NCBI RefSeq assembly: GCF_001625015.1
Contig: NZ_LVWJ02000014.1
Coordinates: 1,488,001 to 1,552,000, forward strand
Length of the DNA: 64,000 nt
DNA from: Lewinella sp. 4G2
GTDB lineage: Bacteria; Bacteroidota; Bacteroidia; Chitinophagales; Saprospiraceae
Reading direction: 5' to 3'
Position numbers and translations under genes: made by a program. The notes beneath the pieces were generated by a model. It saw only the letters and a list, made by a program, of their open reading frames with translations, had not been told where the DNA came from and did no database searches. Shown piece after piece: positions 1 to 64,000 of the stretch. Each line of letters begins with the position of its first letter. Positions within the stretch are counted from its first letter, which is position 1.

Positions 1-3000
1 CAAACGGCCACTTCCGACTATAATTCTCTGTACGAGAATAACGCAACTAGGGTCACGGTAAATAAACTCAATCATAAAGTTGAATTACTCTATCCGAAAG
101 GAGCCATCTTCTACCGTGTACGTACTGTTCATTACGATGCTCAGGGCCTGCGCCGCCACGGAAAATGGAGTTCTAACAGGCCCATCAATCTCGTACGTGG
201 CGACGTAGTAAAAGTAAAGGGCCTCGAAAGCGAACTCAACTGGAGAGCGAGCACGACCTACATCGAGGGGGGGAAAAATCTTCCCAGCGTAGAATACTAC
301 GACGGTACGTTGCGTACCCGCCAGAAGGTAGCTATGTCCAATAAAATTGGCAGAGCCATCATCTCTCAGCCAGTCTACGATCGCCACGGGCGCCCCGCGA
401 TCAATGTGTTGCCAGCACCCACGGAAAACGTGTCGATGGCTTATGATCCTGAATTTGCCAGCGTGGATGAAGGAGCCTCCCACCGGCCATACCTGAGTCA
501 GGATTTCGATGGTGACTGCAGTCTGGAGCCGAAACCGATGAGTGAGGCTACTGGCGCCGCCCGCTATTTTTCACCTACCAATCCTCGCAAGAATGAAGGC
601 AATAACGCCTATCTACCCCAAGCGGAAGGCTACCCCTACTCCGTCACCGAATGGACGGCCGATGAGTCGGGCAGGATCCGCCGGCAGAGTGGCGTGGGTA
701 AAACCTTCAAATTTGGGGGAGAGCACGATACCCAGTACTTCTACGGTAAACCTAATCAGGCCGAACTCGATCGCCTATTTGGCAACGACGTAGGGGATGC
801 TCACCATTACCTGAAGAACACGAGCATTGACGCCAACGGCCAAATTCGCGTAGCCTACGTCGATGCAAAGGGCCGGGAAATAGCTACCGCGCTTGCCGGT
901 GACGCGCCGGATAACGTTGCTCAGCTCGATCAAGGCTTCAACGCTACCGTCAAGGAATCTACGGTCAGTGTATTGAATAACCAACGTCAGGATGCACTCC
1001 TGGAATCAACCGAAAAAATAGTTGTTACTAACGCTGGTACGCATACGTTCAATTATTCCCTTACCCCGGGGACGAGCGGCGCACCCTGCGATGATGACGA
1101 TTTATGCTACACCTGTGCGTACGACGTCACCATCCGTATTACGGCCACGAATTGCAGCGCCGGCAATGGAATTTTGGCAGAACAAACCGCTCGTAATATT
1201 GAATTAGCGGATTTTTTACCCGGGTGCTCCGGTAGTACCCCCTCTACCGATTTGAATTTTTCGGAAGTGCTCACGGTCGGTGAGTACACCATCACGAAAA
1301 CACTTCGCGTATCCGAAGACCTCAAGGTAGCTGCAGCCGATGATTTTATCTCTAAAACCAACTGCCTGCCCTCCCTCGAAGAATTAACGAACGACCTGTT
1401 CATGGAAATGGATACGTCTGGTTGTGACCAAACCTGCGAAGAATGTGTCCTCTCCCTCGGGAGCGAAACTTCATTCGTCGATGAACTGAAAAGTCAGTTC
1501 ATCGCTGGAGGGATGAGTGACGCTGAGGCCACTTCCGCCGCTCAGGCTGCCTATCAGGCAACCGTCGAGGAATGTATGGCCCCCTGCTACCTGGCAACGG
1601 AATGTGACGCCATCCGTATCTCCATGGAAAACGACGTCTCCCCCGGCGGGCAGTATGCGCTGTACGAATATGATCCGGAAACTGGGATGCTTGGTAGCAA
1701 CGACCCTACTTCCATCTTTTACGATAACGTTTATAAGAAGAATAAATTCGTATATTTGGACGCAGACGGTATTCCTGACAGGGTCCGCAATGAAGCGGGT
1801 GCAATGGTCAGCCCGAATGACTTACCAATTGACATGTTTTTGGCTAACTGGAAAGCCAGCTGGACCAGCACCCTCATCGAGCACCACCACCCCGAATACT
1901 GTATTTACCAGGAATGGTGCCTTGATCAAAATAATCAGCAGGATAGCCAGTTCGACGCCGCCATGGAAGACGTCCTCGATTACGAAACGGCCCTCGCTGA
2001 AGGTATTATCGATGCAAACGGTAATATTATTAACAACCCATTTTTCGCGGAGGGCGGCGCCGGCTACGATTGCGTGAACTTGCGCGATAGCCTTTTGGCC
2101 AACATCGTGCCGGGCACTTCCGTAATTTCCTACGTTACTACCACGATCTACGGCCCCGAGGATGGCCCCTGTAATGTCGGCATTGGCGGTGGCACCGAAG
2201 GAGAAAATAACGCTGCCTGGGAATTATATGCTACCCTCTACCACAGTATCAAACAGGGGATTATTGCCAGAAAACGCGCTCAGCTGGACGACTGTAATCC
2301 AGTTGTCGAATGTATCGGCAATACTGAATTGACCGCCTGCAACGGTACTTCACCTAATCATTATGCCACCAAACAGCGCCGCGTTATTAACGTGGAAAGC
2401 CCGGATGGCCCCGTCGATCTTGATCAAATTCAGGCAGACTTCGAAGCCGATGAAGCCATCTTCATCGCTGATTGCCAGGCTAGCTGCGAAACGAGCGCCG
2501 ATGCCTGGTTGTGGCAACTGGGAGAGTGTATTCCAGTAGATAAAAGAGACGAAATTCGCGCCGGCCTCATCCAGGTGTGCCAGTCGGGTTGTGACATCCA
2601 GCACCCTAACGGCTCCTCAACCACCCCAATGGGCCAACCGACTGCCTTGGGCGACACCAGCTTCGATGACGTAGTCGCTCGGGTTATGAACGGTATGTCT
2701 CTGGACTGTGCCGAAGGCTGTTCCGTGTATAACCTAACGGAGCCCCGCCCCTACGAAACCCCTGCTTACGCCGGTGGCCGCACCGTGCAAACCCTCGCCA
2801 ATACCTGTGCCTGCGACCAGATCAACAATCTGGAAGCGGATTACCAGGCTAACCCTGAAACCTTCGAAACTTTCGAGGATTACCTCGCCCAGTTCGGTGG
2901 GCCAACACTCGTTCAGGAAGAGATCGATGAAATTAAAGCCTCCTGCAACGCCGGTACCACCAACGAATTACTTACGGAGGGCATTTCTCTGCCCTTTTAT

Positions 3001-6000
3001 CTCGATTGCAATGTCTGCCAGGATTGCGATCAGATCAATCAACTTAAAAGCACTTTCGACGCCAACGAAGCCTGCGATGAATCCAGCCCATTCTACTACG
3101 ATCTATTGGCTAAATACATCAACCGTGCCCTCGGCTTCTCCCGCTCTGACGAAGATTATCGGTTATTCCTGGATTCCTGTCCGGGCGCTGGCGCGGGTGC
3201 CGGGAACGGGGCAAGCAATATAATCTGCCCCCTTCCGGTAAATGAAGAAGACTTGGATGCATTGACCTGCGTCGGGGCGCTTAAGGAACAAGCAGCAACC
3301 GGAGCCGCTAACCTGCGGCGACAACTGGCCGCCGAACTCCGCCGTGAGTTCAACAGTAAGTACGTGATGGATTGCCTGGATAACGGCCAGGAAACGTTCA
3401 CCGCTACCTCTTTAAGCCAGGAGTATTACTATACCCTTTATTACTACGATCAGGCGGGTAATCTAGCGCGTACCGTTCCCCCAAAAGGGGTCGATTTACT
3501 CACGGACGCTGAAGTTGCGGCGGCGGCGGCTCACCGAAGCAATGGCACAAGTCCCGCTACCTACCCGGATCACAGCTACGCAACGGACTACACCTATAAC
3601 GCCCTGAATAAAGTCGTCAAGACAAAAAGCCCCGATGCCGACGTTAAGTACGCTTGGTTCGATGAGATTGGCCGGATCGTCCTTACCCAGGAGGGCCGCC
3701 AGCGAGACGGGTCCGCGGAAGATGGCGCCAACTTGTACAGCTACGTGGAGTACGACCCACTTAGCCGGCCAAAAGAAAGTGGGGAGCTGATAGCAACCGC
3801 TAAAGTCAGCCCCGACGGGAAACTGAGCCCATTGGATTGGTACAACCTCACCAACGGCCTCTCGGCTGACAAGCGGATCAATGTCACCAAAACCTACTAC
3901 GACCTGGCGCCCGGGCAACTACCGGCCATGTCTGATGTGCGGGATCGAAACCTGCGTAACCGCGTTGCCATGACCAGTTGGGAAGCCGTGAACGACGATG
4001 ATGATGACACATTTGCGTTCGCGTCCCACTATGCATACGACGCCGTAGGAAACGTATCGGTACTCATTCAGGACTACGCTGAACTGGCATCCATCGGCCA
4101 GCAGTATAAGCGAATGGATTACGAGTACGACTTTTTGAGTGGAAATATTAACGCACTGTTCTACCAAAAAGGCCAGGCCGATCAATTTAGCTACCGCTAC
4201 CGCTACAATGAGAATAATGAGTTGACGGAAGTACTCACCAGCGTCATTTCCACCGACTACGCGGAGGATATGTTCTGGGAGCGGGACGCCGAATACAGCT
4301 ACTATGATCACGGGGCACTCAGCCGTACCGTCCTGGGGCAACAGCGGGTTCAGGGTCTTGATTACGCCTATACGCTACAAGGGTGGCTTAAGGGCGTCAA
4401 TGGCTCCGCACGTACCGGCCGCGACATGGGCGGCGATGGGTACGACAAAAACCCACTCGTCGCAAAAGATGCTATCGCCTATACCCTAGGTTACTACCAG
4501 GGTGACTACAAGCAGATCAACACCAACCCAGCGAAAGCCATCGAAATGGCTACGTACTGGCGGATGGAACTCGATGGTCCCAACCAGTACAATGGCAATA
4601 TCCGCAACGTACAGTTAGATATCCAGGAGCTGGATCCAATCGCATACGTTTATCAGTACGATCAAATTGGTCGCTTGAAGGGCAACCGTGCCTACCTCGA
4701 CCCTAACCTGGAAGCCTATACTTGGTCCGGCAGTGCCCAAACCCAAAGGTTCCGTGAGCTACTATCCTACGACCTCAACGGCAACATCACCAACCTTGCG
4801 CGCAGCAACCAAGATGGCAACTTCCAGGACTGGATGACCTATCGCTACGAGCAAGGGACCAACAAACTCCGGTACGTAGACGATTCAAGGCCCGCCGCCT
4901 CTTACCAAGGCGACTTCGACGACCAAGCCCCGGGCAACTACGCCTACGACGCCTCGGGCAACATGATCCAAGACGTCTCCAAAGGCATCTCTGACATCGA
5001 ATACTACCCCACAGGCTTCGCCAAGCGATATGCGCTGGCAGCGGGGGCTAGTGTGAATTTGTCTTATGGGCCGGATGGTATGAAATGGGTGGAGCGTAAG
5101 ACGAATAGTAAAGGAATAGTAAAAAATACGGTTTATGTGCGTGATGCTTTGGGTGCCGAGCTAGCCAGATATGAGTATTTAAATGAAAATGAATTTATTT
5201 GGAAGAGTCAATCTATAGTCGGGATAGAAGAGTTAGGTTCGTTTTATTTTGAGTCTGATTTAGTGTCTGTGATAGAGGAAAATAATAGCCAATATTATAA
5301 AAAAAGTTACTTTCTGTCTAATCAAGTAGGCTCAGTAATAGCAACTATTAGTGATCGAAAAAAGTTGATATCGAGTGCTTCTACAAGTTGTTCCGCGTAT
5401 GTCAGGACGGCAAAAGATTTTTATAGCTTTGGCCATATTATTAATGAGAGGCATCACTCTGATGAATCATTTGATGATAAGTTCTCATTTGCTGGAAAAG
5501 AAATCAGTGACGTCACAAATTTGTATGATTTTGGAGCGCGTCATTATGATCCATCTATTGGTAAATGGAGTTCGATCGATCCTCTGGCAGACAGTTTTGC
5601 CCCACTGTCACCCTATAACTATAGCTTTAATAATCCCGTATTTTATATTGATCCGAGTGGAGAAAGTCCAATATCAATATTTGCCAAAGCCGTTGCTAAA
5701 GCGGGCCTAAGGCGAGCTGCAAAAGAAACAGTTGAAAGACTAATAAAGAATAGACTTAAAGCGTATATGTCTAAAGGTTGGGCGAAGCAACTCGGTCAAG
5801 ATGCTTTAGACGCAATTGATCTGGCCACATCGCAGGCATGGTGGGAATACGTGATAGAGTTTGTACCTGTTGCGGGCGATGCTTACGGTGCAGCTAAATT
5901 AGGAGAACAAGGCTATGCGATTTATAAAATCACTCAGCGTTTTGAGGCTTTAGCGTCAAGTGCAAGTAAGATCGCTGGTAAGGCTTGGAAGAAACTCGGA

Positions 6001-6351
6001 CTGAACTCAAGTCTTTCTGGAAAAGGCGCTGATATAATCGAACGCTACACTAAAAAATTCAACAATCAGGGAGATCATTTATCCGAAAGTGACCTAGTTG
6101 GGGCGACTAAGGATTTGTTTGGACGCGGTATTAAAAAATCAGATGGAACATATTGGGACCATATTGGAGAAGTCAGACAAGCTTTAGGCGGTATGGGCAA
6201 ACAACTAGCCAAGCTAAGAAAGCAAATTGACTCTGGTGATTTTGATGGAGATTCTCTCGAAGCAGCGGAAAGTTTATATAAGGAAGTTCAAAAACGAAAA
6301 GATCAAGTTCAAAAAGTTCTTAAACAGGCGGAGCGGAAAGCTCGGAAATAA
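1..6351 (+). CDS. RHS-repeat polymorphic toxin protein, 5'-truncated by window edge
   Basis: The frame is open from base 1, so the gene begins outside the window; 2116 residues are visible. The N-terminal visible part (NWRASTTYIEGGKN, YDRHGRPAINVLP) resembles the leader found in large Bacteroidota RHS proteins. A long Cys-rich section follows, then YD/RHS repeats such as YAYDASGNM and the RHS core ending YDFGARHYDPSIGKWSSIDP and YSFNNPVFYIDPSG at about 5520-5660. After the core comes a variable tip of about 225 residues. It ends with SDGTYWDHIGEVRQALGG and a charged helical tail, which I read as an Ntox28-like (polymorphic toxin type 28, RNase) domain. RHS proteins export such tips to inhibit neighbouring cells. 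Base composition turns from GC-rich to AT-rich around 5030-5100, suggesting tip exchange. The RHS call is firm; the toxin class is inference, though the next gene fits it. Confidence 0.9.
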   Translation, partial: QTATSDYNSLYENNATRVTVNKLNHKVELLYPKGAIFYRVRTVHYDAQGLRRHGKWSSNRPINLVRGDVVKVKGLESELNWRASTTYIEGGKNLPSVEYYDGTLRTRQKVAMSNKIGRAIISQPVYDRHGRPAINVLPAPTENVSMAYDPEFASVDEGASHRPYLSQDFDGDCSLEPKPMSEATGAARYFSPTNPRKNEGNNAYLPQAEGYPYSVTEWTADESGRIRRQSGVGKTFKFGGEHDTQYFYGKPNQAELDRLFGNDVGDAHHYLKNTSIDANGQIRVAYVDAKGREIATALAGDAPDNVAQLDQGFNATVKESTVSVLNNQRQDALLESTEKIVVTNAGTHTFNYSLTPGTSGAPCDDDDLCYTCAYDVTIRITATNCSAGNGILAEQTARNIELADFLPGCSGSTPSTDLNFSEVLTVGEYTITKTLRVSEDLKVAAADDFISKTNCLPSLEELTNDLFMEMDTSGCDQTCEECVLSLGSETSFVDELKSQFIAGGMSDAEATSAAQAAYQATVEECMAPCYLATECDAIRISMENDVSPGGQYALYEYDPETGMLGSNDPTSIFYDNVYKKNKFVYLDADGIPDRVRNEAGAMVSPNDLPIDMFLANWKASWTSTLIEHHHPEYCIYQEWCLDQNNQQDSQFDAAMEDVLDYETALAEGIIDANGNIINNPFFAEGGAGYDCVNLRDSLLANIVPGTSVISYVTTTIYGPEDGPCNVGIGGGTEGENNAAWELYATLYHSIKQGIIARKRAQLDDCNPVVECIGNTELTACNGTSPNHYATKQRRVINVESPDGPVDLDQIQADFEADEAIFIADCQASCETSADAWLWQLGECIPVDKRDEIRAGLIQVCQSGCDIQHPNGSSTTPMGQPTALGDTSFDDVVARVMNGMSLDCAEGCSVYNLTEPRPYETPAYAGGRTVQTLANTCACDQINNLEADYQANPETFETFEDYLAQFGGPTLVQEEIDEIKASCNAGTTNELLTEGISLPFYLDCNVCQDCDQINQLKSTFDANEACDESSPFYYDLLAKYINRALGFSRSDEDYRLFLDSCPGAGAGAGNGASNIICPLPVNEEDLDALTCVGALKEQAATGAANLRRQLAAELRREFNSKYVMDCLDNGQETFTATSLSQEYYYTLYYYDQAGNLARTVPPKGVDLLTDAEVAAAAAHRSNGTSPATYPDHSYATDYTYNALNKVVKTKSPDADVKYAWFDEIGRIVLTQEGRQRDGSAEDGANLYSYVEYDPLSRPKESGELIATAKVSPDGKLSPLDWYNLTNGLSADKRINVTKTYYDLAPGQLPAMSDVRDRNLRNRVAMTSWEAVNDDDDDTFAFASHYAYDAVGNVSVLIQDYAELASIGQQYKRMDYEYDFLSGNINALFYQKGQADQFSYRYRYNENNELTEVLTSVISTDYAEDMFWERDAEYSYYDHGALSRTVLGQQRVQGLDYAYTLQGWLKGVNGSARTGRDMGGDGYDKNPLVAKDAIAYTLGYYQGDYKQINTNPAKAIEMATYWRMELDGPNQYNGNIRNVQLDIQELDPIAYVYQYDQIGRLKGNRAYLDPNLEAYTWSGSAQTQRFRELLSYDLNGNITNLARSNQDGNFQDWMTYRYEQGTNKLRYVDDSRPAASYQGDFDDQAPGNYAYDASGNMIQDVSKGISDIEYYPTGFAKRYALAAGASVNLSYGPDGMKWVERKTNSKGIVKNTVYVRDALGAELARYEYLNENEFIWKSQSIVGIEELGSFYFESDLVSVIEENNSQYYKKSYFLSNQVGSVIATISDRKKLISSASTSCSAYVRTAKDFYSFGHIINERHHSDESFDDKFSFAGKEISDVTNLYDFGARHYDPSIGKWSSIDPLADSFAPLSPYNYSFNNPVFYIDPSGESPISIFAKAVAKAGLRRAAKETVERLIKNRLKAYMSKGWAKQLGQDALDAIDLATSQAWWEYVIEFVPVAGDAYGAAKLGEQGYAIYKITQRFEALASSASKIAGKAWKKLGLNSSLSGKGADIIERYTKKFNNQGDHLSESDLVGATKDLFGRGIKKSDGTYWDHIGEVRQALGGMGKQLAKLRKQIDSGDFDGDSLEAAESLYKEVQKRKDQVQKVLKQAERKARK
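3183..3200 (+). repeat. Dispersed 18-bp motif (example inside the RHS gene)
   Basis: GGGCGCTGGCGCGGGTGC, one of twelve copies of the form GGGCGCTGnCGCrGGTGC in the window. Here it codes GAGAGA. Other copies: 11469-11486, 14051-14068, 16356-16373, 24786-24803, 31152-31169, 42458-42475, 45262-45279, 46051-46068, 53728-53745, 54840-54857 and 59048-59065 (last with one change). Confidence 0.75.
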
Positions 6352-6358
6352 CAATTCT

Positions 6359-6772
6359 ATGAATAATATAACTTTATCAGAAAAGGCAGGCCTTCGTTGG
6401 CTAGGTGCCGCGCCTGCCGATAATGACTCTTACGTTCTTAAAAACTCTTTTAAGTTATACAATAAAGCTATTTCGGATCTTGATGTCGAAGACGTCAGGT
6501 TTTTAATAAGCCAAAGAATTGGCTTATTGATATCTGTTCCAATAGCTCTCGATTTTTTGGAAAAGAATATTTTAGCTGAAGGAGATTATTACGAAGGTGA
6601 TTTATTAAAGGCCACTCTCAATATTCCAAAGAATTTTTGGTTGGAATCGCCATCATTAGCCCTAAGAATTACAAAAATTCTAAAGGAGAATAAAAATGTT
6701 TTGAATGAACTTATGGAAGGAGATGACATTGATCGCGAAATTGGGAAAAAGTGGATCGATATGATCTCATAG
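6359..6772 (+). CDS. CdiI-type immunity protein for the RHS toxin tip
   Basis: This 137-residue cytosolic protein starts at ATG 6359, seven bases after the RHS stop; an earlier in-frame ATG at 6227 lies inside the RHS gene and is not preferred. The central stretch DVEDVRFLISQRIGLLISVP and the following AEGDYYEGDLLKATL match the pattern I know from contact-dependent growth inhibition immunity proteins of the CdiI_3-like family (an LIxQxIGL segment, then AEGDFYxGDLL). Its position directly behind a variable toxin tip and its low GC, like the tip itself, indicate that the two moved as one cassette. Its expected job is to bind and neutralise the RHS C-terminal nuclease. Family assignment is from memory of the motif, not a search. 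Confidence 0.75.
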   Translation: MNNITLSEKAGLRWLGAAPADNDSYVLKNSFKLYNKAISDLDVEDVRFLISQRIGLLISVPIALDFLEKNILAEGDYYEGDLLKATLNIPKNFWLESPSLALRITKILKENKNVLNELMEGDDIDREIGKKWIDMIS

Positions 6773-7351
6773 TTTCATGTAGGTGCCTTCAAAAAAGCCT
6801 CTATAGCTAAACTGAGAACCGCTGTTACGTTGCCTAATTTTCTCCGACGGTCTGCGCCTCGACACATCCGGAATAACCATCTACAAGCTTGCCGAACTAA
6901 TTGTTAAGATTAACCGGGTAACGCTTAGTTAATATTTTCGACAACGATATTTCTATATCGCTGCATATTCCGATACCACTGACCCTACTCTTCCGGAGTA
7001 CTGCCCACCCCTGTTGAGAGCCTGCGCTAAACAGTGATAACGAAGATAATTTACCTGACGCTTTTCTTGGACTCTTGCCCTCAAGTTCTATTCAACGGAC
7101 TTCGGGTAACAGACGATCCAAGATGGCGTCGTCGATGGTGAGTTGGGCGATAACCCGTGCCATTTGCGGGCCTAGCGGGCTAACTTTAACGCGTTGTGGT
7201 GGGTGGCTGCTAAAATTGGGGTGTTGGTAGGTAGGCCTCTAATCGGTCACGTGAAGGCCAGCGAGAGAGAAACTGCTCCTTTTCTATTAAGAGCGAATGC
7301 TCTGCGGGAACACGTATCTTCGGGAACAACAAAAACAACACCGACCTACCC
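6773..7351. other. Intergenic stretch, no intact gene
   Basis: I find no convincing complete gene in these 579 bases. Two short protein-like remnants can be read. One is on the plus strand near 6838-6930 (FSDGLRLDTSGITIYKL, then a stop). One is on the minus strand ending at 7092 (ARVIAQLTIDDAILDRL). Neither has an adequate upstream frame. They may be decayed orphan toxin or immunity modules, which are common behind RHS genes, but I cannot name a family. Confidence 0.4.
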
Positions 7352-7672
7352 GTGGCCATCGACAACCCCAAAGTCATTGATTTCATTTCAACGAGCCAGG
7401 ATGGAAAACGGGTGATTTTAACCATCAGTAATCATCTGGATTGGGAAGACGTGGAAAGTCATCTCAGATCATTACAGCGCAAACTTTACGCGTATCTAGT
7501 TTACGTGGAGTCTGGTGAACTCGGGGCTAGTGGTATGAAATTTCAGGGGCTACAAGTAGTCGTCAGCGTAAGGTGTAAATACCCTGTTCCTTCGATTGGC
7601 GAGGATTTCTACCGGGTAATCACTCCCTATTTTATGGAGCGTGAGGTGGTGTTGGAGTATAGAGACCAATAA
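7352..7672 (+). CDS. DUF6572 domain protein
   Basis: A 106-residue protein with the DUF6572 pattern: it opens AIDNPKVIDFISTSQDG, continues ILTISNHLDW and has a C-terminal half with LQRKLYAYLVYVESGEL. In this family a short protein predicted as a mixed alpha/beta fold is often found near polymorphic toxin loci, where an immunity-related role has been suspected but not shown to my knowledge. The start used is GTG at 7352, where the family's usual N-terminus begins; there is no clear ribosome binding site. It lies about 580 bases behind the RHS immunity gene, with decayed sequence between, so it could be an orphan immunity-type gene. Confidence 0.6.
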   Translation: MAIDNPKVIDFISTSQDGKRVILTISNHLDWEDVESHLRSLQRKLYAYLVYVESGELGASGMKFQGLQVVVSVRCKYPVPSIGEDFYRVITPYFMEREVVLEYRDQ

Positions 7673-7710
7673 GACATAAGGGCCTGGCCTAAATAAAATT
7701 ATGATCCTCA

Positions 7711-8394
7711 ATGAGAGCAATCGTCAGGTTTGAAGTCTATTTTGTCATCCTTTTATTGGCAACAACCTGCTCCAATGCACCCCAACACCTGGTAGTGGAA
7801 GACGCCTCCCTACTACTGCAAAAGGCCTCCGAAGTTGAAGAATCTGGTTGGGGAAACCCTAGTCTATTTCCCGACACCTTCAGCCTCCCTATCGACGGGG
7901 AAACGGTTGACTTCACCAAATACTCCACGTCCAACGGCGCCATCACTTGCATTGCTCCAAACAATTGGGCGTTAACGCATAAGGATAGTACCGGTTTTTT
8001 CTTCAACGCTCCGGCAGATAGCAGAGTAGCGTACTTTTCGATGTACGTAAACGACAAGGCATCGGCGATTTCAACGAGTGCGATGGGAGCGTATTTGCAG
8101 GATGTAGAATTCCCCAACGCCTACCCGGAAGGGAGCATCGAACGCTTCACCTTAGATGAAACCGATGCCGTGCTGCTGTACAGTAGCATCGGAGAAAACA
8201 AAGTCCAATACTACCTGATGGCAGACGCGGAAAACTACGTTCGTGTATTTACAATCACGGGCGTAGATGAGCTGGCATTTTACGAATTAGCTGCCTTCAT
8301 TCTGAATTCCGTGACGGTAGAAGGAGAATTGGTCGTGAACCCTGATAGTGCCATCTCATCATCGATCAGGGTTGGGGTTGGGGTTGGGGATTGA
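7711..8394 (+). CDS. Secreted lipoprotein of unknown function
   Basis: The 227-residue product opens with a hydrophobic signal (FVILLLATTC) whose Cys fits a type II lipobox, so it is probably a lipoprotein. The remainder is soluble and beta-rich in appearance (GAITCIAPNNWALTHKDSTG, FFFNAPADSRVAYFSMYV), reminiscent of small PsbP/LpqN-like folds, but I cannot assign a family. The 3' end contains a GGTTGG-type tandem repeat at about 8368-8391 coding a VGVG tail, so its C-terminus may vary by slippage. The next gene starts about 70 bases downstream on the same strand. Confidence 0.55.
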   Translation: MRAIVRFEVYFVILLLATTCSNAPQHLVVEDASLLLQKASEVEESGWGNPSLFPDTFSLPIDGETVDFTKYSTSNGAITCIAPNNWALTHKDSTGFFFNAPADSRVAYFSMYVNDKASAISTSAMGAYLQDVEFPNAYPEGSIERFTLDETDAVLLYSSIGENKVQYYLMADAENYVRVFTITGVDELAFYELAAFILNSVTVEGELVVNPDSAISSSIRVGVGVGD

Positions 8395-8465
8395 GCTGGT
8401 TTGCCCACTTAGTGATTGAATCCTACCACATTGCTACTGTCTATGTAGATTATCTGACCCCGCCC

Positions 8466-8784
8466 ATGTCTAATGCATCCAAACCGACCATCGCTCTATC
8501 CATCCTTGGAGGAACCATCGTTTTCTTCTGCGCACTGCACGCCCTAACCCAAAATCATACCGAGGGTCTTCTCGCGTGGTCCATAGCGGGCGTATTCGCG
8601 GCCATCTTCATTGGTGTAGCCCTATGGCTGAGCGGGCGCGAGGCTAAAGGTCCTCTCTACCTCTTTGTGGTAGGAACCGCCATTAGTTTCCTGATTATGG
8701 TTAACATCGAGGACAAAGATTCTATTTTTCAGGGCAAGATCCTTCAAGAGGTCAACGTAGCGGATCCCTCTTCAAAACTTACTA
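8466..8784 (+). pseudogene. 5' part of a membrane-protein gene split by an IS630 element
   Basis: Starting at ATG 8466, this fragment encodes three hydrophobic segments (ALSILGGTIVFFCALHAL, LLAWSIAGVFAAIFIGVAL, PLYLFVVGTAISFLIMV) followed by NIEDKDSIFQGKIL and a soluble stretch ending SSKLT. At 8784 the reading frame runs into the insertion sequence and stops within it at 8840. If the element and one copy of its TA target are removed, the frame continues without a break into the fragment at 9901, giving a 176-residue protein with a membrane anchor and a soluble C-terminal domain. Function is unknown. Confidence 0.7.
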
Positions 8785-9898
8785 TACCTCTCTTGAACTG
8801 GTTTGGGACACGGGATGTTTTTAAAGGGCTATGTCGCTAATACTAACCAAGGATGAACTCGAAGCACTTCAGCTGGAACAAAACACAGCTGGGCTTTCAA
8901 AGCGGCGTTACCGCAAAGTAACGGTACTCATCATGCTGCACCAAGGCCATTCGGTTAAGACAATTGAGGCGGCACTGGGTATTGATGATAATACGATCTA
9001 TCGTTACCATCGCGCCTATTACAAAGCCGGTCTGTCCGACTTTCTGGACGATAGCTATGTGGCTTACACCGGTCGGTTAACTGAGAAGCAAGAAGAAGCC
9101 TTAGCTAAGCATCTGGATGATTACCTATACCCTGATGCAAAATCCATTGCCGCCTACGTCCTCGAGCGCTTTGGGGTAGACTACAGCGTTGGCGGTATGA
9201 CCGATTTGTTGCACCGACTTGGGTTCGTGTTCAAGAAGAGTAAGTCCGTGCCGGCTAAGGCTGACGAAGAAGCACAGTGTGCCTTCGTTGAGGAAGCACT
9301 ACCCGCGCTTTTAGAAGAGGTAGCCACCGGTGATGCAGTTGTTTACTATGCTGATGGCTGTCATCCTACTCACAATACAAAGACGAGTCGCGGCTGGATA
9401 CGCAAAGGGGAAGATTTCGAAGTGGATTGCAACAATGGTCGACAGCGAGTGAATATTAATGCGGCCGTCAATGCGCTCAAGCCGGAACATTTGGTATACG
9501 AGATTGCTGACACCATCAATGCTCAGTCTACTCAGCGTTTATGCCGCCAGTTACTACGCAAACATCCGGGCAAAAAGATCTACTTCATTTGTGACAACGC
9601 TCGCTACAATCGCAACAAGATGCTAACGGAGTGGGCGGATAGCCAACGGATCGACTTCGTTTATCTACCAACCTATTCGCCTAACCTGAACCTAATCGAG
9701 CGCCTGTGGCACTTTATGCGGGTTAAGATATTGAACTCAACTTATTACGAGAAGTCTAGTGAATTTAAATCGGCCATCGTTTCATTTCTGGGTGGGATAA
9801 AATTGTATAAGGAAGAATTACGTAGCCTACTGACTTTAAACTTCAGGACAGTAGGAGGCACTTCCGTGCATTTGTCCCAAACCTCTTCGTGATGCGTA
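8785..9898 (+). mobile_element. IS630-family insertion sequence (1114 bp)
   Basis: The ends form imperfect inverted repeats of 26 bases. Read inward, both start TAC and finish with GGTTTGGGACA (8800-8810 on the left; its complement at 9873-9883 on the right), matching at about 18 of 26 positions. The element is bordered by TA at 8783-8784 and TA at 9899-9900, the target duplication expected of IS630/Tc1-mariner elements. Removing it with one TA restores a continuous reading frame in the host gene, which supports these exact borders. It carries one transposase gene and seems intact. Confidence 0.8.
8831..9892 (+). CDS. IS630-family transposase
   Basis: This 353-residue protein has an N-terminal helix-turn-helix (HSVKTIEAALGIDDNTIYRY), a linker resembling a winged helix (YSVGGMTDLLHRLGF), and a C-terminal DDE nuclease domain. 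The DDE residues are visible as the Asp of VVYYADGCHP, the Asp of YFICDNARYN and the Glu of LNLIERLWHF. Length and layout are typical of a complete single-frame IS630 transposase, and no frameshift is seen. It fills the element almost from end to end; its stop lies in the right inverted repeat region. It cuts and joins DNA at TA dinucleotides. Confidence 0.9.
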   Translation: MSLILTKDELEALQLEQNTAGLSKRRYRKVTVLIMLHQGHSVKTIEAALGIDDNTIYRYHRAYYKAGLSDFLDDSYVAYTGRLTEKQEEALAKHLDDYLYPDAKSIAAYVLERFGVDYSVGGMTDLLHRLGFVFKKSKSVPAKADEEAQCAFVEEALPALLEEVATGDAVVYYADGCHPTHNTKTSRGWIRKGEDFEVDCNNGRQRVNINAAVNALKPEHLVYEIADTINAQSTQRLCRQLLRKHPGKKIYFICDNARYNRNKMLTEWADSQRIDFVYLPTYSPNLNLIERLWHFMRVKILNSTYYEKSSEFKSAIVSFLGGIKLYKEELRSLLTLNFRTVGGTSVHLSQTSS

Positions 9899-9900
9899 TA

Positions 9901-10112
9901 TGACTTTTGACCAAGATTCCGTAATTCTTGAATCTCCCGCAGATGGAGTAGGAACACTTGGATACACCGACGATGAAGGAACTCTGGTGCTCACCAATAG
10001 CGACGGGTTCAAAATGATGCAAATGGATTACTACCTCGAAGCAGACACGGCAACCCTCTTCAGCAGGGGTGATACAATGAAATTTTTGATTACGACAGCA
10101 TCAGGTGAATGA
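9901..10112 (+). pseudogene. 3' part of the split membrane-protein gene
   Basis: This fragment reads TFDQDSVILESPADGVG and onward to FLITTASGE. It has no start of its own that makes sense, since the ATG at 9900-9902 is formed partly by the TA duplication. Joined to 8466-8784 it yields SSKLT-MTFDQDS, in frame. The sequence is soluble, acidic and beta-rich, with an internal segment TLVLTNSDGFKMMQMDYYLE that looks like a small lipocalin-like or META-like sheet, but no family can be given. Confidence 0.65.
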
Positions 10113-10358
10113 TTGGGACCTTGAGGCGGTAAGGGTGATTTAGCAGAACTTTCTACATAACTAACCTGAAGATTGGGAGGGACTTCAGAGGCTAGATTTT
10201 AGACGGCAGATCTCAAGGCCGTGGTATTCACCCGTCCCTTAATCGTGGTAGTGATTTCTCGGCAGAAAGGCTTGAGGGACGTTAGACGCTAGATTTTAAA
10301 TCTTAGACGGCAGCATGTCTAATTTTCCGGTGATTATCCGTCCCTTGCTGGTGGTAGT

Positions 10359-10509
10359 AAAATTTCTTCGGATTAGCGTTAAGAACGCTGCACTGTTCGA
10401 GCTAAAACAGAATTGAACTGTGCCTTCTATTTAGTGCAAACAATTGGCGCTGCCTGAAAAACAAATTTTATAGCGAGTTGGCAGCGTTTAGCTAATCCGA
10501 AGAAATTTT
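10359..10509. repeat. MITE-like element with 19-bp perfect terminal inverted repeats
   Basis: The sequence AAAATTTCTTCGGATTAGC at 10359-10377 recurs as its exact reverse complement at 10491-10509, and similarity (AACGCTGC) continues inward on both sides. The 113 bases between hold no reading frame. Size and end structure resemble a miniature inverted-repeat transposable element or the edges of a lost insertion sequence. Confidence 0.6.
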
Positions 10510-10510
10510 G

Positions 10511-10760
10511 CGTTAAGCCACCTGCACAGGACAAGACTTTTGCTTCTTTTGGTCACAAAAGAAGTGCCAATTAAGAAGTACTGAAAGTTCTAAAACCCGA
10601 CCTGGAGGTCAGGAGCCAACGGCCGAAAATCGCGTTAAGCCACGGTTACAGGACAAAGCTTTTGTTTCTTTTTGCTACAAAAGAAATGCTATGTGCGAAG
10701 TGAAATACCACTAGTCTACAAAGATCTAGAAGCCGAAAGCCGTAAAGGAAAGCCTGACCT
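10511..10760. repeat. Two diverged direct repeats
   Basis: Copy one starts at about 10511 and copy two at about 10633. Both read CGTTAAGCCAC, then ACAGGACAA, then CTTTTG with a TTCTTTT run, then ACAAAAGAA, over roughly 55-60 bases. Each holds a weak TTCTTTTGG/ACAAAAGAA hairpin. The second is followed by CCTGACCTAAAGGTCAG, another hairpin, as the first is by GACCTGGAGGTC. They look like an intergenic hairpin family rather than genes. Confidence 0.5.
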
Positions 10761-10798
10761 AAAGGTCAGACTACCGGACACCCGGAACACCCGGACAC

Positions 10799-13700
10799 CT
10801 ACCAAAAAACAACCCGCCCAACAAAAACACCGTCCCCAACACCCAACCGATAAACATAAACCCCAGCCCCACCAACATCAGTACGCAACAACGCCACTTC
10901 ATTAACACCCCGCGTAACCTGCAACTCCCGCGCAAAAACCAACCGCCCCGCCAAATCAAAAACCTGCAGATCAGCTAGAGCCGCCTCCGAAGCCGAAAAG
11001 CGGAGCGTAAGCACGGGCCCCGCCGGGTTCGGATAAGCCTCCACTAAACCAAACTCCAACTCTGGAGTAACGGCGGAGCCAGTCACCTTCAACTGAGGCA
11101 CTAAATAAGATCCATCCCGAAAGGCTTCCCGCACGGCCAAACTATCCGTCAACTCCAAGGGGGAGAGGAGGGAAGCGGCGACAGAAGTTTCCAGCAATAG
11201 TTGAAATAACACCACATCCGCGGCCAAACCCTCCACGTCGTGGTGGGCAAAGGCGAATAAGCCATCCTCCAGCCGGTCGGTACGCATCTCCTCTAGTTGA
11301 ATTGCTCCAGGTAAGACCTCCAGTACACGGATGCCCAACTGCAAAGCCACCGTCCCCTGCAAGCCCTGGCTCCCCGTCAATTCTCCGGGGTAAATATTAA
11401 CCAGGACGGTACCCGATGACTGACCGGGAAACACCTCCGCCAACAGCGCGGCCCCATCCCTTTTCTCCGCACCCGCGCCAGCGCCCAACTGGTCCCGCAT
11501 TGTGTCGGGACCAGCGCCCAAATTGCTAAATCCAGACGCATTAACGTCGCCCACCATGATGCCCGTAAAATTGGCTTCTAAACGCTGGCCCGCCAGGTTT
11601 TTGATGCTGATGACCTCGGGAAAAGCCGTAGCCCAGGGGTTGGTATTGACCGGGAAAATGAAATCCGCCGGCACGAAACGGTAGGCATCGCTGTTGCGGT
11701 AGGCCGCGTCCAGGCCCAGGATGAGGCGGCGGATGGCAATGATGTCGCCCACCGTGATCCGGTCGTCGCGCGTCGGATCGGCGGCCAGCAGGCGGTAGGG
11801 GTTGCGCAACTCCGCCAGGCCGAGAATGTGCTGGGTGATGACGACAATATCCGCCGTCGTGACGCCCCGGCGATGACGAGAATAATCATCCAACGACGCC
11901 ACCAACGTAAAGTCCTCGCCCAGCGGCAAGTCCGTGAACGCAAAGCGGCCCGTAGCATCCGTAGCGGCGGTTTGGGGCGTGGTGCTTCCCGACAAGTCGA
12001 TGGTCACTCCCTCCATCAATTGCCCCCGCTCGGTCGTTACGGTACCCGCAATGGAACCCTCCTCCGCCCCCGTGCAGGCGCCGTCCTCCCGCGCAAGTAG
12101 TACGGTGGCCTCACAAAATGCACCTCCGGCGGTCGGGCTGAAGGCGTAAACGCGGATGGGTACGCGCGACTCGTCCTCGCAGTTCAACAACAGACCTTCG
12201 CGGCCCGGCGTGGCGGAAAAGCCGGGCTGATCAACTTCAGACTCCGTGTAGATGGAGTAGTTGACCGGCGGACCGCAATCATCGGCGTTTGGTGGGATAA
12301 GGTCGTCCGCGAACACCGCCGCGCGGCCGTCGTCTTCCGTACGCAGCAGGACCGGAAACTCGCTAAAACAAATGGGCGCCGCATCGCCAACTTCGGCTAC
12401 GCAGAAGGGGATGATTTGCGCGCCGGGGTTGCCACAGGCATCCACCGCCGTTACTCGCAGGGCGTGATCACCCGCCGGCAAACCTGCGAGGGTAACCGTA
12501 TAACGGCCGTTCCCCAGAGCGGTGATCTCACTGTCCACTAAGAAGCGCGTGCGGGTAAAAGTGCCGTCGAAATCCAGGTCAAGGGCCACCCGTTGGGTAA
12601 GTTCTTCGGCGGGGCTGCAGTCGTCAGTCAGGGTATATCCCAGCTGGGCCGTGGCGGTACAGGTCGATCCCGTCAACGCGAAGCAAGCGGCGGGTTCGTT
12701 TGCGGTAACCGTTGGCGGCGTACTGTCGAAAACGCGGATCATCTGCTGGTAAACGAAGCCACCCCGGCCCGCCGCCACCCCGTAATCCCGGATCAGCAGC
12801 GGCGTAAAACCACCGTTGTCGCGGATGCGGTCCTGGTCCAGTCGTACTACGTCGGCCGTATCGTTGATGCCGTCCCCAAACAGGTGGAGGGTTACGTCCT
12901 GATCAAGATCACCGTCGCCGTCAAAATCGCGGGGTACAGTTATGGGTTCCGCCGCCGGGTCGAATTCACAGAGGTTGAGCGCCCGGTGGGTTACGACGAG
13001 GTTGTAGCAGGCTTCCCCGTTGGTCGCCGTCCGCTCCGTCGTGGCGGTGCTCACGATCATATCGCAGGTGCCTTCGGACACGTCCACGGCATCAATTTCG
13101 GGGGCGTCGGCGCAGTCGCCCGCCCGGTCACCGGGGAAGGTGAGGGAGTATTCCGGAGCCCCCGTCACGGTGATCGTTTGCCGGCAAATTCCATTATTTG
13201 TGCGGCCGTCGGCGTCGGTCACGGTAAAGTTGCGTTCCAGCACGCCCGCCCCGCAGTTGTCCAGGCTCCCCCTGAAAGTTTGGGCTACGGCGAGGTCGCA
13301 ACCTCCGCTTCCCGCAGCTATTCCGAAGGCTGCGTCCAGGGCTGCGGCGGTGGGTGCATCCCCCAAATTCAATTCGTTGTAGGCTGTACAATTAATAATT
13401 ACGTCGGCCGGCGGCGCGCAGATTAGCGGTAAGAGGCTGCGAATTTCCACCTCCGCCGCGCAGTAATTCAGGTTGCCGCTCGCGTCCAGCGCGCGTAGGC
13501 CGATGGTGTTTGTCCCCAGTTCTTCGCAGGTCAGTTCGATCGCCCGCCGGTAGGTCTCGCCTGGTGGTGGGATCAGGGTGCCGTTCCCGCCAATCCGCAC
13601 GCGGGCGATGGCCAGTTCGAGGCCGTCCGGGCAGTTGTCCGTACTGGCCCGGTCGATGGTGGCGGGCGTGATCGTCGCCGTTCCGTTCGGGGCGCCGGCA

Positions 13701-14764
13701 CCAAAAGTCAGGCTCACGCGCACCGCATCTTCACAGATCGCGGAGGGCGCAACTCGGTCCACTACGCTGATCCGCACGTCGCTGCTATCCGTATTCGCGC
13801 AAGCGTCGGCGTACACGTAACGCACGACGTAATCGTCGGGCGGCAGCAATCGGGTGAATTCGGAGGCCAGGTTATTCAGGTCCACTGGCAAGTTCGTCTG
13901 CAGGGCATCGGTCGTCGCGCCGGCGGGGTAGATCGTGGCCGTTAGCCGTAGATCCGCGCCACAATTGTCGGCTAGTGCCATTCCGGGTTGGTCCAGCGCG
14001 AAGCGGGCACCGCAATTATTCGTGCTGTTGACGACGATCGTTTCTCCGTTGGGCGCTGCCGCGGGTGCGGTGAAAAGGGGCGGGGCAACGTCACTAACCT
14101 GGAATACCTGGGTGTACGTCCGGACGTCCGCCAAAGAACACCCATCCCTGAGGGTGAAAGTCCGGACGACCGTAAACCCCTCCGCGCAGGTCACCACCGC
14201 CGGCGAATCTTCGTACTCCAGGGAAAGGCCGCAAACCTCATCGCCCCCCGGCGTAAGGGTGATGAGCGAACCATCGTCCCCCACGACAGTCGGGAAATCC
14301 GCCGTGGTGGGAAGGGGGATACCGTTCGGCCCGAGGGCGAAGTCAGAGAGTTGGCCACAGTCCAGCACGATTTCACGGATGACCTGGGTGGTATCGACGT
14401 CGTCCAATCCGTACCGATTAGCCGTTTGCAGCGTGCCGCTAAGTGGGGTGAAACCCGTAACGGAAGCGTCCGCCGTAATCGCAAAGGGGAACACGCCACA
14501 TCCATCCACGGTCGCCCCGTTAGCCGGGTTGCCGTCGTTGATGGTGATGGTAAATTGAGCTGAGGAAGCGACCTCGCCGTCTCCGTCCGAATCGTAATTA
14601 CCGAATACCAGTTCCGCCAAGTCCACCTCCGCTTGGCAATCGTCATTTAGCAAAATGACTGGTCTGGGGACGAGGGAGAGGTCCACCGCGTAAGTCTGTG
14701 CGCCAAGCACGCCGCTACCCAAGACGAGGAGTAGCACCAACCAACGGGACGGTGGGGTGAACAT
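10799..14764 (-). CDS. Large secreted T9SS type A cargo protein with dockerin-like and carboxypeptidase-regulatory domains
   Basis: The 1321-residue protein has an N-terminal signal peptide (WLVLLLVLGSGVLGAQ). A long series of Cys-containing, HYR-like immunoglobulin-type modules with Ca-binding motifs follows (NYDSDGDGEV near residue 55; DFDGDGDLDQD in the middle). A carboxypeptidase-regulatory-like beta domain begins near residue 903 (SIAGTVTTERGQ, TDATGRFAFTDLPLG). A dockerin-like pair of Ca loops lies near 975-1020 (DPTRDDRITVGDIIAIRR). The C-terminal about 75 residues (AYPNPAGPVLTLRFS, DLAGRLVF) are a Por secretion type A sorting domain, which sends the protein through the outer membrane and is then normally removed. 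It probably acts as a surface adhesin or matrix protein. The gene stands alone. The 3' 180 bases switch to G/T-ending codons, unlike the C-ending codons before. Confidence 0.85.
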   Translation of the reverse strand: MFTPPSRWLVLLLVLGSGVLGAQTYAVDLSLVPRPVILLNDDCQAEVDLAELVFGNYDSDGDGEVASSAQFTITINDGNPANGATVDGCGVFPFAITADASVTGFTPLSGTLQTANRYGLDDVDTTQVIREIVLDCGQLSDFALGPNGIPLPTTADFPTVVGDDGSLITLTPGGDEVCGLSLEYEDSPAVVTCAEGFTVVRTFTLRDGCSLADVRTYTQVFQVSDVAPPLFTAPAAAPNGETIVVNSTNNCGARFALDQPGMALADNCGADLRLTATIYPAGATTDALQTNLPVDLNNLASEFTRLLPPDDYVVRYVYADACANTDSSDVRISVVDRVAPSAICEDAVRVSLTFGAGAPNGTATITPATIDRASTDNCPDGLELAIARVRIGGNGTLIPPPGETYRRAIELTCEELGTNTIGLRALDASGNLNYCAAEVEIRSLLPLICAPPADVIINCTAYNELNLGDAPTAAALDAAFGIAAGSGGCDLAVAQTFRGSLDNCGAGVLERNFTVTDADGRTNNGICRQTITVTGAPEYSLTFPGDRAGDCADAPEIDAVDVSEGTCDMIVSTATTERTATNGEACYNLVVTHRALNLCEFDPAAEPITVPRDFDGDGDLDQDVTLHLFGDGINDTADVVRLDQDRIRDNGGFTPLLIRDYGVAAGRGGFVYQQMIRVFDSTPPTVTANEPAACFALTGSTCTATAQLGYTLTDDCSPAEELTQRVALDLDFDGTFTRTRFLVDSEITALGNGRYTVTLAGLPAGDHALRVTAVDACGNPGAQIIPFCVAEVGDAAPICFSEFPVLLRTEDDGRAAVFADDLIPPNADDCGPPVNYSIYTESEVDQPGFSATPGREGLLLNCEDESRVPIRVYAFSPTAGGAFCEATVLLAREDGACTGAEEGSIAGTVTTERGQLMEGVTIDLSGSTTPQTAATDATGRFAFTDLPLGEDFTLVASLDDYSRHRRGVTTADIVVITQHILGLAELRNPYRLLAADPTRDDRITVGDIIAIRRLILGLDAAYRNSDAYRFVPADFIFPVNTNPWATAFPEVISIKNLAGQRLEANFTGIMVGDVNASGFSNLGAGPDTMRDQLGAGAGAEKRDGAALLAEVFPGQSSGTVLVNIYPGELTGSQGLQGTVALQLGIRVLEVLPGAIQLEEMRTDRLEDGLFAFAHHDVEGLAADVVLFQLLLETSVAASLLSPLELTDSLAVREAFRDGSYLVPQLKVTGSAVTPELEFGLVEAYPNPAGPVLTLRFSASEAALADLQVFDLAGRLVFARELQVTRGVNEVALLRTDVGGAGVYVYRLGVGDGVFVGRVVFW

Positions 14765-14986
14765 TTAAGCGCTGATTCGGAGATTACGGAAAGACACTAA
14801 AAACGGAAAAACCAGCACGGCAAATCGCACTAGCTGAGGCTGTTAGGAAAGATAAGCCTGGTTAAAGGTAACAGTTTGTCCGTGATCTTGCCCGCGCGTC
14901 ATTTCTGCACCCTCTTTTAGGGGGGATGAAATGGAATCATAGGGCTCCGCTCTCGCTTTTGACCGGATCGTCATTTAATAACGAGT

Positions 14987-16270
14987 CTACCGCCGCACCC
15001 AACGGTAATGCTGGCCATCCTCCAGCTGAATTAAATAGGTGCCAGCCGGCCAAGTGTCCGTATTCAAGTGCTGAATTTGATCAGCAAGTAGGGTGGCGGT
15101 AGCCATGACCCGGCCAGCACTATCGTAAATGGTCGCCACGCCACCAACGGGTGAACGAAGCTGCAAACGCTGGGTACCTGGGTTGGGCGAGACGGACAGC
15201 TCGGTGGCATCCTTCAGGTTCACCGCCACCGGAGTGGAAAGTGTCTCTTTACCATTCAGGTCGCGCTGGCGCAAACGGTAGTACACCACCCCGGGGATGG
15301 GGGCCGGATCAACAAAAGAGTACGCCTGGCGCTCCTGGCTATCCCCAAGGGCCGGGGTGCTACCTACGGTCACAAAGGTTACGCCATTCCGGCTCCGTTC
15401 GACGATGAAATCTTTCGAACCAGTTTCACTGGCTGTTTCCCAGTGGAGTTCCACTAATTTGCCGTTTGCCCGCGCCCTGAAGTCAACGAGCGTAACGGGT
15501 AGGGCAGCCCGGAGCGTCCAGGCCACGGCGTCTTCCAGGAGTTGCTCGAACTGGGGGAAGGCACCGGTGAAGTTATCCGCCCGGTGACCGAGGGAGGTGT
15601 AGAACACCTTCGCACCACTGTCGAGCTCGCGCGTCCAGGCTACGGGGCGCTGGGCGTCGTAGGATTCACTCCCGGTGCTGGTGACTTCCAGGACGATGCC
15701 GATGACAGCGGAATTGAGGTAGCCGTTCTCCCAGTAGTAGTATTCCTCCAATTTTTCCCAGGGGAAGGTGAGGTTGGCGGTGCTGGGGTGCATCTCCGTT
15801 TCGACGATCGTGCCGGGGAAGTTATTCCGGGTGTGGTTGGGGCTTTGCTGGACGCTGCCGCCCAGCGTCTCGGCGTACCAATCCCAGGTGCCCGTTCGGC
15901 TGCCGTTGGCCGTGCTGTGGCGGTAGGTATCCGAAGCGGCGTGGATGCCGAGCAGGCTGCCGCCCTTCACGTCGACGAACCATTCGAGGGCGTCCCGCTG
16001 GTCGTGGCTCAAGCCTGAGTTGCCACTGGTGTTGCTGAAGACGACGAGGTCAAAATTTTCGAGGTTGGCCTGGGTGAAAGCACTCCCGTCACCGTCGCGG
16101 ACGACCGTAAAGCCAAGGCTCGTTCCTAAATCTTCGAAGAAAGCTAAACTCTGAGTGCGCGTCCCGTGGTCGAAGCCGGTCGTCTCGTCGTAATGGAGGA
16201 CCTGGGTCTGGGCGCCCAGAGAGCCGTTCACTGTCAGGCAGCAAAGGAGTAGGTTATAAAAGAAACGCAT
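14987..16270 (-). CDS. ThuA-domain protein with T9SS sorting signal
   Basis: I place the start at 16270 because the product then opens with a signal peptide (MRFFYNLLLCCLTVNGSLGAQ); the longer frame from 16387 adds a non-signal leader. The 427-residue protein has a ThuA-like glutamine-amidotransferase fold at about residues 20-250. Its typical features are LHYDETTGFDHGTRTQSLAF, LVVFSNTSG, LLGIHAASDTY and RPVAWTRELDSGAKVFYTSLGH. ThuA proteins in this phylum are commonly linked to carbohydrate or trehalose utilisation. A fibronectin-like linker (LVDFRARANGKLVELHWETA, FIVERSRNG) and a C-terminal T9SS domain (VSPNPGTQRLQL, AGTYLIQLEDG) follow. It is secreted and probably acts on carbohydrates at the surface; substrate unknown. 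Confidence 0.85.
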   Translation of the reverse strand: MRFFYNLLLCCLTVNGSLGAQTQVLHYDETTGFDHGTRTQSLAFFEDLGTSLGFTVVRDGDGSAFTQANLENFDLVVFSNTSGNSGLSHDQRDALEWFVDVKGGSLLGIHAASDTYRHSTANGSRTGTWDWYAETLGGSVQQSPNHTRNNFPGTIVETEMHPSTANLTFPWEKLEEYYYWENGYLNSAVIGIVLEVTSTGSESYDAQRPVAWTRELDSGAKVFYTSLGHRADNFTGAFPQFEQLLEDAVAWTLRAALPVTLVDFRARANGKLVELHWETASETGSKDFIVERSRNGVTFVTVGSTPALGDSQERQAYSFVDPAPIPGVVYYRLRQRDLNGKETLSTPVAVNLKDATELSVSPNPGTQRLQLRSPVGGVATIYDSAGRVMATATLLADQIQHLNTDTWPAGTYLIQLEDGQHYRWVRR

Positions 16271-16392
16271 TTCAAAAGTCTTGGCAGGGTCGTCCAGTGG
16301 CCGGTAGGTTCGGTCCGTAGGCCAAAGGTAGGTCTTTGAAGAACCAACTTCCCTCGCACCCGCGGCAGCGCCCAACTTGTCGCGCAAGCTGC

Positions 16393-16611
16393 TTAGGCCG
16401 CCAATGGCTCAATATCAAACCCGGCTTCGCGGACGTTGGCCATGATCGCGGCCTCCTCCGCACTGCCCTCCACGCTGAGGACCTTACGTGGATCCTCCAC
16501 ATCTACCCTCCAGATGGTGACGCCGGCGACCTCGTCCAAAAAGGAGGTGACGGTGCGGACGCAGGAGCTGCAGTTGATGTTGGTGGTAAAGTGCTGGATC
16601 TTCTTAGCCAT
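16393..16611 (-). CDS. Heavy-metal-associated (HMA) domain protein
   Basis: The 72-residue product is a single HMA (CopZ/MerP-like) domain. TTNINCSSCVRTVTSFLDEV gives the CxxC metal pair in the first loop, and SVEGSAEEAAIMANVREAGF completes the ferredoxin-like fold. It likely binds Cu(I) or a similar soft metal in the cytosol. No metal-transport ATPase is seen next to it; it sits upstream of the ThuA gene, separated by about 120 bases that contain one copy of the dispersed 18-bp repeat. Start at 16611 gives the usual short N-terminus. Confidence 0.8.
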   Translation of the reverse strand: MAKKIQHFTTNINCSSCVRTVTSFLDEVAGVTIWRVDVEDPRKVLSVEGSAEEAAIMANVREAGFDIEPLAA

Positions 16612-16758
16612 GTTGGTTTTGCTTGCTGAGCGGTAAACGCCACCGACTTGAAAAGAGTTAAAGCGGCGGGGCGCGGTGGAGTGACCTTAACCACTAATTA
16701 GCATTCAGATAGTGGCCGTTTCGCCCAACAAAAGCGCCGCCGCCGGGCTTTTGATGCC

Positions 16759-17580
16759 ATGAATATCCGCCTCGTCCGCCAGGAAGACCTCAACAAACAA
16801 CTGTATAATTCGTGCGTCCATTTCGCGACGAACGGTAGCATCTACGGCTACGATTGGTTCCTGAACGCGACGGCGCGCGAGTGGGACGTGCTGGTGGAGG
16901 GCGACGACTGGGTTTCCGTAATGCCGCTGCCCCGCCGTAAAAATTGGTTCGGGCGTATCTACCTGGAGCAACCCCGCCTGGTGCCGGAACTGGCCGTTTA
17001 CACCGTCCGGGCCATGAGCCAAAAACGGATTCAGGCCTTTTGGGACGCCATCCCCGCCGAATACCGCGGCGGCGGGCTGACGGTAGAACCCGCCTCCGTC
17101 CCCGCCGATCAGGGCCGCTTCGAAGTCAAAACCGCCACCGGAACGGTACTGCTGCTGGACCAACCCTACGAGGACATCATCGGTGACTTTTCGCCCACCT
17201 ACCGCGAAGGCCTGCTGCGCGCAGAAGACGCCGGCCTACGCCCAACCGGCAGCTTCAAACCAGAAACCTTCGCGGACCTCTGGTTAAAGGTGAACGGCAA
17301 ATCCGCTGACAACGAATGGACCTACCACGCCATGCTACGGATCATGTACCAGGTCCTACACCGCTCCTGGGGCAATACCCAAGCCGTTGCTGATGCCGAC
17401 GGGAACATCCTGGCCGCCGTCTTTATCGTGTATTCCCACAACCGTATTTTCCCGCTCTACAAGGTGGAAACCACGGCGGGCAAGCAGGCGGGTGCGCTGG
17501 CTTACTTGTGGGATAATTTGCTGAAGGGACACGCGGAAAGGAGTTTGAAGATTAAGCGGGAGGAGGTGTTTAGTCTATAG
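16759..17580 (+). CDS. GNAT/FemAB-like acyltransferase, probably 3'-truncated
   Basis: The 273-residue protein starts MNIRLVRQEDLNKQLYNSC and contains IYGYDWFLNATAREWDVL, the form of an uncharacterised Bacteroidota family with a FemAB/GNAT double fold. Members as I know them are about 300-320 residues and carry, after a stretch like YLWDNLLKGHAERSL, a conserved end of the type DFEGS...RFYxxFGA. Here that end is absent. After HAERSL the frame runs through ten unrelated residues and stops in a tandem TAGTC/CTGCAGTC tract at 17572-17604. So the gene seems cut by the repeat cluster that follows. It may still be partly functional, but loss of the last beta-strand region makes that doubtful. Confidence 0.6.
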   Translation: MNIRLVRQEDLNKQLYNSCVHFATNGSIYGYDWFLNATAREWDVLVEGDDWVSVMPLPRRKNWFGRIYLEQPRLVPELAVYTVRAMSQKRIQAFWDAIPAEYRGGGLTVEPASVPADQGRFEVKTATGTVLLLDQPYEDIIGDFSPTYREGLLRAEDAGLRPTGSFKPETFADLWLKVNGKSADNEWTYHAMLRIMYQVLHRSWGNTQAVADADGNILAAVFIVYSHNRIFPLYKVETTAGKQAGALAYLWDNLLKGHAERSLKIKREEVFSL

Positions 17581-17819
17581 TCTATAGTCTGCAGTCTGCA
17601 GTCATGAATTCCCTGGGAATAGGTTCTTGGAGCGGTCCCCAATCCGAGCGTAGCGACTATTGGGGATTCTCCAAGCGGCCGGGTCTGACCAGCAGCCGGG
17701 GCGACACCTTCGGTTAACCCCAGGCTACCAAGTTTACCCCTTCGGGGCATCGCGTCTTCAGCAGCCGGGGCGAAACCTTCGGTTAACCCCGGGCTACTAG
17801 GTTTACCCCTTCGGGGCAA
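17572..17819. repeat. Intergenic hairpin-repeat cluster (two 59-bp units)
   Basis: Two near-identical 59-base units lie at 17691-17749 and 17760-17818. Each contains AGCAGCCGGGGCGA, ACCTTCGGTTAACCCC and ends TTTACCCCTTCGGGGCA, with a CCCC-TTCG-GGGG hairpin. They are preceded by a TAGTCTA/CTGCAGTC tandem tract at 17572-17604. Related units lie at 35015-35071 and 35141-35197, so this is a dispersed intergenic repeat family. Short frames read across them are not genes. Confidence 0.75.
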
Positions 17820-17828
17820 GGAGTTAGA

Positions 17829-18560
17829 TCAGCCGTATAATTCCGCCACTACCTGGTTGGCTTCGTAGCCCATTTCTTTGAGGGTGGCTACGGCTTCGTC
17901 TACCATGACGTTCCAGCCGCAGAGGTAGAATTTTAGCTGGTTAGCCGGTTTCGGGTAGAGGGTTTTGTAGACCTCATGGACGTACCCCCGGGAGGTGGCC
18001 ATTGTCTTCGTGGCGGCTACGTCTTCGCGGCTGGCGGCTACGGAGTAGGTGAAATTGTCGTGCTCGGCGGCCATGGCTTCGAACTCTTCGCGGTAGAGGA
18101 TGTCCGCCGCCGTACGGCAGCCGAAGATGAGGTGGAAATTGACGTTCTCAGCGGCCAGCCGCTCCTGGAGCATCGCGCGGAAGGGGGCGACGCCGGTGCC
18201 GGTGCAGACCATCACGATATCGTTCTTCAGCGGGCCGGGGGGGAGGGTGAAGACGCCACCGGGGTCCTTACTCTTCACTTCAGTGCCCACTTCGGCTTCT
18301 TCGAATAGCCAGGTCGTTCCCTTCCCGCCGGGCAGGTGGACGATGCAGAGTTCGGCTTCGTTACTCCCGTCCGGCGCCGCGGCGATGGAGTAGCTGCGCC
18401 AGCCGTCCCGGCGGCGTTCGCTGATGGGCAGTTCGAGGGTGAGGAACTGGCCGGGTTTATAGTCTAGCCGCTCGTGGTGGGGCAGGCGGATCCAGAAGGA
18501 GCGGACGGTGGGGGAGCGCTGCTGGATACGGGTGATGGTGGCGGGGTTCCATTTTGGCAT
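17829..18560 (-). CDS. Ferredoxin/flavodoxin-NAD(P)H reductase family protein
   Basis: The 243-residue protein has the two-domain plan of the ferredoxin-NADP reductase superfamily. The FAD domain shows RSYSIAAAPDG, the flavin-binding RxYS motif, after YKPGQFLTLELP. The NAD(P) domain shows VMVCTGTGVAPFRAMLQERL, then LIFGCRTAADILYREE, and ends with a FYLCGWNVMVDE motif. It moves electrons between a pyridine nucleotide and a protein or flavin acceptor in the cytosol; no iron-sulphur domain is attached. It lies 78 bases downstream of the GHMP kinase gene and is probably cotranscribed with it. Partner unknown. Confidence 0.85.
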   Translation of the reverse strand: MPKWNPATITRIQQRSPTVRSFWIRLPHHERLDYKPGQFLTLELPISERRRDGWRSYSIAAAPDGSNEAELCIVHLPGGKGTTWLFEEAEVGTEVKSKDPGGVFTLPPGPLKNDIVMVCTGTGVAPFRAMLQERLAAENVNFHLIFGCRTAADILYREEFEAMAAEHDNFTYSVAASREDVAATKTMATSRGYVHEVYKTLYPKPANQLKFYLCGWNVMVDEAVATLKEMGYEANQVVAELYG

Positions 18561-18638
18561 GGGCTGGAGGCTGTCCCAGGGTCTTCGGCCTTCGGCCTCG
18601 GGACCCTGGGTTAAGGGGGACCCCTTTAGGGTCTGGCG

Positions 18639-19571
18639 CTACTGTAGGATGAGTTCTTCGTAGGGGATAACCGTTCGGAGGCCCCGTTCGTTGAAGTAGG
18701 TGGTGACTTCGGTGGCGGGGCGGTCGGAGAGGGCCCACATGAAGTCGCCACCCCAGGCGCCGAGAGATTTTAGCTGGCCGGGAAAATCCGCGAACAATTC
18801 TTCCTGGACGGGGGGCAGACCGAGCGTATCTCCGACGAGGCTTTCGTGCTCCTTTAGCAGATTTTGCGCTGCCCGCAGGTGCGGGGTTTCGGACGTCAGG
18901 GCAGCGGTGAGCTGGGCGACTTCCTCCCGGCGTTGTGAGGTTACTTCCGCTTGACGATAGGCCCGAATGCCTTCGCGGGAGTTTTGCTTTTGGTTGCGGT
19001 AGACAAAGTAGGTTTGGTGGAGCCATTCGGGTCGCCAATCCAGGGGAGTGACCTCCGGCGTAGTACCGTTGCGGATGTACCGGATTGGCCCGTCGGCGAT
19101 GGCGCAGGCGAGGTCGTAGCCGCTACCACCGAAAGTGTCCTCCAGTAATTCGTAGGGGTTGACGCCCAGCCACTGCGCCATGAAAGCGATGAGGGTGGAG
19201 CTGGTGCCCAATCCCCAGAGCCGTTCGAACTCCAGTTGGCTGTGGACGGCGTAATGACTCGTCGCCGCCTGGAGTACGCCGGGCCGAAGCCGGTCCGCCG
19301 CCTGGAGGATTTCGTAGAGGCGCTTCGTGAAGGCGTTGGGGGAGTGGTTATACCCCAGCGATCCATCCCAGTTGATGCTGGTCTTGAACCACTGCTTGCC
19401 GCGGAGGTCCTTCGCCATCCAGAACAGGCCCATGCCCCGGGTGAGGGAGGTGGTAAAGCGTTGCCCCAGTTTGGTGGGGACGGCCAGGGCCGGCACCCCG
19501 TCGAGGACGAAGTATTCCCCCGTCAGTAGAAGCTTACCGTGGTAGGATTTATCTAGAGAGGCTTTCAGCAT
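18639..19571 (-). CDS. GHMP-family kinase (mevalonate/phosphomevalonate kinase-like)
   Basis: The 310-residue protein starts with SYHGKLLLTGEYFVLDGVPA, the N-terminal GHMP signature, and has the phosphate-binding loop as WGLGTSSTLIAFMAQW (a GLGTSS form of GLGSSS). It continues TFGGSGYDLACA and a C-terminal LKSLGAWGGDFMWAL motif 3. In Bacteroidota this family lies near isoprenoid genes and is annotated as a mevalonate-pathway-type kinase, but substrate is not proven. The first 23 bases overlap the end of the CHAT gene on the same strand, suggesting translational coupling. Confidence 0.75.
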   Translation of the reverse strand: MLKASLDKSYHGKLLLTGEYFVLDGVPALAVPTKLGQRFTTSLTRGMGLFWMAKDLRGKQWFKTSINWDGSLGYNHSPNAFTKRLYEILQAADRLRPGVLQAATSHYAVHSQLEFERLWGLGTSSTLIAFMAQWLGVNPYELLEDTFGGSGYDLACAIADGPIRYIRNGTTPEVTPLDWRPEWLHQTYFVYRNQKQNSREGIRAYRQAEVTSQRREEVAQLTAALTSETPHLRAAQNLLKEHESLVGDTLGLPPVQEELFADFPGQLKSLGAWGGDFMWALSDRPATEVTTYFNERGLRTVIPYEELILQ

Positions 19572-22143
19572 AGGAGGGTTTTCGGAAGTAGAAAAAGAGT
19601 CCGGCCAAGGCGACCATCAATAGGGCCAGGGATGCACCAACCAGCGGAGAAATACTGGCGTACCAGGGTTTGGTTCGGTCCCAGTTCACTGGCTGCATTC
19701 CCCCGAAAGCTTCGAAGGCTGCCCAACGGGAGGGATGGGCGCCCGGGTGATTGGTCAGGTAATCCTTTCGCGAGCGTTGCAGCGCGAGGTGGGCGGGCAA
19801 GCCGTCGGCAGTATAATCGTAAAAGGAAGCCATCATTTCGGCGGTAGCCCGGTCGTCCACGGCCCAGTTGGAGGCCACTACGGTACGGGCGCCGGCGGCG
19901 AGGAAAGCCCGCGTCAGGCCGATGGTGCCTTCGACGGTATTCTGCCCACCCCGGCTGGTTTCGCAGGCGCTGAGGGTAACCAGGTCCGCATTCAATTCCT
20001 GGCGGCTGATCTCGGCGGCGGTGATGGCTTGTGGTTGGCCATCTTCGTTGAGGAGGTAGATCCGGCTTTCCAATCCATCCTGCGCGTTGGAGACGGCGTG
20101 GGTGGCAAGGTGGAGGATACCGTAGTCGGGTGATCTATCCAGATAGTGGCTAACGGTGGCGCGATCCCCTCGCCGGAAGGTGCCTCCGGATAGTTGTTGG
20201 AGAGCATCCATCTCCCGTGCGCTGCCGGAGAGGGGGGAGAGGTAGGTCTCGGCCCCGCCGCTGGCCGTTCCCTGATCTACGGCCCCACCCGTGAAAATAG
20301 GAGCGTAGGCTAAGGGTTGTCGTTTGTTGGGTTCCGGCCGTAGTTCGTTGAGCAACTCCATCGTCCGCAGGGAAAACTGCCGGCTAATGGCGCGTTCGAT
20401 CCCCAGGTAGCGGGGTGGGCCCGGTTCGCCCAGCGTGTCCATCCGTAATAAGTTGAAGGGGAGGTTTTCCAGGGAACCGTTGGCCACGATGTGCAGGGAC
20501 GGGGGAAGGGGCTGGGGAAGGTCGCCGAGCAGCAGTTCGTAAAGCCGGCGGAAGTTGCTACCCAATTCCTCCTGCCCTTGCCGTTGGATATCCATTTGGT
20601 TCCACGCCTCCGTCAAGGAGTCCACCTCAGCCCGCCGGTGGGAGAGGCGATCTAAGAGTACGGTGTCTTGGCTTAGGTAGAGGCGGTAGAGGATTTTCTT
20701 CCCCTTGTAAAATGAAACGTAGGCTGACGAATCAGCTGAAGCTGACGTTTGCAGTCTGGAAAATGAAAGTTGATAATTCTTACGGAGTTCATCTAAGTAA
20801 TCCGGGTTGTCAGCCCGAAATGTGTGGTTGATTGAATCCAAAGCAAAATTCGTTTCGATTAAACCTACCAGTTCTCCAGATTTGCTGTAATGTTTCCTTG
20901 CCTCTTCCAGCTCAGCTTTCTCTTGCAAGTATGTTCTGAAGTTCTCATCAATGCCCTTATACTTATTCTCAATGATCGAACCGTACAAGCCCGCGGAAGT
21001 GATGGCATCGTAAATTGAAGTGGACGACTCTAAAAATTCAATCCGTTTCGTTTTGTCGTAAAGGTATTTCCCCACCACGATATTGTTGTGGTACACCGTT
21101 TCCCGATTAGATGTCCGGTGCTTAACAATCCCATTTGAAGAGGAAAGCCGATTATTTAAATCTCGAATGGCAATCTCGTTGAAAATAGTGTAGGCGGTGT
21201 CTACTACGTTTAATCCTTCACCGGCTCGGGTTTGGAAGAGTTTGGCTACTGCGTAAGTTGAAAGGACGCCATCACTCTTAGGATCACTATTGGGGTCTGT
21301 GATTAGCTGATTTAGTAATGAGACAGACTCAGTTTTATTGAAGTGTCTGTCAAGAGCTTTCACTGCTAGTTTTAATGCGGTCTTGTAGTTGCGTTGAGAT
21401 AGATTAACCCGACTTAAAAGTCTAAAATGATCCATTTGCAATTGCTCCCCTGCAATTTCTCTATAAGTCTGTTTTGCAAGTATGGAATAATCATCGAAAA
21501 GTGGATCATTAAATTCTGCAAGTCTGAATGTGAGCTCAGATAGAAATAGGTACCTTAAAATGTCATCTGAAATGTTCTCACTAATATGGATGAATTCCTT
21601 ACTAGTAGGAACTTTGGAGTCAGCTAATAGTACGTTACTGTAGATTAATACTAAGCAGGCAAGTTCTTCAGATGTTATTGACTTAGAATTTGATAAGCTG
21701 TCAATATCTTTCTTAATGACTTCCAATTGGGCTACAGAAGGGTTTAGGCCTTGGAAGCTAGTTTTTGCGAGTCTATGAACGAGGCTGTTTTTAGGGGTGC
21801 TAGAAATTATGTAATCATAATAAGAATTAGCGCCTTCCATATCGCCAAGTAGTTCTTTGAAGCTTGCATAAATATATATGACTTCGAAGTCAGAAGTATT
21901 ATCCGTTGAAGGCTTTTGATTAAAATCAAAAGCAATGCTGTCTAAGAGATCAGAATCGCTGACTTGAAATGCTTTGGTCAATTTAAAAATTGCCCGATCA
22001 GTTGGAGAGCATAGACTTGCTATGTCTAAATCGTGTATAGCTGATTCATAGTACCCAGGAACAGGATAGAAAGCAAGAGACTGACACTGACCGCTACAGA
22101 TCGTGGCTGCAAAAATTAAGAGTGGAAAATAGATGTACCGCAT
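19549..22143 (-). CDS. CHAT-domain (caspase-like) protein with TPR region and C-terminal membrane segment
   Basis: The preferred start, 22143, gives a signal-like N-terminus (YIYFPLLIFAATICSG). The first about 480 of 864 residues are alpha-helical and TPR-like (NYKTALKLAVKALDRHFNK; YYDYIISSTPKNSLVHRLA). The C-terminal CHAT protease domain shows its His in YGILHLATHA and its Cys in LVTLSACETSRGGQ. It also has the preceding LPFNLLRMDTLG and the following GAVRTVVASNWAVDDRAT-like stretch. A last hydrophobic helix (VGASLALLMVALAGLFFYF) followed by basic residues anchors it. CHAT proteins are caspase-like peptidases; in this phylum such TPR-CHAT proteins are common and mostly uncharacterised. The 5' half is AT-rich and the 3' half GC-rich, hinting at mosaic origin. 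Confidence 0.85.
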   Translation of the reverse strand: MRYIYFPLLIFAATICSGQCQSLAFYPVPGYYESAIHDLDIASLCSPTDRAIFKLTKAFQVSDSDLLDSIAFDFNQKPSTDNTSDFEVIYIYASFKELLGDMEGANSYYDYIISSTPKNSLVHRLAKTSFQGLNPSVAQLEVIKKDIDSLSNSKSITSEELACLVLIYSNVLLADSKVPTSKEFIHISENISDDILRYLFLSELTFRLAEFNDPLFDDYSILAKQTYREIAGEQLQMDHFRLLSRVNLSQRNYKTALKLAVKALDRHFNKTESVSLLNQLITDPNSDPKSDGVLSTYAVAKLFQTRAGEGLNVVDTAYTIFNEIAIRDLNNRLSSSNGIVKHRTSNRETVYHNNIVVGKYLYDKTKRIEFLESSTSIYDAITSAGLYGSIIENKYKGIDENFRTYLQEKAELEEARKHYSKSGELVGLIETNFALDSINHTFRADNPDYLDELRKNYQLSFSRLQTSASADSSAYVSFYKGKKILYRLYLSQDTVLLDRLSHRRAEVDSLTEAWNQMDIQRQGQEELGSNFRRLYELLLGDLPQPLPPSLHIVANGSLENLPFNLLRMDTLGEPGPPRYLGIERAISRQFSLRTMELLNELRPEPNKRQPLAYAPIFTGGAVDQGTASGGAETYLSPLSGSAREMDALQQLSGGTFRRGDRATVSHYLDRSPDYGILHLATHAVSNAQDGLESRIYLLNEDGQPQAITAAEISRQELNADLVTLSACETSRGGQNTVEGTIGLTRAFLAAGARTVVASNWAVDDRATAEMMASFYDYTADGLPAHLALQRSRKDYLTNHPGAHPSRWAAFEAFGGMQPVNWDRTKPWYASISPLVGASLALLMVALAGLFFYFRKPSYAESLSR

Positions 22144-22153
22144 GCCACGAATG

Positions 22154-22192
22154 AAAAAGGCCACCGCTTCAATCCTGAAACGGTGGCCTTAA
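22154..22192 (-). terminator. Rho-independent terminator of rpsA
   Basis: AAGGCCACCG (22157-22166) pairs with CGGTGGCCTT (22181-22190). On the minus strand the stem is followed by a T run. It lies about 25 bases behind the rpsA stop and just before the CHAT gene start. Confidence 0.85.
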
Positions 22193-22213
22193 GGTCGGAA
22201 CTAATGGTGAGAA

Positions 22214-24274
22214 TTACTTGTCACCGTCTTTGTCATCGTCGTTGCCGCTGAGCTGCTCGCGGAGCTGCTCGAAGGCGGAGAGATCACCCAGCGTGGAACG
22301 CTCGATGCTGCTGGAGGTCTTCTTGAGCACCTTGCGGGTCTCTTCGCGCTCCTCCTTCTGCTCTTTGTACACCTGGTCCTTCGCTTCCTTGCGGATATCG
22401 TTGACGTAGCGGCTGTGGCTCACGGTGAGGCGCTTGCTGTCGCGGTCGAACTCGATGACCTTTACGGTCAGCGTCTCGTCCACCTCAGCGATGGTACCAT
22501 CTTCCTTGCGCATCAGCTTGATCGGAGCGTAAGCTTCGAGGCCGTACGGCATCTGAACGATGGCGCCACGGTCATCCTTGCGGAGGACGGTCGCTTCGTG
22601 GTAAGAACCTTCGGGGAATACACCCTCGAAGCTATCCCAGGGGTTCTCTTCGAGTTGCTTGTGGCCGAGGGACATCTTGCGGTTCTGCTCATCCACTTCC
22701 AGTACGGTCGTTTGGATCTCATCACCCACCTTCACGAATTCGGAGGGGTGGCTGAAGCGCTTCGTCCAGCTCAGGTCGCTGATGTGGATCATGCCACCAA
22801 TGCCTTCGTCGAGTTCCACGAATACACCGTAGGGCGTCAGGTTCTTCACCTTACCCGTGTGTACGGAACCAATGCCAAAGTTGGCAGTAATCTCATCCCA
22901 CGGATCGTTCTGCAGCTGCTTGATGGAGAGGCTCATCTTGCGGTCTTCCCGGTCGATGGTCACCACTTTGGCGGACTTGGTCTCACCAACGGTGAAGTAC
23001 TCACGCGCGTTGATGGGCTGGTTGGACCAGCTCACTTCGGATACGTGTACGAGGCCTTCTACGCCCGGCATGATCTCGAGGAATGCACCGTAGTCTTCGA
23101 TGTTGACCACCTTGCCCTCCACGGTAGAACCTTCCTGAATGGCTTCGTCGAGCACTTCCCAGGGGTGGGGGAGGAGCTGCTTGAGGCCCAGAGAAATACG
23201 CTTCTTGTTCTCGTCGAAGTCCAGTACGGCCACGTTGACCTTCTGGTTGAGCTCGAGGACGTCGCTTGGGTGGTTGATCCGGCCCCAGCTGATGTCCGTG
23301 ATGTAGAGAAGTCCGTCAACGCCACCCAGGTCGAGGAATGCCCCGAAGTCGGTGATGTTCTTGACGATACCTTCCAGTACCTGTCCACGCTCGAGGGAAG
23401 CGATGATCGCTTCGCGCTGCTCGGCCAGATCGCTCTCGATGAGGGCTTTATGGGAAACGACGGCGTTCTTGATGGTTTCGTTGATCTTGACGACCTTGAA
23501 TTCCATCGTTTTGCCAACGTACGCATCGTAATCAACGATGGGCTTGATGTCAATCTGTGAACCGGGAAGGAAGGTTTCCAAACCGCCGCAGTCGGCGATG
23601 AGACCACCCTTGGTCTTGCTCACTACGCGGCCCGTAATGACGGTACCGTTCGCGTAAGAATCGCGGATACGATCCCAGGCGCGGAGAAGCTTGGCCTTGC
23701 GGCGGCTCAGGACGAGCTGTCCCTTTTCGTCTTCCTGCTGCTCAACGTATACCTCTACGGTATCACCAACGGCCAGCTCGGGCTGGTCGCGGAATTCACT
23801 GAGGGGGAGGAGACCGTCGGACTTGTAGTTCAGGTCGAGGATCACGTCACCGTCGATGATGCTGCTTACTTTGGCAGACATGATCTCGGCTTCGGAGATG
23901 TTCGTCATGGACGCATCGAAAGCCTTTTCGAGGTCGGCGCGTTCCTGATCGGTGTAGCGGCTGGCGGCAGACCGGTTGGTCATGTTCCAGTTAAAGTCAG
24001 CGTGGCCTTCACCGGTGGTGCCGGATTGGTCCGCTTCGTCAATCTCTACGCCTTCTTCCTTCACCTCTTCGGTGATGAGCACGTTCACTTTCGTGGCGTC
24101 CTTACGGATGATCTTGGCGGTAGGTTCGGCTTCTTGCTGTACGAGTACGGGCGTCTCGTCGGTGGAAGTTTCCTCGGCGGTAGTTTCTTCGGTTACGGCT
24201 TCGGTTGCCTCAGCCTGAGGCGTTTCTGGGGTGCCCTCTTCAATGTTCGGGTCTTTTTCGTCATCCATCATCAT
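22214..24274 (-). CDS. rpsA: 30S ribosomal protein S1
   Basis: The 686-residue protein has an acidic, low-complexity N-terminal extension (TPETPQAEATEAVTEE), then about six S1/OB-fold repeats. Examples are GQVLEGIVKNITDFGAFLDL, EGSTVEGKVVNIEDYGAFLE and GSVHTGKVKNLTPYGVFVEL. It ends in an acidic tail (LSGNDDDKDGDK). S1 binds mRNA leaders on the 30S subunit and matters especially in Bacteroidota, which rarely use Shine-Dalgarno pairing. The first, third and fifth repeats diverge as usual. Three consecutive ATG codons are possible starts. It has its own promoter and terminator and is single-cistron. Confidence 0.95.
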   Translation of the reverse strand: MMMDDEKDPNIEEGTPETPQAEATEAVTEETTAEETSTDETPVLVQQEAEPTAKIIRKDATKVNVLITEEVKEEGVEIDEADQSGTTGEGHADFNWNMTNRSAASRYTDQERADLEKAFDASMTNISEAEIMSAKVSSIIDGDVILDLNYKSDGLLPLSEFRDQPELAVGDTVEVYVEQQEDEKGQLVLSRRKAKLLRAWDRIRDSYANGTVITGRVVSKTKGGLIADCGGLETFLPGSQIDIKPIVDYDAYVGKTMEFKVVKINETIKNAVVSHKALIESDLAEQREAIIASLERGQVLEGIVKNITDFGAFLDLGGVDGLLYITDISWGRINHPSDVLELNQKVNVAVLDFDENKKRISLGLKQLLPHPWEVLDEAIQEGSTVEGKVVNIEDYGAFLEIMPGVEGLVHVSEVSWSNQPINAREYFTVGETKSAKVVTIDREDRKMSLSIKQLQNDPWDEITANFGIGSVHTGKVKNLTPYGVFVELDEGIGGMIHISDLSWTKRFSHPSEFVKVGDEIQTTVLEVDEQNRKMSLGHKQLEENPWDSFEGVFPEGSYHEATVLRKDDRGAIVQMPYGLEAYAPIKLMRKEDGTIAEVDETLTVKVIEFDRDSKRLTVSHSRYVNDIRKEAKDQVYKEQKEEREETRKVLKKTSSSIERSTLGDLSAFEQLREQLSGNDDDKDGDK

Positions 24275-24366
24275 GGTTTCGGAAAGGTTTAAAAGGTTAT
24301 TGTTTGGCGGATTCGGGGCCCGCCGTCCCCCTAATTACGCCCCCCGGAGGGGGTGATTTCGACCCG

Positions 24367-24374
24367 CAAAGGTA
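24367..24374 (-). promoter_or_regulatory. Putative -7 box of the rpsA promoter
   Basis: On the minus strand this reads TACCTTTG followed by CGGG, matching the Bacteroidota -7 consensus TAnnTTTG. Transcription would start around 24360, leaving a leader of about 85 bases before the first ATG. No clean -33 TTG is seen. Confidence 0.5.
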
Positions 24375-24505
24375 AGGCATATTTTAATGCTACGCACCTT
24401 TTCTTTATTGAGGTAAAATTTTTGCCAGGCTAATGCATCCCACTATTAATCAAGGTGGCCCACCACGCTCTCCGCAATGCGTCAAAAAGCTATCCTCCCA
24501 GGCAC

Positions 24506-24540
24506 GAAAAAGCCCAGCTTCACGGGGTGAAACTGGGCTA
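24506..24540 (-). terminator. Terminator of tRNA-Cys
   Basis: AGCCCAG (24511-24517) pairs with CTGGGCT (24533-24539), and on the minus strand a run of five T follows. It starts a few bases behind the tRNA 3' end. Confidence 0.8.
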
Positions 24541-24546
24541 ATTAGG

Positions 24547-24617
24547 AGGTTGGGAACGGATTCGAACCGTCGTAGCAGGTTTTGCAGACCTGAGCCTAGC
24601 CACTCGGCCACCCAACC
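24547..24617 (-). tRNA. tRNA-Cys (GCA)
   Basis: On the minus strand the 71 bases fold as a complete tRNA. The acceptor arm is GGTTGGG with CCCAACC and discriminator T. The anticodon stem CAGGT/ACCTG encloses CTGCAAA, giving anticodon GCA. The T arm is ACGG-TTCGAAT-CCGT. No CCA is encoded. A U discriminator is usual for cysteine tRNA. Confidence 0.93.
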
Positions 24618-24811
24618 AACGGGCTGCAAAAGTAGCTTGGCGGTGATCGTACGGCCAAACTTTTGCGGGAATATTTATTCGCCGTTAGTGGCGAGTAAAC
24701 GGGCATCCTCCGCAATTAGTTGCGGCCTCGGGCTCTCCGTCGGTTTAGGGTCGGCGGCAAGGTCCATTTACTCGGTCCTTACCGGGCACCCGCGGCAGCG
24801 CCCTGGTCCAA

Positions 24812-25672
24812 TCAGCTACTTTTTGAACGGCGAAATAGGTTCAGGATCGGCCGGCGGAAGAAGAAGAGGCCGACCAAGATCAGCAGAAAGGGCCACAGGT
24901 AAAGCAGGCCAATCAGTACGTCCAGGAAGTTGGTGGCACCGCCCAGCAGCGCCTTGCCGGCCCGGCTAAAGACGCCTGGCTCTTCCGCCACGTAGGCATC
25001 CGTATCTTCCGTAAGGGTGAGTTGGAGGGTGGAGAGGCCCACCCGGTCATCGAGGAATTTGAGGCGGCCCTTCTTGCTTTCGATCTCCTCCTCGATGAGG
25101 CGGATCTTTTCCTGGACTTCCAGGATTTCCTCGATCGTCCGCGCCCGTTTCAGGATGGTTTGGTATTGCTCGAGGTAGGCGAGCTTATTGTCGAGGCGGA
25201 TGCTGAGGTCAACGTATTCTTCCGTGACGTCGCGCGCGCTGATGCTCTTGGTCGTCAGGGTGCCGGTGCCCGCTTCCAGTGCCGCCAGGAGGGTTTCGAA
25301 GTTGGCCGCCGGCACGCGGATGGTCAGGGCGTAGGCGACGCTCCGGTAGGCCGTACGGTATTCTTCCTTTTCGTAGTAGGCGCCATTGACGGCGAGCAGA
25401 CTATCTACGCCCAGTTTGGCCACCCCCAGATCTTCGACGCCGAAGGCCATGCTACCGGTTTTGATCACTTTGGTAACCGGTGCCGAAATATTTTCACCGG
25501 GTGGTGGGGGAGGCGGCGGCGGCGCTGAACCGTCCGCCATTTGCTGCTGATCCATTTTCAGGTCATTGCCGGTGTAGTCGCTGGCGGTCTCGATGGTGGC
25601 GCGGTCTTCGTAGCTATTGGTCTGGCCACAGGAAATGAGGAGCAGGAGGAAGCCGAAAAGTAGAATTCTCAT
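24812..25672 (-). CDS. DUF4349 lipoprotein
   Basis: Starting at 25672, the 286-residue product has a type II signal (ILLFGFLLLLISCGQ) with a lipobox Cys. A proline run (residues 50-57) lies in the linker. The DUF4349 body (TKVIKTGSMAFGVEDLG; ALTIRVPAANFETLLAALE; DVTEEYVDLSIRLDNKLAYL) is followed by a coiled coil (RTIEEILEVQEKIRLIEEEI). A C-terminal membrane helix (VLIGLLYLWPFLLILVGLFFF) with an RR-rich tail closes the protein. Such proteins are envelope proteins of unknown function. It is the last gene behind the AsmA gene (96-base gap), likely the end of the accA operon or a unit of its own. Confidence 0.85.
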   Translation of the reverse strand: MRILLFGFLLLLISCGQTNSYEDRATIETASDYTGNDLKMDQQQMADGSAPPPPPPPPGENISAPVTKVIKTGSMAFGVEDLGVAKLGVDSLLAVNGAYYEKEEYRTAYRSVAYALTIRVPAANFETLLAALEAGTGTLTTKSISARDVTEEYVDLSIRLDNKLAYLEQYQTILKRARTIEEILEVQEKIRLIEEEIESKKGRLKFLDDRVGLSTLQLTLTEDTDAYVAEEPGVFSRAGKALLGGATNFLDVLIGLLYLWPFLLILVGLFFFRRPILNLFRRSKSS

Positions 25673-25768
25673 GGGTTGGATTTTGGGTGCAGATGCACGT
25701 GGTGACCCAGTGGATGCACCGCACGCCGCCATTACACACTTGATAACAAATTGATCTCCGCCCGCGCG

Positions 25769-28300
25769 CTACTCTTCGCCCTCCAGCGGCTCAAATTCCA
25801 CCAGCGGATCCCCGGCGTCGCCAAACTGTTCGTTGAGGAAGGTTTTGACGCGGTTGCGGCGGTAAAGACTCCGCTCGAAGGCGCGTTTTACACCCCGCTT
25901 GTCGCGCTCCACCCTGAAGTCCTCCAGCGGGCCTTTGATGGTGTAGTAAAGGTTGAACCAGCCCCGGCGTTGGGGTAGCACTTCCAGTTCTTCGTCGTGG
26001 CGGGCGATCTTATTGGCGATGGCCTGGCCGGCGTTCACCTTGGTGTAGTACTCCAGCTGTTGGTCAAAGCTGTGGCTGCCGCTGATCTCCATGTTCAGGG
26101 CGCTGGACTGGATGAACATCGCCGGCAGGTAGAGGGTCTGGTCCACGATCTCGAAGTAATTCTCGAGTTTGGTGAAGCGGACGCGTTCGAGGTCACCGGA
26201 CTTAAGAGCGAAGGCGAAATTCTCGAGCATCTCAAAATCTACCAGCTCCCCGTCGCGGATACTGAGGCCGGCCTTTACTTTCAAGGCATCGAAGTCAAAT
26301 TCACCGGCTTCGTCAAAGGCGGCTTCTACCCAGATGCGGGTGTCCATCGTGCCGCTCAGGTTATCGGCGGTCAGGACGTCCTGGGCAAAGTTCTCGCCCT
26401 GGGTGAAGAACTCTTTCACGTCCACTTCGGTGCCGGCGATGCGGCCGGTCAGTTGGCCGTTCTTGGTCAGGTCGGCCGCTCCGTCCAGCTCCAGTTTGCC
26501 GCCCATTGCTTCGGTGACGCCGGCTACGTTCATCTTTCCCGGTTGGAAAACAAGTTGGCCGATGAAGTCTTTACCCTCGATTTCCTCGTAATTCCACTCC
26601 TCAATCCGGGCGTCAAATTTTCCGTTCAGGAGGGCGCTGACGCGGGTGCGCTGTTCGGTGGAACGGGCAACGAGGTCCTCCGTCGTCCCCAGCTGAGCCG
26701 CCTCCGTCTCTTCGGTTTCGGACGGGCCAGCCAGGGACAGTAAACGGTCCAGATCAAGCGTCTCACCAATTAGGCGGGCGTCGAATAATAGCTGGGCGTC
26801 ATTGGAATTGAGGGAATCGGCAAAAAGGACGGGGATAAGGTTCGTCGCCCGCCCCGTAAAACGGAGCTCGGTACCGGGGCCACTAAAGGCCAGGTCCGTC
26901 AACTCCATCTCGTTGTTCCGTAGTTCGAGGGAGCCGGAGGGGAAGGACAAGTCCCGACCATTAACCGTCAGCTCCCCATCCTCAAAGGTGACCCGGCCGC
27001 CGGCGCGGACGTTCCCCATCCGCCGCGGACGCAGCATGTCATCGTAAAGTCCACTGATGGCGAAGCCGTCCAGCCGCAGGAAGCCGTCTCCGTCAGAGAT
27101 CGCGGCCTCACCCAGAAAGGCCGGCAGGGTTTCCAACGCAAAGGCACCGTCCGCCCGCAGGTCGATGCGCGGATTGTCCACGTCCTCCACGAGTAGTTGG
27201 AGGGAGAAGGGTTGGGACCGGAACTTCCCCGTCAACTCGTCAATGGCGAAAGATTGGACGCCACCACGCGGGCCTTCCAAATAGGTAAAAGTGGCCCGCA
27301 GGTTAAGGTCCCGCGCTCCCAGGTTGACGCGCGGGCTACCGACGCGGCCATCCGTAAAGTTGAGTTTTCCCTCAATGCGGGGATAAGCCGTCGGTGACCA
27401 GTTGCCCGTCACCGTTGCGGACAGGGCTAATTCGCCCCGGGTCTCCAATTCCCGCAGGGATCCGGCGTAGGCGGGCGGTACCAAAGCAATGACGTCGGCC
27501 AAACTTCCGGAACCACTTTCCAGGCGGAGGTCGGTCTGCATCCCCTCCGTCGTATATATAAGGTCTCCGACGACGCTCAGGTCCAATTTGCCGACGGATA
27601 CCTGCAGGGGCGCCAGGGTGTAACGTTGCTCGGCGTTATTCACCGTAGTCTTGGCACCGAAGTCCAGCTGTTGGTGGTACACGTAGCGTTCACCCTCTTG
27701 GTCCAGGTAGTCTACAAAAAGGCTGCCCTCCGTGGCCAGGAGGTACTGTTCGGCGGCGAAGTCTCCCGAAAAGGTGATGCCGTCGATGTGGCCCTTCAGG
27801 TCGATGCCGAGTTGTTCGTCGCGGTACAGGACGGCCATATCTTGAAAGATGGCTTCCCGGATCGCGAATTCGGTGGGTTCCTCCGGCGTATCGGGGATCT
27901 CGGTGTAGGCGCCCTGCACCGTATAACCCGCCAGTTGATAATTGGAGTTGCCATCCACGTCAATCAGGACCTGCAGTTGCCCGCCACTAATGACTACTTC
28001 TTCTACGCGAATCTTGCCGAAGAGGGAGCCAAGGTCGAGCAGGAAGTCGATCCGGTCCGCGGCCAGTAGTTCGCTACCGTCGGAACCCGCCACCTGCACC
28101 TTGCGCATGCCAACGGACAGGTTGGGGAAGGTGGACCAAAAGCTGACGTCGTAAGTCTCCGTTCGGATCTCCGTCTGCATCCGTTCGTTGACGGCGCCGA
28201 CTACGGAGCGCGCAATCGGCCCACCGAATAGCGTCAGAACGAGCACCGGCACAAGGACCAGGAGCAGCAGGATGACGGCAAAAATCTTAAGGGCACGCAT
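25769..28300 (-). CDS. AsmA-family envelope protein
   Basis: The 843-residue protein begins with one membrane helix (IFAVILLLLVLVPVLVLTLFG) and continues as a long beta-rich periplasmic chain with AsmA features. These are GPIARSVVGAVNERMQTEI, VSFWSTFPNLSVGMRKVQVAG and the C-terminal region VKAGLSIRDGELVDFEMLEN to GSHSFDQQLEYYTKVN. AsmA-like proteins are bridge-type lipid-transfer or outer-membrane assembly factors. The gene follows dapA by 12 bases, so it is in the same operon. Membrane location of its neighbours AccA (lipid synthesis) and DapA (peptidoglycan precursor) fits a cell-envelope theme. Confidence 0.85.
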   Translation of the reverse strand: MRALKIFAVILLLLVLVPVLVLTLFGGPIARSVVGAVNERMQTEIRTETYDVSFWSTFPNLSVGMRKVQVAGSDGSELLAADRIDFLLDLGSLFGKIRVEEVVISGGQLQVLIDVDGNSNYQLAGYTVQGAYTEIPDTPEEPTEFAIREAIFQDMAVLYRDEQLGIDLKGHIDGITFSGDFAAEQYLLATEGSLFVDYLDQEGERYVYHQQLDFGAKTTVNNAEQRYTLAPLQVSVGKLDLSVVGDLIYTTEGMQTDLRLESGSGSLADVIALVPPAYAGSLRELETRGELALSATVTGNWSPTAYPRIEGKLNFTDGRVGSPRVNLGARDLNLRATFTYLEGPRGGVQSFAIDELTGKFRSQPFSLQLLVEDVDNPRIDLRADGAFALETLPAFLGEAAISDGDGFLRLDGFAISGLYDDMLRPRRMGNVRAGGRVTFEDGELTVNGRDLSFPSGSLELRNNEMELTDLAFSGPGTELRFTGRATNLIPVLFADSLNSNDAQLLFDARLIGETLDLDRLLSLAGPSETEETEAAQLGTTEDLVARSTEQRTRVSALLNGKFDARIEEWNYEEIEGKDFIGQLVFQPGKMNVAGVTEAMGGKLELDGAADLTKNGQLTGRIAGTEVDVKEFFTQGENFAQDVLTADNLSGTMDTRIWVEAAFDEAGEFDFDALKVKAGLSIRDGELVDFEMLENFAFALKSGDLERVRFTKLENYFEIVDQTLYLPAMFIQSSALNMEISGSHSFDQQLEYYTKVNAGQAIANKIARHDEELEVLPQRRGWFNLYYTIKGPLEDFRVERDKRGVKRAFERSLYRRNRVKTFLNEQFGDAGDPLVEFEPLEGEE

Positions 28301-28312
28301 GGCGGGAGAAGG

Positions 28313-29215
28313 CTATAGTTGGAAGCCCGGGACGGTACTCATCCGCTTGCGTAGCGTTTCCCGCAGGGGCTCACTCAGGGGAACGAGGGGTACCCGCAAG
28401 TGATTGCCACAGAGCCCGAGCATACTCACCGCTGCTTTAATACCGACTGGATTGCCCTCCGCGTAGAGTAGGGGATGGACGTCGAGCAGATCGAAGTTGA
28501 GTTGGCGGGCCGTCTTGAGATCACCGGCCAGGGCGGCGTTGATCATTTTGCTGAACTGTACCGGCATGGCGTTAGCGATGACGCTGATGCCACCGTGGCC
28601 ACCCATCGCGATTACGGCCGTAGCCAGGACGTCGTCACCGGAGAGCACTCCGAAATCGTTCCGGCAGTGTTTGAGAATCTCGACACTCTGAGCCAGCACG
28701 CCGCTGGCTTCCTTCACGGCCGCAAATTGCTCGTGGGCCTCTGACAACCGAAGGACAGTTTCCGGTAGCACGTTTGAGGAGGTTCGTCCGGGTACGTTGT
28801 AAATGATGAGGGGCAGCGGGCTCGCGTCGGCCACCCGCATGAAGTGTTGGTAAATACCCTCCTGCGGCGGCTTGGAATAGGCCGGGCTGCTGGACATGAT
28901 GCCCGCGCAGCCGTCAAAATTGTAGGTCTTCAGAATGCCTTCCAGCTTATCGGTGTAGTTGCCCCCAAAGAAGCCGGCAACGATGGGTACGCGCTCGTCC
29001 ACGTGCTTGATGGTGAAATCCAGTATCTCCCGGCACTCGGCGCTGCTCAGGGTAATGGCTTCGCCGGTGGTGCCGAGGCAGACGATGTAGTCCACCCCTC
29101 CTTTAATAACGTAATCGATGATCCGGCCGAGGGCGGGGTAATCGACGGAGCCGTCCTTCTGAAATGGGGTGATGAGGGCAACGCCCGTTCCGCTGAATTT
29201 AGGTAGGTTTTCCAT
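28313..29215 (-). CDS. dapA: 4-hydroxy-tetrahydrodipicolinate synthase
   Basis: The 300-residue enzyme condenses pyruvate and aspartate semialdehyde in lysine and diaminopimelate synthesis. The signature parts are all visible. FSGTGVALITPFQKDGSVD is at the N-terminus, GGVDYIVCLGTTGEAITLSS is the substrate loop, and LPLIIYNVPGRTSSNVLPE carries the catalytic Tyr. AAVKEASG carries the Schiff-base Lys, and VLSGDDVLATAVIAMGGHGG follows. Length is standard. Its start overlaps the end of the DUF6913 gene by 17 bases. Confidence 0.95.
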   Translation of the reverse strand: MENLPKFSGTGVALITPFQKDGSVDYPALGRIIDYVIKGGVDYIVCLGTTGEAITLSSAECREILDFTIKHVDERVPIVAGFFGGNYTDKLEGILKTYNFDGCAGIMSSSPAYSKPPQEGIYQHFMRVADASPLPLIIYNVPGRTSSNVLPETVLRLSEAHEQFAAVKEASGVLAQSVEILKHCRNDFGVLSGDDVLATAVIAMGGHGGISVIANAMPVQFSKMINAALAGDLKTARQLNFDLLDVHPLLYAEGNPVGIKAAVSMLGLCGNHLRVPLVPLSEPLRETLRKRMSTVPGFQL

Positions 29216-29750
29216 TGGTAAAGCTGAAGATCGCTTCGATGGCCTTGAGTTGGTCCGCCAGTTTTACGTGGGTGCGGCCATCGAATTGTAGTTGGTAAAT
29301 CGGGGAGCGTTCGGGGTGATAGGGGCCCACTTTCAGTCGGGCTTGCTTTGCGGCCGCAAGGTAGTCTAAATGCCGGTCCTCCGCGGGGCCGAGGCGGAGC
29401 AACAGGTCACAATCTTCGGCCAAATACCGATCCGTCATCGGGCCCTGGGGCAGGTCGTACCAATTTCTTTCGGTGGCGGGGATGATGGTGAAGTGGTCGT
29501 TCGCCACCTCACCGGGGCTGGTAAGCAAGCCCACCAGCGTGATTTGCTGCTTGGGGTTGCCGACGGTCGCCTTCCACTTTTCCACTTGCTGTCGGTCCTG
29601 TTTCTCGGCGGCGGGGAAGAGGATGATGATCTTACGGGCGTTACCCAGGTTGAGGGATTTGGGACCGGAACTGGCGGGGTTGGGGGTCCGTTCGTCGGCG
29701 GTCATCCGTCGGTCGTAAAGGCGGTCCTTCAGGTCGTTGAGCCAGCTCAC
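29199..29750 (-). CDS. DUF6913 family protein
   Basis: The 183-residue protein starts with GTG (MSWLNDLKDRLYDRR). It shows the arrangement IIILFPAAEKQDRQQVEKW, ITLVGLLTSPGE, DLPQGPMTDRYLAEDCDLLL and LKVGPYHPERSPIYQLQFDG. In Bacteroidota this small cytosolic family of unknown function (DUF6913) regularly sits beside dapA, as here. One base separates it from the accA stop and its end overlaps dapA, so it is translated as part of the operon. The arrangement of beta strands suggests a Rossmann-like fold; that is inference. Confidence 0.75.
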   Translation of the reverse strand: MSWLNDLKDRLYDRRMTADERTPNPASSGPKSLNLGNARKIIILFPAAEKQDRQQVEKWKATVGNPKQQITLVGLLTSPGEVANDHFTIIPATERNWYDLPQGPMTDRYLAEDCDLLLRLGPAEDRHLDYLAAAKQARLKVGPYHPERSPIYQLQFDGRTHVKLADQLKAIEAIFSFTNGKPT

Positions 29751-29751
29751 C

Positions 29752-30708
29752 CTAGCCGGCGTTCTCTACGCGGCCGATGGCGGCGTACTTCTCGATGCGC
29801 TCTTCGATGAGGGTGTCGATGTCCTTCGCTTGAAGGGTGGCGATGGCTTTTTTAAGTTGCTTCTTCAGGCTCTTGGCCATCTCGTCAACGTTGTTGTGGG
29901 CGCCGCCCTGGGGCTCCTTGATGATCTCGTCGATGATGCCGAAACCGAGCATGTCCTCGGCGGTAAGTTTGAGGGCCTCGGCAGCCTGTTCCTTGTAATC
30001 CCAGCTCCGCCAGAGGATGGAGGAACAAGACTCGGGGGAAATGACGGAGTACCAGGTGTTTTCCAGCATGATGACGTGGTCACCCAGGCCAATCCCGATG
30101 GCGCCACCGGAAGCTCCTTCGCCAATCACTGCGCAAACGACGGGGACGCGGAGTTGGGCCATTTCGAAGAGGTTGCGGGCGATGGCTTCCGCCTGGCCGC
30201 GTTCTTCCGCTTCGATGCCGGGGAAGGCGCCGGGGGTGTCGATCAGCGTCACGACGGGGAAGTTGAAGCGCTCGGCCATCTTCATCAGGCGGAGGGCTTT
30301 GCGGTAGCCTTCGGGGTTGGCCATCCCGAAATTGCGGTACTGCCGCATCTTGGTGTTGACGCCCTTCTGGTGGCCGATGATGACGACGGTCTGCCCGTCC
30401 AGGTTGGCGATACCACCAACGACGGCCTTATCGTCTCCGTAGTAGCGGTCGCCGTGCAGTTCGACGAATTTGCGGCACATCCTTTCGATGTAGTGCAGGG
30501 TATAGGGCCGTTCCGGGTGGCGGCTGAGCTGGACGCGCTGCCAGCCGGTGAGGTTGGCGTAGATGTCCTTACGGGTCTGTTTGATCCGGTTTTCGAGTTC
30601 AACGATGGTTTTATCCATGTCCACGACGCCGTCTTCCGCGACTTCCTTCACCTTGGCGAGTTGATCGTAGAGTTTTTCGAGGGGGCGTTCGAATTCAAGA
30701 AAGACCAT
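29752..30708 (-). CDS. accA: Acetyl-CoA carboxylase carboxyltransferase subunit alpha
   Basis: The 318-residue product matches AccA throughout. It has the N-terminal coiled region ([20 protein letters not shown]), [58 protein letters not shown] and the oxyanion loop [19 protein letters not shown]. It transfers the carboxyl group from biotin to acetyl-CoA together with AccD (not in the window) as the first step of fatty-acid synthesis. It is the first gene of the operon and has a Bacteroidota -7 box 22 bases upstream. Confidence 0.95.
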
Positions 30709-30730
30709 TCAGTAATCTGTTTAGGGGGCG

Positions 30731-30738
30731 TAAAGATA
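30731..30738 (-). promoter_or_regulatory. Putative -7 box of the accA operon
   Basis: Minus strand TATCTTTA, one base off TAnnTTTG, located 22 bases before the accA ATG. No convincing -33 element. Confidence 0.45.
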
Positions 30739-30848
30739 GTATTTGCGGGGGAGGTGTCCTTTTTCAATTACGGCCTCTTTTGCTCCAAGGTAAACGATGT
30801 CTGAAAATTCTCCGATCTTGGGCAGACGCACTGAATCCATTAGCCACC

Positions 30849-31514
30849 ATGCCGCACCCACGGGAAGTAAAGGACCGTATTAACGAAGCCTGCCGTCAGG
30901 TTTTTGACCGCCAATCCGCACGGGCTGCCCGACTTTCACGGATCAGTGCGGAAGAGAAGGCGTTCACGTTGCGCCTCGTGGAAGCCCTCGTCCGCATTCA
31001 GCGTACGGACCCCTTTCCGGAATTAGCCGAGCCCGTGCTGGTGGAGTTGGCTACGCTTTCCCAACTTCCCGGCGGTGGGGGTACGTCCGTTACGGCGGAG
31101 GTTCCCGATTGGTTGGGGTGGGCCAATCGCCATTTCCCGGTCCCGGACCTGGCACCCGCGGCAGCGCCCGAAATGACGAGCATAGTGCCCGGCAACGTAC
31201 GGATGATTAGGAATTTACACCGCTTCAAAACGGCGGCGACGCGCGCTAGATTAAGGCTATTGAGAGCCGGAGACGGGCCCGACGCCACCGCTTACAAGAC
31301 GGCGCGCAACGCCTACACCCTGGCCCGGGCCGCCTACCTGGTGCGGTTGGAAAGCAACGACCTCACCGCCTCGGTGGAGGATAACGTCGCCTTCGAAACC
31401 GACTTCCTGGCAGCACTGATCGACATTACGGGAGCGGACTTACCGGAACTCATGTCCGCCGCCGCGGAATTTGCCCGCGACCGGGTTTTTGCGCCCGCGA
31501 CCTTCGTAGCTTAG
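30849..31514 (+). CDS. Hypothetical protein
   Basis: Start at ATG 30849 gives 221 residues; the longer frame from 30780 is not needed. The protein is highly helical and Arg/Ala-rich (ACRQVFDRQSARAARLSRIS; HRFKTAATRARLRLLRAGDG) with no signal or membrane segment. It contains APAAAP at 31152-31169, coded by one copy of the dispersed 18-bp repeat, in a likely linker between two helical parts. It sits 17 bases before the large secreted-protein gene, so the two are probably an operon. I recognise no family. Confidence 0.6.
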   Translation: MPHPREVKDRINEACRQVFDRQSARAARLSRISAEEKAFTLRLVEALVRIQRTDPFPELAEPVLVELATLSQLPGGGGTSVTAEVPDWLGWANRHFPVPDLAPAAAPEMTSIVPGNVRMIRNLHRFKTAATRARLRLLRAGDGPDATAYKTARNAYTLARAAYLVRLESNDLTASVEDNVAFETDFLAALIDITGADLPELMSAAAEFARDRVFAPATFVA

Positions 31515-31531
31515 ACCTTACAAACGACCCA

Positions 31532-34500
31532 ATGCGCCTGATTACCCTGCTTGTATTCTTGTTTGCCCCCACGTTGCTGGCCGCGCAAAATATTGCCGTT
31601 GACGTCGCACGCATCCTGGAACTCGTGCCCGACATCGAAGCCGGTAACGACAGCGCAGTAGACGAAACGATCTGCTTGCTGGCCTACTACGCCGCGATGC
31701 CAGACCGCGCGCTGGTGGAAAAATTGGCCGACGGGCCGGAGCTGACCAAATACCTGCGGGACAACCGACCAATGCGGGAATTCCTGCTGCGCACGGGGAT
31801 CGCCCACCAAATTGAAGCGCGGCGGGTGCTCAACCCTAGCCGCTACCTCGACTCTCTCTTCGTTCAGCCCCGCAACCTTTTCCTGGTTGCCAAAACGGGG
31901 ACAGAGCTCTTTGGCCCGGCCGGGACGGTGGATCTGGAACGCATCCGCCAGTCGGTCACGGCCCCAGAAACGAAGGACCTGAACCTGGCCACGGCGAGTA
32001 GCTCTGCGGCCAGCCGGGGTGACCTTACCTCACCCGACGCGCTGGTGAGCACCGCGCTGGTGGGCCTCTCCGATTTCATCGCCAAGCGGGCGCAGCAGGA
32101 ACTGACCTACACCTTTTTGGAGCGGTTGCGGGAGTACCTGCGCAAGAACGATCTGGAGTACCTCTTCCCCGAAACGGCGGGGTATTTGCCCGAGCTCGAT
32201 CTGCTGAATTACAAGGCCATTCTGCCGAGTATCCGCCGCGCTTTTGCCCAGGATCTCCACGCCATCAGTTATAACCTCGGTCGGTTCCTGGAGGCACGCG
32301 ATCTGGATGGTTTCAGCGACCCGGCGGTGTACAACATCTTCCTCGTCTACCGAATTCTGGACCTCGACCTTCGTGACGTGCCGCTGCCGGATATCCTGGC
32401 CTTTACCTACGGGGAGATCAACCGTTCACGAACGACCGTACGCTCCGCCATCGATCTGAAATTCGCCGAGGAGGAGCAAGATTCGCCGGAGTATCAAGCG
32501 CTCGTTTCCGCATTTGGCGCTTACGCAGGTGCGGTGCAAGGACTGAATAACAGTTTCGTGGAATCCATCGACCGGGTGGACGACGAGATCAACGTTTACC
32601 TCGACGTCATGAGTGAAGTGGACCTGACGGACGCCGAAGCGTCCGCCTACGTCTCCGAACTCATCGGCCTTTCCACCATCCTCAGTACCCAACGCATGCC
32701 ATTGGACCGCGCCGCGACGGCGGACAACCCCGAAGCCATCACGAACAGCGTCGTGCAGGCCTGGCTGGCCGGGCGGGAATCTTACGACTACTACCAGGCG
32801 TACCCCAGCCTGACGAAATTCGACGAATTCTTTGGTCCCGACGCCGAGGTGTTCAGCGCCGCGAAGAAACGGGCCGCGGGCCTCCGGGCCGTACGGGAGA
32901 CCCTGGAACGGGAAGACCTGCTCGACGTGTACCGCGAGCAGTACACCACCCTCAATCAGGCCCGGGTAGATCTGTTTAACGTGACGATAGCCTTCTCCGA
33001 CGAACAGGTGAGAAAGGCTTACCTGAACAATCCCCACGAGTTGTACCGGGATTCGCTGGCCGCCCGCATCGAGGCGGAGATGGACGTTATTCCTCACCCG
33101 GCACTGGCTCTGTTGATGAGCCTGGTCGAAGTAACCCCGGAGGACGAACTAGAAGCCTACGCCCACCTGGAAGCCGTCGAACAACGCTTCGAACGCTGGC
33201 AGACCGCTAACCGACCCGGCAGCCTGAGCCGGCGGCGGCAACTGGAAAGGGAAGAGCGAGGACTGCTGGAACTAGATGAACTGGAACAAAGCATCCGGGC
33301 AACGGCCAAAGCTTACTCCGACTTGAGGGAAGCGCTGATCACCTTCAATATCTCCCGGGCCGACGGCGAACTCTACGATGCCTACCAAAACCTGACAACT
33401 TACGAATCGATTTTCGGCATTGCCCAACAATCCTTTTTCATCCTGGCTGGCTCCAGTGATGAACTGTTCCTGGATAAGGAGGCGACCAGTATTTTTCAGA
33501 CGGACGCGAACGCCAGGCAGTTATTCGCTGGTATCGCTAACGAACGGATGCGGAAGGCCGCCAGGAATAGCCGCCTCAATACCCCGGCGGCAGTGGACTT
33601 TTTACTTGACTTTAGCCTTTATCTGGCGGACTACCAGGCTAGCCGTATTAAAGGGATGGAGAAAACGCAATTTGGCGCCGACCAAAAACGGCGGGCGGCC
33701 GTGGAATTCATTACGACGACGCTGGAATCCGTCGTCAGTGCCCCGATTTTCCGTAATCCCGCCTACCATGTGGGGACTGAGGAAGTACCCGCCAACCTAT
33801 CCCTGGCGGATCGCTTTCCGGCCTTCGCGGACGTGCCGGCCGTCAGTGGAGAGATGCGGGAGTTGTTCTACCTCAGCCAGGATGGGAACTACCGCTACGC
33901 GATTGATAACCTCCTGAATCTGGTCGAGATCCTGGACGTTTACCCCGACAGTAGTAAGAAGAAACTGCTGCTGGAAACCAAATTAGACAAGTTGGTGCAG
34001 GACCGCGCCGAACTCCTGGGAGACATCAACGTAGAAGAACCAACGGACGACCTCGGGAACGCTCTTTCCGAGGTAGCGGCAGTGGCGGACCCCGGTCTTA
34101 TCCTATCAAGCGCTACTCCGTACACCGATACCTTGCCGGCGGTGGACCCCCGCGCGCTGGCACGATTGGATCGAGATATCGCTCAAGTGCGAAAAAAACT
34201 GTCCGACTTCCGTCCCCGCACCTACCAACGTTTCCAGGAAAACTTCTTCAAGTACGGCACCTTTATGTCGGACGTGGTGGCCGCCGAAAGCCCCACCGAC
34301 GTGGAAACGGCATTAAATAATATTGCGTTGCCACCGGGGAGTTCCCAGATCAAACGCAACCGGGCTTCCAGCCTGGAGTTAGGGGCTTATTTCGGCGCAT
34401 CGGTAGCCAGCGAAACCCTGGTGTTACCGGCCGACGAAACGGACACTTCGTTGGAGGATGCGCAGACAGTTGTATCCCTGTTCGTCCCCGTAGGTCTCAG

Positions 34501-34846
34501 CTACAGCCGGAATTTAGGTGGGCAGCGGTCGGCGACCTTGTTTGCATCCGTTCTTGATTTGGGGGGGATCACGGCCTTCCGCTTGGAGCAACGAAATAGT
34601 GGGGCGGAAAAAGCTGCCGTGGAGCGTTTGCCCGAATTTTCACTGCGTAACGTCATTGCTCCGGGGCTCCACCTGATGTACAATTTCCCAAAATCCCCCT
34701 TCACGCTGGGCATCGGGGTGCAGGATGGGCCGAGCGTGCGGAAGTATACCCCTGCGGGGAGTTCGGAGACGCGGGAGGCGCGGTCCGTCCGGTTCATGGT
34801 GACGGGGAGTGTTGATGTGCCGATTTTTCGGTTGGGAGGGGAGTAG
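31532..34846 (+). CDS. Large exported protein of unknown function, beta-barrel-like end
   Basis: The 1104-residue product opens with a signal peptide (LITLLVFLFAPTLLAAQ). Residues about 20-900 are predominantly helical and acidic, with repeated ARxL/LxxY style helices (TYTFLERLREYLRKNDLEYL; TYGEINRSRTTVRSAIDLKF) but no motif I can name. The last 150 residues look like outer-membrane strands: LELGAYFGASVASETLV, SLFVPVGLSYSRNLG, SATLFASVLDLGGITAFRL and FTLGIGVQDGP. That suggests anchoring to or sitting at the outer membrane. The 3' end shows the G/T-ending codon drift seen in several genes here. It is paired with the upstream small helical protein. Confidence 0.6.
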   Translation: MRLITLLVFLFAPTLLAAQNIAVDVARILELVPDIEAGNDSAVDETICLLAYYAAMPDRALVEKLADGPELTKYLRDNRPMREFLLRTGIAHQIEARRVLNPSRYLDSLFVQPRNLFLVAKTGTELFGPAGTVDLERIRQSVTAPETKDLNLATASSSAASRGDLTSPDALVSTALVGLSDFIAKRAQQELTYTFLERLREYLRKNDLEYLFPETAGYLPELDLLNYKAILPSIRRAFAQDLHAISYNLGRFLEARDLDGFSDPAVYNIFLVYRILDLDLRDVPLPDILAFTYGEINRSRTTVRSAIDLKFAEEEQDSPEYQALVSAFGAYAGAVQGLNNSFVESIDRVDDEINVYLDVMSEVDLTDAEASAYVSELIGLSTILSTQRMPLDRAATADNPEAITNSVVQAWLAGRESYDYYQAYPSLTKFDEFFGPDAEVFSAAKKRAAGLRAVRETLEREDLLDVYREQYTTLNQARVDLFNVTIAFSDEQVRKAYLNNPHELYRDSLAARIEAEMDVIPHPALALLMSLVEVTPEDELEAYAHLEAVEQRFERWQTANRPGSLSRRRQLEREERGLLELDELEQSIRATAKAYSDLREALITFNISRADGELYDAYQNLTTYESIFGIAQQSFFILAGSSDELFLDKEATSIFQTDANARQLFAGIANERMRKAARNSRLNTPAAVDFLLDFSLYLADYQASRIKGMEKTQFGADQKRRAAVEFITTTLESVVSAPIFRNPAYHVGTEEVPANLSLADRFPAFADVPAVSGEMRELFYLSQDGNYRYAIDNLLNLVEILDVYPDSSKKKLLLETKLDKLVQDRAELLGDINVEEPTDDLGNALSEVAAVADPGLILSSATPYTDTLPAVDPRALARLDRDIAQVRKKLSDFRPRTYQRFQENFFKYGTFMSDVVAAESPTDVETALNNIALPPGSSQIKRNRASSLELGAYFGASVASETLVLPADETDTSLEDAQTVVSLFVPVGLSYSRNLGGQRSATLFASVLDLGGITAFRLEQRNSGAEKAAVERLPEFSLRNVIAPGLHLMYNFPKSPFTLGIGVQDGPSVRKYTPAGSSETREARSVRFMVTGSVDVPIFRLGGE

Positions 34847-35014
34847 TTAGTTGGGTAGTAGCGTAGTCGGGTAGAGGTGTGATACCTTGATTTGTTACTA
34901 CTTGGTTGGTATTTGTATGGATGGAACTATTACGTGGGAGAACGGAGACATGGGGATAAAGAAAACCCGGAGATAAAGAAAACCCGGAGATAACGAAAAC
35001 CCGGGGTTAACGAA

Positions 35015-35197
35015 AACTCGGAGCGCGCCTATCGGCGAACACCGGGCTAATAGGTTTACCCCTTCGGGGCAAGGGGTTTTGGGGCTTTCCGTTGATTATT
35101 CGACATGTTTGTTGAAATCTGCACACTCGGGAATAACGAAAACCCGGAGCGCGCCTATCGGCGAACACCGGGCTAATAGGTTTACCCTTTCGGGGCA
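35015..35197. repeat. Two units of the CCCCTTCGGGGCA hairpin-repeat family
   Basis: Units at 35015-35071 and 35141-35197 share GGAGCGCGCCTATCGGCGAA, then CACCGGGCTAATAGG and TTTACCCCTTCGGGGCA (TTTCGGGGCA in the second). The last part equals the ends of the units at 17691-17818. The 5' halves differ between the two places, so only the hairpin end is common to the family. Confidence 0.7.
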
Positions 35198-35214
35198 ACG
35201 GGTGATGGGGTATT

Positions 35215-35222
35215 TACCTTTG
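35215..35222 (+). promoter_or_regulatory. Putative -7 box of the haemoglobin gene
   Basis: TACCTTTG matches TAnnTTTG and ends only four bases before the ATG at 35227. If used, the transcript would be leaderless or nearly so. Confidence 0.45.
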
Positions 35223-35226
35223 CGGG

Positions 35227-35604
35227 ATGAAGGACATTAAAGACCGGTCGGACATTGAGGTTTTGGTGGCAACCTTTTACCAGCAGGCGCGGGAGGATGA
35301 ATTGCTCGGTCCGGTGTTTTTTGGTGCCCTTGGGGAGGGAGATTGGAGTGATCATCTGGAGGTGGTCACTAATTTTTGGTGTACCGTATTGCTTAAGGAA
35401 GCGAGTTACCCTGGTGGGTTCATGTGGAAGCATATGCGGCTGCCGATTGGGACGGAACACGTCTTGCGGTGGGGGCAGCTCTTTACGCATTTGGTGAACG
35501 CTAGCTACGTTGGCCCCGTGGCGGAGGAGATGGTGGGGCGGGTGAGTATTATGCAGTCGGTGTTGATCACTAAGCTGTCTCGGCGGGGTGGGGGGCTGGT
35601 GTGA
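35227..35604 (+). CDS. Group III truncated haemoglobin
   Basis: The 125-residue protein fits the trHb3 pattern. VLVATFYQQAREDELLGPVF is followed by DWSDHLEVVTNFWCTVLLKE, then SYPGGFMWKHMRLPIGTEHV, RWGQLFTHLV and YVGPVAEEM. The conserved proximal His lies in the F-helix region (KHMRL or TEHVL), and the FW pair and the WS/HL pair line the haem pocket. Truncated haemoglobins of this group bind oxygen or NO in the cytosol. The gene stands alone behind a repeat tract and its stop faces the VapC-like gene. Confidence 0.85.
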   Translation: MKDIKDRSDIEVLVATFYQQAREDELLGPVFFGALGEGDWSDHLEVVTNFWCTVLLKEASYPGGFMWKHMRLPIGTEHVLRWGQLFTHLVNASYVGPVAEEMVGRVSIMQSVLITKLSRRGGGLV

Positions 35605-35720
35605 GGATGCGTTATCGTATGCAGGATCATACTTCAACCACACTTGGATATGATATCTAAGGAAGTAGCGGACGCAAAATTTGGGCTTTACGCTACTTAT
35701 CGAATCCGCGGAGGATCAAA

Positions 35721-36134
35721 CTATCTGGCCAGAGAATTGATGAACTGGCTAGATGTCATTACCGGAATCTTAGTGTCTTTGAAGTCCCGCAGATTTCTGG
35801 TGATGATCACATCCGCTTCATGCTCGGCGGCGCAATGGTACTGAATCGCATCTTCAAAGTCGGTAAAGGATTCATCGTACAGCGCCAATTTTATGGTGGA
35901 GCTATCTACTGATGCAATCTGGACAATGAGTTCAAGATCCTGCAGGGCGGAGCGTGTTTTGTCTCCGATGAGTTTGCGAAGAATGTAGTGGAGATGAGAA
36001 ATGGACAATGAGGATATGAGGAGAGTTAGCGCACCCTTATCCCCCAAGCTAAAAACCTCGGCCGTTTCGGCGTATTCCTGCCTTTTGGCTAGTAGGTCGA
36101 TGATTATATTAGTGTCTATAAAGACCTTGCTCAT
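35721..36134 (-). CDS. VapC-like PIN-domain toxin
   Basis: The 137-residue protein is a PIN-fold RNase. VFIDTNIIIDLLAKRQEYAE carries the first Asp, and DFEDAIQYHCAAEHEADVII carries the central acidic pair. TRNLRDF follows with the last Asp. Start is ATG 36134, sharing one base with the antitoxin stop (TGATG); a GTG three bases earlier is less likely. It probably cleaves tRNA or other RNA when free of its partner. The subtype ends with MTSSQFINSL, common in Bacteroidota PIN toxins. Confidence 0.85.
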   Translation of the reverse strand: MSKVFIDTNIIIDLLAKRQEYAETAEVFSLGDKGALTLLISSLSISHLHYILRKLIGDKTRSALQDLELIVQIASVDSSTIKLALYDESFTDFEDAIQYHCAAEHEADVIITRNLRDFKDTKIPVMTSSQFINSLAR

Positions 36135-36385
36135 CACTCGTATTTTTTGCTGAGGAAATCCGCGTACTCAGATTTCAATGTTTCGTAGTCACGGGGCAAT
36201 TCCACGATTCCAATTAACCGGCTTACCGTCGGCGTGTAATTATTGGGTGGATCAACCTCTTCTTTTACGATGGCGGACAAATAGGTCTCCACCATTCTCG
36301 ATACACTCGTGCCGTGTGATTTAGCGTAACCTTTAGCCTTTTCGATTACGCTGGCGTTCAGACTCAACGTGAGTTTCTTATCCAT
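36134..36385 (-). CDS. DUF6364-like antitoxin (VapB partner)
   Basis: The 83-residue protein starts DKKLTLSLNASVIEKAKGYA and continues KSHGTSVSRMVETYLSAI. This is a ribbon-helix-helix DNA-binding domain of the DUF6364 type usually paired with PIN toxins. The acidic C-terminal half (PRDYETLKSEYADFL) would wrap the toxin. It is the first gene of the toxin-antitoxin operon, coupled to the toxin by a one-base overlap, and a palindrome lies right upstream. Confidence 0.85.
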   Translation of the reverse strand: MDKKLTLSLNASVIEKAKGYAKSHGTSVSRMVETYLSAIVKEEVDPPNNYTPTVSRLIGIVELPRDYETLKSEYADFLSKKYE

Positions 36386-36395
36386 GATGAAAAAG

Positions 36396-36430
36396 TTTTA
36401 CGTATAAATATACAGACTTATACGTGTAAA
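36396..36430 (-). promoter_or_regulatory. Operator-like palindrome upstream of the toxin-antitoxin pair
   Basis: TTTTACGTATAA (36396-36407) is mirrored by TTATACGTGTAAA (36418-36430) with a ten-base centre. It lies 11 bases before the antitoxin ATG and overlaps a TATATTTA sequence that could be the -7 box. Autoregulation by the ribbon-helix-helix antitoxin is the likely use. Confidence 0.6.
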
Positions 36431-36551
36431 GTTGTTTGCCGGGTTTTAGGTGGACCACTCCACGAGATCCAGGATTGAACTAGTGGAACAGCTCGCCATA
36501 CGCATATCTAAGGTTGAACCTAGATTTAGGGAGGCAGATCAATCTTCAAGC

Positions 36552-38996
36552 CTACCCCACCTTCCCCAACAACGTCCTTGCCGTCAACACCGCGCGTAGT
36601 TCGCCTAAACTGTACTTACCCCGGGCCTGGTGGTGGAGTACGGAGATATCCATCAAGCTTTTGCCCTGGGTGTAGGTTTCGATTTGGCGGCGGCGTTCCG
36701 TCCCCAGCATGGCATCCAGCGTCAGCGCCCCGGACCGGAGGAACTTGATGGCGTGGACGTAAACCGTTTCTTCCTGCAGGCCCCTGCGCTCGGCGATTTC
36801 GCTAGCGGAGAGGCCCTGCCTAAAAAGATCGAGGGTCTCCTTGAAAGTGTTGGTCTTAACGGCCTTCAGGTGATGTTTAGCACCGGAGCGGGTACCGTTG
36901 ATCTTGTTATCAAGGGTGTATCGCCTGATCAAATTGAGTACTTCCTCGCCGTAGCTGTTGGTCTTCTTTTGCCCGATGCCCTTAACGGTAAGTAACGCTT
37001 CACGGGTGACGGGGAGTAACTGACAAAGGTTGATGATGACCTGATTGCTCAAGATGCGATAGGGCTGCACGTCTACTTCGTTGGCCCGTTGGAGCCGCCA
37101 ACTCATTAATTGCTGGAAGAGTTCCCCGTGCGCTACACCACTGGGGGTACTTTGACGGGGTGGGGCGATGACGGGGCTTACGCTGGATAACTTGGACCTT
37201 TTATACTCCGCTTGCGCTAAAGTCTGTGTCCGTGAATACAACTCTGCGGTGAAACCCTTGCCAGCCATTTCCAGGAGTTTGGTCTTAATGAAAAGCGATT
37301 CCCAAAGTTGTTCCAGCGCACCTTCAATGTCGGACCGGTCCGATCGGTTATCGCAAAGAAAATCGTAGGCGGTGAGCCGTTTCCCGAAGTCACCCCGCAA
37401 ATAATTGAGGTAGTAAGTCGCGGCCGCCCGAAGCCGGGTTTGTACGGCCGCATCCGTCTCGGGCGTCACCCCGGACTGGCGATATTGCCGGATCTGCGGC
37501 TGAAAGCTTTTGCTGATCGAGATGAGCTTCTGCCCGGCCTCTTGTTTGATGGACAGGAAGCGATCAACGCCATCCCCCTGAATGTTGACCGACTGCGCCG
37601 TCAAAGCACGGCTCACTTGGTTGAACTGATGTTCTACCCCAGTAAAATCAAAAAGATGCTCCAGGCAGGTGATTTGGAATTGCCGCCGGTCCTCCCGCAA
37701 GTCCGCCTCGGTAGGGCAGTTACGTTCAGCGGCGGCGGCGTGTTGCGTGACGATGCTATCCGTCAGTACACTGCCGTGGCTGATCTTGCTCCGCAGCGTG
37801 ATGCCCTCGAAGGTCCGGCACCGGCTCAGCGCAACGTAGACCTGCCCGTGGCTGAAGGAGTTGCCGGCGTCGATGATGACCCGATCAAAGGTGAGGCCCT
37901 GGCTTTTGTGGATGGTAATCGCCCAGGCCAGGCGCAGGGGATGCTGGATGAATTCACCCACGCAAACCTCCTTGGGAGCGCCCGATTGTTCATCCACCAC
38001 AATCTGGTTGTTCTCCCAAGTGACGGGGTGAACCTCGATCGCTTTTTCGTTGGGGCATTTGACGGTGATCACACCGTCGGCGATATCCGTGATCTCCCCA
38101 ATTTTACCGTTGTAATAAAGGCTGCCTTCCGTATCGTTTTTGTTGAACATGACCTGAGCGCCGACTTTGAAGTTTAGCTCCAAATCGTTGGGGTACAAAT
38201 TCTTGGGGTAGGTTCCTTTGATCTCCGCTTCGAAATGATGACCAGGTGTAGTGAGCTTACCCAAGTTGCGTTCGTTCACCCGCTTAGCCGTCGCATTGTG
38301 GGAGGTGAGCGTAATCTGACCGGCGGCATCATCCGGCTCCTGGCGGAAGCGGGAGTTGAGTTGGTCGATTACGGCAGCATCCAACTGGTTGTTCCTCACC
38401 TTATTGAGCAAATCGATGAAAGTGGCGTCGGACTGGCGGTAAATGTGGGTAAGGGGAATACCGATCGCATCAGCCTGCTTCATCACCCGAGCCGCAAAGA
38501 AATAGGGGGTAGCGTAGTAGCGCTTCAGCAATGGTTCTTCATCTCTCACCACTACGGGCGGCAGTTGGTGAAGATCACCAATCATCAACAACTGCACGCC
38601 GCCGAAAGGGATATTCTTTCTGCGCTGTTTGCGGAGGACGGTATCAATCGCATCCAAGATATCCGCCCGAACCATACTGATCTCGTCAATGATCAATAGG
38701 TCAATATTTTGGAGCACCTGTGATTTTCGCTTGGACATTTGCCGCGCCCGGTGCGGGTTCAGGCCCGGCTCCAAAAAACCAAAGGGGAGGGAGAATTGAC
38801 TGTGGATGGTCTGCGCACCGGCATTGATGGCGGCCACTCCGGTCGGTGCCACCACGCACATCCGTTTGTGCACTTCTTTTTTGACGCGGTGGAGAAAGGT
38901 GGTCTTACCCGTCCCCGCCTTCCCGGTAAGGAAAACGTGGCGGTCGGTATGGGCGACGTAGTTAAATGCAAGTTCAAGCGCTGGATTGGAGGACAT
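36552..38996 (-). CDS. Pif1/RecD-like superfamily 1 DNA helicase with HRDC and HTH-type C-terminus
   Basis: The 814-residue protein shows HVFLTGKAGTGKTTFLHRVK (Walker A), CVVAPTGVAAINAGAQTIHS (motif Ia), LLIIDEISMVRADILDAID (Walker B) and LLMIGDLHQLPPV (motif III). The late motifs include LRLAWAITIHKSQGLTFDRV and GQVYVALSRCRTFEGI (V, VI). After residue 450 it has a C-terminal region with an HRDC-type part (LLTVKGIGQKKTNSYGEEVL). A helicase-associated helix-turn-helix follows (DLFRQGLSASEIAERRGLQE). This arrangement is common in Bacteroidota helicases annotated as AAA family/HRDC. It probably acts in genome maintenance. The last 15 codons use G/T-ending codons. Confidence 0.9.
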   Translation of the reverse strand: MSSNPALELAFNYVAHTDRHVFLTGKAGTGKTTFLHRVKKEVHKRMCVVAPTGVAAINAGAQTIHSQFSLPFGFLEPGLNPHRARQMSKRKSQVLQNIDLLIIDEISMVRADILDAIDTVLRKQRRKNIPFGGVQLLMIGDLHQLPPVVVRDEEPLLKRYYATPYFFAARVMKQADAIGIPLTHIYRQSDATFIDLLNKVRNNQLDAAVIDQLNSRFRQEPDDAAGQITLTSHNATAKRVNERNLGKLTTPGHHFEAEIKGTYPKNLYPNDLELNFKVGAQVMFNKNDTEGSLYYNGKIGEITDIADGVITVKCPNEKAIEVHPVTWENNQIVVDEQSGAPKEVCVGEFIQHPLRLAWAITIHKSQGLTFDRVIIDAGNSFSHGQVYVALSRCRTFEGITLRSKISHGSVLTDSIVTQHAAAAERNCPTEADLREDRRQFQITCLEHLFDFTGVEHQFNQVSRALTAQSVNIQGDGVDRFLSIKQEAGQKLISISKSFQPQIRQYRQSGVTPETDAAVQTRLRAAATYYLNYLRGDFGKRLTAYDFLCDNRSDRSDIEGALEQLWESLFIKTKLLEMAGKGFTAELYSRTQTLAQAEYKRSKLSSVSPVIAPPRQSTPSGVAHGELFQQLMSWRLQRANEVDVQPYRILSNQVIINLCQLLPVTREALLTVKGIGQKKTNSYGEEVLNLIRRYTLDNKINGTRSGAKHHLKAVKTNTFKETLDLFRQGLSASEIAERRGLQEETVYVHAIKFLRSGALTLDAMLGTERRRQIETYTQGKSLMDISVLHHQARGKYSLGELRAVLTARTLLGKVG

Positions 38997-39391
38997 GAGG
39001 TAACGATCTGTTTTGGTGACTTGGCCGCAAGTACCGGCGGCGCAAAACAGAGAGTCGTTATTTATTCGAATACTTGCGAATTTATTCGTTTAGAAACGGT
39101 TGTTCGTGCGCTTCGGATTATTTCGCAGGAGAGGTAGAGAGGAGGAGAACTAAAGTTCAACCCTCGTGGTAGAGCTAATAAAGTTTTGATTTCATGTTGT
39201 TTACACTTATAGAATAATCGTTAGGTATTAGGGCTGTCGACTAAGCCCATAAAAGAGCTAATGCTATTTGTGCCCGCCACTCCAACGTCCAAAATCTAGC
39301 TTTTAAAATCTAATGTCCCAACTGTAGAATTCAATAAAAAACAAAGCCACCCAGCTCCCGTTACTCCAAAAACCAAAGCAACCAACCCAAC
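38997..39391. other. Intergenic stretch between helicase and acetate kinase genes
   Basis: Divergent genes border this 395-base gap, so it should hold both promoters. I see an AT-rich part near 39059-39100 and a small GGGCT/AGCCC hairpin at about 39230-39247. A CTAGCTTTTAAAATCTAATG-type segment near 39294-39313 resembles sequence at about 10287-10310. No gene and no clear promoter are found. Confidence 0.5.
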
Positions 39392-41200
39392 TTGAACATC
39401 CTCACCCTGAACGCCGGCTCCTCCTCCCTCAAGGCCGCCCTCCTGAATGCACTGAACGGTAAGACCCTGTTTGAAATGTCCGCCGAACGGCTGCTCGATG
39501 CGCCCGCGCTGACGTTTTCCGACGGCACCCAACTTGAGTTGGAGAACAAGGGGCCGGAACGCGCCATCGCCGTCTGTCTCGAAGCGTTGGCCGACAAGTT
39601 GAAGGACGAACAGATCGACGGGATCGCTCACCGGGTCGTCCACGGCGGGGAAACCTTTGACCGGGCGGTGCGCATCACGGCGGAGGTGGAGCAAACCATT
39701 GAGGAATTAGCGCCACTGGCTCCACTGCACAATCCGGTTAACCTGAAAGGCATCCAGGTCGCAAAACTGGTTTTTCCCGATGCGGACCATTTTGCGGTAT
39801 TCGATACGGCCTTCCACCAAAGTCTCCCCACGCGGGCAAAGACCTACGCGCTGCCGAAAGACCTCGCCAAAAAGCACGGTATCCGCCGCTACGGTTTTCA
39901 CGGGACGAGCCACAAATACGTCGCCGCTACGGCCGCGACCTACCTCGGGGCGGAGCCTTCCGACCTCCGCATCATCTCCTGCCATTTGGGGAACGGTTGC
40001 TCGGTAGCGGCCATCGAGTTCGGGCGTTCCGTCGAGACGAGTATGGGCATGACGCCATTGGAAGGTCTCGTCATGGGGACGCGCTCCGGTGATATCGACC
40101 CGGGCATCATCGCCTACCTCGATCGGGAAGCTGGCCTTAGCCCGGCGGAGATCGACGAAATACTGAACCGCGAATCCGGTCTGCTCGGCCTTTCCGGCGT
40201 CAGTAATGATATGCGGACGATCCTGAATAAATCCACCGAAGGGGATAAGGACGCCCAGTTGGCCGTGCAGGTATTTACCCACCGTTTGCGGAAGTACATC
40301 GGTGCCTACGCCGCCATCATGGGTGGGGTAGATGCGATCGTCTTTACCGGCGGGATTGGGGAGAACAGCCCCATCATCCGCCACCGGGTAGCCCAGCGGT
40401 TGGACTACCTCGGCGCGGTCATCTACGAAGATTTCAATACTTCGCTGGAGCTCTCCGACACCCACCCCGTCGCAGAATTCAACATGCGCCACAGCCGCGT
40501 GAAGCTCCTGGCCGTCAAGACCAACGAGCAACTGGCGATGGCGCGGGAGTGTGCAAAGCTGATCCAAAAAGAAGATGCCGTAAATACCATGCCGACCATT
40601 CCGGTCGCCATCTCGGCCCGCCACATCCACCTCCGGCAGGAGACGGTGGACGCCCTTTTCGGCAAAGGCCACGAACTGACCGTCCGCAAGTGGCTCTCCC
40701 AACCCGGGCAGTTTGCGGCGGAGGAAACGGTGGCTGTAGTCGGCCCGCGCAACACCATCGAGCGGGTCCGGGTGCTGGGGCCGGTCCGGACCAAGGACCA
40801 ATTAGAGATATCCCGCACCGATGAATTCTTCTTGGGCATCGATGCGCCCGTCCGCGAGTCCGGCAAGGTAGAGAATACCCCTGGGTGTAAGCTTATCGGC
40901 CCGAAGGGGGAATTCCACCTCGAAACGGGCGTCATATGCGCCTGGCGCCACATCCACATGACGCCGGCGGACGCGGAAACCTTTGCGGTGAAGGACCGCG
41001 ACATCGTGGAGGTCACCGTCGGCTCCGGCGAGCGATCGCTTACTTTTGGCAACGTCCTCATCCGCGTCAGCCCCAAATACAAACTGGAGATGCACATCGA
41101 TACGGACGAGGGGAACGCGGCCGAGATCAATTCTGGCGATGAGGGGATTTTGACGGAGACGGCGTCTTCGGGGACGTTGGTGAAGCGGCGGGTTGGGTAG
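39392..41200 (+). CDS. Acetate kinase fused to PduL-type phosphotransacetylase
   Basis: The 602-residue protein begins with a TTG start that gives the exact acetate-kinase opening (NILTLNAGSSSLKAALL). Residues 1 to about 395 are acetate kinase: GIAHRVVHGGETF, HNPVNLKGIQ, FAVFDTAFHQSLP, RRYGFHGTSHKYVA, HLGNGCSVAAI, GTRSGDIDPGI and VFTGGIGENSPIIR. Residues from about 400 to 602 are PduL: VAISARHIHLRQETVDALF, TVRKWLSQPGQF, KTKDQL-like VRTKDQLEISRTDEFF, ICAWRHIHMTPADAE and LEMHIDTDEGNAAEI. The His of SARHIHL and of RHIHM are the metal ligands expected of PduL. So one chain turns acetyl-CoA into acetyl-phosphate and then acetate with ATP, or runs in reverse for acetate uptake. No other pathway gene lies alongside. 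Confidence 0.92.
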   Translation: MNILTLNAGSSSLKAALLNALNGKTLFEMSAERLLDAPALTFSDGTQLELENKGPERAIAVCLEALADKLKDEQIDGIAHRVVHGGETFDRAVRITAEVEQTIEELAPLAPLHNPVNLKGIQVAKLVFPDADHFAVFDTAFHQSLPTRAKTYALPKDLAKKHGIRRYGFHGTSHKYVAATAATYLGAEPSDLRIISCHLGNGCSVAAIEFGRSVETSMGMTPLEGLVMGTRSGDIDPGIIAYLDREAGLSPAEIDEILNRESGLLGLSGVSNDMRTILNKSTEGDKDAQLAVQVFTHRLRKYIGAYAAIMGGVDAIVFTGGIGENSPIIRHRVAQRLDYLGAVIYEDFNTSLELSDTHPVAEFNMRHSRVKLLAVKTNEQLAMARECAKLIQKEDAVNTMPTIPVAISARHIHLRQETVDALFGKGHELTVRKWLSQPGQFAAEETVAVVGPRNTIERVRVLGPVRTKDQLEISRTDEFFLGIDAPVRESGKVENTPGCKLIGPKGEFHLETGVICAWRHIHMTPADAETFAVKDRDIVEVTVGSGERSLTFGNVLIRVSPKYKLEMHIDTDEGNAAEINSGDEGILTETASSGTLVKRRVG

Positions 41201-41240
41201 GTGGGGGATTATTTGCCTCATTTAGGACGGGCCACCATCT

Positions 41241-41298
41241 GTAGAATGGGCCACCTGACGGTGTGCCATCGCTACGTAGGCCGGCCCTTCGGGACGGG
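41241..41298 (+). repeat. REP element copy 1 (58 bp)
   Basis: The unit opens with GTAGAATGGGCCACC, then a GGTGTGCC arm, and ends CCGGCCCTTCGGGACGGG. GGC-CACC pairs with GGTG-GCC around TGAC, and GTAG lies at its 5' foot as in known REP sequences. Together with the following 65 bases it repeats, with few changes, at 41394-41513, including the 3' end of the RAYT gene, so it belongs to a tandem duplication. Confidence 0.75.
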
Positions 41299-41393
41299 TT
41301 GTTTTAGGCGGCTGGGGGGCGTGGGAAGAGGTAATTGATGTCGTAGTCCTTGATGCCATTGGCCACATCGTACAGAAAGGGCCACCGCGTGTA

Positions 41394-41451
41394 GTAGAAT
41401 GGGCCACCTAACGGTGTGCCATCGCTACGTAGGCCGGCCCTTCGGGACGGG
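41394..41451 (+). repeat. REP element copy 2, next to the RAYT stop
   Basis: It equals copy 1 except for one internal base (CCTAACGG for CCTGACGG). It abuts the 3' end of the RAYT gene and is in opposite orientation to copy 3 on the far side of it. Confidence 0.8.
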
Positions 41452-41456
41452 TTGTT

Positions 41457-41960
41457 TTAGGCTGCCGGGGGGCGTGGGAAGAGGTAGTTGGTGTCGTAAT
41501 CCTTGATACCATAGGCCTTAAACAGCGATAATAATTCCGTACGGTAAGAGATTATGCGTAGTGGTTTTGCACCTGATGGGCACGCGCCGTGGTGGAATTT
41601 TTGGTTTTGGATGTACAACCGTGTCTTTTCCAGTTTTCGATAATCCACGGAAAAAACGGCATAGCCATCTTGCCAGGCGAAGTGTTCGTAACGTTCAGGG
41701 TGTTGGTTTCGGGCCCAATCACAACTTTGGCTCTTAGCGATGCGCATCACGCTGGAAATGGACTTTGTGCGCGGTAGCGTGTGCAAGATGTGGATGTGGT
41801 CAGGCATCCCATTGATTTCAAGAACCGTACAACCCTGATCTACCAACAATCGTGAAATGATGAGATGAAGACTTTCCTCAATCTCATCATCAATAAAAGG
41901 GTGTCGGTATTTGGTGCTAAAAACGGTGTGGACCACAATACGGTCAAAGGAAGAAGGCAT
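41457..41960 (-). CDS. REP-associated tyrosine transposase (RAYT; IS200/IS605-like Y1)
   Basis: Start at 41960 gives 167 residues opening PSSFDRIVVHTVFSTKYRHP. The HUH motif of Y1 nucleases is present as MPDHIHILHTLPRTK (His-Ile-His). The catalytic Tyr lies in QDGYAVFSVDYRKLEKTRLY, near the usual distance. The domain has the typical TnpA_REP length and lacks a TnpB partner. REP copies flank the gene in opposite orientation (41394-41451 and 42039-42096), each with a GTAG tetranucleotide at its 5' foot, as described for RAYT substrates. It presumably cuts and spreads these REP elements as single strands. Confidence 0.85.
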   Translation of the reverse strand: MPSSFDRIVVHTVFSTKYRHPFIDDEIEESLHLIISRLLVDQGCTVLEINGMPDHIHILHTLPRTKSISSVMRIAKSQSCDWARNQHPERYEHFAWQDGYAVFSVDYRKLEKTRLYIQNQKFHHGACPSGAKPLRIISYRTELLSLFKAYGIKDYDTNYLFPRPPAA

Positions 41961-42038
41961 GTGCAAAAACGGTTTGCTATTTTTTGTTGGAATAAAGATA
42001 GGAGCCAAAACAATAAATAACAAATTGTTTCAACAATA

Positions 42039-42096
42039 CCCGTCCCGAAGGGCCGGCCTGAGTAGCGATGGCACACCGTCAGGTGGCCCATTCTAC
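42039..42096 (-). repeat. REP element copy 3 (inverted)
   Basis: Reverse complement of copies 1 and 2, differing at a few positions, located upstream of the RAYT gene. With copy 2 it brackets the gene. Confidence 0.8.
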
Positions 42097-42206
42097 AAAA
42101 CGACAGATTGGCCCAGACGCCCATTCCACAACCACGACGGTGACCCATTCTAACAATCACACATCCAAAAATCCTATCTTACCCCACCACCCCGCAATCC
42201 CCTCCC

Positions 42207-43991
42207 ATGCAACACGTCACCCTGCTCCTACTCGCCCTTTGTCTCGCATCCTGCGGCAGCGCCCCCGGTACGGATCACGAAAAAACGGTGGCAAAATGGG
42301 AATTAACGGAAATCGATTTCGAAGGCCCCAGCACCAGCGAAAATGCCGCCGAAAACCCGTTTACGACCTACCAAATGGACGTGGCGTTTACCCACGAAAA
42401 TGGCCAGACGCTGACCCTGCCGGCCTTCTACGCGGCGGACGGAAATGCAGCGGAGACGGGCGCTGACGCAGGTGCCATGTGGAGGGTCCGGTTCCGCGCA
42501 CCGGAAGAAGGCACCTGGAACTACACGGGCAGCCTACAAAAGAATGGGACGGCCGTAAAGGAGTTCAGCGGGAGCGTCCTCGCCGGGCCAGCCAAGCCGG
42601 GGGAACGTGGCCGATTACAACGGACCCACCCCCGCTACCTCCAGTGGGCGGAAACCGAAGACTACTTCCTGAAGGGCGGCACCGACAGCCCCGAAAACCT
42701 GCTGGGCTACTTCGAATTTGACTCGACCTACCGCCACCTGAACGTCTTCCGGGAGGGGGAAAACCAGACCGTTGGTCTCCACAAATTTGCGGACCACGCC
42801 GGCGACTTCACCACCGGCCCGACCTGGCAAGATGGGAAGGGCAAGAACCTGATGGGCGCCCTCCAGTACCTCCACGACCACGGGGTGAACAGCTTCTACG
42901 CCCTGACGATGAACATCAATGGCGACGGGAAGGACGTCTGGCCGTTCGTCAATCACGAAACGCTGGACCGGTTCGACGTATCCAAACTCGCCCAGTGGGA
43001 ACGCGTCTTTCAGCACGCCGACGACCTGGGGATGATGATCCACCTCGTCCTCCAGGAAACCGAAAACGAAACCCTGCAGGACGGTGGCGATACCGGCCCG
43101 TTGCGCCAACTTTACTTCCGGGAACTGATCGCCCGCTTCGGCCACCACCGCGCTTTGACGTGGAACCTCGGCGAAGAAAACGGGCCCAACCACTGGTCAG
43201 AAACCGCCCAGACGACCGAGCAACAACGGGCAATGATCGCCTACCTCTCCGAAAATGACCCGTGGAAAAATCACGTCGTACTCCACACCCACCCGAGCGA
43301 AGATGCCTTCGAAGAGATCTACCGGCCCCTCCTGGGCAACGATGGACTGACGGGCCTTGCCCTCCAAATCGGGGAGCCCTACACGGCCCACGAAGTGACC
43401 CAAAAGTGGCTCAAACTCAGTGCCGACGCCGGTGCGCCGTGGATCATGACACTGGACGAAGTTGGCCCCTGGTTTCGGGGCCTCGACCCCGATACGGGCT
43501 ACTCTTACGACGACGGCGCGTCGAACAACCAGGATAGCCTCCGCGCCCTCACGCTGTGGGCCAACCTGATGGCCGGCGGGGCTGGCGTGGAGTGGTATTC
43601 CGGCGCCAAAAACGAGAATAACGACCTCAATACCGAAACCTTCCGCACCCGCGAACGGGCCTGGGAATGGACAACCCACGCGCGGCGCTTCTTTGAGGAA
43701 TACTTACCCTTTCACAAGATGGAATCCATGGATGAGCTGGTGGAGGGGGAAGCCTTTTGCTTCGCGCAGCCTGGGGAGGTGTATGCGGTGTATTTGCCGT
43801 TTGGGGATGCTACGAGTTTGGATTTGCGGGGGGACGCGGTTGTTGGGGAAGGGGCGGTTTCTTTGGCTTGGTATAACCCGCGGGAGGGGGTGATGGGGGA
43901 GGCGGTTGTGGTTGGGGTTGAGGGGGGACAGGTTGTTTTGGAGGCGCCGGGGAAGGGGGACTGGGCGGTGTTGGTTTTGGGTGACGACTAA
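42207..43991 (+). CDS. Secreted DUF5060 glycoside-hydrolase-like lipoprotein
   Basis: The 594-residue protein has a lipoprotein signal (VTLLLLALCLASCGS) followed by a DUF5060 beta domain at residues about 30-130 (WELTEIDFEGPSTSENAAEN, MWRVRFRAPEEGTWNYTGSL). A TIM-barrel glycosidase-like domain then follows with YFLKGGTDSPENLLGYFEFD, VNSFYALTMNING, RFGHHRALTWNLGEENGP (Glu candidate acid/base) and PWIMTLDEVGPWFRG (second acidic candidate). A small C-terminal beta domain resembles the 'putative collagen-binding' module (AWYNPREGVMGE). It is probably an extracellular polysaccharide-degrading enzyme; substrate unknown. No SusCD pair is adjacent. The last about 200 bases switch to G/T-ending codons. 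Confidence 0.8.
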   Translation: MQHVTLLLLALCLASCGSAPGTDHEKTVAKWELTEIDFEGPSTSENAAENPFTTYQMDVAFTHENGQTLTLPAFYAADGNAAETGADAGAMWRVRFRAPEEGTWNYTGSLQKNGTAVKEFSGSVLAGPAKPGERGRLQRTHPRYLQWAETEDYFLKGGTDSPENLLGYFEFDSTYRHLNVFREGENQTVGLHKFADHAGDFTTGPTWQDGKGKNLMGALQYLHDHGVNSFYALTMNINGDGKDVWPFVNHETLDRFDVSKLAQWERVFQHADDLGMMIHLVLQETENETLQDGGDTGPLRQLYFRELIARFGHHRALTWNLGEENGPNHWSETAQTTEQQRAMIAYLSENDPWKNHVVLHTHPSEDAFEEIYRPLLGNDGLTGLALQIGEPYTAHEVTQKWLKLSADAGAPWIMTLDEVGPWFRGLDPDTGYSYDDGASNNQDSLRALTLWANLMAGGAGVEWYSGAKNENNDLNTETFRTRERAWEWTTHARRFFEEYLPFHKMESMDELVEGEAFCFAQPGEVYAVYLPFGDATSLDLRGDAVVGEGAVSLAWYNPREGVMGEAVVVGVEGGQVVLEAPGKGDWAVLVLGDD

Positions 43992-44100
43992 AGTCGTCAC
44001 TTACGTGCCTCGGCTTTCGCTGCGCTGGCCTTTGGGGTATCGGCTAAAGCCGAACCTTACGTGCTTGCGGGGTATCGGCTAAAGCCGAACCTACCAGCGA
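43981..44100. repeat. Hairpin repeats behind the glycosidase gene
   Basis: Three related units: GTGACGACTAAAGTCGTCAC (43981-44000) is a near-perfect hairpin with the gene's stop codon TAA at its centre. GGGGTATCGGCTAAAGCCGAAC follows at about 44034 and again at about 44079. The stems differ by paired changes (CGACT/AGTCG against CGGCT/AGCCG), and CTTACGTGC follows the first two. They may act as transcription-end hairpins or as a small repeat family. Confidence 0.6.
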
Positions 44101-44108
44101 GGGGGTAC

Positions 44109-44116
44109 TTATCTTC
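44109..44116 (+). promoter_or_regulatory. Possible -7 box of fabG
   Basis: TATCTTCG, one base off TAnnTTTG, about 22 bases before the fabG ATG at 44138. Confidence 0.35.
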
Positions 44117-44137
44117 GCGCGATAAAAATTATTGACT

Positions 44138-44869
44138 ATGTCTTTATTGGAAGGGAAAATTGCCCTGATTACTGGTGGTTCGCGTGGCATTGGCGCGGCG
44201 ATTGTACGCACGTTTGCTCAGGAGGGTGCTAAGGTGGCCTTTACCTACGCACGTAGCGTGGGGCCGGCCGAAGCGCTCGTGGCCGAACTCGGCGAAAACG
44301 TCAAGGCTTACCAGAGTGACGCGGCCAGTTTTGAGGCGGCGGCGGAACTGGTCAAGCAAGTGACCGCTGATTTTGGGAACATCTCCGTGCTCGTCAACAA
44401 CGCCGGCGTTACGCGCGATACGTTATTGCTGCGCATGAACGAAGGGCAGTGGGACGACGTGATGAACAACAACCTGAAGTCCATTTTCAACCTGACGAAG
44501 CACGCGCTGCGGCCCCTCATGAAAGCGGGTGGTGGCTCGATCATCAATATGTCCAGCATCGTGGGCGTCATTGGCCAGGCGGGGCAAACGAACTACGCGG
44601 CGTCCAAGGCGGGCATTATTGGCTTCAGCAAGTCGATGGCCAAGGAGATGGGCTCGCGCAACATTCGCTGCAACGTGATCGCACCCGGCTTCATCCGCAC
44701 GGAAATGACGGACGAGCTTTCGGAGGACGTCCAGCAAAAATACCTCGAAAACGTGCCCCTCAAGCGGTTCGGGGAGGCCGAGGAGATCGCGAAAGCTTGC
44801 GTTTTCCTCGCGTCCGACCTGAGCTCCTACGTAAATGGCCAGGTTTTGGGCGTTGATGGGGGAATGTGA
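44138..44869 (+). CDS. fabG: 3-oxoacyl-[acyl-carrier-protein] reductase
   Basis: Start at ATG 44138 gives a 243-residue SDR. IALITGGSRGIGAAIVRTFA is the cofactor loop (TGxxxGIG), with NNAGVTRDTLLLRM in the middle. SSIVGVIGQAGQTNYAASKAG carries the catalytic Ser, Tyr and Lys, and NVIAPGFIRTEMTDEL and VNGQVLGVDGGM close the fold. The NNAGVTRD segment is characteristic of FabG, which reduces 3-oxoacyl-ACP with NADPH in fatty-acid elongation. It is single-cistron; its stop is followed by a palindromic repeat. Confidence 0.92.
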   Translation: MSLLEGKIALITGGSRGIGAAIVRTFAQEGAKVAFTYARSVGPAEALVAELGENVKAYQSDAASFEAAAELVKQVTADFGNISVLVNNAGVTRDTLLLRMNEGQWDDVMNNNLKSIFNLTKHALRPLMKAGGGSIINMSSIVGVIGQAGQTNYAASKAGIIGFSKSMAKEMGSRNIRCNVIAPGFIRTEMTDELSEDVQQKYLENVPLKRFGEAEEIAKACVFLASDLSSYVNGQVLGVDGGM

Positions 44870-44871
44870 AT

Positions 44872-45005
44872 AGTAGCGTAGTCGGGTAGTCAGGTAGTCG
44901 GGTAGTACGTCACGCACTACCCGACTACGCTACTACCCGACTACCCGACTAAGTACTACCCGACTACCCGACTAAGTACTACCCGACTAAGTACTACCCG
45001 ACTAC
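44872..45005. repeat. Hairpin plus tandem repeat behind fabG
   Basis: AGTAGCGTAGTCGGGTAG (44872-44889) is mirrored by CTACCCGACTACGCTACT (44917-44934). Then the unit ACTACCCGACT(ACCCGACT)AAGT is repeated about three times to 45005. The same GTAGTAGCGTAGTCGGGTAG motif is present near 34856. Confidence 0.75.
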
Positions 45006-45042
45006 AACGTCACTTCCCGACACCCGCTCTCCGCAACCGGCG

Positions 45043-45050
45043 TATCTTTG
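45043..45050 (+). promoter_or_regulatory. Putative -7 box of the glycosyltransferase pair
   Basis: TATCTTTG, an exact TAnnTTTG match, followed by CGG, about 48 bases before the presumed start of the first glycosyltransferase gene. Confidence 0.55.
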
Positions 45051-45097
45051 CGGACCCAGCAGGCGTTGTTTCGGCACGCCTCTTTTTTGGTCCTCAC

Positions 45098-45817
45098 TTG
45101 CACGTCGCCATCTTGTTAGCCTCTTCGCCGGTCATTGACGTTATCATCCCTGCTTATAACGAGGAGGACAGTATCGCTTTGGTCGTCAATGAATTACCGA
45201 AGGCGCAGGTGCGGGACATCATCGTTTGTAACAATAATTCTCGCGATCATACGGCGGAGCGGGGCGCTGCCGCGGGTGCAGTGGTAGTGACCGAGAAGCG
45301 AGCCGGGTACGGATCCGCCTGCCTGAAGGGAATGCAATACATCGAAGACCGGCCCCAAGCAGAATGGCCCGACATCGTCGTCTTCGTAGACGGGGACCAC
45401 AGCGACTACCCCGAACAACTTCCCGAACTCGTAGCCCCCATCCTCACCGACGGGGTGGACCTCGTCATCGGATCCCGCGCCCTGGGTGACCTGGAACCGG
45501 GCAGTATGCAACCCCAACAGATCTTCGGGAACTGGCTGGCAACAACGCTCATCAAAATGATCTACGGCAACGAATTCACCGACCTCGGTCCCTTTCGGGC
45601 CATCCGGTATTCCGCCCTGCGGCAACTGGAGATGGAGGACCCGGATTTCGGCTGGACGGTCGAGATGCAGGTCAAGGCCGCCAAGGCGGGGATGAAATGC
45701 GTGGAAGTACCCGTCCGCTACCGGAAGCGAATCGGGCAATCAAAAATATCGGGTACGCTGAAGGGTACCATTCTGGCCGGCCACAAGATTTTGTGGACGA
45801 TCTTCAAACTCATTTAA
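45098..45817 (+). CDS. Family 2 glycosyltransferase
   Basis: The 239-residue protein is a GT-A fold transferase. VIDVIIPAYNEEDSIALVVN is the nucleotide-sugar part, DIIVCNNNSRDHTAE and VVFVDGDHSDYPEQL (a DGD/DxD-like metal site) follow, and LTDGVDLVIGSRALGD continues. DFGWTVEMQVKAAKAGMKCV and VPVRYRKRIGQSKISGTLKG are close to dolichyl-phosphate-mannose-synthase-like GT2 enzymes. No ATG lies near the expected N-terminus; the start used is TTG 45098, with TTG 45113 an alternative. The codons RGAAAGAV at 45259-45282 include a dispersed 18-bp repeat copy. Two bases separate it from the next glycosyltransferase gene, so they form an operon. Confidence 0.85.
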   Translation: MHVAILLASSPVIDVIIPAYNEEDSIALVVNELPKAQVRDIIVCNNNSRDHTAERGAAAGAVVVTEKRAGYGSACLKGMQYIEDRPQAEWPDIVVFVDGDHSDYPEQLPELVAPILTDGVDLVIGSRALGDLEPGSMQPQQIFGNWLATTLIKMIYGNEFTDLGPFRAIRYSALRQLEMEDPDFGWTVEMQVKAAKAGMKCVEVPVRYRKRIGQSKISGTLKGTILAGHKILWTIFKLI

Positions 45818-45819
45818 CC

Positions 45820-47430
45820 ATGACGGGAATTGCCATTTTCGTAGCGGCGGTCTACACCATTTCGCTGCTGTACATCACGGTTTACTGCGTCCTGCAGTTC
45901 AACCTGCTGTACCACTACAAGCAGAGTAATAACCCTACGGACCACCCGGTATCCTTCGCCAACCTCCAGCCCCACGGTCAGGAAGTGGAGCGGCCCGAGC
46001 CGGAGTTGGCCCTGGCCGGAGCGGGTGGCCCCGTTTTACCCTCTTCCCCCGCACCTGCGGCAGCGCCCGCAAACGGAGAAGGCGTGGCCTACTATCCCTT
46101 CGTGACGGTGCAACTACCGATCTTCAACGAGTTCTTTGTGATTGGCCGCCTGATCGATACCGTGGCCCAGTTCAACTACCCGAAGGACCGCTTTGAGATC
46201 CACATCCTCGACGACAGTACCGACGAAACGGTGGAACTGGTCGCCGGCAAAGTCGCCGAATACAAGGCCCAGGGTTTCAACATCGAACAGATCATCCGCG
46301 AAAAGCGACAGGGCTTTAAGGCCGGCGCCCTCCGCGACGCGATGCCCCGCGCCCGCGGTGAATTCATTGCCATCTTCGACGCGGATTTCGTGCCCGATGT
46401 GGACTTCCTGCAACGAACAATTCCCCACTTTGCGGACCCCGAAGTTGGGGTGGTGCAAACACGGTGGGAACACATAAACCAGGATTACTCCATCATCACC
46501 CGTTTGCAAGCGCTGCAGCTGAACGTCCACTTCACCGTGGAACAAGTGGGGCGGATGAACGGTGGCCACCTGCTCCAATTCAACGGCACGGCCGGTGTCT
46601 GGCGGGCCAAAACCATCGAGGCCGGTGGCGGCTGGCAACCCGATACGCTGACGGAAGACCTCGACCTGAGTATCCGCTCCCAACTGGCCGGCTATAAGAT
46701 CCATTTCCTGGAGGAAGTAGGTAGCCCCGCCGAGCTTCCCGTAGAAATGAACAGCTTCAAAAGCCAGCAGCACCGTTGGATGAAGGGCGGCGCCGAGACG
46801 GCCAAAAAAATGCTGCCCTCCGTCTGGAAATCCGACATGGGTTTCTGGCACAAGGTGCATTCTACGGCCCACCTGCTGGGGAGTACGATCTTCCTGTTCG
46901 TTTTTCTGTGCGGAGTGTTCAGCGTACCCGTTCTCTTTTTATTCGGGGAGTTGGTGGACCTTGGCTTCAGTAAAAACTTCTTCGCCGTCTTCCTGATCGG
47001 CCTACTCTCCGTAATTGCGATCTACTTCACGGCCAACGTGCAGACGGTGGCGAATAAGGACCGGAATTTCCTTCGCTCCGTTGGTAAGTTCCTCCTGTTG
47101 TTCCCACTATTCCTGGCGCTGAGCATGGGCCTCTCGTTGCACAACACGGTGGCCGTCCTGCAGGGCTACCGGGGAAAGAAAAGCCCCTTCGTGCGGACGC
47201 CCAAGTTCAATATTAATACGATCCGCGACAAGATCAGTAGCAAGAAATACCTGAAAGGGAAACTGAACCTGATCACGATCGGGGAGGGGCTACTCTGCCT
47301 CTACTTCTGCGTGGCGGTGGCCGGTGCTTTCTACCTGCAGAACACGACCTTCATATTCTTCCACGGCTTGTTGGCGCTGGGGTACGGGTCGATCTTCTTC
47401 TTCAGCGTGAAGCACCTGCGGATGGTGTAG
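45820..47430 (+). CDS. Membrane-bound processive family 2 glycosyltransferase (cellulose-synthase-like)
   Basis: Start at ATG 45820 gives 536 residues. A membrane helix (IAIFVAAVYTISLLYITVYC) precedes a linker with APAAAP coded by the dispersed 18-bp repeat. The GT domain shows FVTVQLPIFNEFFVIGRLID, ILDDSTDETVE, FIAIFDADFVPDVDFLQ (DxD), GVVQTRWEHIN, TEDLDLSIRSQLAG (ED) and KSQQHRWMKGGAETAK (QxxRW). Four C-terminal helices follow (STIFLFVFLCGVFSVPVLFL and three others). The enzyme probably extends or transfers a polysaccharide across the inner membrane; product unknown. The QxxRW and TED motifs are those of processive synthases. No bcsB-like partner is nearby. Confidence 0.85.
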   Translation: MTGIAIFVAAVYTISLLYITVYCVLQFNLLYHYKQSNNPTDHPVSFANLQPHGQEVERPEPELALAGAGGPVLPSSPAPAAAPANGEGVAYYPFVTVQLPIFNEFFVIGRLIDTVAQFNYPKDRFEIHILDDSTDETVELVAGKVAEYKAQGFNIEQIIREKRQGFKAGALRDAMPRARGEFIAIFDADFVPDVDFLQRTIPHFADPEVGVVQTRWEHINQDYSIITRLQALQLNVHFTVEQVGRMNGGHLLQFNGTAGVWRAKTIEAGGGWQPDTLTEDLDLSIRSQLAGYKIHFLEEVGSPAELPVEMNSFKSQQHRWMKGGAETAKKMLPSVWKSDMGFWHKVHSTAHLLGSTIFLFVFLCGVFSVPVLFLFGELVDLGFSKNFFAVFLIGLLSVIAIYFTANVQTVANKDRNFLRSVGKFLLLFPLFLALSMGLSLHNTVAVLQGYRGKKSPFVRTPKFNINTIRDKISSKKYLKGKLNLITIGEGLLCLYFCVAVAGAFYLQNTTFIFFHGLLALGYGSIFFFSVKHLRMV

Positions 47431-47516
47431 CTGGTGCAAAATGCCAGTCCCGGGAGGCCCTATACCCGGCTAATCCCGCCAGATTAATAAAGCGACGCCT
47501 CGGGAAGAGCGTACGC

Positions 47517-48410
47517 TTACTGCACGCAATCCGCCACAAAGCGGACGATTTCTGGGGTGACAATTGCTTCCCCACGCTGACCAATAGCCTCATTGATGCC
47601 TTCGTGGGTGTAGGCTACCGTCGTGAATAGCTCGCTTTCTACGCCGGCGTTGCGCAACGCGGTGTGAAAATCCGTCGCCCGCTGTTGCCGCGCCACGGTG
47701 CCGCGAGTGAGGACGAGGAATTGAGGATATTCCAGCCCGGCCATCACGTTCAGGAGGGGGGAGGCTGCGGCGTGAACAGCGGGGTCGTCGCCGAAGGCAT
47801 TTCGGTATAAATCAGCGTTGTTGACAATCCTCTCGCGAACGTCGTAACCCTCGGTATCCACACTGATCGCACCCCGAATGGCGGAGAAGGGTACGCCAGC
47901 GTCTTCCAAAAACTCGCGGCGGGTGGCCAGCAGCGAAATCAACTGGGCTCCGGCGCTGTGGCCCATCAGGACGATGCGGTCCGGATCTCCCCCGAAGTCG
48001 GCTACGTTCTCGTGGATCCAGGCGATGGCCTCGGCCACGTCGTTGTTGTGGACGGGGTACTTGATCCGAGCGTCATTATCCAGTTCAAAGGGGAAGGGGC
48101 TGAGCCGGTAGTTGACGCTGGCGAAGAGGTAATCTTCCTCCCGAAAGAGGTCAACCTTATCGCTGATGTTATTGGCCTTATCACCGGTCACCCACGCGCC
48201 TCCGTGGACGTAGACGACAACCGGCTTCAGTGCTTCAAAGGCAGACGAATAGTAGAGATCTAAGCTGACAAGATTAGGGTCCGCCGCCTGACCGTACTGG
48301 ATTGTCGTTTGCCGCTCTTCGGGCACTGCCGGTGGGATGGGCGCGGGGTCGGATTCCGAGCAGGATTGACCGATCAATAAAACGGCAAAGAAGAGGAGTA
48401 AGTAACGCAT
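47517..48410 (-). CDS. Alpha/beta-hydrolase (esterase-like) lipoprotein
   Basis: Start at 48410 gives a 297-residue product with a type II signal (YLLLFFAVLLIGQSC) and a carboxylesterase-type hydrolase domain. PVVVYVHGGAWVTGDKANN is the oxyanion loop (HGGAW), and RIVLMGHSAGAQLISLLA holds the Ser nucleophile (GHSAG). VAYTHEGINEAIG holds the likely His; the Asp lies before it. Family resemblance is to the hormone-sensitive-lipase-like or BD-FAE enzymes. It is probably on the outer membrane facing the periplasm or the surface and acts on small acyl esters. It converges with the glycosyltransferase operon. Confidence 0.85.
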   Translation of the reverse strand: MRYLLLFFAVLLIGQSCSESDPAPIPPAVPEERQTTIQYGQAADPNLVSLDLYYSSAFEALKPVVVYVHGGAWVTGDKANNISDKVDLFREEDYLFASVNYRLSPFPFELDNDARIKYPVHNNDVAEAIAWIHENVADFGGDPDRIVLMGHSAGAQLISLLATRREFLEDAGVPFSAIRGAISVDTEGYDVRERIVNNADLYRNAFGDDPAVHAAASPLLNVMAGLEYPQFLVLTRGTVARQQRATDFHTALRNAGVESELFTTVAYTHEGINEAIGQRGEAIVTPEIVRFVADCVQ

Positions 48411-48462
48411 CACGATAGGCTGACGAGAATTGCCCGGAAAAGTTGCCTCATTCACCAAAAGA

Positions 48463-48498
48463 AAACGCCCAACTGAATCTCTTCGGTTGGGCGTTTCT
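48463..48498 (-). terminator. Terminator of rplY
   Basis: AAACGCCCAAC (48463-48473) pairs with GTTGGGCGTTT (48486-48496). It lies 23 bases behind the rplY stop. On the minus strand the stem ends in AAAACGCCC...GTTTTCT, so it can act as a rho-independent terminator. Confidence 0.8.
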
Positions 48499-48520
48499 GG
48501 TTTTGGTTGGAGGTAGCGGA

Positions 48521-49144
48521 CTAGGCCTCTTCCTCGGCGGGGGCAGCTTCGCCACCTGCTTCAGCCGCCTTAGCCGCAGCAGTAGCAGCGGAACGAAGGG
48601 CACGTGGTACTTCGACGGAAGCGATGGGCTGACCACTGGGGTTCTGGATCTCGACACCTTCGATGTCGGCGATGTCGCGAACGCGGATGGCTTCACCCAA
48701 CTCCAGCTTGGAGATGTTGAGGACAACGTGGTCGATCAGGTTCTCGGGCGTGGTCTTGATCTTGACGCGGCGAACGGCAACCTGTAGCTTACCACCACCA
48801 CGGACACCGGGGCTAACGCCTTCGAAGCGAACGGGTACCTGTACTTTGATGGGGTGGCCATCCTGTAGGGCGAGGAAGTCGACGTGCGTCAACGCATCCG
48901 TTACGGGGTGGAACTGGTGGGCCTTGATGATGGCCTTGTGGGTCGTGCCGTCAACGGTCAACTCGGCCAACTTGAAGTCGGGCGTGTAGATGAGGCTGCG
49001 CAGGTCGAGCGCTTTCACGGTGAAGTGAACGGGATCACCCGCTCCGTAGAGAACAGCGGGGACGAGGCCTTCGCGGCGGATGGATTTAGCGCCGGTCTTT
49101 CCGAGGCTGGTGCGGATTTCACCGCTTACTTGTACAGATTCCAT
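48521..49144 (-). CDS. rplY: 50S ribosomal protein L25 (CTC/TL5 form)
   Basis: The 207-residue protein has the 5S-rRNA-binding N-terminal L25 domain: VSGEIRTSLGKTGAKSIRRE, LVPAVLYGAGDPVHFTVKAL and AIIKAHQFHPVTDALTHVDF. The C-terminal TL5/CTC beta domain follows (HPIKVQVPVRFEGVSPGVRG, VLNISKLELGEAIRVRDIAD) and ends in an Ala/Glu-rich tail. This is the normal longer form in Bacteroidota. It binds 5S rRNA in the large subunit. It is transcribed alone, with its own promoter and terminator. Confidence 0.95.
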   Translation of the reverse strand: MESVQVSGEIRTSLGKTGAKSIRREGLVPAVLYGAGDPVHFTVKALDLRSLIYTPDFKLAELTVDGTTHKAIIKAHQFHPVTDALTHVDFLALQDGHPIKVQVPVRFEGVSPGVRGGGKLQVAVRRVKIKTTPENLIDHVVLNISKLELGEAIRVRDIADIEGVEIQNPSGQPIASVEVPRALRSAATAAAKAAEAGGEAAPAEEEA

Positions 49145-49275
49145 AATTCGTAAATTCTATTGGAGCGCCGATCCGCTCTAGATTTTGGGGGGGATTGCTT
49201 CGGGACCAGGTCCAGGACCCTCGCTTTTAGTCCCCCATAATACAGGAGTGACCAAGCAGAAGCGCTAACGGCCCG

Positions 49276-49283
49276 CAAAGATA
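49276..49283 (-). promoter_or_regulatory. Putative -7 box of rplY
   Basis: Minus strand TATCTTTG, an exact TAnnTTTG match followed by CGGGC, giving a leader of about 125 bases before rplY. Confidence 0.5.
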
Positions 49284-49366
49284 CGTGTTTTTGGGGTTTG
49301 GTGGTGGTTTGCTTGTTAAAGTTTGTGATTTTGGGGTTCTCTTCACCCGCCCTTCCTGGAGAAGGA

Positions 49367-49424
49367 GTAGAATGGGCCACCTGACGGTGTGCCATCGCTA
49401 CGCAGGCCGGCCCTTCGGGACGGG
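49367..49424 (+). repeat. REP element copy 4
   Basis: Differs from copies 1-3 by a few bases (GCTACGCAGG for GCTACGTAGG), starts with the same GTAG and ends CCTTCGGGACGGG. It is 7.5 kb from the RAYT gene, so the family is scattered. Confidence 0.8.
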
Positions 49425-49616
49425 CAGGAGGAGCCGCGCAGCGAAAGGGACCGGGGGAGAGGATTACCTAGACAAATTCCAGATAACAACCCCAAAACCA
49501 AGCGCGGCTAACATTCGCTACCGTAAAAGCATTATACTTACACCTTTATATGACGCTGCCGTGATAAACGTTGAGCACGTCGAGTACTTACAAAAACCAC
49601 CCAAAGCACAACAGAA

Positions 49617-49961
49617 ATGAAACAGATATTCATCCTTTTCCTCCTTGCCTTCGTCATCGTAGCCTGTGGTGGCGGTGAGGATGCCCCCAGCGAAGCTCCC
49701 AAAACGGCAAAGGCCGAGAAGAAACCGGAGATCAATACCAAGAAGATCTGGAAAGTCCGCTGTATCGCCTGCCACGGCATCGACGGGACGATGGGCACCA
49801 ACGGCGCGGCCAACCTGCAGGAAAGCGATAAGGACATGGACTACCGCATCAACATCATCACCAACGGTAGCGAGAATGGCATCATGACGGCCTTCGGCGA
49901 AATCCTCAGTGAAGAGGAGATCAAGGCCATGGCCCAGTTTACGATGGACCTGCGGAAGTAA
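49617..49961 (+). CDS. Small cytochrome c lipoprotein
   Basis: The 114-residue protein has a lipoprotein signal (IFILFLLAFVIVACGGG), a charged Ala/Lys linker, and one class I cytochrome c domain. The haem site CIACH is at residues about 49-53, and the axial Met is probably in NGIMTAFGEILSEEEIKAMA. It most likely carries electrons at the periplasmic face, attached by its lipid. The gene stands between rplY and anmK, and an inverted repeat lies behind it. Confidence 0.88.
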   Translation: MKQIFILFLLAFVIVACGGGEDAPSEAPKTAKAEKKPEINTKKIWKVRCIACHGIDGTMGTNGAANLQESDKDMDYRINIITNGSENGIMTAFGEILSEEEIKAMAQFTMDLRK

Positions 49962-50027
49962 TTTCCCCTTCCGCCAAAGCGAAATGATTCCCTACCGGCT
50001 ACGGCCTACGTAGGGACCATAATTATC

Positions 50028-50082
50028 AGGCCCGGAGTTCCACGCTACCCCCAAGGGGAAGAGTTGGGCTCCGGGCCTTTAC
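50028..50082 (+). terminator. Hairpin behind the cytochrome gene and just before anmK
   Basis: AGGCCCGGAG (50028-50037) pairs exactly with CTCCGGGCCT (50069-50078) and is followed by TTACTTTG. It may end cytochrome transcription. Because anmK starts at 50092, it could also work as an attenuator for anmK. Confidence 0.55.
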
Positions 50083-50091
50083 TTTGTGGGC

Positions 50092-51234
50092 ATGACGACG
50101 ACCACCCACCAGATCCTGGGCATCATGTCCGGTAGCTCCCTCGACGGGCTGGACTTGGCCATCTGCGACCTTACTACCACTACGGATGCGGAGGGAGTAC
50201 TCTCGGTCGTGGACTGGTCCATCCGCGCCGCCACGACGGATCCGTACCCACCCTTGTGGAGGGCCCGGCTGAAATCCGCCCCCCACCTGCCGGGGGAGGA
50301 GCTCTGGCGCCTCCACGCGGACCTGGGGAAATGGATCGGCCGGCGAGCGGCGGACTTTCTCCAGCAGCACCCGGAACTGAATCCCACGCTGATCGGGAGC
50401 CACGGCCACACTATTTTCCACGATCCCGAACGGGGCTTCACCACCCAAATTGGCAACGGTGCTTTCATCGCTACGGTGACGGGGCTTACGACGGTCACTG
50501 AATTCCGTAGTTCCGACGTAGCGGCCGGCGGGCAGGGCGCGCCCCTCGCCCCCGTGGCGGATAAGTACCTCTTCCCCGAACACGGTGCCTTCCTCAACCT
50601 GGGGGGCATCGCCAACCTGAGTGTCAGGCAAACGGATGGCCGGTATCTAGCGGGAGACATTACCGGTTGTTGCCAGATACTGGACCGGCTGGCCAACCTC
50701 GCCGGCCTTCCCTACGACGCCGGCGGGCGTCTCGCCGCGAGTGGACAGTTCAACGCTGACTTGGCGGACCGTATTGGCGGGCTCCCCTTTCACCGGGGGC
50801 CCTATCCCAAATCACTGGGTAACGGCTGGGTGAGGGATACGCTTTGGCCCCTCCTCGCCACGAGCGATTTACCGGTGGCCGACCGGCTGAGCACCTTCAC
50901 TAAATGGCTCGCCGTGAAGATTGGTACGGACGTCCTTTCCGTACTTCCCAACTCAGAAATAAAGAAAGATCCTGCTTCAGTAACGGAATGCCTCGTCACC
51001 GGTGGCGGCGCCCGGAATGCCTACCTCCTCCAACAACTGAATCGAATTGGGAAGGAGGATGGGGTATGCTTTACCGTCCCGCCACCAACGGTAGCGGACT
51101 TTAAGGAGGCGGCGCTGATGGCCCTCACCGCCCTGCTCCGGGTGGCCGGCCAACCCAACTCGCTGGCTACCGCTACGGGTGCCCGTTTCCCCACCATTAA
51201 TGGAGCGGTATATTTGCCCCCGCCCAAGCATTAA
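50092..51234 (+). CDS. anmK: Anhydro-N-acetylmuramic acid kinase
   Basis: Start at ATG 50092 (a GTG two codons earlier is less likely) gives 380 residues. ILGIMSGSSLDGLDLAICDL is the N-terminal phosphate site, HTIFHDPERGFTTQIGNGAF and TTVTEFRSSDVAAGGQGAPL hold the sugar site. FLNLGGIANLSVR, GLPYDAGGRLAASG and TECLVTGGGARNAYLLQQLN follow. The enzyme phosphorylates and opens anhydroMurNAc from peptidoglycan recycling to MurNAc-6-phosphate. No murQ or transporter gene is adjacent. The acyltransferase gene begins 20 bases later and may be cotranscribed. Confidence 0.93.
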   Translation: MTTTTHQILGIMSGSSLDGLDLAICDLTTTTDAEGVLSVVDWSIRAATTDPYPPLWRARLKSAPHLPGEELWRLHADLGKWIGRRAADFLQQHPELNPTLIGSHGHTIFHDPERGFTTQIGNGAFIATVTGLTTVTEFRSSDVAAGGQGAPLAPVADKYLFPEHGAFLNLGGIANLSVRQTDGRYLAGDITGCCQILDRLANLAGLPYDAGGRLAASGQFNADLADRIGGLPFHRGPYPKSLGNGWVRDTLWPLLATSDLPVADRLSTFTKWLAVKIGTDVLSVLPNSEIKKDPASVTECLVTGGGARNAYLLQQLNRIGKEDGVCFTVPPPTVADFKEAALMALTALLRVAGQPNSLATATGARFPTINGAVYLPPPKH

Positions 51235-51254
51235 CCCGCGGCTGGCTTCCCCGC

Positions 51255-52550
51255 TTGGAGGAAGGCCGCATAGAGTATCGCCCCCTGTCCAAATTAGTCT
51301 TTAAGCTCTTCCATTTCATGAGCCGGTGGATGATCCGCCTCTACTATCCCGGAATGGAAGTGGAAGGGCGGGAACACGCCAACCACCCCGGCCCAACGCT
51401 GATGTGCGGCAACCACCCCAACACACTCATCGACCCGCTGATCGCCGGTATCCACCTTGACCACCAGACCTATTTCCTGGCCAACGCCGGCCTGTGGCTC
51501 AGTCCGATCACGGCTTTTTTGATCGACCCCTTCTGCATTCCCGTAGCCCGCGCCAAGGACAAGGAAGCCGGAGCCACCAAAGGCGCTAAGGAGGAAGTAT
51601 TCAACCGCACCTTCGCCAGTTTGGAAACGGGGAAGATTGTCTACATCGCCCCGGAGGGATTTTCCGAACTGGAACGCAAGCTTCGTCGCCTCAAGGGTGG
51701 AGCCGCGGGGATGGCCCTCGAAGCGGAGAACCGCAACGACTGGACGCTCGGCGTCTCCATGCAACCCGTCTGCGCCAATTACGAGAGCCCGACGACTTGC
51801 TTCAGCCGGGTCTTCGTTCGCTACGGGGAGCCCATCGACCTGCTGCCCTTCCGGGAGCAGTACGAGAAGAGCCCGGTCCGGGCCATGAGCGCCCTCACTT
51901 CACTGCTCACCAAACGGATGCAGGGGCTGCTTATCCAAACCAAGAACAAGGCCGAAGAACACTTACTGCGCCCCATCGAACGGGCCATCCAGAACGATGC
52001 GCCGCTCACCGTCAGTAAGCACCACTACCGGACGCAGGATATCCTCACCAAACTCCGCGCCATGTCGGAGGACCAACGGGAGGCCCTCCGCGCCACGGCT
52101 ACGGCCTACGACCAACTCGCCCGCGAAACGGGGCAGCTCGACATCGAATTTAGCAACCACCCGGAACGGAAATTGCATTTGGGGACGGTCCTCGGCTTCC
52201 CCTTCTTCCTCTACGGCCTGCTCAACCACACCTTTTGGCTCGTGGTCATCAACGCTATGTGGAAAGCGCTCGGCATCGACCGCGGCTACAAGGCGACCGT
52301 CCAGTGCCTCGCCAGTTGGTTCATCATCCCGATCACTTACCTGATCCAGACGCTGCTCTTCAATTGGCTATACCCCGAAGGTTGGGGCTGGCTCTACCTC
52401 CTCAGCCTCCCGGTCAGCGGCCTGTTTGCCCTGAAATACTGGGTCACCTACCGCGCCTTCTGGGCCGGCCGTTTTTCCGGTTCGGGGAAACACGATGAGG
52501 AGTTGCGTAGGCTACGCCGTGAGATGTTGGAGATATATAATAATGGTTAA
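51255..52550 (+). CDS. 1-acyl-glycerol-phosphate acyltransferase-like membrane protein
   Basis: The 431-residue protein is a PlsC-family acyltransferase. TLMCGNHPNTLIDPLIAG has the HxxxxD block, FCIPVARAKDKEAG is block II and YIAPEGFSELERKLRRLKGG is block III. A long helical C-terminal part follows, with membrane segments (LHLGTVLGFPFFLYGLLNH, LASWFIIPITYLIQTLLFNW, GWGWLYLLSLPVSGLFAL). The start used is TTG 51255; an ATG at 51318 would remove 21 residues. It probably acylates lysophosphatidic acid or a related lipid. The longer C-terminus differs from PlsC of Proteobacteria but is seen in Bacteroidota relatives. Confidence 0.85.
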   Translation: MEEGRIEYRPLSKLVFKLFHFMSRWMIRLYYPGMEVEGREHANHPGPTLMCGNHPNTLIDPLIAGIHLDHQTYFLANAGLWLSPITAFLIDPFCIPVARAKDKEAGATKGAKEEVFNRTFASLETGKIVYIAPEGFSELERKLRRLKGGAAGMALEAENRNDWTLGVSMQPVCANYESPTTCFSRVFVRYGEPIDLLPFREQYEKSPVRAMSALTSLLTKRMQGLLIQTKNKAEEHLLRPIERAIQNDAPLTVSKHHYRTQDILTKLRAMSEDQREALRATATAYDQLARETGQLDIEFSNHPERKLHLGTVLGFPFFLYGLLNHTFWLVVINAMWKALGIDRGYKATVQCLASWFIIPITYLIQTLLFNWLYPEGWGWLYLLSLPVSGLFALKYWVTYRAFWAGRFSGSGKHDEELRRLRREMLEIYNNG

Positions 52551-52797
52551 GATTCCAGTCTGTCGATCCCGGTAGGGATCACCATGATAGGCCGGACCAC
52601 GAAGTAGCTGCGCAGCAAATCAGACGAACCGTCAGGTTCGGAGAGATCCCGGACTGATTGCGTCACAAGATGTTGGAGTTGTACGGAAAGGCCTAAGAAT
52701 TCCTCTCCCCCGGCCCCTCTCCAAAGGAGAGGGGAGACGTGACAGAAGACGTGATAGAAGACGTGACAGAGTACCTTTTAAGAAGTAGTCTTCACCC
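52551..52797. other. Intergenic region with small inverted repeats
   Basis: Contains short hairpins GATCCCGGTAGGGATC, CGAACCGTCAGGTTCG and CCCCTCTCCAAAGGAGAGG. Three GACGTGA(C/T)AGA(A/G) tandem units lie near 52735-52770. No gene. Confidence 0.5.
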
Positions 52798-53487
52798 TTA
52801 AACCGCCCCCAATCCCCCATCCATACCAATTACCTGCCCCGTCATAAACGCGGCCTTTTCGCTCAACAAGAAAGCAGCCATGGCGGCAATTTCCTCCGCG
52901 GTGCCGACGCGTTTCAGCGGGTGGCGATCGGCGCTGGCCTGGCGTTTGTCGTCCGTAGCGAGGAGTTTTTCGGCTAAAGGAGTATCCGTCAGTGAGGGGG
53001 CGATGGCGTTTACGCGGATGGCCGGTGCGTACTCGGCGGCGAGGCTGCGGGTGAGCCCTTCGATGGCGCCCTTGGCCGCGGCAATCCCGGCGTGAAAGGG
53101 CATCCCCCGCTGCACGGCTACGGTACTGAAGAAAACAACGGAAGCATTCTCCGCCTTTTTCAAGTGCCGTTCACAGGCCTGGAGGCAACGGACGGCGCCC
53201 ACCACGTTCAATTCAAAAGCCTCGCGAAAAGCGGGGGCCTTGAGGCTGCGGAACGATTTCAGATTGATGCTGCCGGGGCAGTAGACCAGCCCGTCCAAGC
53301 CATCGGGAATGGCCGATTTGTCCGGATCCGCTTCTCCGATCACGTCGTAGGTAGTAAACGCCACGTTCGACGGTAAATCCCGTTGTTCCCGGGCCCAGAC
53401 GGCTACGGAGTGCCCTTCGTTCAGTAATTGATCCACGAGTGCGCGGCCGATCCCGGAGCTGCCGCCAATGATTAGGTAGTTTGCCAT
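52798..53487 (-). CDS. SDR-family oxidoreductase lacking the usual catalytic tyrosine
   Basis: Start at 53487 gives 229 residues opening ANYLIIGGSSGIGRALVDQL, the TGxxxGIG loop of SDRs in a GGSSGIG form. LVYCPGSINLKSF is in the NNAG position and VVFFSTVAVQRGMPFHAGIA holds the Ser region. In the place of the YxxxK motif the sequence is IAAAK, with Ile where Tyr is expected and Phe/His just before it. GLTRSLAAEYAPAIRVNAIA and FMTGQVIGMDGGLGAV close the fold. This FHAGIAAAK type seems a family feature I have seen in related sequences, so the protein may use another proton donor or have a non-enzymatic role. Substrate unknown. Confidence 0.8.
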   Translation of the reverse strand: MANYLIIGGSSGIGRALVDQLLNEGHSVAVWAREQRDLPSNVAFTTYDVIGEADPDKSAIPDGLDGLVYCPGSINLKSFRSLKAPAFREAFELNVVGAVRCLQACERHLKKAENASVVFFSTVAVQRGMPFHAGIAAAKGAIEGLTRSLAAEYAPAIRVNAIAPSLTDTPLAEKLLATDDKRQASADRHPLKRVGTAEEIAAMAAFLLSEKAAFMTGQVIGMDGGLGAV

Positions 53488-53570
53488 GGGTGGGGTAACG
53501 GTGATTGGGGGAGTTGGTTGTCGCGGAAAGCTTAGGTTTATTAGTTTTTGTTCTCCATTTCTAGAGAATT

Positions 53571-53650
53571 TGGTGCTTTGGTATATTGGTGCTTTGGGCT
53601 GCCGCGCTTCCACGTGCGGTAGCCCAAAGCACCAAAGTACCAAAGCACCA
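53571..53650. repeat. Long inverted repeat (35-bp arms)
   Basis: Arm TGGTGCTTTGG... (53571-53605) matches the complement of 53616-53650 at 32 of 35 positions, with a ten-base loop. TTTGGT and GCTTTGG are themselves repeated. It could form a large hairpin between the SDR gene start and the trhO stop. Confidence 0.8.
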
Positions 53651-53749
53651 GTCCTAGGTTAAAAGTCAATCCCAAACCCCAACAGAAGACTTCTGTGAAC
53701 TGACCAGTCCCCTAATCCCTTCACTCCGCACCCGCGTCAGCGCCCAAAA

Positions 53750-54799
53750 CTACTTCAGTTTTACTTCTCCTTTTTCGATCAAACTGGCCCGTAAGGCTTT
53801 GCCGTAGCGCTGGGCGTTGAAGACCTTGCCGATCTTTTGTACGGCCTGGACGTCCTCCGGCAGGGCGTGGAATTCCTGGCACTCGGTGGAGCAGCAATTG
53901 TTGAACTGCTCGGCGCAGGTTTCGCACTGGGTGAAGAGGATGTGGCAGGGCTCGTTGGCGCAATCGAGCTGGCGATCGGAGGGTTGGCCGCACTGGTGGC
54001 AGGTGCTGACGACGTCCTCCGTGATGCGTTCGCCGAGGCGTTCGTCGAAGACAAAATTCTTGCCGACGTACTTGCTTTCGAGGCCGAGGGCAGCGCACTG
54101 GCGGGCGTAATCGATGATGCCGCCGTCCACCATGGCGACGTTCGGGAAGCCGCGGTGGAGGTAGTAGGCGCTGGCCTTTTCGCAGCGGATGCCGCCGGTG
54201 CAGTACATCACGATGTTGGCGTCGCGCTTGTCTTCGAGCATTTCTTCCACGGCGGGCAGGAGGTCGCGGAAATTGGTGATGTCGGGCCGGATCGCGCCCT
54301 CGAAGTAGCCCACCTCGCTCTCGTAGTGGTTGCGCATGTCGACGACGACGGTATCATCCTCGTCGAGCAGGGCGTTGACCTCCGCTGCGCTGAGGTGGCG
54401 GCCGCGTTTGGTGACGTCGAAGGTCTCGTCGTTGAGGCCGTCGGCGACGATCTTTTCGCGCACCTTGATCTTCAGTTTCAGGAAGGAATCCGACTTGGCG
54501 TCGATGGCGATGTTCAGGCGCATGCCGTCCATGAAATCTACGCTGTACAGCTCCGCCTTGAAGGCTTCGAACTTGGATTCCGGCACGGAAACCTGGCCGT
54601 TAATGCCCTCCTGAGCCACGTACACGCGCCCGAAAACGCTCAGTGCATCCCAGGCCAGGTAGCACTCGTTGCGGAAGCGTTCCGGGTCCTCGATCTTGGC
54701 GTAGCGGTAGAAAGAGAACGTCGTCCGCGGCTCCGTTTCAGCGGCCAGACGGGCGCGTAATTCTGCTTCGCTGTAGATATTCTTAAGTCGCTTGCGCAT
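53750..54799 (-). CDS. trhO: tRNA uridine(34) hydroxylase (rhodanese-like)
   Basis: Start at 54799 gives 349 residues. The N-terminal ferredoxin-like domain (YRYAKIEDPERFRNECYLAW, VYVAQEGINGQVSVPESKFE) precedes the rhodanese domain with VVDMRNHYESEVGYFEGAIR and the active Cys in NIVMYCTGGIRCEKASAYYL. A Cys-rich C-terminal part (STCHQCGQPSDRQLDC, CHILFTQCETCAEQFNNCC) is of the zinc-binding type seen in TrhO. It introduces the hydroxyl group at the wobble uridine of some tRNAs without oxygen-dependent chemistry of its own. A promoter -7 box lies 23 bases upstream. Length is standard. Confidence 0.92.
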   Translation of the reverse strand: MRKRLKNIYSEAELRARLAAETEPRTTFSFYRYAKIEDPERFRNECYLAWDALSVFGRVYVAQEGINGQVSVPESKFEAFKAELYSVDFMDGMRLNIAIDAKSDSFLKLKIKVREKIVADGLNDETFDVTKRGRHLSAAEVNALLDEDDTVVVDMRNHYESEVGYFEGAIRPDITNFRDLLPAVEEMLEDKRDANIVMYCTGGIRCEKASAYYLHRGFPNVAMVDGGIIDYARQCAALGLESKYVGKNFVFDERLGERITEDVVSTCHQCGQPSDRQLDCANEPCHILFTQCETCAEQFNNCCSTECQEFHALPEDVQAVQKIGKVFNAQRYGKALRASLIEKGEVKLK

Positions 54800-54822
54800 A
54801 GCTTTCTTCCTTTTCGGGGGCG

Positions 54823-54830
54823 CAAATTTA
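54823..54830 (-). promoter_or_regulatory. Putative -7 box of trhO
   Basis: Minus strand TAAATTTG, an exact TAnnTTTG match followed by CGCCC, 23 bases before the trhO ATG. Confidence 0.5.
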
Positions 54831-54858
54831 CGGATTTTTGGGCGCTGCCGCAGGTGCG

Positions 54859-54935
54859 GGGTGAGGGGCGAGTAGCGAGTAGCGAGTTGCGAGTTGCGAG
54901 GGGCGAGTTGCAAGTAGCGAGTTACGGGTTGCGAG
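54859..54935. repeat. GCGAGTTGCGAG tandem tract
   Basis: A run of seven-base units (GCGAGTA, GCGAGTT, GCGAGGG, GCAAGTA) that follows an 18-bp dispersed repeat copy at 54840-54857. It reaches into the last codons of the DUF5691 gene (stop 54922). Confidence 0.7.
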
Positions 54936-56406
54936 GTGCGTCGTACAGGACCCTACGGAATGCCGTCGTTTGCAGCATGGAAAGGGCGATTTTGCCGAAT
55001 ACGTCCGGCCGCTCGGTGATGGCATGGAGTTGCTCGCGAAGGAAGGCAAAAGTGTTGATGTGGAGGAGCGGGACGGCCCGTTTCCACAGTTCGGACTGCT
55101 CGCGCGAGGCGCCGTAGGTGATGCCCCGGCTGTCGCGAATCTTGCCCACGAGCGCCCGTACGTACGCCCGCGTGATGCGTTCCGACCACGACTCCCGCCG
55201 CTGGACGGCCAGTTGGAGGGCGATGCCGCCATCGCGAAAACCGTCTGGTTCCCGGTCCATGAAGGCGTGAAATAGGTCGACGAAGGTATTCTGGGGCAAG
55301 GCCGCCACGATCTTGTTGAGTTGGAGGAGGGGCAGGCGATCCCGCGGGGCAGCGAGTGCGTAGGTAACGAAGGCCGCCTGGGGTGCGGGGGCACCGTAAA
55401 AGAGGAGGGCGTTGGCGGTTTCCCGGAGTTCTACCTTGCTGAGGTTTGGCCAGAATTCCTCCGGCGCTAAGCCGAGGAGATCCGGGATCAGGGTGGGGGG
55501 CAGGTTGCCGAGAAGGAATTCACCGAGCGTCTCCCGGCTCTGGAGGCCGCCGTACTGGTTGAGGATTTCTTTGGCCGCATCATCCTGCAGCGTGTTGGCG
55601 AACCCGCCGGTGGGGGAGAGGCTGGCGGCGGCCAGGGTGACCATGTCGTTGGTGACTTCCTCCTCGTCGCCCAGTAACAAAAGCTTGAGTATGGCCCGGC
55701 GGACGCCCTTCCGTTTTGGGCTGAGTTGAGTGCGGAGCCAGGGGAGATCCTGCGGGGCGAGGTCAGCCGCGAGCGCGCCAAGTAGGGTCACCTGATTTTT
55801 GGGGGATTGCTTCGGCCACCATTCCACCAGGGCTTCGCGGGCGGCTTCGGGGTCCGTGGCCCGCCACCGTTCCAGCACTTCGGCTAGCTGGGCGGGGGCG
55901 ACAGCTTTGGCCCATTCGGCGGCGTGGTCGTAATCTTCGGTGAGGGACTGCCAGGAAGGGTTGAGGCCGGCGAGCCAGGTGGCCCGATTCCCCCCGACGG
56001 CGAGGGCCAGTTTGCTGAGATTAGGCTCCGGCCGCTGGATGCGTTCCGCGTAGTCAAGCAGGCCGGGTAGCAAGTGGGGCGGGAAGAGTAGTTCCCGCCG
56101 CGCCAGTACCCTTACGGCTTCGGGGAGGATGGCGGCGTAGGTTTCTTCAAACACCAATTTGAGCGCCCGCCCGAGTTTGGGCGGGGCTGGTGGCCAGTCC
56201 TCCGCAATCGGGCTTTGTTGTTTGGGCGCCTCGGTCCTGTTGATCCGGAGCCGTTCCAACCTTTCGGTAAGGGCGTAGGCGGCGAGTGCCTTTTCGGCGT
56301 CGTCGGCGGTGGGGTCGATGGCGTCGCGAAGGGTGAGGTAGTCGGTGACTTCCTGGGTGGGTGGTTGGCGGTGGGTGCCTAGGGTTAGGGTTTGGAGGAG
56401 GTTCAT
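54922..56406 (-). CDS. DUF5691 family protein
   Basis: Start at 56406 gives 494 residues, largely helical and without signal. The family opening NLLQTLTLGTHRQPPTQEV is followed by ARRELLFPPHLLPGLLDYAE, PAQLAEVLERWRATDPEAAR and LGALAADLAPQDLPWLRTQL. GVRRAILKLLLLGDEEEVTND continues this HEAT-like succession of helices. In other bacteria the DUF5691 gene sits in a group with SWIM-zinc-finger, MoxR-like ATPase and VWA-domain genes, but here it is alone. Function unknown; the HEAT-like repeats suggest protein binding. Confidence 0.75.
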   Translation of the reverse strand: MNLLQTLTLGTHRQPPTQEVTDYLTLRDAIDPTADDAEKALAAYALTERLERLRINRTEAPKQQSPIAEDWPPAPPKLGRALKLVFEETYAAILPEAVRVLARRELLFPPHLLPGLLDYAERIQRPEPNLSKLALAVGGNRATWLAGLNPSWQSLTEDYDHAAEWAKAVAPAQLAEVLERWRATDPEAAREALVEWWPKQSPKNQVTLLGALAADLAPQDLPWLRTQLSPKRKGVRRAILKLLLLGDEEEVTNDMVTLAAASLSPTGGFANTLQDDAAKEILNQYGGLQSRETLGEFLLGNLPPTLIPDLLGLAPEEFWPNLSKVELRETANALLFYGAPAPQAAFVTYALAAPRDRLPLLQLNKIVAALPQNTFVDLFHAFMDREPDGFRDGGIALQLAVQRRESWSERITRAYVRALVGKIRDSRGITYGASREQSELWKRAVPLLHINTFAFLREQLHAITERPDVFGKIALSMLQTTAFRRVLYDAPRNP

Positions 56407-56677
56407 TTGTGGGGGGAAGGTAGGGCTCGCTCGCTTTAGTGGATTTTTTCTTGCTTTATCAACGTCTTTACACCATAAACTTCCTACAGATATTGGCATA
56501 GTGCTTGAGCTGAAATCTACGTCTTCGCCCGCTACAGATGGGGCCCAGCGGTAGAGGAGTAACGAGAGCCCAAGCTGGCCGAGTTTCGGTTGGAGGGCGT
56601 GAGGCTATGCATGCTTGGGCAACCTGGGTAGCATATATATCGTTATTTTTAGGATCTTCAAACCAATACCTACAGCG

Positions 56678-56947
56678 ATGGATACGACGGAAAAAAGAAA
56701 TCACGCACGTGAGTTGATCGGCAAGCTGGACGATGAGTTCTTCACCGCAATCTACACGCTGATGGAATCTCACGTACGCCAGGTGGAAGACCGGGTGCTG
56801 GGTTATACGGCGGGAGGTGATCCGGTAAAGGTGGGCGAGTTCTTGGCACAGGCTGACGAGCAAGTACAGCGGGCAAAGGCCGGTGAAGGCCTCAGCGTTG
56901 ACGAACTAAGAAAGCGATCCGACGCATGGCTGGAACGTACACGGTAA
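56678..56947 (+). CDS. Antitoxin of a ParDE/RelE-like pair
   Basis: Start at ATG 56678 gives 89 residues, mostly helical (RELIGKLDDEFFTAIYTLME) with an acidic, Trp-containing end (SVDELRKRSDAWLER). The middle LGYTAGGDPVKVGEFLAQAD resembles small Bacteroidota antitoxins that precede ParE-like toxins. The toxin starts 22 bases before its stop, a common coupling. The DNA-binding mode is not clear from the sequence. Confidence 0.75.
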   Translation: MDTTEKRNHARELIGKLDDEFFTAIYTLMESHVRQVEDRVLGYTAGGDPVKVGEFLAQADEQVQRAKAGEGLSVDELRKRSDAWLERTR

Positions 56948-57255
56948 CCGTTACGCCGTCCGCAATCGCGGACTTACAGGAAGCACTTAATTACATTGCC
57001 GAAAACCAGTCGCTAACTAGTGCGAATAGCATTCAGGACGAAATCCTGAATGCTATTGAGCGTTTGGAAAAGATGCCGGAATCTCACCCGCCGGTACGAG
57101 AGACCCACGACGTAGTTGGCACGAAATACCGACGCATTATTGCCGGAAATTATCGCATCATCTACCAAGTGGATGAGCTCCGCCCGGAGGTGTTCGTGAT
57201 CAGAATTTTGCACGTAAAGCGAGGGCCGGACTTCGTACGTGGGGCGCTTCTGTAA
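56926..57255 (+). CDS. RelE/ParE-family toxin
   Basis: The 109-residue protein has the RelE/ParE fold pattern. YTVTVTPSAIADLQEALNYI is strand-helix, NSIQDEILNAIERLEKMPES is the second helix, and YRRIIAGNYRIIYQVDEL is the three-strand sheet. VFVIRILHVKRGPDF follows. The YRIIYQV segment is the core of this family. It likely inhibits translation or gyrase; the subgroup cannot be told. The pair lies beside the defence-related region on the right. Confidence 0.85.
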   Translation: MAGTYTVTVTPSAIADLQEALNYIAENQSLTSANSIQDEILNAIERLEKMPESHPPVRETHDVVGTKYRRIIAGNYRIIYQVDELRPEVFVIRILHVKRGPDFVRGALL

Positions 57256-57317
57256 TCAATAGCCGGAAACGGTCAATAATCTGTCAATCTATTTAAGGAC
57301 AGCTCAAGTCCTAGGCC

Positions 57318-57704
57318 CTACCCCATAATCTCCTTGATCCAACCACCAACAACAGGAGGAAACACATCAACTTCACGATACTCAGCCAACCCAAAGCCAA
57401 GTCGGTCAGCATTCAAAGCAACCACATCCCCAAGCGTACCATACTCAGTCTCACACTGCACCTTAAGCATCCCCTTAGTAATCGGACCAGCATCCCCAGG
57501 CCAGCCAAAGTCAAGTAGCATCGGCACCAACTCCCAGCCACTAAACTTGCGCCGCCCCTTCCAAACCTTGTAGTCGGTCCGCGGACTAAAATATCGAATC
57601 CACTTACGTAGCGTAGGCTTAGTAATATCGTACAACTGAGCGATATCTAGCTTGGTGAAGCTATAAGTCAGCAAATAAATAAGAATAACAATGAAAAGAA
57701 ACAT
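57318..57704 (-). CDS. Hypothetical protein with helix-turn-helix-like segment
   Basis: Start at 57704 gives 128 residues. The first 16 are hydrophobic (MFLFIVILIYLLTYSF), then comes DIAQLYDITKPTLRKWIRYF, a MerR- or transposase-like helix-turn-helix. RTDYKVWKGRRKFSGWELVP and an unassigned C-terminus follow. The hydrophobic start may be a misread start, but no better ATG exists. The gene points away from the small ORF and the WYL gene and converges with the ParE-like gene. I recognise no family. Confidence 0.5.
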   Translation of the reverse strand: MFLFIVILIYLLTYSFTKLDIAQLYDITKPTLRKWIRYFSPRTDYKVWKGRRKFSGWELVPMLLDFGWPGDAGPITKGMLKVQCETEYGTLGDVVALNADRLGFGLAEYREVDVFPPVVGGWIKEIMG

Positions 57705-57715
57705 GTCGAAAGCAG

Positions 57716-57755
57716 TTAAAAGTGGGCACGGCACCAAAAGCTGTACCGCGCCCAC
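57716..57755 (-). terminator. Terminator of the 37-residue ORF
   Basis: GTGGGC-CGG-AC (57722-57733) pairs with GT-CCG-GCCCAC (57742-57755) with single bulges; on the minus strand TTTT follows. It lies ten bases behind the ORF's stop. Confidence 0.65.
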
Positions 57756-57765
57756 AACGAATGTA

Positions 57766-57879
57766 CTATTTAGAAGTCTTAGGCGGATTGTTATCCCGCC
57801 CGCCACCGGACTTCTGATTAGGAATTTTGCTTGGCCAGTTTCGTGGCGTACTGACTTTCGGCTGCGATGATTTACCCAT
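57766..57879 (-). CDS. Small basic protein (37 residues)
   Basis: Too short for usual gene calls. It starts MGKSSQPKVSTPRNWP and contains KSGGGRDNNPP. The composition (many Ser, Pro, Asn, Lys) and the NWPSK, GGGR motifs agree with a class of tiny Bacteroidota proteins I have seen near regulators, but this is from memory. A good ATG and a terminator-like hairpin directly behind its stop support a real transcript. It is divergent from the WYL gene, 116 bases apart, so the two may share a control region. Function unknown. Confidence 0.55.
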   Translation of the reverse strand: MGKSSQPKVSTPRNWPSKIPNQKSGGGRDNNPPKTSK

Positions 57880-57995
57880 GGTTTTGTAGTTTAAGGGTGA
57901 ACAATGACCGCAAGGTATAGGCACCTGGAAAACGTCTTAGAATACGTTTCCAATAATGAAGCAGACCTAGTCATCTTGACTATCTTACCCACCCA

Positions 57996-59009
57996 ATGCC
58001 CACCAACAAACAAGCCACTATCCGCTACCACGCTTTGGATGACTGCTTCGCCAACCCCGGACGCCGCTTCGATATTAACGCTTTGATAGAAGCCTGTAAC
58101 CAAGCCATCGAAGAGCATACCGGCCGGGCCGATGGCGTCAAGCGCCGCCAAGTGTATAGTGACATCACCTTCATGGAAAGCGACGCTGGCTGGTCCATTC
58201 CTCTGGAGCGTTATAAGGACGGCCGCCGCACCTTCTTCCGTTACACCGATCCTTCCTTTTCCATCCGTGGACGCGGTGTTAACCAGGCCGAGGTTGAGCA
58301 GATTGCCGCCACCCTAGCCATACTCGCGCGCTATCAGGGCCTTCCTCAGTTTGAGTGGTTGGAAGAGATTCAAGTACGCATCCAGGATGCCTTCAACACC
58401 AACGCCTCCGCCGATCCAGTAGTCTCTTTTCAGTACAACCCCCACCTCCACGGTCTTCGCTACTTCCAACCCCTCTTCAACGCCATCACTCGTAAGCAGG
58501 CATTGGCCATAACCTACCAAAGCTTCCAGGAAGCTGCCCCGACTGAATTTACCTTCCATGCCTGGCACCTCAAGCAGTTCAACAACCGCTGGTTCGCACT
58601 TGGCCAGAAACAAGGCACCCTAGGACTTACGACCCTGGCCCTGGACCGCATCCAGACATTAGATTCAGTCGAGGAGGAATATCAACCAAATACCTCCATA
58701 GACTTTGCCGACTACTTTGACGACATCATCGGCGTTTCCTTCCTTCAGGACGCTACCTTAACCACGATTCAACTAAAAGCTGCCGCAGACCTCTGGCCCT
58801 ACATCAACAGCAAACCCATTCACCCCAGCCAAAAGGTGCTCGACCGCCATCCCTCCGGCGAAGTAAGCTTTCAGCTCAAACTGTTCCCTAATTACGAACT
58901 CACCGCCGTGCTCCTCTCCTTCGGGCCCCGCATTGAAGTATTGGTCCCTGAATCCTTGCGTAATCACGTGGCCAAACTTTACCAGCAAGGCTACCACCTC
59001 TACCAATAA
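57996..59009 (+). CDS. WYL-domain transcriptional regulator
   Basis: The 337-residue protein has an N-terminal helix-turn-helix region (YHALDDCFANPGRRFDINAL, VKRRQVYSDITFMESD) and a WYL domain. The WYL core is recognisable in RKQALAITYQSF, HAWHLKQFNNRWFALGQKQG and TTLALDRIQTLDSVEEEYQP. A WCX-like C-terminal extension (RHPSGEVSFQLKLFPNYELT, SFGPRIEVLVPESLRNHVAK) follows. WYL proteins are ligand-sensing repressors or activators and many control defence loci (for example BREX- or CBASS-linked regulators). It is the first gene of the island, with the methyltransferase-kinase gene 168 bases downstream. Confidence 0.88.
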   Translation: MPTNKQATIRYHALDDCFANPGRRFDINALIEACNQAIEEHTGRADGVKRRQVYSDITFMESDAGWSIPLERYKDGRRTFFRYTDPSFSIRGRGVNQAEVEQIAATLAILARYQGLPQFEWLEEIQVRIQDAFNTNASADPVVSFQYNPHLHGLRYFQPLFNAITRKQALAITYQSFQEAAPTEFTFHAWHLKQFNNRWFALGQKQGTLGLTTLALDRIQTLDSVEEEYQPNTSIDFADYFDDIIGVSFLQDATLTTIQLKAAADLWPYINSKPIHPSQKVLDRHPSGEVSFQLKLFPNYELTAVLLSFGPRIEVLVPESLRNHVAKLYQQGYHLYQ

Positions 59010-59138
59010 TCAATCTAACCTTCCAGACTACCTACGGCTATAAATGAGGGCGCGGCCGCGGGTGCAAGGTAAAGGGGTGGGGGCCCCGTCTAGCAGGGAA
59101 CGGCTCCCCAAAAAGAAATTTGCCTCCATTTTTAAAGT

Positions 59139-59155
59139 GTGCACAAACGTTGCAC
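59139..59155 (+). promoter_or_regulatory. Operator-like palindrome before the methyltransferase-kinase gene
   Basis: GTGCA (59139-59143) and TGCAC (59151-59155) face each other over seven bases, directly before the TACATTTG box at 59159-59166. It is a candidate site for the WYL regulator; this is inference. Confidence 0.4.
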
Positions 59156-59158
59156 AGA

Positions 59159-59166
59159 TACATTTG
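59159..59166 (+). promoter_or_regulatory. Putative -7 box of the methyltransferase-kinase operon
   Basis: TACATTTG matches TAnnTTTG and ends 11 bases before the preferred ATG 59178. A transcript would carry a leader of only a few bases. Confidence 0.45.
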
Positions 59167-59177
59167 ATATTTGCAGC

Positions 59178-61712
59178 ATGAATGAATCGGACATTAACCT
59201 GTACCTCGATCAATACGACGATGCTAGCGTAAGGGACGCTATGCAACTCTACAGAGGTACACTAAATTTTTCGGAGGTAAGTAGCACCGCCGCACTGCTA
59301 CATGTACTAATGTTGCTAGCGTTAAAGCGTTATGGATACTTGTCCGATACGCAGCCCGAAACTACTCTAAGTGAAGTTATAAAGGCTGGAAAACGTAAGG
59401 GACTCCCTTACTGGGATGTGTTTGAAAGCGTAGAAACTAGAAGGAAATTACAACCGGACCATCACCTGAATCTGATCACAGAGGAAGTTTTAGCCAGCTT
59501 ACACTCGCTTTATACTGAAAGTACGAGTGATCACTTTCCCGCTTTTTTCGAGGAAATGCTACGTCTGATGTCAGAGCGACAGTACGAACTAGCCAGACAC
59601 TACACCGGTGAAGGAGGTACTTCCTTACTGACCTACGTAGTTGATCTACCTGAATACCCCAGAGTGTATAACCCATTCGCGGGGCTTGCCTCTATTGCTC
59701 TTGATCTTCCAAAAGGTGCTACATATCTGGGCCAAGAGACCAATGGTCTGGCATATGATATCGCGCAACTACGGTTACTCGCTCACGATAAATATTCTGA
59801 AGGCAGATGTCTACTGGAACAAGTAGATAGCACAGTTGCTACGCCCGATTATAAGCAATTTGACTTAGTAGTTGCTGCCCCCCCATTTAAAGCGAGGCTA
59901 GCCGATAATACAGAAGAGTTTAAAGAATATCGAACCCTAGAGAACTGGTTTATCGGTGAAGGAATCAAGCTGTTAGCTCCCAAGGGTAAGCTAGTCGCAC
60001 TAGTTCGCTATGGTTTTCTATTCGGCAATGGTTCGGAGAAACGTCTCCGTAAAAAACTGGTCGATCAAGATCTCATCGAAACAATTGTATCAGTCCCTAC
60101 TGGTATGATTAACGGTACTGCAATAAAGTCAGCTATCGTTGTAATCAATCCCACCAAAATTTTAGCTGGTAAGATTAAGATGGTATCACCTACGTCCGTC
60201 GATGGCGTAGATGGATCTCCCGTACTGATGGAGAATGACCTAGAGACTATCCAGCTTCTTACTCACTTAAACGAGGATAGTGATATTACACTACCCAACG
60301 TTCGCATAATCACCAACGAGGTCGTTCGCGAAGAAGAATACGATTTAAGCACTGAGCGCTACCAACTACGAGACGTTCGAGGTACGGCTTTAGGCGATGT
60401 ACTTACCATATTTAAGGGTAAAAAAATCGGTAGTGAAGGAGGTGAACCAATCTTTACCATTAGGGATTTACTGCCCGAAGAAGATCAGAAATATAAGATC
60501 GAAGGAACGGTCGCGCGCCCTACGATTAAGAAGAATCGTTCGCGAAAGTCTCGACCAACTACCTTCGAGATTGATCGTTCAGCACTACTGATCGCCACCG
60601 TTGGTAAAAGATTGAAGCCCACCTATTATAGCCACCGTCACGGAACAGATCCATTGTCTATCGCACCTCAGGTAAAAGCATTCCGTATCGATCGTGATCA
60701 GGTCGACGCTGCATACTTAGTACACCAACTAAGGGGTAAGGAGGTTCAGCGTCAATTGAGTGCTTACCAAAGAGGGAATGCAATCTCACATCTAAGCGTG
60801 AAGGATTTTCTGCGAATTAAAATTCACCTACCATCGCTTTCCGAGCAGAAAACCATTGTGCATGCAATACAAGAGTCCGAAGATGAACTGCAACAACTTC
60901 GGCGTCAGGTTACTGATTTGGAGCGACAACTTGAAGTTGTAGAAAATACCCGCTTCGCTGAACTAAAGCATACCCTGGGTAGGCCTACTCAAAATATCCT
61001 TTCAACGGCGGAGGTGATTATCGAGTATCTTGATGGGCTTGGAAAAGAAGGTATACGACTTAACCAACAATACGCTGATTTCTACGAACAGGCGGCTACT
61101 CTAACTGATGATCTCGCTTCAATCGTCAAAGACGTTGATTTTATTAGCACTATGCTTGATCGCGGGGAAAATGGTCTTCAAGTTGAGAAATATCCACTAA
61201 TGTTCTTTACACCGCTAAACGATGTAGTGAGCCTTATTAATGATCTCAAATCACGAGATTGTAAGTTCAAGCTCATTTCACAAATAGAAAACGATGCATC
61301 TTGGAGAAGGAAATACGTACTTCACATTAACTTAGATTTGCTGCGAGTTATGTTCGACAACCTCATAACCAATGCAGATAAGCATGGCTTCGACAATTTC
61401 TTGCCGAGTAACTTAATGACTGTCGATGCTGCCATTGTTGATAACAAGCTCATACTCGATATCCGCAATAACGGAAAGCCCTTTCCACCTAAATTCGGTC
61501 AAGAACAGTTCATTCAAGAATTCAAGACCACCGACTCATCTATAGGACAGGGCATAGGGGGTGCCCACATCAATAGGATCGCTAACTACCTAGGATGTAG
61601 TGACTGGACAGTTACCTCGAACCACACCGCAGCTTTCCCTGTCGCCTTTCACTTTTCATTCCCGGTAATTGAACTTTCAGAATCAGATATCTCAACACAA
61701 TATGACATATAA
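59178..61712 (+). CDS. Degenerate type I DNA methyltransferase - HsdS-like domain - GHKL histidine-kinase fusion
   Basis: From ATG 59178 the product has 844 residues. Residues about 1-380 follow the HsdM plan, with TSLLTYVVDLPEYPRVYNPF, then AGLASIALDL where NPPF-type enzymes have DPCCGSGG. The catalytic motif IV reads VVAAPPFKA: Ala234 replaces the usual Asn/Asp before PPF, and motif I has lost its second Gly. Residues about 400-590 are one HsdS-type target-recognition unit (GTALGDVLTIFKGKKIG; IHLPSLSEQKTIVHAI) ending in a coiled coil. Then comes a kinase-like end: ELKHTLGRPTQNILSTAEVI (His598), DNLITNADKHGF (N box from Asp727), LDIRNNGKPF (G1) and GQGIGGAHIN (G2, 790-799). It overlaps the next gene. 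Inferred role: senses a DNA site or its methylation and signals by phosphotransfer. Confidence 0.85.
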   Translation: MNESDINLYLDQYDDASVRDAMQLYRGTLNFSEVSSTAALLHVLMLLALKRYGYLSDTQPETTLSEVIKAGKRKGLPYWDVFESVETRRKLQPDHHLNLITEEVLASLHSLYTESTSDHFPAFFEEMLRLMSERQYELARHYTGEGGTSLLTYVVDLPEYPRVYNPFAGLASIALDLPKGATYLGQETNGLAYDIAQLRLLAHDKYSEGRCLLEQVDSTVATPDYKQFDLVVAAPPFKARLADNTEEFKEYRTLENWFIGEGIKLLAPKGKLVALVRYGFLFGNGSEKRLRKKLVDQDLIETIVSVPTGMINGTAIKSAIVVINPTKILAGKIKMVSPTSVDGVDGSPVLMENDLETIQLLTHLNEDSDITLPNVRIITNEVVREEEYDLSTERYQLRDVRGTALGDVLTIFKGKKIGSEGGEPIFTIRDLLPEEDQKYKIEGTVARPTIKKNRSRKSRPTTFEIDRSALLIATVGKRLKPTYYSHRHGTDPLSIAPQVKAFRIDRDQVDAAYLVHQLRGKEVQRQLSAYQRGNAISHLSVKDFLRIKIHLPSLSEQKTIVHAIQESEDELQQLRRQVTDLERQLEVVENTRFAELKHTLGRPTQNILSTAEVIIEYLDGLGKEGIRLNQQYADFYEQAATLTDDLASIVKDVDFISTMLDRGENGLQVEKYPLMFFTPLNDVVSLINDLKSRDCKFKLISQIENDASWRRKYVLHINLDLLRVMFDNLITNADKHGFDNFLPSNLMTVDAAIVDNKLILDIRNNGKPFPPKFGQEQFIQEFKTTDSSIGQGIGGAHINRIANYLGCSDWTVTSNHTAAFPVAFHFSFPVIELSESDISTQYDI

Positions 61713-62649
61713 TCTACCACAGGTACTCTGGATCGACGATGAGTACGAGACACTTAAAGCTACCCGTAACCGTGCCAAGAATTTCGGCCTACGACTAGTC
61801 CCCTTCAAGTCACTAGAATCTGGCATGGCGGAGCTTGAAAGCAACTATGATCACTACGAAGCAGTCCTCCTTGACGCTAAGTTCTACGAAAAAGATAGTG
61901 ATGTTGCGACCACTGAGGATACTGAATACGCCTTTGCAGCGCAACGGCGTATCGACCGACTGTCCGGTAAGAAGCAATTCGAGGTGTTTGTCTTAACGGG
62001 ACAGAGTAAAGATGCTGCTACCATCGATAACAGCTTTAAGAAAGCCTTCAAAGATCGTATCTACGTAAAGGGATCTAAGGAGGATAACGATCGACTATTC
62101 ACTAACTTAAAAGAGGCGGTTAACAGGCAACGATCTGTTCAGCTTCGCCAGAGTTATCCTGCAGCGTTTGCTGTCTGTAACGACGGCTATATTAGCGAAG
62201 ACATTGAACCAATTGTCATGGATTTAATCCGAGACTTAGAAGATAATTGTCTTACCGTTAGACACCTCACCGAAATTCGCAAAGTCCTGGAAGCACTCAA
62301 TCAAGCTATAGCTGGCTTTTATCTTCTACCCGACGATTTGGCTGCTCAAGAAACCTGCACTATAAATAGAACCGCTAGGTACTTGTCTGGACAGTGGACA
62401 AACACAGGAAAGAAAACTAGATCTTATCAAATTGATAGTACTTTTCCAACAGAAGTGGGTGTACTACTAGCCAGTCTAGTAAAAACTACCCAGGTAGGTT
62501 CTCACTACCTATACCTCGACGGGCACATCCGAGACACCAAATCCAGCTACTGGCTAAAAGCATCCGTTTACCAGCTACTAGCTATCCTGGAGTGGTTTAA
62601 ACCCTATATGGATAGCGAACCGGAAAGAAAATACGAGAGTCGTAAATAG
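61702..62649 (+). CDS. Response-regulator-like protein with C-terminal helical domain
   Basis: The gene starts at ATG 61702, 11 bases before the stop of the kinase fusion, so translation is coupled. The 315-residue protein has an N-terminal receiver domain with all expected residues: QVLWIDDEYETLKAT (Asp12, Asp13), EAVLLDAKFYEKDSD (phospho-acceptor Asp58), FEVFVLTGQSKDA (Thr99) and IYVKGSKEDNDRL (Lys123). Between sheet strands 3 and 4 the domain holds extra residues (VATTEDTEYAFAAQR). Residues about 140-315 are helical with no DNA-binding motif I recognise (DLIRDLEDNCLTVRHLTEIR; SYWLKASVYQLLAILEWF). Such a non-HTH output may bind a protein. Inference: phosphorylation by its fused-kinase partner controls a defence function. 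Confidence 0.8.
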   Translation: MTYNLPQVLWIDDEYETLKATRNRAKNFGLRLVPFKSLESGMAELESNYDHYEAVLLDAKFYEKDSDVATTEDTEYAFAAQRRIDRLSGKKQFEVFVLTGQSKDAATIDNSFKKAFKDRIYVKGSKEDNDRLFTNLKEAVNRQRSVQLRQSYPAAFAVCNDGYISEDIEPIVMDLIRDLEDNCLTVRHLTEIRKVLEALNQAIAGFYLLPDDLAAQETCTINRTARYLSGQWTNTGKKTRSYQIDSTFPTEVGVLLASLVKTTQVGSHYLYLDGHIRDTKSSYWLKASVYQLLAILEWFKPYMDSEPERKYESRK

Positions 62650-62850
62650 GAGCGCCAACGCGACTAACAACTCGATAATCAATTCAAAAGTTCTAAGTAG
62701 CTCACGTACTACTAGATCTGAGCATTCTGGATTAATTACTTCCTAGTAATATACGTATCACTATGTAATCGCACCCCTCCCATAGCCCCTATTAGCGCGT
62801 ACAGCCTATCTTACCCATTCCACTTCCAACCACCGATTCCACACCCACAC
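62650..62850. other. Gap between receiver gene and hsdM
   Basis: 200 bases without gene, AT-rich left of about 62770 and C-rich right of it. TATCTTAC at about 62807 is a weak -7 candidate for hsdM. The composition border here coincides with the change from the low-GC pair to high-GC hsdM. Confidence 0.4.
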
Positions 62851-64000
62851 ATGGCCAAAGCAAAAACCAAAAAACAAGAAGACCCCATAGAAAAGAAACT
62901 ATGGGCCGCAGCCGATAAGCTGCGCAAAAACATCGACGCGGCAGAATACAAGCACGTCGTGTTGGGCCTGGTCTTTCTCCGCTACATTTCCGAAGCCTTC
63001 GAGGCCGTGCACGAACGCTTGCTCGCCGAAGTGGACCAGGGCGCTGACCCTGAAGACCAGGACGAGTACCTCGCCAAAAATGTCTTCTTCGTCCCAAAGA
63101 AAGCCCGCTGGTCTACCATCCGTAACCAGGCTAAGTCGCCGACCATCGGCACTACGCTGGATGGCGCTATGGACGCTATCGAAAAGCAGAACCCACAGCT
63201 GAAGTCGGTACTCCCTAAAGTGTACGCCCGGCAGAACCTGGACGCCACCGTACTCGGCGAGCTGGTCGACATGTTCACCAACATCAATTTGACGAGCACG
63301 CAGGAGCGGAGCGCGGACGTACTCGGCCACATCTTCGAATACTTTCTCGGTGAGTTCGCCCTGGCCGAAGGCAAACAGGGTGGGCAGTTCTACACGCCCA
63401 GGTCGGTAGTAGAACTACTGGTAGAGATGCTGGAACCAAAAAAGGGCCGCATCTATGACCCGTGCTGCGGCTCCGGCGGTATGTTCGTCCAGTCCCAGAA
63501 GTTCGTGGATGGCCACACGGAAGATATTAGCATCTACGGCCAGGAATCCAACCTGACCACCTGGCGACTAGCTAAGATGAACCTCGCCATCCGCGGCATC
63601 GATTCCTCTAATCTGAAGTGGAATTCGGAAGGCTCTTTCCTCAACGACGCCCATCCCGACTTGCGCGCCGATTACGTCATCGCCAACCCGCCTTTCAACG
63701 TCTCCGACTGGTCCGGCGAAGCACTGCAGGAAGACGCCCGTTGGAAGTTCGGCCCGCCCCCACCCGCCGGCAACGCCAATTACGCCTGGCTACAACACTT
63801 CCTCTACCACCTGGCGCCCAAAGGTCAGGTAGGCGTAGTCCTAGCCAAAGGTGCTCTCACCTCCAACTCCAGCGGCGAGGGCGAGATCCGCAAAGCCCTC
63901 ATCGAGGCCGGCAAGATCGACTGCATCGTCAACCTCCCCGGCAAGATCTTCCTCAATACTCAGATCCCCGCCTCCCTCTGGTTCATGAGTAACGACCGTA
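62851..64000 (+). CDS. hsdM: Type I restriction-modification DNA methyltransferase (HsdM), 3' end outside the window
   Basis: At ATG 62851 the frame opens and runs beyond base 64000; 383 residues are seen. The N-terminal helical domain ([40 protein letters not shown]) is the HsdM N-domain. The methyltransferase core then shows [34 protein letters not shown] (intact AdoMet motif I), [34 protein letters not shown] (intact motif IV) and [15 protein letters not shown]. It should be an active adenine-N6 methylase working with HsdS and HsdR encoded further right. Its high GC contrasts with the AT-rich kinase/receiver pair before it. Confidence 0.95.

Follow-up and report, generated by a model that had tools for sequence, protein, structure and literature searches.

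Two overlapping genes in a 64,000-nucleotide stretch of the Lewinella sp. 4G2 genome (the window) probably code for a soluble two-component relay in DNA-based defence. The data show the domain make-up, the gene pairing, the joint inheritance of kinase and receiver, the loss of the catalytic motif in most readers and the RM and CRISPR surroundings; from these we infer phosphotransfer, DNA engagement, dimerisation, output and the defensive role itself. Judged from its sequence, the sensor resembles the DNA-reading parts of a restriction enzyme in a worn-down form, which suggests that in some bacteria DNA-based immunity may be wired to an alarm circuit inside the cell. Restriction–modification (RM) systems are usually regarded as acting without signalling, and no two-component system with a restriction-type recognition unit as its DNA reader is known to us. 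If the reading is correct, a common phosphorelay layer would be joined to RM systems and to at least one CRISPR system and would signal recognition by, or inhibition of, the first-line defence, and whether restriction systems tell cells of foreign DNA or of an inhibitor would be testable with two purified proteins. The features of the locus are collected in Table 1.

Table 1. Features of the sensor–receiver locus, in window coordinates
Feature	Position	Strand	Evidence and remarks
WYL/WCX-domain regulator gene	57996..59009	+	Upstream of the pair; Pfam WYL 5e-10, WCX 2e-8
N-terminal helical region, fusion residues 1-118	59178..59531	+	Hypervariable in the RM-linked group
HsdM-like methyltransferase core, residues 119-395	59532..60362	+	N6_Mtase 2.6e-22
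Single HsdS-type target recognition domain, residues 396-548	60363..60821	+	Methylase_S 5e-6; PADLOC specificity-subunit model 2e-14; solved-HsdS profile match
Continuous predicted helix, residues 554-620	60837..61037	+	AlphaFold2 model; His598 at 60969-60971
GHKL ATP-binding domain, residues 680-832	61215..61673	+	HATPase_c 3e-5; Asn732; Asn764/Gly766; Gly792/Gly794; solved-kinase profile match
Receiver domain, residues 1-141 (Asp12, Asp13, Asp58, Thr99, Lys123)	61702..62124	+	Structure model; 29/29 invariants; profile match to receivers
All-helical output domain, receiver protein residues 144-305	62131..62616	+	Structure model; weakly DUF4145/HEPN-like
HsdM, adjacent type I RM operon	62851..64000	+	HsdM_N 1e-28, N6_Mtase 8e-86; runs off the window

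The sensor reading frame opens with a GTG at 59139 and contains an ATG at 59178, from which an 844-residue protein is read to 61712; the receiver frame, open from a TTG at 61669 and with its ATG at 61702, runs to 62649, and the two genes share an 11-base overlap. The initial annotation held that one protein joins an HsdM-like domain, a single HsdS-type unit and a GHKL kinase end, and this architecture was confirmed by Pfam (N6_Mtase at residues 142-396, E 2.6e-22; Methylase_S at 509-572, 5e-6; HATPase_c at 720-812, 3e-5) and by profile comparison. The HATPase_c match of the window sensor reaches 24.8 bits, just under the Pfam cut-off of 26.4 bits, and the domain is detected at E <=0.01 in 14 of 15 sensor family members. 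A profile built from 33 sensors matches solved HsdM (1.6e-63) and HsdS (5e-16) proteins as well as sensor kinases across the dimerisation and ATP domains (2c2a, 2e-15, profile positions 576-823; 5c93, 3.8e-14, profile positions 582-835). The best structural match of the sensor is 7eew, a single-chain methyltransferase solved with the DNA mimic Ocr, a match that reflects the methyltransferase fold and not Ocr binding. Comparison with PADLOC family models at curated cut-offs (MADS, BREX and others) called no system: the sensor gave local matches only to methyltransferase and specificity models, with MADS models below the NCBIfam cut-offs, and the receiver gave no PADLOC match.

His598, Asn732, Asn764, Gly766, Gly792 and Gly794 are kept in all 33 aligned fusions. 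In the AlphaFold2 model, helix 554-620 passes without a break from the coiled coil of the HsdS-type unit into the dimerisation helix of the kinase, in which His598 sits. The kinase end had been described as complete-looking; two positions call for correction. Canonical kinases carry Asp in the G1 box, where 33/33 fusions have Asn764, and the residue following His598 is Thr in the window sensor rather than Glu or Asp, an acidic residue occurring there in 10 of the 33. With these departures, kinase activity may be weak or altered.

The overlapping gene had been read as a receiver with all phosphotransfer residues, and profile, model and alignment agree on this; the residue numbers given for both proteins (His598; Asp12, Asp13, Asp58, Thr99 and Lys123, counted from the ATG at 61702) are also right. 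Pfam Response_reg was not detected in the window receiver. A 29-member receiver profile nevertheless matches solved receivers (best 2e-5), and the model adopts the (beta-alpha)5 receiver fold with a mean pLDDT of 86. Asp13, Asp58 and Lys123 are invariant among the 29 receivers, while position 12 holds either Asp (26) or Glu (3) and position 99 either Thr (22) or Ser (7). The output domain has no Pfam match in the receiver-family proteins searched; its residues Arg193, Glu197 and His268 are each present in 28/29 receivers. Its HHalign comparison with DUF4145 gave P 0.0023 and a probability of 13%, a single weak comparison set against nine control pairings with P from 0.15 to 0.71, and the window's own genome contains no DUF4145. 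The HEPN RNase motif Rx4-6H is missing in 27 of the 28 rows with the conserved His, the window protein included, an Arg at that spacing occurring in one row only (L039).

The pair is recurrent. Of the 39 distinct fusion loci examined, that of the window among them, 35 have the receiver gene next to the fusion (30/34 in the first set and 5/5 in a further set). Chance or an assembly artefact was rejected as the source of the fusion, given that its profile is matched as far as the kinase end at 38 other distinct loci. Among 199 sampled genomes of the family, the fusion and the receiver co-occur in the same 16, with the genes apart in four of these; the apparent orphan sensors (L026, L027, L033 and L034) have receivers elsewhere in the same genomes. 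These genome searches scored few candidates per genome (2, 4 or <=11, by search), and an absence is no proof. Rows dropped before counting were L042, on the same contig as L023, and L035, L037, L038 and L041, HsdM-type proteins without the kinase end; L040 is missing from alignments A4 and A5, and the output-domain profile does not include L097.

Once the reader parts are taken out, identity in the kinase correlates with identity in the receiver (partial r 0.84, permutation p 0.0005, 26 loci, L028, L031 and L097 left out), in a test that, like the N-terminal/core rank tests, treats related loci as exchangeable and is indicative only. Individual pairs illustrate the exchange: L024 and L049 share 69% identity in the recognition unit, 29% in the kinase and 32% in the receiver, and L023 and L049 share 81% in the kinase, 94% in the receiver and 31% in HsdM. 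At the level of sequence comparison, kinase and receiver are co-inherited while the reader half is swapped, the pattern expected of a cognate pair.

The pair is often tied to RM operons. Type I hsdM follows the receiver in 20/39 loci (16/34 and 4/5 in the two sets). Beyond the window in the same genome (L021), HsdM is followed by HsdS, a GmrSD_N (DUF262-type) protein and HsdR (Methylase_S 1e-10, GmrSD_N 4e-31, T1RH-like_C 8e-117, HSDR_N 2e-45). A WYL relative was found by BLAST in 19 of 34 fusion loci, with variable adjacency, and in the annotation made here 12/34 loci are labelled with neither hsdM nor WYL, one of them (L028) being a 4.7-kb contig. Additionally, one type III-A CRISPR operon contains a receiver family member, next to a kinase that lacks a methyltransferase match, and another member lies in one further CRISPR locus. 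Viral carriage was rejected: no relative is encoded at any of 47 pattern matches in viral contigs, although the operon does occur in one faecal record, unverified, that is labelled 'Bacteriophage sp.'.

In the relay that we favour, a degenerate type I methyltransferase/half-specificity unit would form the sensor input. M-half-S proteins pair up through coiled coils, and since the predicted coiled-coil helix runs unbroken into the kinase dimerisation helix, a signal of reader engagement, be it with DNA or with some other ligand of the DNA-binding surface, could be passed along it to the kinase. The kinase would then phosphorylate His598 and, in turn, Asp58 of its partner, and the phosphorylated receiver would alter the state of the helical, HEPN-like output domain, acting as an auxiliary defence output or as a switch of the neighbouring RM system. 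More tentatively, the pair may be a portable immune-signalling cassette of Bacteroidota, in which one kinase–receiver pair takes exchangeable nucleic-acid surveillance inputs, has a HEPN-like output and raises an alarm on target recognition or sabotage. Such a cassette would be joined to type I RM through the pseudo-methyltransferase reader and to CRISPR-Cas through a different input.

Motif IV of the window sensor is A-P-P-F (59877-59888), not N-P-P-F/Y/W; it is non-canonical in 27 of 33 fusions, with NPP[FYW] in 6/33 (7 with Ser allowed at the first place) versus 17/17 neighbouring HsdMs, and Gly169 of motif I is nearly invariant among the aligned fusions. The fusion methyltransferase is thus by its motifs apparently mostly a pseudo-enzyme, and the predominant loss of the catalytic motif fits a reader rather than a writer; the six fusions that keep it could methylate. 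A non-methylating binder of this kind, beside an RM operon in about half of the loci, might scan for unmodified copies of its partner's sites and report failed self-marking or foreign DNA. We consider this unlikely, because the recognition unit resembles the local HsdS no more than it resembles the HsdS proteins found elsewhere (permutation p 0.54, 14 loci), so reading of the partner's unmodified sites does not follow; the N-terminal part and the methyltransferase core likewise do not track the local HsdS or HsdM (p 0.73, 0.90), and no own-locus pair is among the BLAST matches at E 0.01. Neither BLAST nor the own-versus-other permutation supports the sensor as a reader of its own RM system's site. 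The earlier proposal of a restriction-type reader as a two-component sensor is partly supported: the RM-type input module, the recurrent pair, the frequent hsdM neighbour and the mostly lost motif IV speak for it, whereas its simplest version, with partner-site reading, finds no support. A bait function has comparably low probability: the pseudo-methyltransferase and half-specificity unit would attract phage anti-restriction proteins that mimic DNA, such as Ocr or ArdA, so that a phage blocking restriction would also occupy the bait and trigger a backup response through kinase and receiver. Besides the degenerate motif IV, the fast evolution of residues 1-118 in the RM-linked fusions speaks for it; there the N-terminal/core identity ratio is 0.53 (47 fusion pairs), against 0.74 in 38 true-HsdM pairs and 0.90 in 12 other fusion pairs (indicative only); in L023/L043 the region is 28% identical and the remaining parts 72-95%. 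Moreover, the recognition unit is 67-81% conserved among L023, L024, L043 and L049, whose HsdS, where present, are at 21-27%, and is unrelated to the local HsdS, and the cassette can ride with unrelated RM systems, as L023 and L049 exemplify. Outside that group, however, conservation of the recognition unit does not exceed that of the core (mean ratio 0.93, 59 fusion pairs, a value that also led us to reject it as a fast-evolving specificity element and that speaks against partner-site reading too), and other close pairs share related RM genes (L046/L047: receivers 85% identical, HsdM 57%). The best fold match, to a methyltransferase bound to Ocr, also speaks for a bait, but it stems from the methyltransferase fold, and the CRISPR-linked kinase has no methyltransferase match.

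The relay might alternatively be an internal controller that times the action or synthesis of the neighbouring HsdR, the WYL protein serving as transcription factor; an example would be restriction delayed after the operon enters a new host. The order WYL–sensor–receiver–HsdM–HsdS–...–HsdR, common to the window genome and a Myroides plasmid, fits such internal control, as does the control of BREX and CBASS operons by the WYL regulators BrxR/CapW, described in the accessible text of PMC12255303. It is nonetheless improbable, given that the pair also occurs without labelled RM or WYL genes (12/34) and in CRISPR loci, and that Pfam recognised neither an HTH nor any other DNA-binding domain of a transcription factor in the receiver. 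Least probable is that the two proteins do not signal at all, the GHKL end being an ATPase that remodels a DNA-bound complex and the receiver-like protein a scaffold. Such remodelling has been proposed for paraMORC-type proteins beside RM systems. GHKL ATPases are already known in that setting (PMC8011034), and the Asn in place of the G1 Asp and the variable residue after His598 would suit such a role. The invariant His598 in a predicted dimerisation helix, the phosphotransfer residues of the receiver and the co-inheritance of the pair argue against this reading.

Several known systems resemble parts of this design. The fold and order of the reader half are those of type I HsdM plus HsdS and of single-chain M-half-S methyltransferases (7eew); the sensor differs from these enzymes in its mostly non-canonical motif IV, its one recognition unit and its C-terminal kinase. 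Detocs is a two-component anti-phage system with a TPR-type sensor and a purine nucleoside phosphorylase output; it shares the use of two-component logic in phage defence, and the window proteins have no Pfam match to TPR or phosphorylase domains of the Detocs type. The 'HATPase, REC' figure of DefensePredictor (PMC13092281) was set aside as another design, since the accessible text names a purine phosphorylase domain. Anantharaman et al. (2013, PMC3710099, as far as its accessible text goes) describe DUF4145/HEPN domains from both RM and CRISPR systems; these domains match the receiver output domain weakly, with the Arg, Glu and His anchor positions lining up and, unlike in HEPN RNases, Rx4-6H almost always missing. 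The initial annotation knew of no described system of this design: such a fusion was not found in the open-licence literature searched, but an RM-associated two-component-like pair, HEF_HK (PF19191)/Response_reg_2 (PF19192), was published in 2021 (Bellieny-Rabelo et al., PMC8011034, accessible part), with linkage to RM genes of 91.6% in 644 regions. Neither family was matched by the window proteins (E 1), 12 receivers (E 0.1) or 15 sensors (E 0.01), and profile comparison of the receiver family with four Response_reg_2 proteins gave P 1e-4 for the receiver part and P 0.26 for the output part. HEF_HK differs, in that paper's accessible text, in its mostly N-terminal HATPase_c_3 input and in its neighbours, mostly type II RM and C5 methylases. 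As a soluble GHKL kinase-like protein that adjoins a divergent receiver-like protein and is linked to RM, HEF_HK/Response_reg_2 is the closest published design.

The fusion-receiver pair is real and recurrent, often linked to restriction-modification (RM) systems, and two-component-like with a pseudo-restriction input. Searches of genome samples from the window's family (199) and phylum (395), of a plasmid collection and of the GTDB contig collection recovered full or near-full fusions. The first set comprised 34 distinct loci including that of the window, with L028 and L097 cut by a contig end; L042 (a duplicate of L023) and four loci whose proteins lack the kinase end (L035, L037, L038 and L041) were left out. 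The adjoining receiver gene, which the initial annotation had described for the window, recurred in 30/34 of these loci and in 5/5 fusions found later (L119, L159, L160, L162 and L163), and all 39 fusion protein sequences differ from one another. In a GTDB scan with two peptide patterns, fusions made up 8 of the 20 confirmed loci among the matches listed. Carriers include Weeksella, Winogradskyella, Arenibacter, Formosa, Flavobacterium, Kaistella and Cloacibacterium, genera of Bacteroidota, together with a Saprospiraceae MAG and Myroides plasmids (Bacteroidota according to the record). A fusion was also present in an unverified faecal 'Bacteriophage sp.' record (L119, MT835483.1), where WYL, sensor and receiver genes accompany those of HsdM, a specificity-like protein and HsdR; this record may represent a mobile element or host DNA.

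Matches to N6_Mtase, Methylase_S and HATPase_c were found in the window fusion in the order initially proposed. A profile of 33 fusions strongly matched solved HsdM (1.6e-63), HsdS (5e-16) and histidine kinases (2e-15), and the sensor model (mean pLDDT 79) retrieved a single-chain methyltransferase (7eew), type I HsdMs and related methyltransferases at the top ranks in Foldseek. Internal stops are absent from all frames from the WYL gene through HsdR, in the window and its genome continuation. The ParE-type toxin gene (Pfam 2e-16) and its small companion lie just before this operon.

Features of the fusion-receiver loci and their surroundings
Sequence	Positions	Feature
Window	56615-57255	ParE-type toxin gene and small gene upstream
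Window	57996-64000	WYL regulator, fusion, receiver gene and hsdM start
Window	59178-61712	Fusion gene
Window	61702-62649	Receiver gene
Genome, downstream of window		HsdM remainder (509 aa), HsdS (389 aa), GmrSD_N protein (765 aa), HsdR (1074 aa)
L021 (window's region)	8568-10865	GmrSD_N gene (type IV restriction family) between HsdS and HsdR of the RM operon
L044	16490-18025	Reverse transcriptase gene within RM operon, between HsdS and HsdR
L097	2438-6686	Schlafen AlbA_2-fused receiver, then AAA_5 and McrBC genes
L100	11498-17307	Fusion-receiver, then AAA_15 ATPase, MIT_C/phospholipase-D-like protein and UvrD-type helicase; not an RM system
L135 (G262)	1-11188	Kinase and receiver genes set within a type III-A CRISPR operon (Csm1-Csm5, TIGR02221, Cas6-like)
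L164 (G708)	3-4543	Receiver gene, cas6 and RT-Cas1 fusion

The reader half has mostly lost its catalytic motif. The canonical NPP[FYW] motif IV was retained in only 6/33 fusions (L024, L043, L044, L045, L047 and L096), or 7/33 if S-P-P-F in L046 is accepted; it reads A-P-P-F in the window, N-P-P-L in three fusions, and H-F-P-F, D-L-T-L, N-F-P-F and the like elsewhere. In the alignment, motif I was also unrecognisable in L096, L100 and L101. By contrast, NPP[FY] was intact in 17/17 HsdMs from loci of this kind. The reader is thus mostly a pseudo-enzyme, and in most fusions selection appears not to maintain catalysis.

Fusion and receiver co-occur. In the family sample, with E limits of 1e-75 for the fusion and 1e-12 for the receiver, each was found in 16/199 genomes and the two lists were identical, including four genomes (G021, G056, G076 and G127) in which the genes lie apart. 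The receiver occurred in 13/395 genomes of the phylum sample, namely 12 with a full fusion and G262, and in 9/257 of the class sample, where its neighbour is a fusion in seven and, in G746, a kinase fragment lying at the edge of the contig, with no visible kinase in G708; the three samples share a few genomes. Across 26 loci, kinase-part and receiver-domain identities remained correlated once the contributions of the N-terminal, recognition and methyltransferase parts had been taken out (partial r 0.84, p 0.0005, 2000 permutations), and the methyltransferase and recognition parts likewise co-varied (0.75). Once the receiver domain is accounted for, the receiver's output half was not linked to the kinase (partial r 0.03, p 0.34). 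Judged from these identities, kinase and receiver appear to evolve as one unit, and its exchange against the reader parts is directly apparent in single pairwise comparisons: between L024 and L043 the two reader parts are 69% and 76% identical, the kinase 29% and the receiver 32%, and L023 and L043 share 85% in the kinase and 95% in the receiver.

An hsdM gene follows the receiver directly or one gene on in 16/34 loci and 4/5 later ones, and a WYL gene is present in 19/34 and beside the L119 fusion; 12/34 loci carry neither label. The cassette can swap its RM partner, because the receivers of L023 and L049 are 94% alike whereas their HsdMs are only 31% and their HsdS only 27% alike, though this is not so in every case (L046 and L047: receivers 85%, HsdMs 57%). 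CRISPR settings were found as well. In the type III-A operon of G262, a kinase of 763 residues and the receiver are flanked by csm5 and a TIGR02221 gene, after which comes a Cas6-like gene scoring under its NCBIfam cut-off; this kinase has the family ATP domain (4e-24) and a recognition-unit-like piece (1e-4), with neither a methyltransferase nor a dimerisation-helix profile match. In G708, on a 5.4-kb contig, the receiver gene is just upstream of cas6 and the RT-Cas1 fusion, and its other neighbour is a fragment with no Pfam match. Alongside the RM loci, these gene neighbourhoods tie the receiver family to at least two kinds of nucleic-acid defence.

One candidate for what the reader recognises is the site of the partner RM system. 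However, the recognition unit showed no preference for own-locus HsdS over those of other loci (14 loci, p 0.54), a BLAST comparison at E 0.01 yielded no pairs from the same locus, and in 15 loci neither the N-terminal part (p 0.73) nor the core (p 0.90) favoured the local HsdM. In L023, L024, L043 and L049, recognition units are 67-81% identical, against 21-27% for HsdS (present in three of the four). Over all 59 fusion pairs whose cores are at least 40% identical, the recognition unit was about as conserved as the core (mean ratio 0.93), and the unit varies more than the core in the L026-L033 group. The N-terminal 118 residues are the fastest part in the RM-linked group (ratio to core 0.53, 47 pairs; 0.74 in true HsdMs, 38 pairs). 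Together, these patterns argue against partner-site reading; the target may instead be a DNA feature that stays constant, a protein partner or a phage inhibitor.

In the receiver model, a canonical receiver leads into an all-helical domain; 28/29 receivers have Arg193, and the same count holds for Glu197 and for His268. The output profile weakly matched an alignment from 13 DUF4145 proteins (P 0.0023, probability 13%, against P 0.15 to 0.71 when this profile was paired with six controls), with the three residues aligned to matching DUF4145 positions. DUF4145 is placed in the HEPN superfamily by PMC3710099. The RNase motif Rx4-6H occurs in 1/28 receivers, and with reserve the domain may be called HEPN-like. 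An additional C-terminal extension of about 80-90 residues is present in 13/29 receivers, and one of the 12 scanned matched the S1/cold-shock domain of TOTE conflict systems in Pfam. In L097, Schlafen AlbA_2 (6e-15) replaces the usual output.

The pair very probably functions as a relay, and a role in defence is likely. Searches of open-licence papers found no methyltransferase/specificity/kinase fusion, and the HEF_HK and Response_reg_2 Pfam models were absent among the matches of the fusion and receiver proteins. The closest counterpart in print is the HEF_HK/Response_reg_2 pair adjoining RM systems (PMC8011034), which resembles the fusion-receiver pair in the concept of a soluble relay tied to RM but differs in its input and in its protein families.
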